A DNA stretch of 64,000 nt. Source: Anaeramoeba flamelloides. Taxonomy: Eukaryota; Metamonada; Anaeramoebidae. The stretch covers positions 1,240,501 through 1,304,500 of the forward strand of contig JANTQA010000051.1 of NCBI GenBank assembly GCA_027625915.1, read 5' to 3'. The notes beneath the pieces were generated by a model that was given only the letters and a program-made list of their open reading frames with translations, did not search any database and was not told the origin of the DNA. The translations under genes and the position numbers were made by a program. Below, one piece after another: positions 1-64,000 of the stretch (the first letter of the stretch is position 1; every line of letters begins with the position of its first letter).

Positions 1-230
1 TTATTTTTTTATTGTATGTAACTATAAAATTTTTAATTATAAAATTTTCTTTCTAAGATAATTGTTTATCAATTCTATATCTTATAATCGTTTGATAACA
101 TTTCAAATTAAAATTTTTGTTTGAAATGCTTTTAGTATATTTGGGGTGCTAAGGGATATGAATTGAAAAAAACATTTTAGAAAATATTGATTATTTTTAA
201 TGGGTGCTTACTTCTTATATGAAAATGATA

Positions 231-375
231 GATTGATTCATTTCAGTTAAGTTTGGATTGTTTAAGATCTAATCGTTACATGTTTTGCTTGTTTAAGATC
301 TGATCCAAGCAAATTTATTTAATCTTATAATGATATTTTATCCCTTTTACCTCCTCAAAATACTTAACAAAAACC
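231..375. repeat. Dispersed repeat, copy 1 (GTTTAAGATCT-containing)
   Basis: This stretch carries GTTTAAGATCT twice, about 30 bp apart, followed by TATAATGATATTTTATCCC and an ACTTAAC-like tail. The same order of blocks occurs in the same orientation at about 25185-25325. The pair looks like an old dispersed repeat; ends are not defined and no inverted termini are seen. Confidence 0.55.
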
Positions 376-729
376 CAAAAAGAGGAGCAATCCATACAAC
401 TTAAAAAAGGTCATTTATAAAAAGTAAAAAGTAAATAAAATCAAAAAAAATATTTTTATATTTGATGAAAATAGAATAATTTAAAGATTTTTACGAAAAA
501 TTAAAAAAAAAAAACATTTAAAGAAGTAATTTAATTATTATTATCTATTATGATTTGGAATTTTTTTTATTATTTTGTAAAGGGAAGGTAAAACAAAAAA
601 ACAAAAAAAAAAAAAAAAAAAAAAAAATTAAATTAGAATTAGAATTTTTTAAATGAAATTATAATGAGTAACACAAAAATATTTAAATGTATTATATATG
701 ATAATAGATCAAAATATGATGTATATTAA

Positions 730-3700
730 TTACCAACCCATTCCATAGCAAATACCAAAACCAACTGACATTATAACAAACAAACTAACAAAAAGAAACA
801 GGGAGTCCATTTTTTTAAAAAAATCTTTTGTTTCAAGATATTGTTCACCGTTGTGGTCTTGGATAGCATATGACACGGAATTTGGGAAACTTGAAATTGG
901 TAACGAGGTTGAGCCTGAAGTCATGACTGTCACTAAAACGGTTAATAAAACCAAATGATTATATTTTAATCCGACTGCTGCAATGACTGGTAAAATGATT
1001 ACAGCGCAGACTGTTGAGCTGATCAGTGAGCCGATTACTGCTGCGAACACCATGAATGCAAGACAGATCACCCAGATGGATTGTCCTTCCACACCATCTC
1101 CAATACCATCAGCAATTAACCTGAGCAATTTTGAACTTTGTACACCATAACCAAGTGCTAATCCTCCACCGATCAATAAAAGTACTGTCCAAGATAGTTT
1201 TCCAAAATCTTGGTTTGATAATAATCCTAATCCAAAAAAGACTACAATTGGAATAAGTGCAGTGATCCCGATATCTCCAACATATTTATCGATGTAACTA
1301 TTCACACACATCAAAAGTACTGTCACAATCGTAGTGCCCAAAATAATATAATGTCTATAGTCCATTTTTGGAAGCTTGGTGATTTTTAAATCAATTTTTT
1401 TGAGTTTGGTTGGGTACATAAATAAAATGATAAAATAAATCGCAACACAGATCAAAAAGGATGATGGAACAGCTACACCCATCCAATTAAGGAACCCAAT
1501 CGATGTTTTATGTTTTGAAACTTCTTGGACAACTTTTAATGCAATTGCATTTTGTGGGGAGGCGATCTAAAAATAAAAAAAATAAAATAAAAATAAAAAA
1601 AAATAATTAATATTATTAATTTCGAAAGGTTGTTTAAAAAAAAAATGAAATTTTTATTTTTTGAAATTTTTTTTTTGGTTATTTTTTTTTGATTATTTTT
1701 TTGAATGATATTAATTTTTTTTAAAAATAACATTTCAGCAAATTAAAAAAATTGAAAAATAAAAAGTCAATAATGTTGTTAAAAATCTAAAAAAATGAAG
1801 TTGAAAATAAAATGTAAATTCCTCATTGAAACTTGTTGATTGGAGTTTATAGTTAAGATTTAGAGATTAGAATATTTTATAATCCTTTGTTACACTTGAA
1901 CCAAAAAAAAAAAAATTATTATTTCTTCACAACATCAAAATTCTATTAATTCTGAATATTTTTTGATATTTAAATATCTCAAACATTTTGGAATTAATTG
2001 ATACGATCGAGATTTAGATGATAGAAAATTAATAATATAGAATAATATTAAAAATGAAAAAAATTTTAAAAATATTATTATTGTTTTTAAATATTTTTTT
2101 TTTTTTAGTACACATATAATTTTATAAATTAATAAACGAAAAAATAAAAAAAACAATATTAATTTTATTTTTTTATGTAAATTAATGTTAAATGATCATA
2201 TAAGCTATTTCTCAAAAAAGTGTGGCAAATTTATTTGAAAAAATCTATATTAAACTATATTCAAATATTACTATTTAAATATCCAAAATTAGCTTTCATC
2301 ATTTATTGATTCTTAATAATAACCCAATTTGTTTGTTAGTAAGACATTATTTTAATATGAGGTATCATAGTTTCTTATCTCAATTTTATATGATATTTTT
2401 AAAGTGCGAAAATTATTGGTGATTATTTTCTTTTTGATCTTATATATGTCTTGATATACGGGGACAATGTTTTTTTTAAAGAATTTGTTTTAATGAATAT
2501 AGACAGATAAATTTGATTAGAATATTGTTAAAACCAACCCCCAATTCACTACTTGGGTTCAACAAACCCCCATAATCTTTTACTTAATGTCGAAAAAAAT
2601 AAAAATATTTTAAACGTTTTTTTATTTTGTAGTTACTAAAATCAAAATCATTTCAAGATCTGTTAAATAGGGTGTTAGTTTTGTTGGTTTTTCTTCCAAA
2701 ATTCGAATAAATAACGAAAACCATTTTATTTTTTTTGAAGAATTTGAAATTTCATTTAAAATTTTTTTCTTGAAAAATACAACTCCTGTTTTTTTGTACC
2801 GAGCGGAAAACACTCCACCCAAACAAAACAATTTTAAAACCAAAATTGAAATTAAACTATTCTTTCTATGGGTTGAGAAAATAAATTGCTCTTTTTTGTT
2901 CTTTTCTTCAACCAAAAAAAGATAAAATATAATTACTACCAAACATTCAAGCTACAAACAGTTTTATTCCTGATGTGTATTTGTAATTTTTGAAATCCAT
3001 TTTGTAATAAATAATCTCAAAAAGTAAATCTCATGAATGAAAATGAGTACCAAATCCCCGATGTCTATTATGGATTTAATTTTTGAATAAAAAATTTCAT
3101 TCAAAAAAAGCAATTAAACACGATTTTCCAGTCTTGGTCTTCCCTGAATTCAGTTTTATACTTTAGAATTTTAAATTGTAATGGTTGTTTTCCAAAAAAA
3201 TTATTCCAAAAAAAAAAAATAAAATACCTTCTAATTTTTCGAACAATTCTCGTATTTCAAGACATTAAGTTTTTCATACAAATCTATTTTGTATCAATCT
3301 CTAATGATCAACAAGCCGAGTATCTAAACATTTTTGAAACCTTGTTAAATTCAAATTTCAATAAGTAACTCTTCATTCAATTCCAAATTAATAGATTTTT
3401 AATTAAGTTTTCACAATAAGCAAAAATCGTTTCCATTTATTCTCATTGTGATTTTTTTCTTTATTAGTTTATTGATCAACAATTCCCATTCAATTTTTAA
3501 TAATAACATAAGAGTGAATATTATTTTTGGTGTCAATTACAGGAAATTAGAAAAAATAAAAAATACCGAAATTGTAGCGAAAGACATATTCGTTTTCATA
3601 ACTTATTTAATCTTTATAAAATTTTCAATAGAAGGAAAAAATATATAATCGTATTTTATTGTTTAAAAAATCCTTTGCATCCATTAACATATTTTCAATT

Positions 3701-6700
3701 TTTTATTGAAATTGGCTATATATTATTTTCTCCAAAAAAAGTGCAAATTTTTTTTTTCATTTTTATGAATACATTTTGAAATATATTAAATAGTTGCTTT
3801 TTCAATTAGTATTAAGATCTCTCTTAATTGGATATTACCAATTTACGAATATAACTACTAACAAAGAAAAAATTTTTTATGAAATGTAAAAAAAAAATAC
3901 CTTACTTTTTTAGAAATACCTTATATAACTTTATAATCCTGTTCTAAATTATTATTTGAAAATAAAGATGTATAAAGAACTAAAAAAAAATTTAATTAAC
4001 TTTTTTTTTTCAAGTTATTAAACTTAATGAGTGTATTCTCTTTTTGAAAAGTGTATCATTAAAAAATTATCTTTATTAAAATTTTTGAATGTTTAGTTAA
4101 AAATTATTTTTTAAATATTGATAAATATATTAATAATAAAGTGATAAATTAATTTATATATTTTCAAAGTTTAAAAGATGATTAATATTTTAATGAGAAT
4201 TTTTAGAAATTAGTTAATTTGGAAAATATCTAAAAGTATTTTATTAAATCAGTTGAAATTGTTTTTGGATAGTTTACATTTTAGAAATGAAACAATTGTT
4301 ATTTAAGAAATCATATTTTTAAAAAAAGTAAATTTGATTTTGAACCAATATTTTTAGAGAGTAAAATTGATAAAAATAATAATATGAAATATATTGAAAG
4401 GAAAATGATTCGATCAATTTATAATTGTTTCACCATTATTTAATGCATTTATTTCTCAAAGAGAAATAAAAAATATATTTTATTTTATTTTTAAATAATT
4501 TTTATGAAAATTTCTTATAAATTTTACTTTTATACATATTATATTTTTATTTTGTTGAAATAATGTAACTGTTGTGGAAAAAAAGTGAAACTGGAAAAAA
4601 AGTGAAACACGATTTTTAATTGGGAACATTACTGAAAATGAAAAGTAAAATCAATAAAAAGAAGAAACCAATTAACTTCAAATAATAATCCAGTATATAA
4701 TTTTCAATCAACCCAACAAATACTATTTAAATCTACTTGATTTATCGAAATTGTGTGTGTGGTTTTTGAGATCTCAAAAATAGTCAATTTTTTGAACAAA
4801 TTTTTAATAATTGATCAATCAAAGAAAAACCCATACCTAATAATAGTATTAAAAAAACTGTTATTGTGGCGAATACTTCATTTTGTCTTTATTTATTTAT
4901 TTATTCTTTTTTTCATTGATCTTACTTTGAATTTTCAGTAATGTTCCCAATTAAAAACCGTGTTTCACTTTTTTTCCAGTTTCACTTTTTTTCCACAACT
5001 GTAAAATTTTGTTGTAAATTTTATAATTCTACAGAAAAGAATTTTTCTATTAAAAAAAATTATTAATGGTAATTCATTAATAAAATTTTTTGGTTTGATC
5101 AATTTAAAAAAAAAAAAAATAAAAAACAAATTTTACTAATGTGTTCATTCCAGCAATTGCATTTGAAAAGGCATTTCCGATTAAAATAGCTTTTTGAAAA
5201 TTATCACCATGTGGAATACTATTTCGAATAATTGGTAACAATACTGAAGTACAAACTACAGTTGAAGCAACATTTGAAATCCTAATTTATTAATAAATTA
5301 TTATTTGATTTTTTTTAAAATATTATTAATTGATAATTTTAAAAAGAAATTTAAGTGAATTTAATTGGATTGAAATCATTTTTGTAAATGTGAATTAGAA
5401 ATTTTTCATGTTTTTTTTTGATAAAATTGTTGTGATTTTTGCATTAATGGTGATCCTTTTTGGGTATGCGCACAAGGTTCAAGAAACTTTAAAATATATT
5501 CGATGCTGTAAGTGGCATTCTATTCCATTTAATCAATCATTGGATATGTTTGGGTTTGTTTGATTTTGGAAAAAGTATTTTAGATTTTCATTTGATGTTT
5601 CTACTCCAAATCACTTCCTTTCTTTTTTAAATACAATGGAATGTTACTAAAATATATCAAAAATATTGTCAAGTTTCTTGAACCTTGTACGCATACCCAA
5701 AAAGTATCACCATTAATGAAAATAAAAACAATTTTATCAAAAAAAAACATGTAAAATTTTGAAATCATTTTTGCACATGAATTTCGTAAAGAATTTGGAA
5801 TTAAAAAAAATTATTATTAATTTGGATCGAATAAAAATTTTTGTATAAATATTTTCAAAAAGTGAAGCCCAAAAGTTTTTAAAAGTATCTTTAAAAAAAT
5901 TTAACAGCTTAAAATTGTCAATCCAGTGATGAATTATAAAATATTTTGTTTTTCACTTTTTTGAAAATTGCTTTTTATCCAATTTCAATTATTTGTTTTT
6001 TAAAAATCTTTTAAATAAAATTCAATTTTTTTGATTGAGCACATTTAAAATAAACTAAATTTCATAATAAATGGCCCATCTTACATTTGAATTTTGAATT
6101 GCTTTTGTATCATTTTGAAGTTTTTCCCCTCACAATGAAAAGTTTGCAAATAAATCATTTTTTCTCTTTTTTATTTTTTCGGTAGTGTTTTGTTAAAATG
6201 GAAAATGAAAATGAAAAATTGGAAAGAAGTAACAGATGAATTAATGAAAAAATTGGTTTCAACTATGAAAAAGAGATTAGATTTAGTTATTCAAATGGAG
6301 GGAGAATCGATAAATGGGTTTTACTAATTTTTTAAATTTTCTATTTTTTATGTAATGCTTCTTTCAAAATAAATGTCCCAATTTTTTTTAACTGTTTTTT
6401 TTATTTTTTTTTCTTTTATTTTTAGATAAAAAATAAATATCTCTTGAGTATAGAACTGAATATTAAAATCGAAATTTTTATATTATAAAAGAAAACTTTA
6501 ATTATTAAAATAATAATCATAGTAATCCTAAGATTTAAAAACTTCAAATTTTGAGGCTGTGAATAATAAAAGAAACAAATTCAAAATTCAAAAGATAATA
6601 ATATATATATAGAGAGAGAGAGAGAGGGGGGGTGGCATATCGTTAAAAAGAAAAGATTTAATTAAATAATCAATTAAAATTTGCAAATAATGTGAAAAAT

Positions 6701-9700
6701 AAAAGACATTAATAAAATTGCTACTTTAATTAGTATTTTTATTTATATTTTCTCCCAATGAAATGATTTTTGTTCTGAAAAAATAACAAATTCTTTTTAT
6801 TTTTTATAATTCAAAATAATCCAATAAATTAGTTGATGGAATAATTGTTTATTTTATTTTTTAATTTTTTTTATTTTCAGTTTATTTAATAAGTACCTAT
6901 TATAGTAAACCATTTTCCAGTCAAGGGGGGCAGTTGTAATGAATGAATTACATGTGTTTAAAGGGTTTAAATGGATATTTGAAGAAAAAATTTATTTTGG
7001 AAATTTTCAAAATTGAAATCATTTTTTCAGATTTTTGTTCATTATATTTTGTTGTTTTTTTTTCTATATTTTTCTTTAAACTTAATTCATTTGCAATTTT
7101 TTTTTTATTGCAAGATCAATAGTCACTTGTTAAAAATATGTTATTCTAATGTTCTTGAAACAGTGAAAATGGTAGTAGATAAATCTTATTTCTTTCTATT
7201 CGAATTTTATTTGGATCTTCAATTGAAGAACAAAATGAACATTCTTGTTTTTCTCAAAAGATACCCTAAGAATTTGAATTTTTCTATTTTTTAGAAAATC
7301 TATTGATTTATTGGTTTTAATTCATACATGGTAATCAGCTATTCTTCGATGGGCATTATTCTACTTATTTCCTATTTGTTCTTCAAGGATCATAATATAT
7401 AAAATAATTGATATTTGAAAAAAATGTTTTTTTTTGGATTCACATTTGACTGAAACAAAGTTTATATGTCGTTTTTGACAATTGACGTACTTTTTTATTG
7501 TATATTATTTTTTCAGGATTTATCTTCAAATTGGAAATTAAATTAATTTATAAAGAGTTAGACCCTTACCAAGTATGGTTAAAAGTTTGAAATTTCTGAT
7601 CATGAAAAATTGATTTTTGTGATTTCTGTGATTTTCAAAATTACTGTGGTTTCTGTGAATATTTATTCAATTTTAATGAAAAATTAAAATCCTATTTTAT
7701 AATTTTATAAAACAATTGAGAATTTTAACAATATTTTAAAATATTAGAATGGATTTTTAATAGTTTTTTAATCAAATGGCCTTTTTTATGTTTTTGAAAA
7801 TAATTCAGAACTGAAATGTAATTTTTAAAAAATCTAGTGTTTTTTATCGTAAAATTTACATTCAGAGCAATTGACGAACTTTTTAAATATTTTCTCTATT
7901 TTGGTTTTCAAAATTAATTTTCAGGAATTAAAAGAGTCTTGATCATAAATTGGTTTTTTACTTTCTTGATATTTTACGAATTAACAAAGAAACTTTCAAT
8001 TTACTTTTTCAGATTTAAGGATATTTCATAAACTGGAAAAATGTTTGTGTAATGTTTGAAAATTTAACTTCTTTGATCAGAAATTCAAAGAGTTATTAAC
8101 AAAACAATTAAAAAAAAAAAAAAATAAAATATACACCATAGTACATTTTTTATTAATTTTTTTTTTTCAGATTTAAATCAACCCTTTCTTCAAATCTAAA
8201 AATTAAGAAACAATCCCAAAAAAAAAAAAAATTATGAATTAGAAACAAACCAAACAGAAAAGAGAAAAAAAAAAAGAAAAAAACAAAATTAATAAAATTA
8301 AAACTGTTAATTATACAACATCGAATATTGGGTTTGTTGATATGACAGACCAAGGCGTAAATGCTTTTCTTTTTAAACATAAGAATTTTTCTTGGAAGTG
8401 TTTTACTTTGTATTATTCTTTTAAAATGCTATTTCCTAACCCAAGAACGATTTATGGATCGATGGTTCAGAAAATTAATTGGTAATGTTGATTTTTTGGT
8501 TTGAATTAGAAAAAGATCGAAGTTATGTGAACGGAAAAAATTTTAAGAGTAAACAGATCTTAACTCACAATAATACAAGACAACCTTGTTATTATTGTTG
8601 AAAATATTTAAGACGAAATTTTGAATCTTATTGGTTGTGTGATAAATATGATTATCATTATCACAAAGGATGTTTTATTCCTTTTTTTTTTTGAAAAGTC
8701 AATTAATTTTTTTAAAAAAGTGACTTGAAAGTTGGAAAAAAATTTTTTATCAAATTTCAACTTTTTATCATTGCTCTGATTTCACTAACAGGTTTATCCG
8801 AGTTTATAAAGTTGATGGATGTTGATATTTTTAAAATTATGGCAAAAGATAATTTTTTCCAAAATGCTACAATCCTGTCCAGAATGACACACAAATTGTA
8901 GAAGCTTTCAAGACTTTTTCGAACTTTTAGACTGACAGTCTGCAAGATTTCAAGATTTCCAATATTTTTTCAAATCTCAAATTGTTGCTGAAAGTTTTTT
9001 AAAGAACAAAAAGGATAAAAAAAAATTGATTTTTAATAAAGTTAACATTTTTGGGATTTAATAGTAATTTTTTAAAGTTCTCTCAAAGAAAAGTATTTTT
9101 TAAATTTCAAAAACCTGAAACTGTTTTTCAGAAAAAATAAAAGCCAAAAAGTGTTTGGAATGTAAGTTTTTAAAAGTTTTCATTTTAAAAAACAGTTTAA
9201 ATTGAGATTTATTGAATTTTGGTTTTGTAATTTCCCTTCAAAATTTGAAATAATTTCAAAAAAAAACTAAAGTGTTGCATTTAAAAAATAGATTTTCAAT
9301 TTTTGTACTATTCTTGTTGTGCGTATAGCAGAATTAGTACATTTTTTTTTCAATTTCCCTTTTTATAAGCTCCACCAAACCAATGATCGTTTTCAGATAA
9401 TTTAACTATTGGTATAACACAAAGCTGTTCTCTAATCGTAATAATTGATAAAATAGAACTTATAATGGGAAAGAAAAAAAGAAGATGAGTGTTCTTGTTT
9501 TTATATTTTAATGGGTGCTTATTAAATATTGGTGTGGGTGATCTATTCGAAGATACTAAAAAAAAATATTAATTGTATCAAAAGTTAGTATCGATTTTTG
9601 TCAGCTCTCATATGAGACCTATAAAAACTGGGTTTTGTCACACTTTTATTTCAATCCTATTATTAATGAAACGTAATTCAGGTGGATTTATTCAAACAAA

Positions 9701-10773
9701 ATTTTCTTTTTCTCTCAAAAAATTGAATTTGCTGTCTGTCTTTTCATTTCTTTCTTCAAATCGAATTGTAAATTTGAAAAATCAGAAAAATTGAAGTTTG
9801 GTAAATTGAATAAAAGATATTTTGAATTTGTTTTTTGAAAACATGTAATGTGTTGTGTTCAAACAAAAAACTTGGGAGCCAAAAAAGGTGAAAATTTTTT
9901 TTGAGATCTTTTGAATCACATTTGAAAGGTTTTGTGAATAGAGGGTATCTTTTTTGGGGTTGGGGTCGAGGTTGATTTTGATTTTGATTTTTTGAATAAA
10001 ATGAATTTTGCAAAGTTGAGTGGTTTTGGATTTTCCGAAAGAAAAAAAAAAAAAAAAAAGCAAAAGACAAAGAAAAAAAATATTGGGGGAAAACGAAAAG
10101 ATGCAAAAAAAAAAAAAAAAGACTCTTACCAACAAGACAAAAACCAACCAAGAAACATAACATAAGCAAGAATTCTTTTTGGGTTTGTACCAGCTTTTTT
10201 TAAAACAAAGGCAGCAAGTCTTTCAGAAAGTTCGTATTTGTGCAAGGCTTGTGCGATTGTGAATCCACCAAGAAACAAAAGAACAACAGGATCGAAAAAT
10301 TTTCCAGCGACCAGTCTTGAGGAAGTCAGTGGTTCTTCGACCTTCCCATCCGAGTCTAAAATGACACCAAACCAGACCAAAGGGATGGGGATAAACAGCG
10401 ACGTTACAAAAAGTGGGATTGCTTCGCTTGCCCACATGATCGTCACAAAAATCAAGATTGCCAAGCACTTGTGTGCTGCTGGCTCCTTTTTCATGATTGG
10501 AATGAAATACAGAATTAGAAAGACAACAACAGCCACTGCAAGTGGGATTGGCTTCACTTTTAATTTCTGTTGCTCGTCAACAACCTTTGGTTTGATACTG
10601 TTCAAATTGATTTCTGACATGCTTCGAACAGGTGCATTTTCTTTGTTTTCGTCTTCTTCTAAGTCAGTTGAATTTTCGAGAAGAGGTGTTTCTTCGTTCT
10701 TTGGTTCTTTGTCATTTTCAGAACTTGATGAACTTGGTGAACTTGATGAATCAGAAAGTAATTTTACTGACAT
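730..10773 (-). CDS. SLC13/DASS-family (Pho87/90/91-like) anion transporter, 3 exons
   Basis: Likely a plasma- or organelle-membrane importer of phosphate, sulfate or dicarboxylate. Exons on the minus strand are 10773-10130, 5281-5137 and 1566-730. Their sum is 1626 nt (541 aa plus stop) and phases fit at both junctions; the first intron splits the Trp codon before ISNVAS. Residues 1-75 are acidic, Ser-rich and hydrophilic, followed by about ten hydrophobic segments. Family hallmarks are FLGWFLS(C)W-ISNVAS after the first junction, IASPQNAIAL at the start of exon 3 (hairpin motif, compare SSPQN in yeast Pho90/91) and LPISSFPNS near the C-terminus (second SxFPN hairpin). The yeast low-affinity phosphate transporters carry an N-terminal SPX domain; none is visible here. 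Family assignment is strong; the substrate is inference. The two introns (3.6 and 4.8 kb) are far longer than the middle exon (145 nt). Confidence 0.9.
2445..3590 (-). repeat. 1.15-kb dispersed repeat, copy 1 (empty site)
   Basis: Matches 18300-19885 in inverted orientation over its whole length. Shared blocks include the CCCCCAATTCACTACTTGGG region, the region whose minus-strand translation reads STHRKNSLISILVLKLF, TTGATCAACAATTCCCATT, and GGAAATTAGAAAAAATAAA. Length is about 1146 bp here and about 1147 bp in the other copy once its nested element is removed. Outer edges share an ATATGTCTT-like motif in inverted orientation, which may be a remnant terminal repeat. No transposase is recognisable; class unknown. 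Confidence 0.7.
4569..5001. mobile_element. Short TIR element (MITE), TAA target duplication, copy 1
   Basis: A 433-bp element starting CTGTTGTGG and ending CCACAACTG. The two ends are inverted repeats of about 95 bp with only a few mismatches. Each arm contains two tandem copies of GGAAAAAAAGTGAAACT. It is flanked on both sides by TAA (4566-4568 and 5002-5004). TAA/TTA trinucleotide duplication is typical of the PIF/Harbinger superfamily; assignment is inference because no transposase is present. The interior just inside the arms resembles the element at 18371-18809. Confidence 0.8.
5407..5751. mobile_element. Long inverted-repeat element (MITE-like)
   Basis: About 90-bp inverted arms, both beginning CATGTTTTTTTTTGATAAAA and containing ATTAATGGTGAT, TTTTTGGGTATGCG and CAAGGTTCAAGAAACTT, enclose about 160 bp. 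Target duplications are unclear. A direct repeat of TTGAAATCATTTTTG lies just outside both arms (about 5374 and 5758). No coding capacity. Confidence 0.65.
6598..6632. repeat. (TA)n(GA)n microsatellite
   Basis: A run of AT dinucleotides passes directly into eight or so AG dinucleotides and then a short G run. It lies in the first intron of the SLC13 gene. Confidence 0.9.
6903..7465 (-). mobile_element. TIR element with TCAGTCAAAGGG-type ends, copy 1
   Basis: Left end TAGTAAACCATTTTCCAGTC; the right end read inwards is TAAACTTTGTTTCAGTCAAA. Interior blocks (ATTGCAAGATCAATAGT, GAACAAATAGGAAATAAG read on the minus strand) are shared with 13064-13760 and 39230-39794. This copy is in the opposite orientation to those two. 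Edges are approximate to a few bases. No open frame of substance. Confidence 0.65.
8500..8690 (+). pseudogene. Possible DC1/C1-type zinc-finger fragment (decayed)
   Basis: One plus-strand frame gives a peptide with Cys/His spacing of a DC1/C1-type finger: CYYC, then a Tyr 11 residues on, then CDKYDYHYHKGC. In a typical DC1 domain the last part is C-x2-C-D-[FY]-x2-H-x2-C; here the second Cys is Tyr and the frame has one in-frame TGA after CYYC. The fragment lies inside an intron of the SLC13 gene and has no recognisable flanking exons. It could be a remnant of a retroposed or duplicated gene, or chance. Confidence 0.35.
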
Positions 10774-13029
10774 TCTTAAAAAAAAAAAAAAAATGGATAG
10801 GAATTTTGAACCTCAAATAATAAAATAATACAAACAAATATCCTGTGGTAGACTATAAAATAGTGGCTAACTTCTATCAATCAAATTTTGGGAACTACTT
10901 TGTTAACTAGATACTTTTTGAAATTACTCTTAAAGAATTTTTAGTTTTACACTTGTTCTAATTTTGTTAAATATTATTTCAGATACTTACAAGTATTTTC
11001 AGCCAAAAAACAAGAGAGTTTTTTTCAACTTTCCTTTTTTTGTTAAATCAATAAATCAGAATTTGAAACAATCAAAATAAATCAGAAAGGCTTTGTTGAT
11101 CAAAACCGTTAATATGATACTTATTCTTTTCAATACAATTAATTGAAAAAATAAAAAGATCAAAATAGTCTATATTCACTTCGAAAATAAAAATATTTCA
11201 AGAATTAAAATAAATCTTTAAAGGTCCCATTCTAAAAGGGATACTTATAATTTATACTTCTGATTTCAGAATTCAAAATTTGATATTTTACATGATTTAT
11301 GAAAATCTTTTATTTGGAAAGTTGATTATTGAAGTCAAAATAAAGCGTGCAAAAAAATTACATCTGTGTTTCAAAATAAAAAGCTTGTTTTTTTGTTGTA
11401 GAAGACCTATACATTAACCAATCAAAGAAACTGATAATAAATCAAAAATAAATATGGTATTGGTTTCTTAAAGTTCAATTATTTAAAAAGAAATTCTAAA
11501 AATGAAGGATCAAATTGCAAAATTTATCTCAAAAAATAGAGTACATTTTTTAGAAAATTATATCATCAAAAAAACCAAAAAAAGTCAAAATAATTGTTAA
11601 TTTTATCAAAAATTTTCAACTAATTGAATGAATAATTTTAATTTTACAGAAAATAACCAGATCTTTACCATCAAAATTGATTTGAACTTAGGTATACTAT
11701 TTGGTAGTAGATTGGATGTTGCCTTGATACAAGAAGAAAAAAAAGCACGGATAATATTTTGAAACATGGATTAACGTCTTTGTTGATACATGTTTTTGAT
11801 CACTTTATAAATTAATTTTTGTTTATTTTAAACCAAAGATTATTAGTTCATGGTGTTTTTCAAAGTCGTTTCATATTTTTGTTACATGACAAACCAAAAA
11901 AGACTTTTTACAATTTACTGATATTTGAATACTCTATATAAAAAATTTTCACTTCCTTTTCATTTTTTAAATGATCCCTATTCAAATAGATCCCAAATTA
12001 CAACACACTTCTTCTAAGAACTCTTTTGATTAAAGACAAATATTGAAAATTAACAGAAAATTTTTTCCCATTTAGAATTCCAATACCAGTATGAAAAATA
12101 ATTTGTACTTTATTTCCTTTTTAATCTGTTCATGTTTGAGCTGCTGTAAAAGATTTAACAACTTTTAGCCTTCGTTTTTCAATTCAAAACTCAACTATTT
12201 GGTACAAAATTGGATAATTAAAGAAAATTTTTTCTGATGAAATTTGTTTTCGTTATTGTATTGCTGAGATTCTTTTTGGATTCAATTCTACCCATAGTAG
12301 GTCTAAAAATTACATTATTGGACTATTGAAGGTAAATCATATAAGTACAAATTGAAAACATTCTCGATAGGACAAACTTGTTTAAAAAATCTCTTAGAAA
12401 TTAATATTAAAATATTTTGATAAACCTCCAAGTGGTGCAAAAAAACCCAGGTTTTTAACTTTAACTATTACAAAAATTTATCTCTACAGTAAATATATTT
12501 TAAGAATGGGCTAAAAGAAACATATTAATAGGATTTCAACAACAAATATAAACAAGAAGTATAGTTCTTTAAATAAATTTCTAAATAATAATTATGAAGA
12601 TATTGAAAGATTAAAAGTTTAATTTTTTGATAAAAAAACAAGAAAAATTTCATTTTTTAAATTTTGATAAAAAAATCATTTTATCTTAAAAATTGTAAAT
12701 AAGAAGAAATTTTTGAAACAAAAAATCAATTTAGATTTTTGAACCATTTTCTAAAATCTGAGATCTAACCTAACAGTCAATTTAAATAAGAACCAAGAAT
12801 GGGTGTGTCTTCCTATCTTCATATACCAAAACCCCGAGAAAAAAACATCAATTAAAATTTCCTAATAAGTTATAGATTGTAAAACTTGGTTTGTTATACT
12901 ACGAAAATTAAACTTGGAAAATACAGTTATACTCAAATTTATTTTTAAGGAATAATAGAATAAATTTTTAAAGTAATAATTGAAAACCAAAAAATCACTC
13001 TTTAGAATAAAAAAACCATATCATAAATC

Positions 13030-13032
<3 letters not shown>

Positions 13033-13063
<31 letters not shown>
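13033..13063. repeat. (TA)n microsatellite
   Basis: About 15 consecutive TA dinucleotides directly abutting the left end of the element at 13064. Confidence 0.95.
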
Positions 13064-13070
<7 letters not shown>

Positions 13071-13760
13071 CTGTTTCAGTCAAAGGGGTCCATCGTATTT
13101 TTCAAATATGAATTATTTTATATAATTGACTTTTGAAGAACAAATAAGAAATAAAGAGAATAATACACCTCAAAGAATTGTTGATGCATGTCTGAAAGAA
13201 AACTAATTAATTAATATATTTTCTTAAAAATTGAAAAACATAAATTCTTCGGGCCATATTGAGAAAAACAACGATGTTCGTTTTGAACTATACTGGTATT
13301 GGAATAATAGATAGGAAACAATTTTCACTTCATTTTCCATACTTTTCTTTAGAAATAAAGCCCTAAAACGAAGTTTGTTGGTATTTGTGGTCTCTATTTG
13401 AAAAAGGAAATGAAAATAAATATGAACATTTTTCAAATTTATTAAACAAATATCAATCATGATCAAAGATCGAATTGAATTGCAATAGAAATCAATAGAT
13501 TTCTCAACAATCTTTACATGGTTTCAATGACATTAGAATAACACGTTTTTACCAAGCAACTATTGATCTTGCAATAAAAAATTTTTTTGCAAATGAATGA
13601 AGTTTTAAAAAAAAAGCGCAAAAAAAAAAAAAAATGTGAAAAAATGATTTCAAATTTGAAAATTTCCAAAATAAAAATTTTCTTCTAATATCTATGCAAA
13701 CCCTTTAAAAACGTGTATTACACCATTACAACTGGGCCCCTTTAACTGAAAAATAGTTTA
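13064..13760 (+). mobile_element. TIR element with TCAGTCAAAGGG-type ends, copy 2
   Basis: Left end TAAACTCTGTTTCAGTCAAA followed by GGGGTCC; the right end read inwards is TAAACTATTTTTCAGTTAAA followed by GGGGCCC. At about 700 bp it is the longest of three copies with shared interiors. Flanked by TA-rich sequence on both sides, consistent with insertion at TA, although the microsatellite makes the duplication uncertain. Confidence 0.7.
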
Positions 13761-15194
13761 TATATAGAGATAATATTACCCATGGTGTTTAAAACCTTAA
13801 AATATATACAATTTAAGAGGCTTGGGTAATAAATTTATTAATTTTTATCTACATGCCTTTTTAAAACAGTCCTAAACCACAATTTTGGTTTTTGGGTATT
13901 TTTCAAAGTAAATTAAAAAAAAAATTGGTTCAAAAACAAAAACAAATACTTTTAAATTTGTAGGCAAGTGTTTGGCATAAAGAATAATTTCAAAACGACA
14001 CACACCCTGGCTATAATCCTAATAAGTAATACCCACATCATAAATAGAATATTTGTTTTGAATATTCATAATTTGGTAAAAAAAAACCCGAAAAATTTAA
14101 TAGATAAATAATAAAATAAAATAAAGATCACAATTATATGATTTTTGATTTCTTAAAAAAGTTTAAAAAAAAAACTTTTCAGGATATTTTCTTGAAAATT
14201 CACTTCTCTTCCAAAAATATCACCCTATGAGAGCTATTTAATTATTTCAAAGAGTTTATCAAAACTTGATTAATGATACTTATTTTTCAAAATAATTTTT
14301 TTTCACAAGGAGGACAAATTATGAATTTGCCCTTTTTTATGAAATATATTAACTAATATAGTTCAATTTGGGATACTAATGCCTTTTTAATTTGTAGATT
14401 TGTATATTCCACATTATATAGTTAAAATTAATTATTTTCAATAGTGGAGATTTGTAGATCTAGTAAACATACAATTATTATCAACCCCCCCTCCTCAAAT
14501 TTTTTTGTTGCTTTTTCTTTTTTTCCTATTAGTTTACACATTGGATTCAACTGCTCTATTTAAAAAGGAAAATGATATTTATACATTTTTTTTTTTTTAA
14601 AAAATTTCAATTTAATCTTTCAGTATCTACATAATTCTTATTAAACATTTATTTAAAGAACTATATTTCTTGTTTATATACTATTTTCATCCTATTGGTT
14701 TGCTTCTTTTATTTCTACAGTGGGTAAAGTGTTTTTAAATTACCTAATATTTCATAATAAACTAAAGTGATAAACATGGGTTGGTTAAACCACTGTAGAA
14801 AGAAATTTCATATATCATAATTTGAATTGTTATTAGTTTTGATAAAAACCATTAATACATTTTTTAAAAAAATGTATAAATCAAACTTTTTAAGATGATT
14901 TATATAAAGAAACAATAATTTTTAAACTGTTACAGAACCTTTTAGCATACTGAAAGTTTAAGATAGTGAACAAAGTTAATCAAAATTACCCTCAAAGAAA
15001 AAATTAAAGATCAGAAAGGTAAAACACAATACAAATAATTTTTTTAATTCAACTTAAATAATAAACTCAAAAATTTTGATCTTCAATTGATGTATTGTTC
15101 CTAAAAATTTTTTACTGTACTTTATTTAATAAATTAGTGTGTTTATTTAAAAGTAGTAGGATAAGAAGAAATACCATGTTTGGGGGGTGTAATT

Positions 15195-15255
15195 TTTAGT
15201 TCTTTAAGGGATTCTCTTCTACCACATAAAAGTCTTGAATTTTAAGTATGTTGCT
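15195..15255. repeat. Short dispersed repeat (TTCTTTAAGGGATT), copy 1
   Basis: TTCTTTAAGGGATT, CTCTACCA, AAGTCT and TAAGTATGTTG-like blocks occur here and, in the same order, at about 26641-26698. About 60 bp; no further structure seen. Confidence 0.4.
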
Positions 15256-16552
15256 TTTGAAATAAAATCATTTTTTATTTATACCTCGTTCAAATATCTC
15301 AAAAAAAAATAATTATTAAAATAGTCTAATATTTGATCACACTAATTAAATAAAACTTTATTCTACGGGGCCAAATTAACTTTATTCACAGCATAACAAT
15401 CCAGTCTCAAATAAAACTCCTGCTATTTTTTTTTTCTTGCTCTGGTAATACATCTAGTTAAGAACCCAATATTATATCAACAATAAAATATAATTTGAAG
15501 GTCAACTCCTTGATATTTTAAGAATGTTTTAAATTTTGAATTGAATTTGTTTACTAATTTTTAGTAATTTTTGGTAATTTTTTAATTTTAAATAAGAAAA
15601 TTACTAAAAAAATTTTTTCAATTTTGGAGAAAATTGGATAATTGAACTTTCAGTTTTTAGACCGACTTTTTTTGTCTTAGAACTTTACTAATCCAATATA
15701 AATATTCGCTGATTTTTTATTGTCTGGTTTCATTGATCATTTAATGGTTAGGATTTCTTGAAAAAAGAATCGCAGATGCTATTTTGATTTATGCATTTTA
15801 CCAAGTGCAACCATTATTTTAGTAACAATATATTACTTTACCCAATCAACATTCTTTGAAATCATTTTTATTGGTTTGAGTATTGTTTTTCTATTCTCCA
15901 GAGCTCAAAATAGGAATTCTCCTCAAATAATATTGTTTTTTTAAATTGTTACTGGTAAGTAAATAATAAATGAAAAGAATTTTCCTCTTTCTTATTTTTC
16001 CGTAATTTTCTTCAACAAAGAGAGTTTTAATAGGAATAGATTTTAATTTGTGATCTTTATTTATTTGTTTTGGTACTTTTTTTATTCTATCAGGAGATAT
16101 TGGGATAATCAAAGAACTCAAAATCAATACATATGTTTGGACAAAGGATGAAGAACAAAATAGTATTCCACTTACAAATTACAAAAACCAGTTTATTCAG
16201 CACAATCTCCAAATTTGAAATCTTTATTGCTCCTTTTCCTTTGCAAAATCTTTGTGAAAAGTGGCTTTAAGTTGATACAAAATTGAAATATCAACATAAC
16301 TATTAATCTTTAGGAGGTACGATTTTTTCAATGTTGAATTTTTCACTTAGAAAACAAAAGCGAATTATCTTGAAATCAACTTTAGTAAAAAATCACTTTT
16401 TAATGTAAAATAAAAAAATTAAAAGAATAGTCTTTATTTTGAAAATCAAATCAAACCAAATCCCAAATAGAAAATATTTTTGAAAAATATTTTCCACTTA
16501 AAAATTTACAAATTAGCCTTTTCATTTTTTTCTCTTTTTCGATTTAAAATTA

Positions 16553-19500
16553 ATGTCGAAGCCAAGTAAGAAAATCTCTTTTCTCTTTCAAAGCCAAATT
16601 TTTACTTTTTTTTTGTCTCTTTTTAAATTATAGAAAAATTCTTTGTTATTTTTTTTGTGACAAAAAAAGTTTTATTTTTTAAAAAATAAAAAATTAAAAA
16701 GAAGAAAACCTCTCTCAATTTGTTTTCACACCAAATTTGGTTTAATTCCAAAAATTTATTTTTCTTTCTTCTTCTTTCCAAGCTAATAATCTATATAGTA
16801 ATTTTGGAAACAGGATCTTTAGCCAAAACAGAACTGGAACAACAAACAGAGGAAGAGGATCCTCTCTCCTACTCAGAACAGGAGGAAGAGGAAGAGGAAC
16901 AACCTCAACATCAAGAATAGGTGTAGGAAGAGGAACAGGAACAGGAAGAGGTGTAGGAACTGGAAGGGGTATAGGAAGAAGAACAACCTCAACCACAACA
17001 ACTGGAAGAGGAATAGGAGTAGGAAGAGGAACAGGAAGAGGAACAACCTCAACAACTAGAGTAGGAAGAGGAACAACAACTGGAAGAGGAGTAGGAACTG
17101 GAAGAGGTATAGGAAGAGGAACAACCTCAACAACAAGAATAGGAAGAGGAGTAGGAAGAGGAACAGGAAGAGGAACAGGAAGAGGAACAACCTCAACAAC
17201 TAGAGTAGGAAGAGGAACAACAACTGGAAGAGGAGTAGGAACTGGAAGAGGTATAGGAAGAGGAAAAACAACCTCAACAACAACAGGAAGGGGTATTAAT
17301 AGCTTTAGGAACCGTATGAATAATACTAATAATACAACAAGAGGAGGAGGCCTTAATAACTTTAGAAATCGTTTGAATAGTTCTGGAAGAGGAACAAATA
17401 CCACAACTGGAAGAGGACTGAATCGGTTTAATCGCACGAGCCAAGGTAGAGGATCCACAACAAATCAGCAACAATCAAATCAGCAATCAAGCCAGCTTGA
17501 AAGGCAAAGAAAAGAAGAAGAAGAAAGGAAAAAACAAGAAGAGGAAAGGAAAAGACAAGAAGAAGAAAAAAAAAAAAGACAAGAAGAAGAAAAAAAAAAA
17601 AGACAAGAAGAAGAGAAATTAAAAAAAATTGAAGAACAAAAAAAACAAGAAGAAGAAAAGAAACGCCAAGAGGAAGAAAAAAAAAGGCAAGAAGAAGAGG
17701 AAATAAAGAGGAAAGAAAGAGAAGAAGAACAAAAACAACTTGAAGAAGAAAGACAACGACTTGAAGAATCAAGAAGAAAAATAGAGGAATTAAGAAAAGA
17801 GCATGAAAAAAGATTAAAAGAAAAAAAAATCAAAAGAGAAAAAAAAAAACTAGAAAGAGAAAAATTAATGGGTTCAAAAACAAAGCAAATCCAATCAATG
17901 AATTTAACGACAAAAAAAATTAATGAAGAAGAAAAAAGGAATCAACGTATAAAATCATTTCAAGAGGAATTAAAAAAAAAAGGTTTAAAAAGAGCCTGGG
18001 GGAAGGTAAAACCAATTGGAAGACGCCGAGCACAGAAATCCAGAATGAACAGATATTTAATCAAAAAAGATAACACCGTTCCACAGCTTTTAAATTTACA
18101 GGATAACACTAACCAAAATATACAAAATAAATTAGCATTAAATAATAAAAATAATCAAACTGGAAAAAATAATGAGATACAAAAGGAAAATGAAACCAAA
18201 GTAAGTTTTTATTTTTTTATTTTTTTATTTTTTTTTTTTTTTTTTATAATATATATCTAATTATTTGATGTAAAAATGGAAACTATGAGTGTTGCCTCAT
18301 ATGCATTTCGCTACAATTTCGGTATTTTTTATTTTTTCTAATTTCCAGCAATCAACAGAAATAATTTTAACCGTTCGGGAAAATAAAAGTTCAACACGAG
18401 TTTTTAATTGGAACCTTAATAGAATCACAGAAACCTGAAAATTCAAAAGTAAAATCAATTAAAAGAAGAAATAAATTAACTTCAAAGAATAAACCATTAT
18501 ATATTATTTTCAAACAAATAAACAAACACAAGATATATCTATTTTATTATCAAAATCTGTGATGGATAATTTTGGAGATCCTCAAAAATAGTCGAATTTT
18601 TTCAACAAATTTTCAATAAATGTTCAATCAAAGAAAAACCCTATACCTAAAGGTAATATTTAAAAAAACTCTAATTGTACTGAATCCTCCATTTTGTATT
18701 TAATCATTTATTTTTTCTTTTAATTGATCTTACTTTTGAATTTTCAGGTTTCTGTGATTCTGTTAAGGTTCCAATAAAAAATGGCGTTGAACTTTTTTTT
18801 CCCGAAGGGTAACTCTTATTTGAAAATTAAAAATTAAATGGGAATTGTTGATCAACAAACTAATAAAGAAAAAAATACGAAAGATAAAAACTGAAAAATT
18901 TTTTACATATTGTAAAAACATAATTAAAAAATCCATTAATTTGTAATTGAATGAAGAGTTAACTCGTTGGAATTTGAATTTCATAAGGTTCAAAAAGTTT
19001 AGGTAATCTGTTTTTTGATCATAAGAGATTTATTCAAAAATATATTTGTACTGAAAAACGTAATGTAATGAAATACTAAAAATTTTTCGAAACATAAGGA
19101 GGTATTTATTTTAATTTTTTGGAAAACAACCATTACAATTTCAAATTCTAAAGGATAAAACGGATATTTAGTTTAGAGTAAGAATGAAAAACAATAGTTC
19201 ATTACTTTTTTTTGAAGTGAAATTTTTCATTTCAAAAATTAAATCTTCAATATACATCGGGGATTTGGTATTCATTTTCGTTACTGAGATTTTACTTTTT
19301 TGAGATTATTTATTACCAAGTGAGCTTGAAAAATTACAAATATTCACCGGAAATAAAACCATTAGTATAACTTGAATGTTTAGTAGTAGTTAGATTTTAT
19401 CTTTTTTTTTGATTGAAGAAAATAAAAAAAATCCGAAATTTAATTCCTCAACTCATAGAAAGAATTGTTTAATTTCCATTTTGGTTTTAAAATTGTTTTG

Positions 19501-22500
19501 CTTTGGTGGGGTGTATTCTACTCGATTACAGAAAAAAAGGAGTTGTGCTTTTTCAAAGAAAAAAATTCAAATCAAATTTCAATTTGAACACAAAAATAAA
19601 ATTGTTTTTCTTTATTTGTTCAAATTCCACAAGAAAAAAAAGCGAATTTATCCCCTCCTTTCACTGATCTTTAAATTATTTTGATTTTATTAACTCAAAA
19701 ATAGTTAAAACTTTGGTAATTATTTTTATTTTTTTTCAATTTTTAGTAAAAGATTCTGGGGGTTTGTTGAACCAAAATAGTGAATCAAGAGTTGGGTTTT
19801 AACAATATTCTAATCAAATCTAGATGTTTATATTCATTAAAACAAATTCTTCAAAAAAACATTATTCTCGTATATTAAGACATATGTTCTTTGAGTTGAA
19901 AAATTTAAATTCAATCCAATAAAAAAAACTATTATTGAATTTAAAAATTCAGGAATATGTTTTTAAGGAGATATTTATTTTTTCAAAATTTAGATATATG
20001 CTTTTTAACAAAGTGGAAATAGAAACATTTTGATCAGTGTTCAATTTATTATTGTTCTATTTACTTTTACAAACTTTTTTTTAGAGATTTTTTAAAAACT
20101 TGTAAGTCTTCAACTTTTTTAAAATGAATATTTAAGATTTAATTTAATAAAAAATCAAAATTAGTTTATTAATAATTATTTTTTGTAAAAAGTAAAGTCA
20201 TCTTCAAAAAGTTGACAAAAAAACTATTCACATATTCCTATTAATAAGATATATTGGAGTTTTTCAGCTGTTTTAAGGATACTATTAAAAACTTTTTTGC
20301 ACCAATTTTATGGAATAACTCAAAAAAAAAAAAAAAAATTAATGGTTAAACGATTATATTTTTATTGTTTTTCAAAAATGAATAAATTAAAAAAATTTTT
20401 TTTCTATGTGTGGCTTAAAAATAAAATTAAAATAGAGTACAGATCAAGAAACAAAAGAAATTCAAAAAGAAAATAAACAAATTACAGACAATAAACAACA
20501 AGAACAAAAAGAAGAAATTAAGGAGGATCTCTTACCACAAATTATTAAAGAAGAACCTTTAGACTTAAAAAAATTAAATCACAAGGAAGGAGTGCAGGGA
20601 TCACTTGTTAGGAGTAAAGAAATTGATCGTAGCGAGTGGAGATCTAGTATTTTTTTGAAGCACCCAGGGCTTCAAAATTTAAGAGAAAGAATTTTACCAC
20701 TTGAAAGAGCAACAAGCTTTTCTGAAATTTATCATCCAGGTAAAAAGGAGGTACAGCAGAAATTTACTCAAAATGATGCACTACAATTAATAATGCATCA
20801 CCTCATTGCGCTTGGTTATAGAAAAACTATAAAAATAGTTGAGATGGAATCTGGTATTAAATACCAACCCCAATATTTGAATGATTCTCGTCTTCAAACA
20901 ATACTGCGTGTTGCCTTAAAAAGATCAGAGAAAGTTTTTAATTTCACGATGGAGGCTAAAAAGAAAAATATCCAAAACAAAATGAAAGAACAAGAAAATA
21001 ATCAACAAAATCAAACTAGTAAAGAAGACCAACAAAATAATGAAAATGAGAAAAAAGAAGAAGAAAAAGATATGGAGGCAGTTGAACATTTAATTAGTTT
21101 AGGGTAAATTACTTTTATAGACTTTTTTTTTTTTTTCTTTTTTTTCCTCTTCTTCTTTTTATTTCTTCTTTTATTCTACTTTTAAGTGTCTTGGTAAAAA
21201 AATTTTCAACTTCAGAATGAATCCAAAAAATGATTTTAGATTTTTCTAGAAAGATAAAGATACTTGATAAAATGGTGTATCTCTTCTCAAAATATTTTAT
21301 CATTATGTACAAAAAAATTTATGTTTGAAAAAAAAAACATATTATTATTTTCAACTTTTGAAAATATCACTTTTGATCGATCCGAAAAACGAAGAAACAA
21401 AAAGATTTATAATGAATTGTGAACTTTATTTTAAATTTTTAAGAGTACTTTATTCTTATCAAACTTACATTGAACATAATAATAATAAATGAACTTGAAA
21501 AATATATTTTAATCATATACTACAAAATTATTTTTATTGTAGATCTGTATTTTAAAAAAATATAATCAAAAAAATACACTTATCGTAAAATTTTTGGTTT
21601 CTATTCGTATAATTTCCTTTTTTTTTTTTTTTTATTTGTTATCGCTTTCTGAGTTCAAAAGTTTTGACCAAGGCTATAATTAAATCGTTAATACAATTAT
21701 TTCATCTTTAAAAAAAATATTTTTTTTTTTAAGGATAAAAATCGAATTGAATTAAGATAAACTGTATTCCAAAAAATTACGACACACTTTAAGAATAATA
21801 TTCAACAAAAATTCATACAGAAAAACTTTAACTTTCCTCTATTATATTTAAAATTATTAGTGTTTAATCTTAATCAAATAATTTAAAATCTGTTTATAAT
21901 CTATCCAAAAATTAGAATCAGCGAAATTAGAAAATCAAAAAAAAATTGTTCCACTTATTTGTGAGGAACATAAAAACAAAAAAAAGTTATTTTAGAATAA
22001 AGAAACTTTTAAGGAAAATGCATTGTTGCCAACTTAAAATCAGATTTTAAATATCAAATTCCGGTTTGGATATTTATTTCAATTATTTAAAAACGAACTT
22101 TGTTAAAAGATATCAATAAATCAATCTACAAATAAAATCATTTTCATCAAACTGTTTTTAGTTGAATTAGAATATAAAGATAAGTAATCAAAAATTATAA
22201 ACTAAACTCTTTACAGTCAAAGAGACCCAGTTTTATTGAAGGAATTGAACATATTCTTTGAGTTTAATCCATTATTCTTCTCAAAATAAATTTTCAATTT
22301 TTAGATCTGATCATTATTTCTCATTTTGTAAAAAAATTTTTTTTCGTATTAGTCAATTTTTTTTTTTTTGTTTTTATCTTTTTCTTTTTTTTAATTTTTT
22401 TAAAAAAGGCAAATTGAAAAAAAAAAATGTTTGAAAACTCCAAATTACCATTAAGAGTATCGAGACTTTGTAATTTCTTTTAAAATTCAGACATTTACTA

Positions 22501-25500
22501 TTAAAAAATCTTATTGCTAAATTTCTTAATTTTCCTAAAGGAAATAAAAATTGTTGACAATAAAAGCAAAAATGAAAGGTGACCAAAAATTTTTTTAACA
22601 TTTTCTTTTTTTCGAAAATTTATAGTTTTTTCAAGTTTTTCTTTTATTAATATCAACTCTAATTTGAAGTTTATTATTTCTCACAAGTCTAAACAATCGT
22701 AGTTGATTGATTCTTATAAAAAAACTGTGAATTTTTCATTTTTGGTTTGGCCCTTTTGAGTGAAATGGAGTTTAGAAAAAACTGATATAAAAAAAATTGA
22801 AAATTTTCAACAATTCTTTTGAAAAATTTCTGATGCTCATGATTTAATCGAAAAGATAAAAAAAAAAAATCTTTTATTTTCATATAGAACGAAGTAGTAA
22901 CTTCTATTTCTTCAGATGTGGTTTTAATAAAAATTTCAATATCAAAATAAATTATTTCTTTATGAATTTTTTTTTTTTTTTTTTTTTTTTTTTTGCAAAA
23001 AATATTAATTTATTTAATAAACCCAATATATCCTAAATCATGATCTGAAACGATAAATAGTTTAGGAGCTGAAGAAGATGAAGTAGAAGATGATGTAAGT
23101 ATTTGGAATGAACCAGAAGGAGAAAAATATTTGAAATTCTCAACCGAAAAGGGTAATGATGGAAGACCATACATTAAAGCAGCAACAATCAATAAATTGG
23201 TAGAAAAATTAACGGATCCTGAAGGTGTTAATATGAATTATCTTCAAACATGTTTACTTACTTACCAATCATTTACATCCTCAGAAAAGTTATTAACCAA
23301 ATTAATTGAAAGGTTTCATGTACCAAAAACAAAAAATGAAAACCAAGATGATTATAATAGAAAAAAAAATTCAGTACAAATTAGAGTTGGTAATGCAATT
23401 AAAATTTGGATTGATAAATATTTGGAAAACCCTGAAGAAAAGGTATTGAGATATTTAGAAGAATTTCTTAAAGGGGATGTTATGGAACAGCACGAAAATC
23501 TAGCTAACCAATTATTAAAAAAATTACAAGATTTAAAAAAAAGAAAAGGTAAAACAAATATTAAAAAATTTAAAGACAAACCACCAGAACCAATCGTTCC
23601 AAAAAATATTTTTTCACCAGAGCTTCAGCTTTTTGATGTTGATGTTTTAGAAATCGCGAGACAAATTACTTTAATTGATTACGATATGTATTCGAAAATT
23701 CATGTAAATTTTATTTTAATTTTTTCTTTTTTTCTCTTTTTCTTTTTTTCTTTTTTTCTTTTTTTCTCTCTCATTTTTTCAATTGGGGTGCTTATTTTAA
23801 ATTTTGATTTGATAAAAATTCATGATTACAATTTTTATTCCATTTTAGTGAATTTGATCCAGTAGAACTACAATTTTTGAAATATTTCCTTTAATGAAAA
23901 TTTTAAAATGAAGAGACAATACATTCAAAGGAAAAAATAAGATTGAAAATAAAAAGTTTGAAAATTTTATTCAAGTTATATAAAGTATAAATTATGTAAT
24001 GATTATTATTTACAAAGTAATTAAAAAAAAAAAATTCAACATATCCATTAGAACCGGTTTAATACAAAGTTTCCTCTTTTTTAAAAAAACTTTAATATCT
24101 CGAAAAAATCAACAGTCAACTAAAATTAATTCAAAAAAAATTATTTAATTTTGTTTTTTTATTATTTAAGGGAGGGGTTATTAACCCCTCTTGTTTGTCG
24201 TTAGGTTTTTTTTAATTTGTGAAATAAAAAGAAAAATCAATAAATTTTCTTTTTATTTCTTATATCAAAAAAAAAAAAACACCGTTAGCTTTTCCCAATT
24301 TTCAAAAGAATTGAGTAAAATCATTGATTTTTATCCATTCTTTTAAATTCTGGAAAAGCGCCTTTAGGTTTTCTTGAGTTTTCTGTTTATTTGGAAAATC
24401 AATATATTTTCGTTAGGTTTTTTTTACTTTTTGAAATAAACTGAAAATTTATAAAAATTTTCTGTTTATTTCAAAAAATAAAAAAAACCTAGAACACTTA
24501 ACAAATAAAACAGAAAACCTCAAGAAAACCTAGGCACTCTACGGCACTCCACGGCACTTCCTGAAACTCGAAATTGTATTTAGAGTTTTTTATTCTAACT
24601 ATAATGTTGGTAAGATTATAACCCATCGTATAGCCTTTCCTTAAAAAATGAAAAGAAAAAATTTTATTTTTAAACCAAGACAAGATTAAGAGAAAGAAAA
24701 GATTGAAATAAAATAAATATAAAAAAATAACAAAAAAGTCTAAACTTAAAAGTTTTTTTTTGGCGCCCCAAGTGTTGAATGGGTTGTTGTTTGTTTCCTT
24801 TTATGTCTGTAATTTCTGTAGATCACCACAATAATTTGTTTTAATAAAGATGTCTAGATATTTGACCAAATATAGATCAAATGAAAAAAATGTTACTTGA
24901 TTAAGTTTTAAATTAGAAACTTTTGAGATATGCTACATCTATAAAGAAATGATTTTTTAAGAATAAGAATTGGTTTTCGAAATTTTCTTTTCAGTTGCTT
25001 TGCTTTTTTTTTTTTTTTATTGTTTTTATTGGTTTCTTTTTTTAAATTTTTTTAATTTTTAATTTTTAATTTTCGCAAGTCTTATTTTAGCAAAATACTA
25101 GAACAAGATACTGACTAAACAAATTGTAAGGAAAGATTGGTTAAGTTTGTTCAGTTCGTTCAATTTGATTCAGTTCTCTTCGATTTTCTTTAGTTAAGTA
25201 ATTCCAGCTCAATTGGTTTAAGATCTAACTCGAAACAGTTCTGTTTGTTTAAGATCTAATATAAACAACTTTTAATTTTTATAATGATTTTTTATCCCTT
25301 GTACCATCTCAAACACTTAAGAAAACTGTAAAATAAAACTCTGTTCTTTTTAAAGATAAACAAATATAGTAACTTTTGATTTTTTATACTTTTTATTTTT
25401 TCCAAATTCCAATTTCATGGGTTCCTTCGGTTACTTATGTTCCTTCGGTTTCACCCCTTTTTGATTTTTTTGAATTTTTATTTTTTTGTTATTATTTTAT

Positions 25501-26301
25501 TATTCTAATTTCAGAAATAATATTAACAAACAAACAAGAAAACTAACGAACAAACTAACTAACTACCAACTCACAAACTTACAAACTAACAAACAAACAA
25601 CCAATTATTAATATGTGACAACCATTAATTTATCAAATTTATAGCCCACTGAATTATTAAATTTATCCTGGAGTAAAGCTAAATACAAACATAAAGCACA
25701 AAACGTATTGGCATTTATTCATAGATTTAATACTTTGTCAAATTGGATTACAACAAAAATTTTAAAATTCGATAAAATTAGAAAAAGGACAATAATTTTA
25801 GAAAAGATGATCAAATTAGCAAGTAAACTCCGAGATTTACAAAATTTCAATTCCTTGATCGCAATTTTATCTGGATTAAATTCTTCTTCAATTCATAGAT
25901 TAAAATTTACTTGGGAAGAATTGCCAAGAGGTGTGGAGGATATTGTTAAAAATCTTGATACTGAAATGTCTGCAGATCAATCTTTTAAAGTTTATCGTCA
26001 AGTTCTTCATAAAATTAATCCACCTTGTATTCCTTATCTTGGTGTATATTTAACTGATCTTACCTTTATTGAAGATGGTAATCCAAATAAAGTCGATGGA
26101 TTGGTTAATTTTTATAAAAGAAGGTTAGTTTACGCAGTAATTGAAGAAATTCAACAATACCAATTCCGTCCTTATTCCTATCAACCTATTTATCAAATTA
26201 AGAAGCATCTTGAAAAATTAACATTTTGGGATGAAAATGAATGCTATAATAAGTCTTTGAAACACGAACCAAGAAAAGCTGATCGTGAAGATATTAAATA
26301 A
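16553..26301 (+). CDS. LisH-RasGEF protein with Gly-Arg-rich N-terminus, 5 exons
   Basis: Guanine nucleotide exchange factor predicted to activate Ras-family GTPases. Exons: 16553-16565, 16783-18200, 20436-21103, 23061-23703, 25645-26301. They total 3399 nt (1132 aa) with all phases consistent. The 13-nt first exon (MSKP then a GTAAGA donor) is inferred because exon 2 has no in-frame ATG. Residues about 15-230 are Gly-Arg-rich with TTST and GRGVGTGRG repeats. About 240-370 is a Lys/Glu/Gln/Arg coiled coil. LisH is at about 588-625 (core LIMHHLIALGYRKT), after an Asp/Glu/Lys linker. RasGEF_N is at about 730-785 and the CDC25 catalytic domain at about 885-1125, containing HPTELLNLSW, ASKLRDLQNFNS and NPPCIPYLGVYLTDL. 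The LisH-RasGEF order is known from amoebozoan and other protist RasGEFs; the Gly-Arg head is unusual. Exon 1 is the least certain part. Confidence 0.88.
16840..17300 (+). repeat. Coding minisatellite for Gly-Arg repeats
   Basis: GGAAGAGGAACA-type units are tandemly arrayed within exon 2 of the RasGEF gene. A 144-nt (48-codon) segment starting near 17041 is repeated almost exactly starting near 17185. The repeat length is a multiple of three, so expansion keeps the frame. The same array leaves a long shadow frame open on the opposite strand. Confidence 0.85.
18300..19885 (+). repeat. 1.15-kb dispersed repeat, copy 2, interrupted by a nested element
   Basis: Inverted copy of 2445-3590. The plus-strand frame around 19430-19520 reads STHRKNCLISILVLKLF, close to the minus-strand frame of the other copy. 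That may reflect DNA-level similarity only; a coding origin is not shown. The 439-bp element at 18371-18809 sits inside it, flanked by TAA. The whole unit lies in the second intron of the RasGEF gene. Confidence 0.7.
18371..18809. mobile_element. Short TIR element (MITE), TAA target duplication, copy 2
   Basis: A 439-bp element starting CCGTTCGGG and ending CCCGAAGGG. It has about 90-bp inverted arms (both carry GGAACCTTAA, AGAATCACAGAAACCTG) and is flanked by TAA (18368-18370 and 18810-18812). The region inside the arms matches 4569-5001, although the outermost 40 bp differ, so these are two subfamilies. The related empty site in the copy at 2445-3590 shows a single TGA where this copy has TTA-element-TTA. 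Confidence 0.8.
21104..23060 (+). other. Intron 3 of the RasGEF gene (2.0 kb)
   Basis: GTAAAT donor after GG at 21103 and AAATAG acceptor before 23061, giving an uninterrupted SLGLGAEEDE junction. It contains a TIR element at about 22201-22776 and long T runs shortly before the acceptor. Confidence 0.7.
22201..22776 (+). mobile_element. TIR element, TCAGTCAAAGGG-type ends, second subfamily, copy 1
   Basis: Left end ACTAAACTCTTTACAGTCAA then AGAGACCC; the right end read inwards is TAAACTCCATTTCACTCAAA then AGGGCC. The interior has TTTTTAGATCTGATCATT, a long T-rich tract, then GACTTTGTAATTTCTTTTAAA. The same order is found at 27487-28072 and 46158-46737. No coding capacity. Confidence 0.6.
24171..24562. 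repeat. Fold-back repeat family, copy 1
   Basis: Begins with a near-perfect palindrome (GAGGGGTTATTAACCCCTC). Then come several local hairpins built on GAAATAAA...TTTATTTC and AACC...GGTT arms, and it ends with CCTAGGCACTCTACGGCACT. Related blocks, including GTTAGGTTTTTTTT-like starts, GGAAAAGCG and the ACTCTACGGCACTTGA-like tail, recur near 42974-43237 and 59400-59810. Class unknown. Confidence 0.55.
25185..25325. repeat. Dispersed repeat, copy 2 (GTTTAAGATCT-containing)
   Basis: Matches 231-375 in the same orientation: two TTTAAGATCTAA blocks, then TTTATAATGATTTTTTATCCC and CACTTAAGAAAAC. It lies inside the last intron of the RasGEF gene. Family unknown. Confidence 0.55.
25524..25603. repeat. 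AAC/ACT-rich degenerate tandem repeat
   Basis: Irregular repeats of AACAAAC and ACTAACT over 80 bp on a C-containing, G-poor strand, about 40 bp upstream of the splice acceptor of the last RasGEF exon. Confidence 0.7.
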
Positions 26302-26640
26302 TTAGTTTTAGTTTTGTTAAAATATATCTCAAGATTATTATATTCTTTTTTCTCACAATTTTTTAATAATTCTTTAGAATTTATTATTGTGATGATTTAT
26401 TAATTGTTTTTTTTACTTTCAAAATTTATTCTTTGACTCTTAAAATTATAAAAAAAAAAAAAAAACATTAAATATTTCTTTTTTTTACTTTTCTTTCAAA
26501 ATTTTGATAAAATTAATACAAGTACTCAATTATTTCTTATTTTTTTTAATCAACAATAAATTTAAGACTTTAATTTTTTATCTTTTTATTTATGAATTTC
26601 TCTTTTTTCTCCTCTTTTGAAAAATTTCATACCAATACAT

Positions 26641-26698
26641 ATTCTTTAAGGGATTACCCTCTACCAAGGAGAAGTCTAATATTAAAAGTAAGTTGTTA
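26641..26698. repeat. Short dispersed repeat (TTCTTTAAGGGATT), copy 2
   Basis: Pairs with 15195-15255. It lies about 340 bp downstream of the RasGEF stop codon. Function and family unknown. Confidence 0.4.
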
Positions 26699-27486
26699 TT
26701 GTGACCTAATCACATTAGTTCTGCAAGGTTCATATGTCTCTAAAAAATCAATTAGTAAAGTAGTAATATTTGTTGATCCTCATCCATTAAAAATGATCTT
26801 GTAATAAGTAAAAACCCAAACAATTTTTGAATAAAATCTGCATTTAGAGACAAATTTAAAAGTTGAATTATCATAAATTAGATTATAAAGTTGCATAATT
26901 ATCTTTCTTTAAATTGTCTGCGAAATGTATATTGGTCTTGAAAAAAGTCTGATTTTTTGAAAAAAAATTAAATAATTAACTTCGAGATTCTTTTGACATT
27001 TATTTTTTGAAATATTGGAAATATATGGATGTTATATTTAGCTTCATAAAAAGGAAACCAAACTTATCAGTCTTTGGGTTTTATTTTGATGATTATTGAG
27101 TTAATCTTTGTAATTAAAATATTAAAAAAATTGTTATTTTTGATGGTTCTAAATATGAATTTATTAAATACTCTAAGACTATTATTTTGAGTTTATATTT
27201 TTAGATTTAGAAAAAGAATTATATAAATATATCTTTCAAAATGAGAATTTTGACTTGTGATCTTTAGTTATTTAAAAATTAATAAGGTGTTCTTCTATAC
27301 TATTTATAATCGATTTTTATAGCATTTTGAACCATAGGGCACTAAATATCATTTATTCCCAATTACGAAATACCCTTATTAAAGACAAACATAGGGTGAT
27401 ATAATACCCTGTTATGGAAAAATAATACATTCTATATATAATATTATGTTGAGAATAATCCATTTTTTTCCAAAAAATTAGTTCAT

Positions 27487-28072
27487 AATAATGAAACTAA
27501 ACTATTTTTCAAAATTTTTTTATTCACTTTATTTAGTTACTGGAAGTAGTTTTTTTAGGGTTTAATTTAATATTCTTATCAAAAAAATATTTTCAATTTT
27601 TTAGATCTGATCATTTTTTCTAATTTCTACAAATTTTTGTTTTTATATTTTTTAAATTTTTGTTTTTCTTTTCTTTTCTTTTTTTTTTTTTTATAAAGCC
27701 AATTTGAAAAAAAAAATATCTATTAGACTCCAAATTAACTTTAAGTAGGTGGAGGTTTTACATTTTCTTTTAAAATCAACATTTTTGCTATTTTATCAAA
27801 AAAATTTTCTTTACGATTTTTTGTTTCTCAAGAAATTCAAAATATATATTGAGATGTTCAATTGATAGGGAAAAACAACTTTTTTTACATTTTGTTTATT
27901 TAGAAAATTTTATAGTTTGGATACCGATTTCTTTGACTAATATCAACTCTACACCTAAAAGATTCTATTTGCTCTTTATTGTTATTTACATATCTATTGG
28001 TTGATTTTTTTTACAAAATGAAATTGTCATTATAGGCTAGTACTCTTTAACTGAAAAGGGGTTTATATAAGA
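27487..28072 (+). mobile_element. TIR element, TCAGTCAAAGGG-type ends, second subfamily, copy 2
   Basis: The right end read inwards is ATAAACCCCTTTTCAGTTAA; the left end ACTAAACTATTTTTCAAAAT is more degenerate. The interior matches 22201-22776 (TTTTTTAGATCTGATCATTT, GACTCCAAATTAACTTTAAG) and 46158-46737 (left end). Edges approximate. Confidence 0.55.
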
Positions 28073-29945
28073 AATTTAAAAAATAATGAATGAGTATTAA
28101 GTCATAATTATTTCCTGAAATATTTAAATGGTTTTTGAATTCTCCATAGAGGAGAAGTACTTTAAAATTTTCATTTATTAAGTAACAAATTATCACAAAA
28201 ATAATCTCTTTTTTTTGAGAAACCTTTTATATTGGATCATTCATTTTTAGAAATTTCTTTTTTTAGAATAGAACTTCAAGAAATCAAAATCATATTAAAT
28301 TATTTTTTATTAATGGTATATTGGATAATTCAAATGATTGTGTCTATCCGAAAAAAAATAAAAAGAGAGTTTTTAATTCAAAAAACTCATTTACTAAGTT
28401 TGAAAGGGTTATTTATGTTCATGTATTTTTATAAAAATATTTAATTTTAATTTAAATTTCTGAAAGTGAATACAAGTAAAAATAAAGTTAGATATAATTT
28501 TACACATCTTCCCCAATAAAGATAATTATTTGATAATTTTATTCTATATTTTTTAAGTGGAGTCATTTAGAAATATGTAAACATATGAATGATTTGTAGA
28601 TCAGAATATCAAGTTCTAAGTTCAAATTTTACTGAGTATATAGTTCTCTTAAGGTTTATAAAAACTGAAAAATGAAAAAAAAAAAAATCTCTTGTCTTAT
28701 GTCTAATGAAATGTTTTTTGGTTCTTATCTTATCAATCTTAAACTTAATATGTATTTTAATGTTTGCTTAATATTAAAAAATTTTGATTTTTTTTTATAA
28801 ATCAAAATTGAAGAGGTTAATTTCAGATTAATAGATAGGAAGGTATATATAATAAAAAAAATTGACGATTGAATTGAAAATTGAAATTTATGACTTTATT
28901 TTATTTGGGCTTTTTCTAAAAATTTACAAGGATTAAAATAATCCATTTAGACCTTTTAAAGTGAATGTTTCAAAAAAAAAACATGTATATTTTTTCTAGT
29001 AAACCTACACATTTAATGATCAACAAAACAAACAATAAAAAAATAAGTAAATATGATTTTGGTCTCTTAATTTCACCCATGAAAAAAGATATTCTTAAAA
29101 TAAAAGATCAAATATTAAAGTTTTTATCAAAAAATAGAGATAATTTTTATCTAATTTTGTTTTTTAAAAAAAACAACAATTTTTAAATAAAAAAATTAGA
29201 ATCTCACAAAAAATTACTCAACAAATCGCATTCATAATTTCAAATTTTTAATAAAATATCTTAGAGTTTACTTTTTAAAATTGATTTGAAAATGGATATA
29301 TTCTTGACGCTTAATTCGATGATTTATCAGAACAAGAAGAAAAAAAAGAATGGGCTCAGTTTGATACAACTGTTTTATCCTGAGAATAAAGATATTTTGT
29401 AAACTGTATTTTTTGTTTTAGAACTTTGGTAAATGGGAAATAAAAATTTCGAAACTTAATCCTAAAATCAATTAATTAATTTAAGTACTTCCTTCAAAAC
29501 AATTAAAATTACACTCTACAATATAATTTTCTGAAAGTAAAAAATTCAAAAATTGAAGTATTAAACCAAAATTATAATTAAATCTACTTTCTGTATTTAC
29601 CAAATAAAAACCAAAATAACATTTCTAGATACATAGCAAAAGATAATTTTTTTTTCCTTCTTCATGGTTTGTAAACCTTAAAACAACAAACTTCCTTATA
29701 AAAAAAGCAAAAAAAATTCTTGAATAATAATACTTGAGTCAATAGAAACAGATTTATCGTTTTTTGAAAAAAAAAATAAATAAATCTAATTTCATTTTTT
29801 CTTTTTGTTTTTTCTGATTTCTTTTTATTTTTTTTCTCAAATTTTTTCCGATTTGATAAAAAAAAAAGAAAGTAAAGTCATTATTCAAAAAAAAAAAACA
29901 ATAAAAGAAAAAAGAAACAAACAATAAGCAATAAGCAAGAAGAGG

Positions 29946-32900
29946 ATGATTACACTTAAAACGAAACACTTCAAAGTTGTTACGTCATCGATCCATCCCT
30001 TAATTCAGCAAATTCCAAACTTTGTGCAGCATTTTTTAAAAAAACGAAAAGCATCCATTTTATGAGTTACTATCTGACTGTTCCAAAAGCTGTGAAAAGT
30101 ATGTGAGTTCGATTTCGGAAATCGAAAGGTTTATGAGCATGGTTGATAATAATCCTGATCATTTGTGGGATGTTACGAACAAAAGCACGACGCAAAGAAA
30201 AACTGTACGAGGGCAAAGTGTGAGTTGCACATGTAATTACTCTGTGACGAATTTCAACTCAAGTTCAGCCCAGAGGCTTGAAAGAGACTTTGAGAAGTCA
30301 CATCATTATTTGCATGATGTTTTGTTAAAAAGGGTCAGTAAGCAGAAGCAAAGCGAGATCGCGATGGTGAATTACTTTAAGAATTTTATGGACACGATCA
30401 ATTTACAGGACAACCATAACAATTTGGTTGCCATGCTTGATTTGCTATTTTATTGGCTGCGTGAAACTGATCACAAAATGGGGTTAAATCACAAATTCCG
30501 ATCAGAGGTGATTAAAATGATCGAAATAGGCATTTTGGTGCTAAAGAAATATGGTGTTTATCAAGACCATTTTTACATTTTTGGACAATTGATCAACACG
30601 AGGGGAAGCAGTGAGTGGGGGTTGAATTTGATTTCGCTGCCCACAGAATGGGATGCAGGCTCCATCTTATATGTCAAGCAACTATTGGAATGTATAATCA
30701 ACCCAATTTCTTCGGCATTGAAAGACAAGAGCTATTATTTAAATGAGAAGGACTTTCTCAAATATTTGGATTACTTGCCAATGAACCAGGTGCTTCAAAC
30801 ACTGTTATTAAATTGGCCAAGATTGATATTTGATCACGAAAAGACATGCAATTTGATCTACACCTTTGCTCAAATCTACACTTATGGTCTAATTAAAATT
30901 ACTGGGCGCTCGAGTATATCAAAATTGTTGGGTTCCAAGTTAAAGTTGGTCATTTTGACATTTTGTCACTATTTGCAAAAAAAGCACTATTCGTTAAGAA
31001 ATAATACTAATAACCAAATCATATACCCAGATCCTTTTGCCTATTATCGTAATAATAACTTTTATGAAAATGATATTGATTTTTCTTTATTTAAGAAACA
31101 TTTCTCATCTTTTTCTACATTAGACCAGATCTTTCTTGATAATATGTTGATTAATTTGATTGTTTTAATTAACAAATCCAAAGATCGTTCATTAATCAAA
31201 TATTTTGAACCATTTCCTTTCCATACATGTTCGATAAAAACTTGTTGGAAACTGCTTGGTATTCTGATTGGCAGGTATGATGCCACCCAAGGACTTGAGC
31301 CAAGCTATGAGAATTGGAAATTATTAATAACAGAAATGCCACAGATCCATCAAAATTATTCAGATTTCTTAAACAATAAACATTCGACACATTTATTTAA
31401 AATATTATTAAAAATTAGCTTTGCTCAACCTTTTTGGTTAATATCAATCATTGCTGAAGAAATCTATTGGGGATCTTTTATTAATCAGAATAATAAGAAT
31501 ATTGATAAAAATATCAATGACCCATTAAAGATATTAAACGAAATGTGTTTATCAAATCCAAGACTTATTTCAATGTTATTTCGACAAACAATTAAAAATT
31601 TTGATAAAATTAATGTAAACTACCAATTAATCTGGTCAAATTTACCATTATCGTTATGGAATTTAAATATAATTGATTTTAATTATTTTAAACAATTTTT
31701 TAAATATAATATAAATGAAAAAAGATTCCAATTTATTTATTTTTTGCTTACTAAATTAAATTATGAATTTAAATCCATTAATAAAAATAGATTAAATACC
31801 TTTAGAAAAAACCAATTATTAAAATTTCAAAATTATCAAAATTTTAAAAAAGTTACAATTGATTTAAAGGAAGCGGAAAATGAAAATGAAAATGATAACA
31901 AGAACAAAAAGAAAAAGCCAAAGAAGAAAAAGAAGAAAAAGAAAAAAACTGATCCATATAATAAAGTAAAATCAGTTAAATTACATAAATGGAGTAACAT
32001 TAAAATTCCAACAGAATTTAGTGAATTTCAATTTCAAAGAAAATTAGAAAATTCAAATAATGATAATAATAATATTAATAATGAAAATAATGATGAAAAA
32101 GAAGTTACAAACAATGAAAATGATAATGAAAATAAGAAAAAAGAAAATAATAAAATTGATGAAGAAATCATAGAATTAGAAAATAAAGAGAATACAAATA
32201 AATTTAATGGAAATTTCCAAATAAATTTAAATTTTGATGAATTTGATAACAATAACACCACCACAAATAACAATAACACCATCAATAATAACAATAACAC
32301 CACCACTAATAACAATATAACTACCACCAATAATAACAATAACACCAACGATATCAACACAACTACCACCACTGATATCAACACTACCACCACCAACACC
32401 ACTAACAATAACGACACCAACATTATTAATGAAAATAATAACAAAGAAATCAACATAATTAATGAAAACAATGATATTAACATTATTAATGAAAATAATA
32501 CTAATGAAAACAAAGAAATTGAAATAGAAAAATCACAAGAAAACCAAAATATTAATGATGAAATTAAAACACTTGAAGAAACTTTAAAACCAGAAGAATT
32601 AAATTTACCAATATTTTTATTACCAAATATCCATATCAAATTAGCAATTTTAATCATGAAATTTTATTTTAAAAGCATTTATAATAATAATGATTTGAAA
32701 AAAAATCAAAAAAAAGAGTATACAAACTTTTGTTGGAAATATATTCAAAAAATTAAAGTTTATAATAAATTTGGAATGCCATTTGAAGATTTAATAAATT
32801 ATCCAAATGATGAAAGATTTTCATTTGAAAAATATATTAAAAGCTTTTTATCAATTGAAGATCCATTTATTGCATATTGTTTATTAAAATTTACAAATAT

Positions 32901-35900
32901 TTGGAATTATGATGCCATAAACTTTTTATTTGATATTTTGATTAAAAATAAACAATTTTATTATCTTTCAGAAATATTATTATATAGAATTCCTTTATTA
33001 ATTAACGACAATTTAAATATCAGTTTACAAGAAGGCAATGAGAAAGAAACTGAAGAAAACCAAGAGGAAAAGAAAAAGAAAGAAAAAGAAAAAGAGATAA
33101 ATTACAATATATTTTACAAATTAACAAATAAAATTTTCAATCCAATTGATAATTTAATTAATAATAATAACAATTTACCAGAAACAAATTTAATTGATTT
33201 AAACAATAAGAAAATCAAAATCAAAACCAAAATAAATTTCTTTTCAATAATTTCACAAATACAAATGACTCAAAGGATCTTTTTTAAGACAATTTGAACC
33301 AAAATTAACTGAACAGCATATTTTACAATTTTGGCTCACTGTGATTACACAATTTCCAAATTGGAATAAGGAAGAAAAATTATTAGAATTGTTAAACAAT
33401 TTATTTAAAAAACAGTATTTTGACCGATTTAAGACCAATTGTTAATAGCTTTTTAAAATGTCAATTTTTAAAACAAATTGTATCACAAAGGAAATATCAA
33501 AAAAAGAAATTAAATGAATTAAACCAAAATATGATAACCTTAATCCATATGGGCAGAACGATGAAAGAAAAGGCAAGAAAAAATTTATTAACAAAATTCC
33601 CATTTTTTTATTTTGAAGTTGTGTTGGTCGAATTATTGATTAAATCAGATGAATTAAAAAACTTAACAAAGATTATTAAAAAATATGATTTTGATAATAA
33701 AAAAATTTCAATAAAGAAATTCTTAAAATCACAAAAAATCAAAACAAATTTTGAAATCTTAAATTGGTGGTTTGAATTTGCCATTAAAATTGAAGAAAAG
33801 GATTATTTATTATTTCCAATAATTTTTCAGACACTTTTTTTCGATTTTAAATTTACCATTTAATAATTTAAAAGATTTTAATGAGCAAAAAGATCGAGTG
33901 AATATAATTTTAGAATTATGTAAAAAGAACAAACAAAAAAAAGTTTTTCAAATCAATTGTTGAAAGATTAGATTTGGAAATAAAAAACCAAGAAAATAAA
34001 ATTAATAATTTTAGTAATAATAGTAATATTTATCAAACTAATCAATCACTTTCCAATAAAGAAAAAGTCAAATTATTAATTTACATTGAATTTAAAAAAA
34101 TGATTAACAATTATATTGAAGACGAAAATGAAGAAAATAGTTATAAAATCAATCAAAATGATAATTTATTAAATGCTAAAGCACAAATTAAAATGGATAA
34201 TTTGATAAATTACAATTTGATTAAAAATTTCAAAATCAATCCATTAAGCAAGATCAATATTCCAAAATTATTTCAATTAAACACACAATTTTGGTTTGAT
34301 TTGATGAATAAAAACAGAATTATTCAATGAATTTGAATTGAATCAATTATTATTTTATGATTTGGACAAATACATTTTATATTTAAATCATGTTGAGAAC
34401 AAAAAAAAAAAAAAAAAAAAAACCAAAAACAAAATAGTGGAAATGAAATTGAAAATTATTTATGTAAGCCCAACAATCAATTATTTTTTTCACATTTTTT
34501 CAATACAAATTTTTATAAAATTCAAAAAAATAATAAAATATTGTGATCAATACATTGAAATGACCAAAAAAATGGATTTCAATAAAGAATTCAAAATTGT
34601 GGAAGACAGTATTATCAAAAATAACAAAATATTTAAAAATAATTTACAAAACGCATACAATCAAGCAAACATTGATCAAAATTCCAACTTAGATGCCATT
34701 CAAAGAGAATTGACAAATTATTTGAACAGTTTCTTCAAATATTATCACCAATTTCATGAAAATAAAAAAATCCACAAGAACCTTGATAAGGAATTTTTAC
34801 GTAAGAGTAGACAATTATATAGAAATGTTCCTGTTACAATCAATAAAACTGAATCAATCACCATCCCTGTTACAGAAACTTACACCACAAATGAAGGAAC
34901 CACCAGCACACGTACAAGATATGACCACGAAACTGTGCACTTCACCTTCCATGTAACTGAAATTCAAAAAGATAATGGTGTATATCATGATATCATAAGA
35001 AACAGAGATCAGGTTACTGAATATACAAACTTGAGTAGGAATCCCAATAGGAAATTACCTGATGAAACAATAAAATCGATATATTTTTTTGAAAAGTGGC
35101 ATTCATTTTTAAAATTAAATGTCAATTTAACAAAATTGGCATATGAATGGAGTATCAAATTTAACTTATTTGAAGAAAGTGGTAATGGCAAAACTTTGTC
35201 GCATTATTCACCCTGGAAACATTTTAGAAAACATTTTACCAGATTGTTTTCAAATAGCTTTATTTTAAACAACCCCTTAGTATTGAAGGATATATTATTA
35301 TTGATTTTACAAAACCCACATGCTCGAATAAAAAATTTTTCAAAATACTTTAATCCAAATTGTAACAACGAACTATTTATTGAATTATTTAACCTTGTTT
35401 TCAATCATTATAATAAACAATCCAAGTCAAACAAAAAAGACTTTTCCAAACTGTTTAAAAATTTTAATTTCCAATTATATTTGAATCAATTATTACCCAA
35501 CGAACAATTCTGTAATCAATTTTTAATGACCTTTTATTCAATGATAAATTTCCAAACTTTTAAGGATTTCTTAAAAATTCACAATTGCTTTGTCAATTAT
35601 TTGGGACAATTTTTATTATATAACTTTCCTGTAAACTATTTTAATATCTTGAATCAAATAATGAAATTATTTGCAATTGGCGAATCAGTACCTCAATTAT
35701 GGGCAATTTTATTAACCATCCCACAAAATTATTTAAAATTAGATTTGGTAATAAATACAAAAACAATATTGACACAAAACTTTAATCTCAAATTACAACA
35801 ATTATCAACAAACAAATCGAATTTGTATTTATTTTTAAACAATCCTAATATCAAATATCATTCCAAGGTTAGTAGTGTAGCAACAATTATTCAATTTTTT

Positions 35901-38031
35901 TGAAAAACTAATCTTAAGTTTACCAACTGAATTAAGAAATACTGAAAAGATCACGCTGCAAAATATTGAAAACGTGAATTATTTCTCATATAAAATTCTA
36001 ATTGATTTATTTAATCCCTTTATTAATAACAATTATTTGATCAATAATAACCCTTATCCTGCTTTTTATCATTAATAAAGACCAATTACCAGAAATATCT
36101 AATTTATTTCAATCCTTTTGTAAACAATTAAATTTTTTTAAATTCAAATTTTTTGAATGTGATCAATTATTTTTTTAATGATTTTTCGTTAAATTTTGTT
36201 CAAAACACACCAGATATCATCGCAGATAATGTTTCGAATGTCCTCGCTTTTAATATAAATTGGACACAATTGATAATCAATTTTAATGTTTTAAATCATA
36301 TGATAAAAATATCCAATACCAATTGGAATAGAATAATTAGATTAATAATTGCAAAGGTAAATTGGTTATTTTATGAAAAACAACTACTTGGAAACAATAA
36401 TAATAACAATAATAACAATAATAATTTGGAAAATGAAAATAATTTCCATTCAATGCTATTTGAAAGTATTTGTAACGTTATATTAAATTATAGTGATTTC
36501 GATATTCCAATCCAATATAATAATTTCGTGATTATGATCAATAATATTATCAATCAAATAAATTGGAATAATTATTTAAAATATGAAAAATATAATTCCT
36601 ATTTAGAATTTTTAACAGTTGATACCAAATTAATTAATTATAATAAAGATAACAGAAAGGGAACTAATTATTTAAAAGAAATTAAATACAATGAAAATAT
36701 GTTTACCAAAGAAATTAAAAATAAAGAACAACAATTATTTTTATTTATCTATTTTTTAAAAAAAATAATTAATTTTGATAATATCAACAATTTTAACTTC
36801 AAATCAACTTTTTGTAAAACCATCACAAAAATTTTAGAATTGTCCTCAACTATTTTATTACTTGAAGATAAAATTGAAATTAAAAAAACGTAGATTTAGA
36901 AAAAAATCAAGAAATTACTTTAAAAAGAGAATTACCACCAGTAAAACAAGTTTCAATTCTTTCCTTTGAATTATTTGAAACAAATTTTATTAAAATTTGG
37001 TTAGAATTAATCAAATTATCAATCTTAAATAGTGATAATAATAATAATAATAATAATAATGTTGACAATCTCCAATTCCCATTTGATTTGATTTTAAAAA
37101 ATATTATAAATCCACAAATCCAAATTTCTTTAATAGAGAATCTGTGCTTTTTTTATTGAACAAAATAATAAATTTAGTTTACCAATCTTAAAATCTATTT
37201 CTCTAGAACCCAAATTAATTAAAAATTCAATTGCAGTTGGAGAAACATGTATATTGGTATATATGAATTCGTATACAAATAATTGGGATTTCCCAGCACT
37301 AATTTCTCATTTTAACTTTATTGATGTTGATCAAGACCAATTAACAACTAATTGCATCGAGCAATTTGCCTTTACAACAGTATGGTTATATTTAAAAAAA
37401 AAGTTTTTATCAAATGTCAATAATGATAATGAACAAGATAACTCTACATTCAAATTCGATATCATTAAATCAACAGAAATTTTAAATACAATTATTTTGA
37501 AAAACAAATTAAAATATGGAAAAGAATTTACCTATATATTAATCGTAAATTTATTATTTAAATATTTAAATGTCGCAAATAATTTAATTGATGATAATGA
37601 TTTTTGGAAAACAATAAAATACAATTTACAATTTATCGCAAAGAAATTTGAAGATCTTTATAATGAAAAAAAATACAAAAGATACGTTGATTGACTTTGA
37701 TGATAGCAAATTAGATTTGAATTATCGTTTAGCATTCTTTACTATCAGTACTCTAATTAACAATGGATTTGCCAAGCCTACCAACGAATTAATATTTCAA
37801 AATGAAACAAATAAAAAAACAACGAAAAATGCTCAAAATTCCTTAAACAATCTAACCAAATTAGCAAATAACAAACATTTCAAGATATTCGATAAACAAA
37901 TAAATATATTTTCCGAGTTTATCACAAATAATGAATTGACAATAAATAATTGCTTACAATTGATTTCTCATATTTCTAATAAATTATTTACAAATCATAA
38001 TGATAATTTCCTTACTTATTTCATTAATTAA
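29946..38031 (+). CDS. EPG5: EPG5 homologue (autophagosome-lysosome tether), broken by 14 homopolymer frameshifts
   Basis: In animals EPG5 is a Rab7 effector that tethers autophagosomes to late endosomes/lysosomes. Length here is about 2,690 codons versus 2,579 in human. Match to the remembered human sequence is spread along its length: FYELLSDCSKSCEKY near the start, the VLKKYGVYQDHF / SSEWGLNLISLP block, the VPVTINKTESITIPV and VHFTFHVTEIQKDNG block (about 34.8-35.0 kb), and FLLYNFPVNYFNIL (about 35.6 kb). ATG at 29946 is the first in its frame and fits the alignment. Poly-Asn/Thr and Lys/Glu insertions occur at 31.87-32.6 kb. No splice sites explain the frame changes; each falls on an A or T run of 5-22 bases, and no in-frame stop remains apart from those caused by the shifts. 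Either consensus errors, a young pseudogene, or recoding. Identity is strong; intactness is open. Confidence 0.85.
32250..32430 (+). repeat. AAT/AAC/ACC trinucleotide tract coding poly-Asn/Thr
   Basis: In-frame trinucleotide repeats within the EPG5 gene coding Asn and Thr runs. Similar shorter AAT runs occur at about 36400-36425 and 37029-37060. Such tracts are common in AT-rich protist genomes such as Dictyostelium. Confidence 0.85.
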
Positions 38032-39229
38032 ACCTAAAAAAATAATTTCTTATTATTTATTTTCTTTTTTTTTTTTTCTTTTAAGATTACTAAACAAATA
38101 GAATGAATTACTCAACTACAATAAATGATCATTATATTATATTTTTTTATTTTTTTTTTTTTATGTTATTAATTAAATTATCGAAAACTCAACTAATATC
38201 GAGAATGATTTTTCTAATTTTATTATTATTTATTTCTCACTTGAGTACAATTTTTTCATCCTGCAATTTCCAAGATGTTTAATAAAAATTCAATTCTATG
38301 AATTAGAACGTTGAAACGAAAAGATAATATAGTAATAGAGTTGACATTTTGATTCTTTTTTCCAAAATAACCTCAAATAATTCTTTTTTTGATTTCATGA
38401 AATCAAATGATTCTTTTTTATTTTAATGATAAATCTCAACTTATTTTTTGTTTAAATTCAGTTTTTTAATCGAATCATATCATTCTCAAAATTTAATAAT
38501 CAATATTTTTTTTTTATTTTCTATTTATAAAGAATTTAATATTTCTGAAAAAAAAAAATTTGAGGTTTTTTTTCTTGGGATCCAAGAAAATTTTAATTAT
38601 CTTTTTGCCAAACCATGTTGTTTTTAAGTTTATTCCTGATAAGAAAATTATTTTACTTTGAAATGGAATAATTATCTTTTATTTTTGTTTTTTAAAAGAG
38701 TTATGTTACCAAAAATAAAAATTCTTTTTTTGATTCCATGGAATCAGAATAAAATAAATTTTGAAAAATTATTCTTAGAAGAGACTTCAACACATTGAGT
38801 GTTTTTGATAAAAACTGATTATATTGGAATCATTTAAATATTATGATTTCAATTTTTAAAATTTTGAGATTCTAAAAATTGCAAAAATATAATCATTTTG
38901 GGATTTCTGAGAACTATTCAAAATTAAAATAATAGATATATTTGTTATTAATGAAAAAAATTATCAATTAATACAAAATAAATATAAAAGAAATTTGATA
39001 ATGATTTAAAGTTATGAATAAATATTTGCTAAATTATTTTATCAAGAATGAAAAATAAATGAAATAAAATTCTTTGGTTGTTTAATAATTATTAAACAAT
39101 TTTTACAATTTATTGATTTCTGTAAAAATATAATTTTGATTCAATTTGCTGATTTTTTTTTGAATTGTGGTGTAATTTCTTGAATAAAATTTAGTTTATT
39201 TTCGATCTAGATATTTTCGAAATATTTAT

Positions 39230-39794
39230 TTAAACTTTGTTTCTGTCAAAGATTCCCAACTTTTTTTTTAAAATATCAATTATTATTTTATAATTAACCT
39301 TTGAATGTCAAATAATAAATAAGTAGAATAACACCCATCAAAGAATATTTGATATATGTATAAAGTAAAATTATCAATCAATAGTTTTTCTTAAAAATTG
39401 AAAAACTCAAAATTCTTAGTGCTATATTTTGAAAAATAACAATTTATATTTTGATTTCTAATTCAAGATCCAAATACAATTCCAATCGAAATAAATTTGC
39501 TTTCTTTGCAATGATTTTAACAGATTAAATAATCTCAAAATAACACCTTTTTAGCAAGTGATTATTGATATTGCTATTGGTGATAAAAAAAAATTGCAAA
39601 TAAATTACTTATCAAAAAAAAAAAATTGAAAATAAAAAATTTAAAAAAAATTGTGAAAATATGATGAAAAACCGATTTCAATTTTTAGAATTTCCAATAA
39701 TATATTTTTTCTACAAATATCATTCAAACCCTTGATATTCATGTGATTCATCCATTATAAATACTACTGTTTAATAGAAAAGGATAATTTTAAA
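39230..39794 (+). mobile_element. TIR element with TCAGTCAAAGGG-type ends, copy 3
   Basis: Left end TTTAAACTTTGTTTCTGTCA; the right end is degenerate. The interior is shared with 13064-13760 in the same orientation: AAATAAGTAGAATAACACCC, ATCAAAGAAT, then TATTGATATTGCTATTGGTG. More diverged than copies 1 and 2, so probably the oldest of the three. Confidence 0.55.
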
Positions 39795-42403
39795 TTTTAT
39801 GAAATATTAAAAAAAACAAATGATGAAAAAAGAAACTAAAAAAAAATGAAACTTCATTAAGAAACAAAATCAGTTATATTTGATATTTCTAAATTAGATC
39901 ATAATTTTAAGAAGAAAAGTTAAATTATCAAATAAAATAATTATAAAATTATCCAAATAGTTTTTTTTTTTTGAAATTTTGAAGTATCTAACTTTCCTTG
40001 AAGATATTCACAGCAGTTATTTATTTATATTACTAACGAAAATGGACAGCTTATTTTAACAGGGATGTGATTCAACGTGATAAGTTAACCGATTTATCAA
40101 CTTTCTAGAAATAAATTATCCTTTTTACAATTAGATTTTTATATCAATTAATTTTCTATCAAAAGATATGACATTTTCTGTTTAAATTTTTGGTTTTGAA
40201 AAATTAAAAAGATATATTTGTAAAAGAATTCTTTTTAAATAGAAATTTCACTATTAGTTATTTTTTTATAATTTAATGAGCAAATGAACAATTAAAATCT
40301 CATATTATAATTTAAATACAAGAAAAGCAAACCCAATATTCTGAGAATTGTAGAATTTTTATAAAGATCTTTTATTTATTTCTTTTTTTAATTTCTTGAA
40401 GGAGTTTCTAAAATTGAAAAGATTCATTAATCCTTTTTTAAAAGCTTTTAGAGTATTATTCATCAAACATTTATTCAGTAAATCAGTTATTTGAGAATCT
40501 TTATTTTTTTTATTTTATTTTATAATTAATAAATAGATATAATTTTATTTGTCCGAAAATATTTAAAAATTTGAGAAAAAATATTAAAATATATAAATAC
40601 TTTTAATCTTTATGTTATAAGTTCCCAATAATTAAATAATTAAGGCTGGGTTATTAATTTTATTAAAACACAAAGAAATATTTAGCTATTATTATTTCGA
40701 AATTTAATTTCACAAGGTTTTAAAAAATGTTATGTAGGAAAATTTAAAATTCATATTTGATGATACTTAGAATATTTTTGTAAAAAAATTAAAAATATTG
40801 TAAGCAATTCTGATAGAGAATTAAGAAGTTATATTTGTTTCATATATATAATTAAATATTTTTATTCCTTTCATAAATACTCTTTTTTCTGTTCCTACTT
40901 GAATTTTTTATTTTTTTTTAGTTATTCAAAAGATGAGAAGAAGAAAAATGTTGACTGTGTGATTCTGGTTATTAGGTTAAGTATTGAAGGGGAGAAAAAT
41001 TATCAAAATTCAACTTTATATATTGATGACATATTTTGTAATCAATTACTGTCAAATAAACCATTAGAAAAACGTGTTGTATGACAGCTGTTATTTAAGA
41101 ATTTTTGACATAAAAAACAACCAGCAGCATATTCGAAATCAGAGACACAAAATAAAACTTTCTAAGTTGGTTTATAGTTATTTTTTCAATTTTATAAAAC
41201 ACCACAAGTAATGAAAATAACGATTATTTTAGTATGGAAACATTTCAAATGTAAACTTTTATTTTATTTTTTTTCTCAATTCTTAGCATTTAAAGATAAA
41301 ATTCCTAATTCAAATCGAAATCAACATGGTTTAAAATCTGAAAATAGACTCGGTTTTAATTTTTTTTTCTTTTTGAATTGCTGAATATTTTTAAACTTAA
41401 AAATTAAGATATTTTTTTTACCATATTTAATAAAATGGAATAAAAAAGTATTCAATAGAATGAAATAAAGATTTAAAAATAATTAATTTAGAAAATCTTT
41501 ATATTGAAGAAAGGAAATTTTAATTAATAAAAATATAAGATTACCACATTTTTATCCGCTTTTTCTTAATTTTTTTGTCAAAATAAAGTAAAAAAATAAA
41601 TTGTTTAAAATTTAAATATTTGTAAAGGAAACCACTTGTTTTAATATGCAGTCGGGAAAAAACCACAAAAATTTTCTTTTATATTACTAAAAAAATCGAT
41701 TCTATAATAAATTCCAATATATATATAGTAAACCAAAAATAAAAAACAAATTTAAATTAAAATATTTAAAAATAATAAGAAAGATTTTTTTAGGAACTCA
41801 TTAGTTAATATTTTAAAAATTTAAATGATTTTTTTTAAAAAAAGATTTAATACACTCAAAAAAAATCAAAATAATTGTAAAACAGAACTTGTATACAAGA
41901 ATTTATTTTCAACGGATGATATATATTAGAAATGAATTCTAGCTATACATAGCCAATATATATCTTTACTTAGTTTGATGTCAATACAATCCTTATTACA
42001 TATATTATCATAATTATTTTTGAACAAAAAAAAAAAAAAAAATAGTTTTTATTTCAGTTTTTTTTCTTCCAAAAAATCAACTTCCCTAATATTTAACAAT
42101 TCAATCTGAGGGCAATAAAAAAAATTTCAAAAAAATTAAGCATTTACAAAGGTTTCTCTTTTTAATAACTTCATTCAAAATAAAGATTATTGGTTAATTA
42201 GAGATCTATGATCAAAAATTATTTTGTAAAAGATGTTTAACGATTTATGTTGTATATCCAATTTCAGATAAAATTCTTATCAAAATTCAAAGTAAAAATT
42301 TTTTAAAAAATTTTTGTAGCAGTATATAGGGTATTTTATTATCTATAATGGCGATTTTATTATCTTTAAAAAGTATTTTAAATTAAGATTCAATTATATT
42401 TTA

Positions 42404-42893
42404 GAGCAGTGAAAAAAATACCGGACATGAAAAAAATCCCGGACAAGATTTTTAATTGTGAATATTAGTAAAATTATTGTGTAATTTCATTTATTTACAA
42501 TCAAATTCCTTTTTTTAAGAATCGAACTTTTTCAATTATAACTCCCCCCACTTATTAGAATGATGATTAATGAAATCACACTTGTTCAAAACACCATTCA
42601 ATCAATCAAAAAACAAGAATAAAAATTATCATTTTCCAAACTCTAGTAAACCTCTATAAAACTGGATTGTTTTTCAAAAAAAGTTGATCAACATTAGGCT
42701 ATCAAACAATTACTCGAGTATTCTTGAGACACCTTACTTTGGTGAACTTTAGGTAGGTTTATTACTAATCTCATAATAAAATTGGTTATTTATAATAAGG
42801 ATTTAATTGAAATTATACAACAATTTTACTAATAATCACAATTAAAAATCTTGTCCGGGATTTTTTTCATGTCCGGTATTTTTTTCCCAACTA
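42404..42893 (+). mobile_element. Tc1/mariner-like MITE with TA duplication, copy 1
   Basis: 490 bp. Ends GAGCAGTGAAAAAAATACCG and, read inwards from the right, TAGTTGGGAAAAAAATACCG. Both arms continue with ACATGAAAAAAATCCCGGAC and AAGATTTTTAATTGTGA. TA lies directly outside both ends (42402-42403 and 42894-42895). A near-identical copy in the other orientation is at 59859-60347. TA duplication suggests the Tc1/mariner superfamily; no transposase, so this is a non-autonomous copy. Confidence 0.85.
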
Positions 42894-42973
42894 TACTATT
42901 AAAAAATTATTTATGTAAATTCAAAAAAACTATTTTTTTCAATTGAAAAAAATATTTTTACTTTGATTTTTCA

Positions 42974-43237
42974 ATAGGTTTTTTTAATTTTTGAAATAAA
43001 CCAAAAATTAAATAAATTTTGGTTTATTTCTTAAATTCTAAAAAACTACTGTTAAATTGTCAAGAATTTAAAAGAATCGAGAAAAATCCAATGATTTTTT
43101 TCTATTTCTTTGTATTATGGAAAAGCGTCATTTGGTTTTCTTGAGTTTTCTGTTTATTTATAAAATAAATAGATTAAACCCCCAAGAAAACATATACACT
43201 CTATGGTACTTGATGTACTAAAACACTTGATCGACAC
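42974..43237. repeat. Fold-back repeat family, copy 2
   Basis: Starts TAGGTTTTTTTAATTTTTGA, forms a hairpin with AATTTTGGTTTATTTCTTAA, contains GGAAAAGCG and GGTTTTCTTGAGTTTTCTGT as in 24171-24562, and ends ACACTCTATGGTACTTGATG. It starts about 80 bp beyond the right end of the MITE at 42893. Confidence 0.5.
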
Positions 43238-43899
43238 TTTTTTTTTCTTTTTTTTTCAGGGGCACTTGACAAGACTTGTATTGGCTTTTCACTTATTTTA
43301 CAGAATAGAATAAAATCCTAGATTTTACGAAGAATAGTTTTAACTTAAAAACACATTTTTCTCTTTTTAGAGAACTTATTAAAATCTTAGGAGTTGCGTC
43401 AACTTTAAATATAACAGTTGCAAGATTTTCAAGTTATTTAATGATAACTATATTATAAATAAAATTTATAACAATAATCAAATGTATATTTAAATATCTA
43501 GTTTTATATCAACTTAAAGATAGAAATTTTATTTTTTCAAAATAAATCGAAAAGATTTTATTCAAATTATTTTTTTTATAAGTCACATTTCCACACTTAA
43601 GAGACTAGGAATTCACTAAAAGCCAACAATTTCCCTATAAACCAATTTTTTTCGATTTTTTAGTTTGTTGAAATATTGATAAAGAACAACATAGGAAAAA
43701 TAAAAAAAAAGAAATATTTGTTATAAAAACAATATTTTATTTTATTATTATATCGAGAAAAGATCTCATTTCCCAAAAACAAATCCACAAAGTATGAAAT
43801 TTGTTATGTATTATCAGAATACATTTGGAAGTTGTCTCCTTAAAAAAAACAAAAGAATTTCATTTTTTATTTTTCTTAATAATCTATTCTTTAGCAAAA

Positions 43900-46800
43900 A
43901 TGATGTCTCAAACTTACAAATGTATCCCTGCAACTGTGATTGCAAGGGAAGATATTGATTCTGGTGGAAAAAGTAAAACTTTTTTCTTTTTTTTTTCTTT
44001 CTTATTTCATCCCAAACCCAATCAATATAATAATTCTTTTTTTTTTTATTTTGTTTGGTTTGTATGAATATTCGTTTCTAAAAAAAAATATAGTTTCGCT
44101 TCCTGAGTCTGCTTTAAGTCAATTGATTCAATTAAATGTAGCAACGCCATATATGTTTAAGATCGAAAATATTAAAACGAAAAAATTTTCTCATTGTGGT
44201 GTTTTAGATTTTAATTCCACAGAAGGAACCTGTACTCTTCCAACTTGGTTAATGAACACACTTGAATTAACAATAAGGGATCCAGTCAGGATCGTCTCTC
44301 GAACATTACCACCTGGAAAATTTATCAAATTTCAACCTTTGACCTCTGATTTTACTTCGAAAGTTACAAACCCAAAAGTTGTTTTAGAAAGAAAACTTCG
44401 TAATTTTGCTTGTTTAACTCAAGGTAAGGATTATTATTTTATTTTTTTTTTTTTTTTTTTTTTCTTGGATGACAAGGAAAAAAATCTACAGAGAAATCAG
44501 TTAAATTTTCCAAATTATTTCTTATTTTCACAAAACCCAATTCTAAATTCACTCGAATTTTGAAAAAACAAATAATCTTTTTAAAAAGGTCTTTACAAAA
44601 GATAAAAAAATACAAAAGAAAAAAAATATAATAGTTTTTATTGAATGTACAATCTTTTTTTTCCTTATTTTTAATCATTACAGAAAAATACAAAACGTTT
44701 TAAAAAAGTGTGGCAAAAAAGTTTTGAAAGGTATCTATAAAATAGATGATAAACTTATAAGACCCATTTTTAGTTCTATATAAAAAGATTTTTTGTAACA
44801 TTTTTCAAAAAAGACAACATTTTCAAATTAGTTTTTAAAGTCTTATTAGAGGTAGTTGCCAAATAAAAGGGAAAAAATTTTAACTTCGTTTTCATTTTTC
44901 TTTTTCAAATAGAGATCACAAATTACAACCTACTTCTTTGAAAACTCTATTTATAAAAGTAAAATAAGGAAAATGAAGTGATAATTTTTTCCCTTTTATG
45001 ATGTAAATACCAATATTGTAAAATTTTTTAAAAGAAAAATGTTATTCTTTTGATTTGGATTTTGATTTTATTTATAATTGGTAGAAAAGTTTTTAATGGG
45101 TGGTGATCATTGGTAAACAAAAATTACAAAAAAATGTTTTTTAAATGATCAAAAATTTGGTTGTGTTATTTTAGCGTGTAAATAGAAAGATTTGAGTGTT
45201 TCTCGGGATTTTTTTATTTTTTGATTCTAAAATTTTTTATTAAATTTTTAAAAATCATCTCTCCAAACACACTTTTATAACACCTCAAAAAGATTTAACT
45301 GATATTAATTTGTGTTTTAATTATTATTAAAAGTGTGTCTTTCATACTTGTTTGAAAAAAACTTTATCAATTTACTTGATTCTAATTTAATTTGTTTTTT
45401 TCAAAAATATTTTTCATCATTTTTATTACTTTTTTGTTCCTTTTTTGAGTAAATTTAACCATCAATAATTTTCTAGTAGTATATTAAAGTATAATGGTAT
45501 GCTTGAATAATTTTAGAATCTATGGACGAGGCATAAAACTTTAACTAAAGGGATAAAAATTCAATTCTGAAATATTTTATATATTTTGAATGTAAATATA
45601 TTTAGATATTAAAAACACACATAAACAAAGACCAATATTATTATTTATACTTTGTTGAAACTCAAAAATAACCTGCAAATATTAAACCAAAGTACGAAAT
45701 TGATTTTTTTTTTTTTTGAAAAGTTAATAAATTGATAAGAATTACTTTCTGAGAAAAGTTTATCAATAAAAATTTTATTTTAATTTTTAAAATATTTAGT
45801 TTCAAAATTATTTTGTAAAATTTTTTTTAAATATTTGAGATAAACTAATAAATTAATTTATTTAATTTCAAGTTATTAAAATTATATTTAAATTAAAAGT
45901 GAACTTATTTTTCTCGTTGAAAGCCTCAAACTTTTTTTAATTCATAAGATAAATAAGAACTTTATTTTAATTAATATTCGCCTTTAAAAAGGTTTAAAAT
46001 TTTGAAAATAAATAACAAATCTAAATTAAAGGCTGTTTTTCTTCTTTTCAAATCTACCTTGCTTGAAAAAATAATTTATGGAATTACTCTTAATGAAAAT
46101 AAACACAAAAGATTGATCCAAAGTAGAATGATTTGATTGATTTTTAATTGTCACATTATTAAACTATTTTTCAAAAATGTTAACTCACTTTATAATGCTA
46201 CTGTAAGTTGATTTTGTGGAGTTTTATTCCAGTATTCTTTACAAAAAATATTTTTCAAATTTTTGGATCAGAATCTTTTTTTGAATTTTGCAAATTTTTG
46301 TTTTTTTTTTGTTTTTCTTTTTCTTTTTTTTTGAAAAATTTTTTTTTGCAAATTTTTTTTTGTAAAAGATCATTGTGAAAAAAAAAAAGAACTTCTAAAT
46401 TACCAATAAAAATTAAGAAATTGAGATTCTGTAATTTCTTTTAAAATGAATATAATTATTAGCCAAAAATCTTGTTGTTTACTTTTTTTCAGTGAAATTC
46501 CAGTAATAAAAAATCTTTAAAGCTCATTTCAAAAATTTAAATTCACTTTTTTTAGTTTTTGATTTTATTTTTTTTAATTTTTAAAATATCAGTTTTCTAT
46601 ATGTTTAGAATGGCTTTAAAAGTGAATTATGAATCAGATTTAAAAAATAATTGTTCTTGAATCTCAATAATAATAATTATTTTTTTCAATTTATTATTTC
46701 AGGTGAGTCAAAGTTTTTGAAATGGGGTTTATTTTATAAGTTATTTACATTCTTAATAAAATTTCCTTTTTTTTCCATACTCATTTTTAATATGACAGAT

Positions 46801-48257
46801 TTAAAATTTTTCTTTGGATCGAAAGAAATAAATCAAAAAATTTACAATTGATTTTAATAAAATAAAACTAATAAGGATTGAAGGGTAATTTATTAATAAA
46901 AATAAATAATTTTTATTGAAATTTCAAAAAATTAACCTTGTTTTGACATTAAAAAAAAAAAAAATTTAAAAAGGTGATCTCTTAATATAACCTACAAGAA
47001 AATTAATTTACATCCAAAAATTTTAAACAAGTAATTTTGATAAAGTCAATTAACCCAATCAATTTGACTTTTTCATTTGAATATCAAGTTTACTTTATTT
47101 TAATAAAAGCAAAATAATTAATTATACCTTATATATTCTTTTTTCATTTTGTAAATTATTTTAATTTTTTTGAAATGTATTTAAAAATTAATACAACATA
47201 AATTGAAAATTAAAGTTTAACAAATAAAACAATAAGAATTAAACCAAAAAATTTAAAGAAATATTTTATCTCGATTTCAACGATAATGAATATTGTATCA
47301 AATAAGAATAATTTTTAAAAACCAAAATCATTCTTTTTTTTGAATTCAAATATTAAATATTCATTTATTTAGTGATTAAAATACTTTTTTCTTCTTTCGA
47401 TATCCCCCCCCTTCTTTCTATTTATGTGTTTGTTTATGTACTTTCTTTTTCCATTTTTTTTGTTTGCTTCAATTTTCCTCTCAATATTTTTTATTTGATT
47501 TTCAATAATTAAAACAAAACAAAATAAAGGCGACGTTATTGAGATAAAATATTTAAAAATGGTTTTTTATATCAGTGTACTTGAAACAAAACCATCACAG
47601 GCGATTGACATTATTAGAACTGATTGTAATGTAGAATTTGCACCACCAAGGGATCAAAAGCAATTAACAAAAGAACAAATTGAAAAAGAAATCCAAAAAA
47701 TGCAAAAAGAAACCCTGAAAAAGGTAGAATTGTCAGAATCAACATCCGATAATGAAATATCGACATCTGAAGAAGAAAAAAACAAAGACAAATTTAAACC
47801 ATTTGAGGGAAGTGGTATCAGGATTGATGGTAAAAAAACGCCTATTAAAAAAAATATTAATAATTCAGAATCAAGCAATTCAAAAAAGAAAATGGAAGAG
47901 GAACAAAAACCAAAATTAAATATCTTTGAGGGAAGTGGTTTAAGGATTGATGGTAAAACAATCAAAAAAAAAACAAAAAATAACAAGAATAAAAACGAAA
48001 AAGAAGAAGAGATACTTAAAACCCCAACAAAAAATAAACCTAGAAAATTCAAACCATTTTCTGGAGGTGGCAATAGAATCGATAGTAAACGTGTGAAAAA
48101 GAGAGAACTATTATCTGAATCAGAAACATCAGAAAGCGAGGAAGAAAATAACAAAAAAAAATCCTTTGGACGAAGTATTAAAATAGAAGAGAAAAAGAAG
48201 GAGGAGAAATTTGTTCCCTTTTCTTCAACTGGAAATCGTCTTTCAAGTAAAAAATAA
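43900..48257 (+). CDS. UFD1: UFD1, ubiquitin-fusion degradation protein 1, 3 exons
   Basis: Partner of Npl4 in the Cdc48/p97 complex that extracts ubiquitinated proteins, acting in cytosol, ER surface and nucleus. Exons 43900-43972, 44094-44423 and 47530-48257 total 1131 nt (376 aa) with matching phases. The N-terminal double-psi barrel fold is visible as GGKISLPESALSQL, FSHCGVLDFNSTEGTCTLP, NPKVVLERKLRNFACLTQGD and ETKPSQAIDIIRTDCNVEF. The last two are joined across the 3.1-kb intron. The C-terminal third is Lys/Glu/Ser-rich and holds four copies of an FxGxGxRIDGK-like SHP box (residues about 226, 267, 311 and 365); human UFD1 has two. The start is ATG ATG TCT; either Met is possible. Confidence 0.95.
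44424..47529 (+). other. Intron 2 of UFD1 (3.1 kb)
   Basis: GTAAGG donor and ATAAAG acceptor, splitting the Gly codon of TQGD. It contains the TIR element at about 46158-46737. The segment at 44700-44760 and the reverse complement of 55830-55890 share TTAAAAAAGTGTGGCAAAAA-like sequence, suggesting further decayed repeats. No gene. Confidence 0.75.
46158..46737 (+). mobile_element. TIR element, TCAGTCAAAGGG-type ends, second subfamily, copy 3
   Basis: Left end TTAAACTATTTTTCAAAAAT, very similar to the left end at 27487. The right end read inwards is AATAAACCCCATTTCAAAAA then CTTTGACTC. The interior T-rich tract and TTCTGTAATTTCTTTTAAAA match 22201-22776. Located in UFD1 intron 2. Confidence 0.5.
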
Positions 48258-51200
48258 AAATTATTTTCTAAATATTAAGATCAGAGTAATTACTTCTTCC
48301 ATCTGTTAAATATTATATATATATATATATTTATTGGTTTGGGATACAATCTTATAAATTATTTTTCATTTTCATAATTTGATAATAATTGTTACTTATT
48401 ATCACTTATAATAATTATTTTTTTTATTATTTTGTTATATTTTTAAAAATTTATTGATTACTTGGTTCATTTCATTATATATTATAAATTCCATTTTCCT
48501 AAATAAAAATTTCACTTTTTTTTTTTTTTTTTTTTTTCAAAATTTTTTTTTTTAAATAAACATTAATTCAACATTTTTGGTACAACTCAATCAATTAAAA
48601 TAAAAAAAAAAAAAACCTATTTGATTCAATTTGAAATTATTTTTGATTTTGAGTATTTTAATTTGAAAAACTATTTCAACAATTTTCTTGTTTTTTCTCC
48701 AAACTCATTCATACAAAAAAAAAACCTCAAATTTTTGTTGAACAATATCATTATTTTTAATTTCTTTCTTTTATACCTTTCAATGATCAATTTTTATTTT
48801 ATTCCAGTAATTTTTTTATTTTTTTAAATTATTTTGAATTTTGAATTTAGGAAAAAAATACACTCTAGATGAATAGATACTTTCTATAATTCACAAGAGG
48901 GTTAAAAACTTGATTAAAGTATATTAATTATAAAAAAAAATCGACCGTTCAAGATAAGTAATTATTATTACATAACTCAAAGAAATAGAAAGAGGTAACC
49001 AAATAAATATCTCACTTTATTAAATATTTTTTATTATACCTTTTTATTATTTTTTTTATCTGTATTGCCTTCAATCTTCGAACCAGAAGACTTTACTTGA
49101 AAAATTCCATATAAGATTGATAAATTCCATCTTTTTAATTAATCAGATCAGGGATTTGTGTTATTTTTTTATTTTAATAACTTTTTATGTAAATTAATAT
49201 TCAAAATTTTACACATAGCTAAAACCATACAAAATATCACAATAATACAATTATTTCAAATTGGAAATAATTTTGATTTTTTAAAAATAAAAAAAAATAT
49301 TTTTTTATCTTTTTGTTTTTTATTTTTCATTTCATTTTTTCAATTATGTTTCTTATTATGCTCAATCAATTTTTTTTTTAACCATTGAGATTCTGTTAAA
49401 GTTTAGTTATTCAAAAAGAAAAATTCTAATTAAATTAAGATTTGACATCTAACCATTTGAAAAATCACCTGTTAATATTCCAAATAGAATTTAAATAAAT
49501 TTACCAATTATATTTTTATTATTTTGTTCTCACCAATATTTTTTACCCACTGATAATTTATTAGTATTTTCAGTTCCACTTTTAAGACAAAATTTTTGAC
49601 AAGAATTAAGGTAAAAATTTTTTTCTTTTTAAGAAACATATTTTGATTCTAGTAAAAAAAATTTTTTAAAAAAAGTTTTTAAAAAAATGTACCTTAATTT
49701 GAAGTTTTTGTGTGTATTAAATTTATCTTGAATACTAGTGTCTTAAAAGCAGAACTGACTGTATTAATAATTATTTATTTATTTGAAATGTGAGTATTGT
49801 AATTTAAAAACAATTTGAACATTTCAATTAGTGAATGTTTCTAATATGATATTTCTTCTAGAATTTATTGAATAAGGTATGTTTATGAAAATTGCATTTT
49901 GGTCTGTTAAAATTTTGATTTAAAGTTTATTTTCGACCAAAATTTTTCATATTTTATTTTATTTCGATTGATAAAATTCTTTTTTTATCTTGGTATTATT
50001 GTAAATTATAAATAATTATTAAAATTTCTCTCAGTTTATAAATTCACTTTCCTTTTTAAATAGAATTTCTTTTATATTATTTTCTTTTCTAAAATATAAT
50101 ATAGGTGTTAGATATTTTTAGAATTAAGCTTTTGTTCAGTTATTTCTGAATTTAATGTTTTTTTTTTTTTTTTAATTTTTTTCCATGAATTATTTCGAAA
50201 TATTACTATATAAAATTGATTTAATTATTTAAAAGTACTAATTATAAAAATACAAAAACTAATTATCTCAATTTTAGTATTATTATTTCTCTACATATCA
50301 AATATTTTAAAATAATCAAAAATTTTTCGAATATATGAAATAATAATTATATTAAGAAACTGTATAATTAACTTATTTCAAGGAGAATAATTTAATGAAT
50401 ATACTTGAAATAATTAGAAAAAAAATTCATAAATTTTTCTAAATTTTTGTAAAAATTCTGATAAATTCTAAAATCTTTATTTTTTTTTTTTCGAATTAAA
50501 GTTCCATTTAAAACTTTTGGAGCTATCTTTGAAGGAACACAAAAAAAATTATTACCTTAAATGGAAAACAAATATAAATGAGTTTATTTTTGAATCCTTC
50601 TCTAAAATAAAAATTTTTGAAGTATAATATTTACATTGTCTAAAAAGAATTTTTGTTAAAATTTTGAAGAATTCTTTATAAATTTATCAAGAATAGAGGA
50701 ACAATGTTTAATATAATCATAAATCAATAAATAATTGGTTTTTTTTTCATAGTATTTATAAAATGATATTAAAATTTCAATACTTATTTATACTTAATAA
50801 ATGATCAGAAATAATTAAAATTGAGATTTCATTTTCTAAAAATATTTTTAGATATTTTTTTTTATATTTATGATTGATACAAAAATCCAAGCAAAAAGAA
50901 TTAAAATACTTAACTGTAAAGTAATTGAGAACAAATAAATTCTCTAAAAATTGATAATCTGTTTTTTTAAAGTTGAAAAAGATGGTTTTTTAATCAAGTT
51001 CAAAAGAATTTTGATAAAAATAAAAATCATTTAACCTGTAGAGTAACAAAATAAAACAGTTTTATTAAATTTCTTATAATTCTAATGGGACCTTGGTAAA
51101 AATTCAAAGACTATCTGAATCAGATTTTAGTAGGGATTTAAAATAAAACACATTTATCAACAAAAATGATTAAAAGGAATTTCCATGGTAGTAAAGTCAA

Positions 51201-51999
51201 AATAATTTAAATTTAATTATTTTAAATGAAAAAATCATTAATTGATTCGAAAAATTCATAAATCCCTTAACAAAACAATACAAAATTAAGCTCCATTTTT
51301 TAATCCAGTATGAAAAGGTCACCACCTTTCTTTTCATATACCTTTCTGATATTTCACTAAAATCTGGTCCTAAGCTTGTTAGTATATTTAAAGAAACTGT
51401 AAAGAAGGCGAAACAAGTTTCTTTTGATTTTGGAACCTTTTTGTGGCAAATTTCAAATTAAGATATTAGGTAAGACTTTTTATTTAAAATTCAAAATTTC
51501 TAAAAAAAACTAATCTTTGAAATTCTTACCTTGCCTCAATTAGTTCACCCTTCCTAAAATGGAATCAATACATTATTGGTTCTAAAACTAATTTCCAAAA
51601 CTATGAAATTTACAACGCCTTAAAGTCATTTTTTATTTTTGGAAATAGTTTTTTTGAGATGGAATTTTAGAAAAAGAAAAAAGAAAACTAGAATGAAAAG
51701 ACAAGTTTTTGTAACCCCAAGAAGCAACAACTATTTATATAGTTTTTGTTTTTGGGATTCTAGATGTGGTTAACTAAAAATAATGATTATTTTACTTTAG
51801 AATAATTCCAATTTTCATTTTTTTTAGTTTTGACATTTCTCGATTAACTCTTCACCATCATCACAAAAATTCAAAAAAAAGGTTTGGGTATCTTTGACAA
51901 ATCTTTAAAGAGTAACTTAAATCCAACACAAACAAAATTTTTTTAATCTTTTGTCTTCCTGAAAGAAAAAAAATAAAGTAAAACAAAAATTTTTAATTA
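48258..51999. other. Intergenic region between UFD1 and the FHA-AAA gene (3.7 kb)
   Basis: An (AT)n tract lies at 48314-48331. Otherwise A/T-rich sequence with no gene, RNA or paired repeat that I can support. Confidence 0.7.
48314..48331. repeat. (AT)n microsatellite
   Basis: Nine or so AT dinucleotides about 55 bp downstream of the UFD1 stop codon. Confidence 0.9.
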
Positions 52000-54900
52000 A
52001 TGAGCAATCCCATAAACAAGAATGAAAATGAAAAAGAAAAAGAAAAAGAAAAAGATCAAAACAAAACAATTAATTCTTCGAACACTTCTGTACCTTCAAC
52101 AGTAAAAACAAATCTTTCTCGTTCACCAAATGACTTTCAAACAAATAACAAATTACTTCAAGTAAAAAACGAAAAAGAATTAGAATTAGAATTAGAAAAA
52201 GAATTGGATGAAATTGAAGGAAACAGAAAACGAAAAAGAACACACAAACTCCAAACAAAAAAAGATCCTATCAGAAGATCAAAAAGATTACAAAAAAAAA
52301 ATGAAGACTATTCCTTATTAAACGAAACAAAGCCAATCCAACAAAAAGCCAATAAAAATGAAAAAAAAAAAAGAAGAACAAACAAAAACAAATTTATAAA
52401 TGGAAAACAAATTGCAATCAACCCGAAAGATCCAAACATTTCAAAAAATACACAAATCAATGAAAATGAAAATTCAACTTTTCAGGATTCTTATAAAGAA
52501 AGGACTCTAGATTTAACAAATACATTGCATGCTCCAAAGCTAGGAAACTTATCGAACATCCCAATGTTTATTAATTTAGATCAATTACTTTCAAACCAAC
52601 AAAATAGACAAGAAAACGGAAATGGAAATGAAAAAATGAATTCAAAACAAATACAATCAGAAACTCAAAATTTCCAAAAAAATAACAATTCAAATCAACA
52701 AAAAAACAAAATGGATCTTGAAAACCAAAAATCATTACAAAAAGAATCAAAATCCAAGTCTAACAACAACAATGACAACGACAAAATCATAGGCAATAAG
52801 CAAAAAGAAAAACAGAATAGTAATAATAATCATAACCATACTAATATTAATAATAATGATACCAATCAAAAACCAAATAATAGCACGCTCCCAAAAACAA
52901 GAACTAAAGGGTGGGGATATTTGTTCCATCAACTTGAACCACGAGAAACCATTGTTATCACATCCACACCGTATTCATTTGGAAGTGCGTCAAGATGTCA
53001 ATATCATATCCAAGATCATAAAATTTCAGGATTATTGACAAGGATTGTTGATGAAGTGAAAAAAGACAAATATTTGGAAGTTCATGGCGATAAAGGAAAT
53101 GTATTTTTAAATGGGAAATGGATCAAAAAAGGGCACAAAATTGTCATTAAATCGGGTGACCAGATTGTTATTGAAAGTTCCAAAGTACATTCTTTTATTT
53201 TTGTTTTGGATTCATTTTTTGTAAAATACCAATCACTCAAGAAGGTCAATATAAGCAATCAACAATTGCATACACAACAGCAAAAATTGAATTTCCAAAA
53301 AAAAAAAGAATTTTATTCAATTATTGATGGGCATGTTCGAAATCCAATAAAAGAGCCAAACACACCGTCACTAGATGAGCTTGAATACCCAATTGATACA
53401 GATTTTAAAAAACTTTTTACTCAATTATTTGAAATAAATCTCAAAATTTTTGAGTTACTCGGCTCAAAGCAATTTCCAAAAAATATAAGCAACCGGATTT
53501 TATTAACAGGAAGGAATGAAACACAGGTGTTCCAAAAAAAGCTTTGTTTATCTTTAGCAAAAAAATTCAAAATCCCAATTTTAATTTTTGATTTTTTTGA
53601 GATTTTACAACAAGAAAAAAATATACGGAATGATAAATTATTAAAAAAAAAAGATCAGAACTATCCACAAAAAAAAAATAATTCACAAAATTTAAAAAAT
53701 TCAAATAATAACAACAATAAAGGTATTAATTCACAAAATTTAAATAACAACAACAATAATGATGATATAAATAATAATAATGCAAATAACAACAATAAAA
53801 AAGACAACAACAGAAGCAGTACTAATAATTTCAATAATAACTCTATTATTAATACCAATTTAAATAAAAAAAATAACAACAACAATAATAACAAAGAAAA
53901 GGAAAAAGAAGAAAATAATAATAATGAAGAAGAAAATGAAGATAGTAAAAAAAATGAAATTTTTAATTCAAATACTATTAGAAAAACAAGAAAACCACAA
54001 TTAATGGGATCAAGTGAATTTAATGAACCAAATTCCGACACAGTAATCAGATACCTCAGTTCACAAATATCTTTAAATGATCGAATCAGGTTTATTGGGC
54101 CCAAATTTATTGATATGAAAAAAACAATGATCCTTGAACGATTAAAAAGGTATAACGGGCCAAACCCTGGGAGCGAGGGCACTGTGAAAATCATTTTCCA
54201 TGACAATGGTAATACAAATTTTGTTGGTGTTGATTTTGATGAAGAAATCAAAAAGGGTGGACATTCCTTTGGAAATTTAACAAAGGGTAAAAACGGATTT
54301 TTTGTAAGAAGGAACGAGGTTTCCAAAATTGATGGAACGATAAAGGATTATTCAATTCTCTTAATTGAATCATTATTTCAATTTCTTGAAAGCATTCCAA
54401 ACAAGGGCTTTTTGTTATTTATTCCAAATATTGAAACATGCATTTTCCATTCCTTTGAAATATATGAAACATTTAAAACCAAATTGGTTTCATTAACCAA
54501 AAATAAACCAATCATTATTATTGGGGGGGTTGCATTGTCCGGGAAAAAAAGTAAAAACAGTTCAAACGATCCAATAGCATTGCTATCAAAAAATTTTGAT
54601 AAACTATCTGGGGTTTCAAATTTGTTTCAAAAAAAGGATTTTAGAAACCAAAAAGATAACCAAAGAAATTTAATCAATAACAGATTTGCCAATGATAATA
54701 AAAATTCAAATACATTCAATAAAAATGCAAAGCAATCAAATTCATCCGAAATCGAAAAGGTGATCCAATTTCTAACAAATTTGTTCCCGACCAAAATGCC
54801 CGTTAAAAGACCGAAAAAGGTTACCCAATTTGAAAAATGGAAAATGAAAACTGAAGAAGACAAATTGAATTTAAGAATCAAAAAAAACATCAAATTATTT

Positions 54901-57900
54901 GAAGAAACTGCCAAAAAATATAAAATAAGTCTTGATAATATACAACCAAATTGCTTTTCTTTGATTGAATATTCACCCAAAGATGTTTTTGAAATTCTTG
55001 GGTGTTCCTCAACACATAAAATAACCTCACTTTACCAAGAGATTGAATGCAACACTACAATGTCTTCTTCGACGGAATTAGATTTTGAAAAAAACATCAA
55101 AATTTTGGATCAAAATGATCTTAATTATGGCATCCAATTGCACAAACAACTTTATAAAATAGGCACAAATAAACTACCAGAAATCGATATAGAATTTTCA
55201 AATGAATATGAAGAAAAGCTTATTTCCGAAGTGATACCTCCCAATAGAATCAATATTAGTTTTAAAGATATTGGCGCTTTACATGATGTTAAGGAAGTTT
55301 TAAGAGAATTTGTAATCCTTCCTTTGAAAAGAAGAGAATTATTTCAAAGAGGAAATTTAATTAAACCGTGTAAAGGTATTTTATTATTCGGCCCACCAGG
55401 TTTGTATTTTATCCTTTGTTTTTTTATTTTATTTTTAATTTTATGTTTTTGAATTAAAAATAAATTTTTTTTTTTTTTAAAAAACTATTAAAAAATATTC
55501 AAAAATTCAAAAAAAAAAACAATAAAGAAGAAATATAAAATTAGAAACAAATGAAATAAAATATAATATTATATATATATTTAAATGTTAATTCAAAAAA
55601 TATTTAATAACAGTTCAAAAAAAAAAAAAAAAACAAATAAATCATTGGATAATTAGAATTTATTATTAATATTTTTTTTTAAAAAAAAAAAATCTCATAA
55701 TGAACATAATATTTGATTATTTATAGAATATAAATTATATTTAAATATATTACATTAAAAAAGCTTTTGTTTAAAAACATGTTTAGAAAAAAGTTTTTTG
55801 AATAAAATCCCGAAAGCCAATCTATTGAAGTTTGTCAATAGTTTTTTAGATACTTTTTAAAAACTTTTTTGTTACACTTTTTTAAGGTGTTTTAACAAAA
55901 TAATGTCATTTATGATCAATTTCAAAAAAAAATAAAATTAATATCAATTCTTAAAGTATTCAAATTTATTAAATTTATTTTTAATAATAATACATTAAAA
56001 ACAAGATCGAAAATAAAAAAATATAAAAAAAACAATAAAAATAATCAACTTTTTTTATTTATAATTTATTTTAAAAAAATCAACAAATATATCAAGAATA
56101 AGTTTTTTATTTCATATTGTTTAAAAGATAAATCTATATAACTGTCTTTTTTTTTTTTTTGATTTGAAAACGATCACTTTGTTATGTTACAAGTTTGACC
56201 TGAAAGAACGAGAAAGGTGATATTGTTCGAAGTGATATAAGATGATATTGACGAGTTCTTCGAAGAACTGCGATTAATTTACTCTTAGCACTAGAACAAT
56301 ATCATATTTTGAGTTCTGGAAGGGGATATAAAACGAGGAATTATAACTGGTGATTTTTGAACAAATGAAACTATATGAGATGCTATTTATTTTTTGGAAC
56401 TCGGGATCTAACTCTACACAACAATACACAAAACAAACAAATTTAAACCAATTTGTTATTTTTTTAATGGTACTTTGAATAATTTATTCTTCAAAGGATC
56501 TTTTTCTTCCAATGGAGTTATCCAAAACACTAAAGTTAAATTTTACATTTTCATCATTTGGGGGAAAAATTTGTTTAAATTTTACAGAGACTAACTAGAT
56601 CGCCCAACTTTTTAACGAGTCTATCTCCCCTTTTATTTCATGCTTATTTAGAAACAACCAAAGGTGATCAAACATAAAGTATGCATCTATTATGTGTTCT
56701 TAACAGTAACTTATTTTGAGCATTTCTCTAAAAATTCTTGACTTTACATAGCAAAAAATTTTTTTTTTTTTTATTTTCTTAAATTTGTAAATATGTTTTT
56801 TTCTCATTTTGAAATCTTCTAAAAATGGTCTCTTCTCTCTTTTTTCTTCGAAAAAAAAGAGACCACATGTTTTTTTATTTTTTAAAAATGATATTGATTT
56901 CTTTCGAACCAAAGCCAAAAACGCTGTTTGGTTTTCGGCATTATTTTTCAACAAAGAAAGAGAATTCATTCAATTTCCAACTTTTATGGGAAAATTGATG
57001 GAATTTTTTCTTTGTATTCTATTGAACAAATAATTGGGATCCTTGAATCAAATTAATCTTCCAATGTCATAAATGCTTGAGCGCGGCGATTTTTTGGGAT
57101 TTATGAGGTTAGCAATGTCACAAAAAAATTGGTACAACTCTTCTAAAATAACTTTAAATAACATTTTTAAAGTCTAATTTATTAGTAAAATGCTTCCTCT
57201 TTTACTAATAAATTGAATTTAAAATTAGAAGATCAGAAAATTTTCAAACTTTGCCGAAATAATTAAGTATTTCCCAAAATCTTTCCACAGTGGCTACAAT
57301 TCTATCCTCAACTTTTGAGTTTTCTAATCTCTTTCTTATCGGTAGTTCTGAGGAATTATATACTTGTTTTTTTTTTTTACAAATAAAAGGTTTGAGTTTA
57401 AAAAAAAATAGATAGCCTCATTATAAAAAAATAACAAAATTAATTTTATTTGTTTTCATTTTCAGAATTTCAATATATTTACATATTTTCAAAATAATTT
57501 TAGGTTAAAAAAGAAAAGATCTTGAGAAAAAAAATTTTTTTTTCTAAACAAAATAAAAAAAATATTTTTATTTTAATCTTCAAAATATCTTCAAAAAAAA
57601 CATTATTAATTTTCAATTTATTAAATATTGTGATTATAAAAATGCCTTTTAATTCTCTTGTTCATTCATTTGATAACTATTTTTTAAAATATTTTTCAAA
57701 TTTTAATTTGTTTTTTGAAAATAAATAAAAATAATAATAAATAAAAGAAGTGGTTATTGTTAGTATGCGAATCTAAAATTTTAAATAATATACAATTTAT
57801 TGATTAATTAATCAAAATGCCTACAATTTAATAAAATAAATAATAAAAAAACTAAAAAAAAAAATAGGAACTGGTAAAACAATGTTAGCAAAGGCAATAG

Positions 57901-58814
57901 CAACTGAAAGCGGTGCACATTTTTTAAATATTTCCATGGCAACAATTAGTTCAAAATGGTTTGGAGAAGGAGAAAAAATTGCCAAAGCTGTTTTCACATT
58001 AGCAAGTAAATTATCACCATCAATTATTTTCATTGACGAAGTTGATAGTTTATTGAATCGAAGAGGAAAATCTGGAGAGCATGAAGCATCAAGAAAAATT
58101 AAAAATACATTCATGGAACAATGGGATGGGATGAAAAGAAGGGACGACGAAAGAGTAATTGTTTTAGCGGCAACAAACAGGCCACATGATTTGGATGAAG
58201 CTGTGCTAAGAAGATTTCCACGTAGATTATATGTTGATATGCCAGATTTTAAAGCAAGGAAAAAGATTTTGCAAGTTATTTTAAAATGTGAGACAATTGA
58301 AAACAATTTTGATTTTGATAAATTAGCACGAATTACACAAGGGTTTTCTGGCTCCGATTTAAAAAATTTGGCAACAACAGCAGGATATTATCCTATTCGG
58401 GAGTTATTAAGTGAAGAATTCAGTAAATTAGGGAAAACCCTTCAAATTTTAGGGGATTACAAACCACAGTCACAGTCACAACAAAACCCACAACAAAAAA
58501 CAGAGATACAAGCACGGACACAAAACAATGGAATCGAAATAAATACAAATGATAAAATAAATGATAAAATGCTTAAATCAATCGATTATACGGAACAATT
58601 AAAATTACTTGGATCAGAAAAAGGAAAAAACATAAAGCAAACACAATCCATTTCAAAATTAAGACCAATCACTCTACGGGATTTTGAAAAGGCGAAAAAA
58701 AATATAAAAATTTCTGTTTCAATGGAATCTCTTGTTTCAAAAGAACTCCGTGAATGGAATAGAAGATATGGTGAAGGTGGTGTTAAAGAAAAAAGATATG
58801 AATTCTATAATTAA
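52000..58814 (+). CDS. FHA-domain AAA ATPase (plant DAA1/MSP1-like family), 2 exons
   Basis: AAA ATPase of the MSP1/ATAD1-spastin-katanin clade, predicted to remodel or extract proteins. Exons 52000-55399 and 57868-58814 total 4347 nt (1448 aa). Residues 1-300 are charged and disordered. An FHA-like domain lies at about 305-405 (PYSFGSASRCQYHIQD, NVFLNGKWIKKG). A degenerate P-loop region follows at about 497-540 (ILLTGRNETQVFQKKL), then an Asn-rich insert. A CAP-Gly-like stretch is at about 720-778 (GSEGTVKIIFHDNG, VGVDFDEEIKKGGHSFG). The active AAA domain is at about 1076-1370: GPPGTGKT (split by the intron), IIFIDEVDS, AATNRP, RRFPRR and FSGSDLKNL. The domain order matches land-plant FHA/AAA proteins remembered from Arabidopsis, so this architecture is not plant-specific. 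The cellular membrane it serves cannot be read from sequence. Confidence 0.93.
53690..53930 (+). repeat. AAT/AAC trinucleotide tract coding poly-Asn
   Basis: In-frame Asn-rich insert in the FHA-AAA gene, between the degenerate P-loop region and the CAP-Gly-like stretch. It probably forms a flexible loop. Confidence 0.85.
55400..57867 (+). other. Intron of the FHA-AAA gene (2.5 kb), inside the Walker A codons
   Basis: GTTTGT donor after GGC CCA CCA G and AAATAG acceptor before GA ACT GGT AAA, so the intron sits between GPPG and TGKT. The stretch at 56160-56480 is less A/T-rich than its surroundings and contains the palindrome GTTCTTCGAAGAAC, but I recognise no gene or RNA in it. Confidence 0.85.
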
Positions 58815-59399
58815 ATCAAAACATTCAATTTTTTTTTTTATTACATATCTCTTTAGTTCACGGTAATTATTGAAAAATTTTGTACTATAAACTTACTCAC
58901 TTGATTACTTACCTTAATGTTTTTTTGCTTAACCAGGTGGTTATTGAAGATCAGTGATTAAGAAAATTTTTTTCAGTTTTTATTTTTTTTTTGATCGTTT
59001 TTTTCGGTAAAAAAATAAACACCTATTAAAAACAAACAGAAAGGAACTTGTCTAATGAATATTGTTTGAAAACTAATTTTAATTTCGAGTTTAAAGTGTA
59101 TTGTTTTTCAAATTTACTTTTATCTTTTTTTATTTGTGAAAAAGAAAAAGTATTTACGTTTATTTGCAATAAATTTATTAAATAATTAAATAAGGTGTTA
59201 AGTATTAATTATTTATTGGGATAAAGGCGTAATTAAATAAAAAGTATTAAAATAAACAATGAAAATAATTAAAATATTTTTTTATTTAGAGAAAGGAGTA
59301 ATTAAAGAAAATTTATCAAATAAAAAAAAAGAGAAGCAAAAAAATAATTAAAATATTAATAAGAAATAATAATATCATTTGCATAACCAAATTAAAAAC

Positions 59400-59810
59400 T
59401 ATCCTCCGTCATTAGGTTTTTCAGGATTTGAAAGAATTGAGTAAAATCCTTAATTTTACTTAATTATTTCTAATTATGGAAAACCGTTGTTAGCTTTTTT
59501 TTGATTTGAGAAATAAAAAGGAAATTTCTTAAATTTTCTTTTTATTTCTAAAATTAAAAAAAACCTAGGTACTCTACGGCACTTGACGACGCGCACCAGA
59601 ATACACGGGAGGTAAAACTCCGATGGAAAGGTTTCGATTACAAATAAAAATTCCAGAATCTGTGATTAATAATTGGTAAACCGCTGTCGTTGGGTTTTTT
59701 TTTAATTTGAAAGAATTGAGAAAAATCTAAGATTTTACTCAATTATTTTAAATTAAAAAAAACTAGACTCTACCTCTTAGAATGGGGCACTAGCTGCCCG
59801 AATTTATATA
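59400..59810. repeat. Fold-back repeat family, copy 3
   Basis: Two consecutive hairpin units: CCGTCATTAGGTTTTTCAGG ... CCTAGGTACTCTACGGCACT, then CGCTGTCGTTGGGTTTTTTT ... AAAAACTAGACTCTACC. Internal GAATTGAGTAAAATC...GATTTTACTCAATT arms fold back. Between the units is a less A/T-rich 80-bp segment (around 59583-59665) absent from the other copies. It ends about 50 bp before the MITE at 59859. Confidence 0.5.
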
Positions 59811-59858
59811 TTTTTTTTACTATTTTAAGTATTTTTTGTTTTCAATTTTTTATTATTA

Positions 59859-60347
59859 TAGTTGGGAAAAAAATACCGGACATGAAAAAAATCCCGGACA
59901 AGATTTTTAATTGTGATTATTAGTAAAATTTTTGTATAATTTCAATTAAATCCTTATTATAAATAACCAATTTTATTATGAGATTAGTAATAAACCTACC
60001 TAAAGTCCATCAAAGTAAGGTGTCTCTAGAATACTCGAGTAATTGTTTGATAGCCTAATGTTGATCAACTTTTTTTGAAAAACAATCGAGTTTTATAGAT
60101 GTTTACTAGAGTTTGGAAAAGGATAATTTTTATTCTTGTTTTTTAGTTGATTGAATGGTGTTTTGAACAATTGTGATTTCAACAATCATCATTCTAATAA
60201 GTGGGGGAGTTATAATTGAAAAAGTTCGATTCTTAAAAAAAGGAATTTGATTGTAAATAAATGAAATTACACAATAATTTTACTAATATTCACAATTAAA
60301 AATCTTATCCGGGATTTTTTTCATGTCCGGTATTTTTTTCACTACTC
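59859..60347 (-). mobile_element. Tc1/mariner-like MITE with TA duplication, copy 2
   Basis: 489 bp, the reverse-orientation twin of 42404-42893 with only scattered differences, hence a recent mover. Ends TAGTTGGGAAAAAAATACCG and, from the right, GAGTAGTGAAAAAAATACCG. TA lies directly outside both ends (59857-59858, 60348-60349). A small open frame starting inside the right arm is not a gene. Confidence 0.85.
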
Positions 60348-62184
60348 TACTTGTTCTTTATTGCCTTAAGTTTTCTAACCATAAGAGCTTTGATGAAATA
60401 TTACCGACAAGAGCAATTAATTTCATAATTCTGATTAGACATATTAAAGAGTTTCTGTATGTTTTTTCTAGTTATCTTTTTCATATAATTTCTTATCTAA
60501 AAATTTTGACAATTTTTTTTTCCATATGATTCTGATAAATTTATTTCTTACACAGTATCAAATGAAATGATTTATGTTTTCGTAATATTGAGTTGAATAA
60601 TCACATTCTTTAGAGTTTTCCTTTTTTTTAATTGTGTTGTATTCAGATTTATTTTTTAATACATATGAGTATCTATTTTGTACACTTATAAAAGTTCTAA
60701 ATTTGAGAAATGTGGTACTTTTATTTAAATTCTAGATAATTTTTTATTTTGAAATTAAAATTTTCCTTCTTGATAATTTTGCAATATTCTTGTATTTTCA
60801 AACGTTGATTGTTTTTCAAATTAGTTAGATATTCATTTTTTATCATAATTTCAAATCATTAATAAAATAATTAAAATATTAGAATTTAAGAATATTAATA
60901 ACATTTATATTACAATATAATAAATATTGAAGTAAAAAAATTAAATAAACTTTTTTTAAGTCATAACAAGAATGGAGTTCTAGATGAACAAATAAGGGGG
61001 TGCATTCAAGTAAAGAATTAAAAAAATTAAAAAAATAATATATAATAAATAAATTGTTAAAAAGTAAATAAATCAATGCAATATTAATAAAATTGAATAT
61101 AAAAACTTTCTTACAAATTTTTCATTCTCAAGAAGATAATAAACTTAAATTCAATAGTTTTATTTCACTGAAATTCAATTATTAAAAAATAAATCTCATT
61201 TAATCAATTCCAAAGAAATACCAAATTAGGGCCATTCACTAATTAAAATGTTAACAATTGTTTATAAATTACAATAATCCCAAAACCAAAAATAAATAAG
61301 TATCTATACTAATAAATTATTGGGAGGTTAAAAAATTTGGAGATGTGGCAAAATAAAAAAAATTATTAGCATTAAATTTGTTGAAATTCCATTACAATTA
61401 TTGTTCGATCAATTGGTAGATACAACCATTGACCTTTTTTATTTGAGTTCTTCTATTCTGAACAACTCAGCTATAAACCTAATATCCATCTGTTGAAAAA
61501 AATATTTCGATCAAACAAAAAAATTTTTGTAATTTAAAAAATTAAATGTAAATCAAAAAACAAAAAGATGAAAAAATGATTTTCATATTTTTCAAAAATC
61601 AAAAATTATTTACAATTTATATGAAATTGTAGTATGGTAATTCTTTTAATCATTTTAATGGTGTGGAAAATTTTTGGATAATAGTTTATTCTTTATTCGT
61701 TAATTAGTCTTTCAGTTTTATATTTAAAAAAAAAAAAGTATAAATTAATTTTCCTTTTTTCAAATATCAACAACTTTTTTTTTTTTAGATAAAAAACATA
61801 AATAATTTTATCGTAAATAAATTCAAATTTAAAATGATAATAAAAGTAAAAGAAAATTTTATTGAAAATAAGTTTGTTTTTTGAATTTTATAATTATATA
61901 ATTAATTTTATAAAAATTATTATTAAATGGGAGTAAGACAAAAATATAAAAAATTAAAAAGAAAAAAAGAAATAATAAAATAATTGAAAAATTAACAAAC
62001 AAAAAATAAAATAAAAAAAAAAAATATAAATATCAAAAATAATATTAAATATAGAATATTGAAAATAATAATAAAAAAAAATATTAATAAAATCTATTTG
62101 TCAAATATATCAAAAAGTAAAAAATACTAATAGATAAAAATAAAAAATATTAAAAACAAATAGCCTAAAATTATTAAAAAAAAT

Positions 62185-63985
62185 TTATTTCCAAATTTTT
62201 CTTTTTTTAATTTTTCTGATAATTTTTTCATAATCTTGTAACCAAGGGTTCAAAGTGGACAAATAACCATTTTTATCCTCTCTATCTGACAATCCGATTG
62301 GTAATATTTCGGTAGCACCTAATTCCTTCAGTTTATCATCTATTTGCTTTGCTGCGTTATTAAATCTTGTATACATTGAAGATCCTAAACCAAAAGTACA
62401 ATATTTTAATCTAGTTAATGACATTGGCTGAAGATTTTTCAGATCTTCCCAAAATTGTAATGCGTTTTCTGGGAAAGATCCATCCCAAAAAGTTGAAGTA
62501 ACGAATATAACAAATTTTTCCTTTTTCAAATTAATTGGTTTTCCAAATTCATTCATTTCCATGATTCTGACTTTTTTTTTTTTCGATTTTGTGATATCAG
62601 CAATTTTTTCAGCTGCCTTTTCAGCTGTGCCTGTTTGTGATCCATATAAAATTAAAAATGAATTCTTAGACGTTAAGCCTTTATTAATGTCTCCATGCTT
62701 TTGTTTTTCTTTTTGCAAGCTCGATTTGAATTTGAAAGGTGCATACGTTGTATGTAGATACATCATGGCCTTTTCTCCGTAGGGTTTTTTCAACCATTCT
62801 TGGTATAATTTTTTTACATAGGGATTGTCATGACTGGACCTTGCTTTCATTTTTTGCTCTCTTTGATAAACAGATTTTATTCGAATTGGGACAATATCTA
62901 AATTTGATCTCGGCTGTCCGCCACCGCCAATGCAGCCGCCAGGGCAGGCCATGATTTCGATGAAATCATAATTAAAGGCAGATGTGCCCCAAGTTTCTAA
63001 AAACTTATGAATGTTTTTACCGCCAGAAACAGCTGCCAATCTTAATTGCTTGCCATCAAAGTCTAAAACGGCCTCCTTAATTCCCTTTAATCCCCTCACT
63101 GCGTTGTACACCAAGGCGGGGAAATTTTCACCAAATTTGAGCCAGTAAGCGCTTCTAACTGCAGCTTCCATCACCCCACCAGAGCCAGCAAATAATTGTG
63201 CCGAGCCCGTTGAAAATCCTAAAGGGTTATCGAATTCTCTTTCTTCCAGTTCTGAAAATTCAATACCCCTCTTGGCCACCATTCTGCCTATTTCCCTAAC
63301 AGTTAAAGCCAAATCAACATCTTTTAACCCCGTTTCTGGATTTCTGAATTGATCTCTTAATAATTCCTTTTTTTTGGCAGTACATGGCATAACGGTGACA
63401 CAAAAGATATCCTTCGGATCGACATTTACTCTTTTTGCATAATAATTTTTGATGACAGATCCAAACATTTGCTGTGGAGATCTACAACTTGACAAATGTG
63501 GTATAATATTAGGATATTGCTTTTCTACCATGTTAACCCATGCTGGGCAACAGGATGTGAACATTGGTAAAATGGAATTCGGGTCTTTGATCCTATGTAA
63601 CAATTCTGTCCCTTCTTCCATTATTGTTAAATCTGCAGTAAATTGAACATCAAATATCCTATTAAATCCTAATAATTTTAATAAATGAACACATTGCCCA
63701 GTTGTTAATGAGCCTGGTGTCAATTTAAAGATTTCTGCCAAACTAATTCTGCATGAAGGTGCAATCCCAACAATTACAAGTTTCTTTTTTGTTTTCATTA
63801 CAACTTCTAAGTTTTCCGTATGATCAATTTCTGTAATGGCACCGGAGGGGCAATATAATGAGCACTGGCCACAAGAAATACACATCGTATCACTTAAAAA
63901 TTTCCCCTTAGTGTTTAACGCTGGCATTAAAGATTCTGAAAAGACTGTTGATGAAATTGTTGAATAGACATTCATACCTATTATT
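62185..63985 (-). CDS. [FeFe]-hydrogenase fused to flavodoxin (5' partial)
   Basis: Catalyses reversible proton reduction to H2 in anaerobic metabolism. The visible 596 codons hold, in order: one [4Fe-4S] ferredoxin motif (C32, C35, C38, C42 in MCISCGQCSLYCP); H-cluster motifs TSCCPAW (140-146), MPCTAKKKE (196-204) and ACPGGCIGGGGQP (343-355); the small-subunit tail NPYVKKLYQEW...HTTY (384-411); and a flavodoxin/FMN domain (440-590: YGSQTGTAE, TSTFWDGSFPEN, FGLGSS). The ATG at 63975 is probably internal. Homologues continue upstream into a further CxxC ferredoxin cluster, and AATAG|GT just upstream looks like a splice acceptor that would leave a Gly codon before Met. So the first exon, with any targeting peptide, lies past 64000. 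Fusion of hydrogenase with flavodoxin is known from Blastocystis; here no reductase (FAD/NAD) domain follows. Confidence 0.93.
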
Positions 63986-64000
63986 TTTTTTATTATTATT

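Follow-up and report, generated by a model that had tools for sequence, protein, structure and literature searches.

The question raised by this locus is whether a large gene, whose reading frame is broken many times over, is broken in the organism or only in its assembly. The window, by which we mean the whole 64-kb stretch of DNA that was analysed (1240501 to 1304500 of contig C51), has a G+C content of 18 to 33% when measured in 2-kb steps and comes from a genome of 254 Mb in 76 contigs. The original prediction described a homologue of EPG5 with 14 frame changes, all of them on A or T homopolymers, and offered as candidates a local consensus error, a very recent pseudogene with slippage, or tolerated +1 recoding or transcript slippage. 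Querying the genome with the DNA of positions 33000-34000 gave 21 places, 18 of which were matches of 36 to 160 bases; the other three were near-full-length matches and will be called copies A, B and C. Copy A, the gene in the window (29946-38031), is made of open fragments in changing frames, the longest of which have 1085 and 531 codons. Copy B is found inverted on the same contig, about 140 kb away, and is 99% identical over the query; its frame is also broken, at other places than that of A, and its longest fragments have 825 and 424 codons. Copy C, on contig C70, is a single uninterrupted open frame of 2677 amino acids with 89% identity to A (92% over the query). The gene and the two patches in which A and B are nearly identical are the following.

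29946..38031, plus strand: copy A, the large gene named as an EPG5 homologue in the original prediction; about 2,690 codons, with the frame broken by 15 events as written, based on stop-to-stop fragments and the alignment to B and C
29770..38700, no strand: near-identical patch between A and B; 8930 bp with 28 differences of one base in run length, 7 further indels and 9 substitutions
43600..45400, no strand: second A/B patch, about 99% identical, around the 5' part of the UFD1 gene

When compared with both paralogues, copy A shows 15 events, comprised of 14 single surplus A or T bases and one smeared A-rich stretch. They are listed here in 1-based window positions; positions in the three-way alignment and in the event statistics are one less.

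30038..30044, plus strand: A run with one base more than both paralogues
33280..33285, plus strand: T run with one base more than both paralogues
33407..33412, plus strand: A run with one base more than both paralogues
33835..33841, plus strand: T run with one base more than both paralogues
33922..33926, plus strand: A run with one base more than both paralogues
34310..34314, plus strand: A run with one base more than both paralogues
34401..34422, plus strand: smeared stretch, a 22-base A run where both B and C have T and C inside; B is one base longer
34524..34530, plus strand: A run with one base more than both paralogues
35895..35901, plus strand: T run with one base more than both paralogues
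36063..36067, plus strand: T run with one base more than both paralogues
36133..36139, plus strand: T run with one base more than B; C matches B in length but is interrupted by an A
36882..36888, plus strand: A run with one base more than both paralogues
36900..36906, plus strand: A run with one base more than both paralogues; it had no separate entry in the original prediction
37148..37154, plus strand: T run with one base more than B; C matches B in length but is interrupted by an A
37666..37673, plus strand: A run with one base more than both paralogues

Both the open reading frame fragments and the paralogue alignment confirm that the frame is broken repeatedly and each time in an A/T-rich run, and several details of the earlier description change. 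The 14 frame changes become 15. Three of them had been described as needing one more base or two fewer: the one at 36882 resolves into two surplus A's, one in each of two adjacent runs (36882-36888 and 36900-36906), the one at 30038 is a plain surplus A, and the one at 34401 consists of the net loss of one base where both paralogues hold a T and a C among the A's. The events assigned to runs at 33935 and 36149 stand, with the correct runs starting slightly earlier, at 33922 and 36133. Eleven of the 14 changes had been given one direction, and the paralogue comparison raises this to 14 of 15. The twelve sites said to cluster from 33280 onwards are in fact 13 of the 14 originally named, and 14 of 15 in the revised list.

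The three-way alignment shows 7 substitutions between A and B over 8484 aligned bases and 927 between A and C over 8329. The coding indels between A and B number 29, and 28 of these are surplus A or T bases in a run, present in one copy only. The surplus events, all 28 in A/T runs, are split evenly between the copies (14 in A, 14 in B); 26 are of one base and two, both in B, are of two bases. The shorter length is the one found in C at every one of the 28 sites, with C having a pure run of the same base at 20 of them and other letters within the run at 8. The 29th coding indel is the A-rich stretch at 34401-34422, which contains only A's in copy A. Two comparable smears are present in copy B, with A's standing in place of a G or a TC that separates A runs, and four of the seven A-B substitutions (31941, 32706, 32707 and 34411) fall in these three stretches. 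Ranked by the length of the run in the shorter copy, there are 4 hits at length 4, 6 at length 5, 13 at length 6, 3 at length 7 and 2 at length 10 or more, which gives a hit rate per run and copy of 1% at length 4, 5% at 5, 24% at 6 and 12% at 7. None of the five runs of length 8-9 in the main gene was hit, nor was any run of three or less or any run of C or G.

Not one of the 15 events of copy A is common to B or C in this alignment, and this bears directly on the proposal that the surplus bases are real and tolerated, the frame being restored by ribosomal +1 shifting or by slippage of the RNA polymerase. Such a proposal draws on the similarity to C, which runs on through every break, and on the fact that A keeps the coding pattern of C outside the gapped codons (dN/dS 0.15). 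It is opposed by the private nature of the events, by copy C, which encodes the protein without any shift, and by a set of paralogous ORFs of 1143-1153 codons, described below, that require no shift. In addition, the letters around the sites of copy A, as read in the three-way alignment, differ from site to site. Tolerated recoding or slippage is thus contradicted as a conserved property of the gene, and we consider it scarcely credible overall. Conserved recoding was ruled out by the open frame of C together with the different sites of B.

We compared A and B with C codon by codon, in the frame of C, after dropping the gapped codons (52 in A and 51 in B) from both the stop and the dN/dS comparison. 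Other than the terminator, no in-frame stop was found in the 2,624 codons compared in A or in the 2,625 compared in B. The original statement that there is no other disabling change therefore holds for copy A, with the codons touching a gap lying outside the stop check. The dN/dS of A-C and of B-C is 0.152 in each case, a value that mostly reflects older time. Between A and B there are about 5 nonsynonymous and 2 synonymous changes (ratio 0.53), which are too few to judge, and some of them are in the smeared stretches.

These counts also weigh on the possibility that A and B are very recent pseudogenes, in which slippage has added bases to A/T runs since the copies became redundant, while C remained functional. 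The loss of A and B could be tolerated because an intact copy exists. It is also the case that indel mutation can exceed substitution in AT-rich protists (PMC7466956): in Dictyostelium indels arise at twice the rate of substitutions, and the authors also cite an excess of indels of over ten-fold in Plasmodium and mention an insertion bias in some eukaryotes. The climb of the hit rate with run length from 4 to 6 goes in the same direction. However, all 28 surplus events are insertions, in two copies independently, whereas deletions exceed insertions 4.5-fold in Dictyostelium (PMC7466956), and no nonsense change is present in A or B, though 7 substitutions are few.

The comparison of run-length change with divergence weighs more heavily on the same possibility. 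The ratio of one-base run differences to substitutions between A and B is 28:9 in the first patch (29.77-38.70 kb; 26 of the 28 are coding and 2 lie past the stop codon), 8:20 in the second patch (43.6-45.4 kb) and 13:666 in the diverged parts pooled (6489 bp). Other indels number 7, 5 and 40, respectively. At the ratio of the diverged parts, the first patch would be expected to contain 0.18 one-base differences, and 28 were observed. Run-length differences are thus not building up with time, because the patch shows 28:9 and the diverged parts of the same duplication only 13:666. The recent pseudogene fails this ratio test and in addition needs 28 insertions out of 28, and so we consider it improbable.

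Counting by run gives a less simple picture. Among comparable runs of length 4-7, the first patch has 28 that differ out of 318, the second patch 4 out of 85 and six diverged stretches together 5 out of 169. Four of these last five fall in the single stretch 40909-42348, which has 13% substitutions; there 4 of 32 comparable runs differ, a per-run rate like that of the patch, and this stretch counts against a simple per-run reading. The UFD1 gene (Pfam UFD1_N1 and N2) is downstream of the large gene and begins within the second near-identical patch; in its conserved coding part B is one A longer than A, and the frame of A continues through the Pfam match. Hits in this patch were found in 4 of 45 runs of length 4, in none of 40 runs of length 5-7 and in 3 of 3 runs of 9 or more. 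Because of this pattern, and because none of the five runs of 8-9 in the main gene was hit, the dependence of the hits on length is not simple. The excess in the UFD1 patch (8 per 20 substitutions) belongs to the same duplication as the main gene. As a control outside this duplication, we used five copies of a 500-bp repeat (2 in the window and 3 of 12 elsewhere), which form ten non-independent pairs with 4-16 substitutions per pair and 18-19 A/T runs of 4 or more per copy. No one-base difference in A/T runs of 4 or more was found in any of the ten pairs. One further indel is present in 2 of the 10 pairs, and one C run varies.

The divergence between A and B changes abruptly along the locus. 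It amounts to 12-14% in the aligned parts of 38.9-43.6 kb, to about 1% in 43.6-45.4 kb and to 5-8% in the aligned parts from 45.4 to 48.5 kb, with 42349-42918 and 46012-46729 excluded from the comparison as non-collinear; outside the near-identical patches the sequence is unrelated to the left and diverged to the right. The near-identity of A and B is best read as the result of recent gene conversion inside an older inverted duplication. A weaker alternative, which overlaps with the consensus errors that we favour below, is that one repeat consensus was written at two loci whose true genes are more divergent, with errors added separately. It would account for near-identity limited to patches (29.77-38.70 and 43.60-45.40 kb) in a locus that is otherwise 5-14% diverged, but gene conversion accounts for the patches equally well and the flanks are unrelated on the left and diverged on the right. 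Long reads can also bridge a repeat of 9 kb. We therefore regard a consensus used twice as unlikely.

The remaining coding sequence was used to determine whether the breaks are peculiar to this duplication. The ORF at 51997-55452 is open over 1151 codons, and both of its paralogues on contig C70 (85-86% identical) are open too, with lengths ranging from 1143 to 1153 codons. The window copy contains 74 A/T runs of 5 or more, and an FHA domain scores 19.3 in Pfam, just under the cut-off of 20.7. A hydrogenase ORF at the end of the window aligns gap-free with two paralogues of 82% identity (L054 and L055). The original prediction had described the neighbouring coding sequence as clean, and this is upheld in part, for these two ORFs, the first being open and the second gap-free. 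Alignments with the more distant hydrogenases L056 and L057 and with the two paralogues of the 51997-55452 ORF contain gaps that are not multiples of three, many of them in low-complexity sequence. Copy C itself has 121 A/T runs of 5 or more and its frame is still open. Poor quality across the whole assembly was ruled out by the open copy C, the three open copies of the 51997-55452 ORF and the gap-free alignment with L054 and L055.

Actin genes provided a further control. Of 110 matches listed, 30 loci were taken and 18 of these were compared with each other. Six pairs are more than 98% identical over 800 bp (the best 98.7%), and their sole gap, of one base, falls in a short A run (L029/L031). 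The test is weak, each pair offering only 4 A/T runs of 5 or more. Among six disturbed actin places (L059-L064), L061, L063 and L064 could not be aligned with the intact actins at the chosen threshold. The other three, L059, L060 and L062, resemble normally diverged copies: they carry 33, 117 and 131 mismatches along with 1, 8 and 6 gap letters, and they show no one-base change in A/T runs of 4 or more, which is a further point against recent pseudogenes with slippage. No second long near-identical gene pair on which polishing could be tested was found in the genome, the actins being too diverged and having too few runs.

Taken on the sequence comparisons, the breaks are private to each copy, the 28 surplus events have the same direction, none is found in C, and their number does not follow divergence. 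We put a probability of roughly 90% on the reading that the breaks in A and B are residual consensus errors in a homogenised, near-identical duplicate where short-read polishing failed. The long-read consensus would write A/T runs one base too long and smear a few A-rich stretches, and these errors would survive polishing because short reads cannot be placed uniquely in the A/B patch. The surplus bases would then come from sequencing and polishing and not from the cell, with the assembly presumably made by such a long-read and short-read route. The breaks are real letters of the assembly and most likely not of the organism, and copy A is probably not a pseudogene. The local consensus error named in the original prediction is in this way strongly supported by the paralogue comparison, though not proved. 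Insertions only are not expected of nanopore data, and this counts against consensus errors. Homopolymer errors were mostly deletions in the unpolished simulated assemblies of Wick and Holt (PMC8812927). The hydrogenase, actin and RasGEF genes together with the AT richness would tentatively suit an anaerobic amoeba such as Anaeramoeba; the assemblies of one Anaeramoeba paper (PMC11550330) were built from nanopore reads with Racon, Medaka or Nanopolish, and Pilon, and nothing ties the present assembly to them. That the surplus bases are real, A and B being freshly homogenised twins that gain run-length mutations by insertion only, which are tolerated or corrected in the RNA, appears highly improbable to us.

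The placement of the events along the gene fits residual consensus errors as well. Before 33.25 kb there is 1 event in A and 8 in B, after 35.7 kb there are 7 in A and none in B, and between these limits there are 7 in A and 6 in B. The positions of the events differ between the copies (Mann-Whitney P = 0.004). A runs test on all 15 + 14 events gives P = 0.011 with the 34402 event scored as belonging to A, its proper copy, and P = 0.064 when it is scored as belonging to B. No site is hit in both A and B, which says little because 1.8 coincidences are expected by chance and the probability of none is 0.17. The separation of A and B events along the gene matches polishing reads piling onto the copy with fewer errors. 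According to Wick and Holt (PMC8812927), reads that are placed only once go preferentially to whichever repeat instance is free of the error, leaving the faulty one without coverage at that point.

The name of the gene is a separate matter. Pfam gave no match to the whole of copy C at E up to 0.1, and three matches to six pieces of it, all at E 0.95 or worse; NCBIfam, a prokaryote library, gave no match to copy C. A PDB sequence search gave one match, a ribosomal protein, at E 0.06. The literature on EPG5 with Dictyostelium contained nothing on the EPG5 sequence among the matches listed. The length of 2677 amino acids would presumably fit EPG5. For a diverged protist protein, missing support in Pfam, NCBIfam and PDB is no refutation, and the name, which rests on the original prediction, is neither confirmed nor refuted by these searches.

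The practical meaning of this case is a caution: in AT-rich genomes, near-identical duplicates can mimic pseudogenes or recoded genes when only the consensus is wrong. A paralogue test that asks whether run differences are private, one-directional and not scaling with substitutions is quick and can be done without reads. As a biological feature the frame breaks are most likely not real but an ordinary artefact. In Euplotes-type programmed +1 frameshifting and in the transcript slippage of AT-rich endosymbionts there are also many A/T-rich frame changes per gene, but the sites of copy A are not common to its paralogues. A recently arisen pseudogene has the same broken frame, the same continuing similarity and an intact paralogue elsewhere; A and B differ from it by having no nonsense change, insertions only, hardly any substitutions and an indel excess confined to the patches. 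The polishing residue described by Wick and Holt in 2022 (PMC8812927) differs in that the surplus events here are insertions only; it shares with A and B the frame-breaking run-length errors in near-identical repeats, with the copies wrong at different places.

Two patches near the large gene are 99-99.9% identical to the B locus, which surrounds a near-identical, inverted copy of that gene about 140 kb away on the same contig (C51).

29770-38700, patch 1, around the large gene, near-identical to the inverted B locus
43600-45400, patch 2, around the start of UFD1, near-identical to the inverted B locus

In the alignment of the two loci, the surroundings of both patches are 5-14% diverged, and from their sequence the patches look like gene conversion between the inverted copies. 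The gene at 51997-55452 has two copies on contig C70, in opposite orientation and about 200 kb apart.

C70:4710330-4713944, minus strand, copy of the 51997-55452 gene
C70:4912614-4916146, plus strand, copy of the 51997-55452 gene

This pair mirrors the inverted layout on C51 and suggests that an inverted duplication is older than the split of the two loci.

Four further features were recorded.

~32030-32540, and the corresponding part of L014, central stretch of the large protein, rich in asparagine, lysine and glutamate
39231-39751, a dispersed repeat, about 500 bp long
42402-42908 and 59844-60349, two copies of another repeat of about 500 bp
62185-63999, minus strand, continuing beyond the window end, FeFe-hydrogenase ORF fused to a flavodoxin domain (domain search)

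The stretch within the large protein differs in length between the window copy and the C70 copy of the gene, with the frame kept in their alignment. Among the matches listed, the dispersed repeat occurs in at least 38 places besides the two C51 loci (73-78% identity) and the repeat at 42402-42908 and 59844-60349 in at least 39 further places in the genome (96-98%); the latter, whose ends are similar and inverted over about 83 bp, resembles a small DNA transposon of the non-autonomous kind. The hydrogenase ORF has 11 further near full-length DNA matches in the genome (73-82%), together with which it would point to an anaerobic protist.
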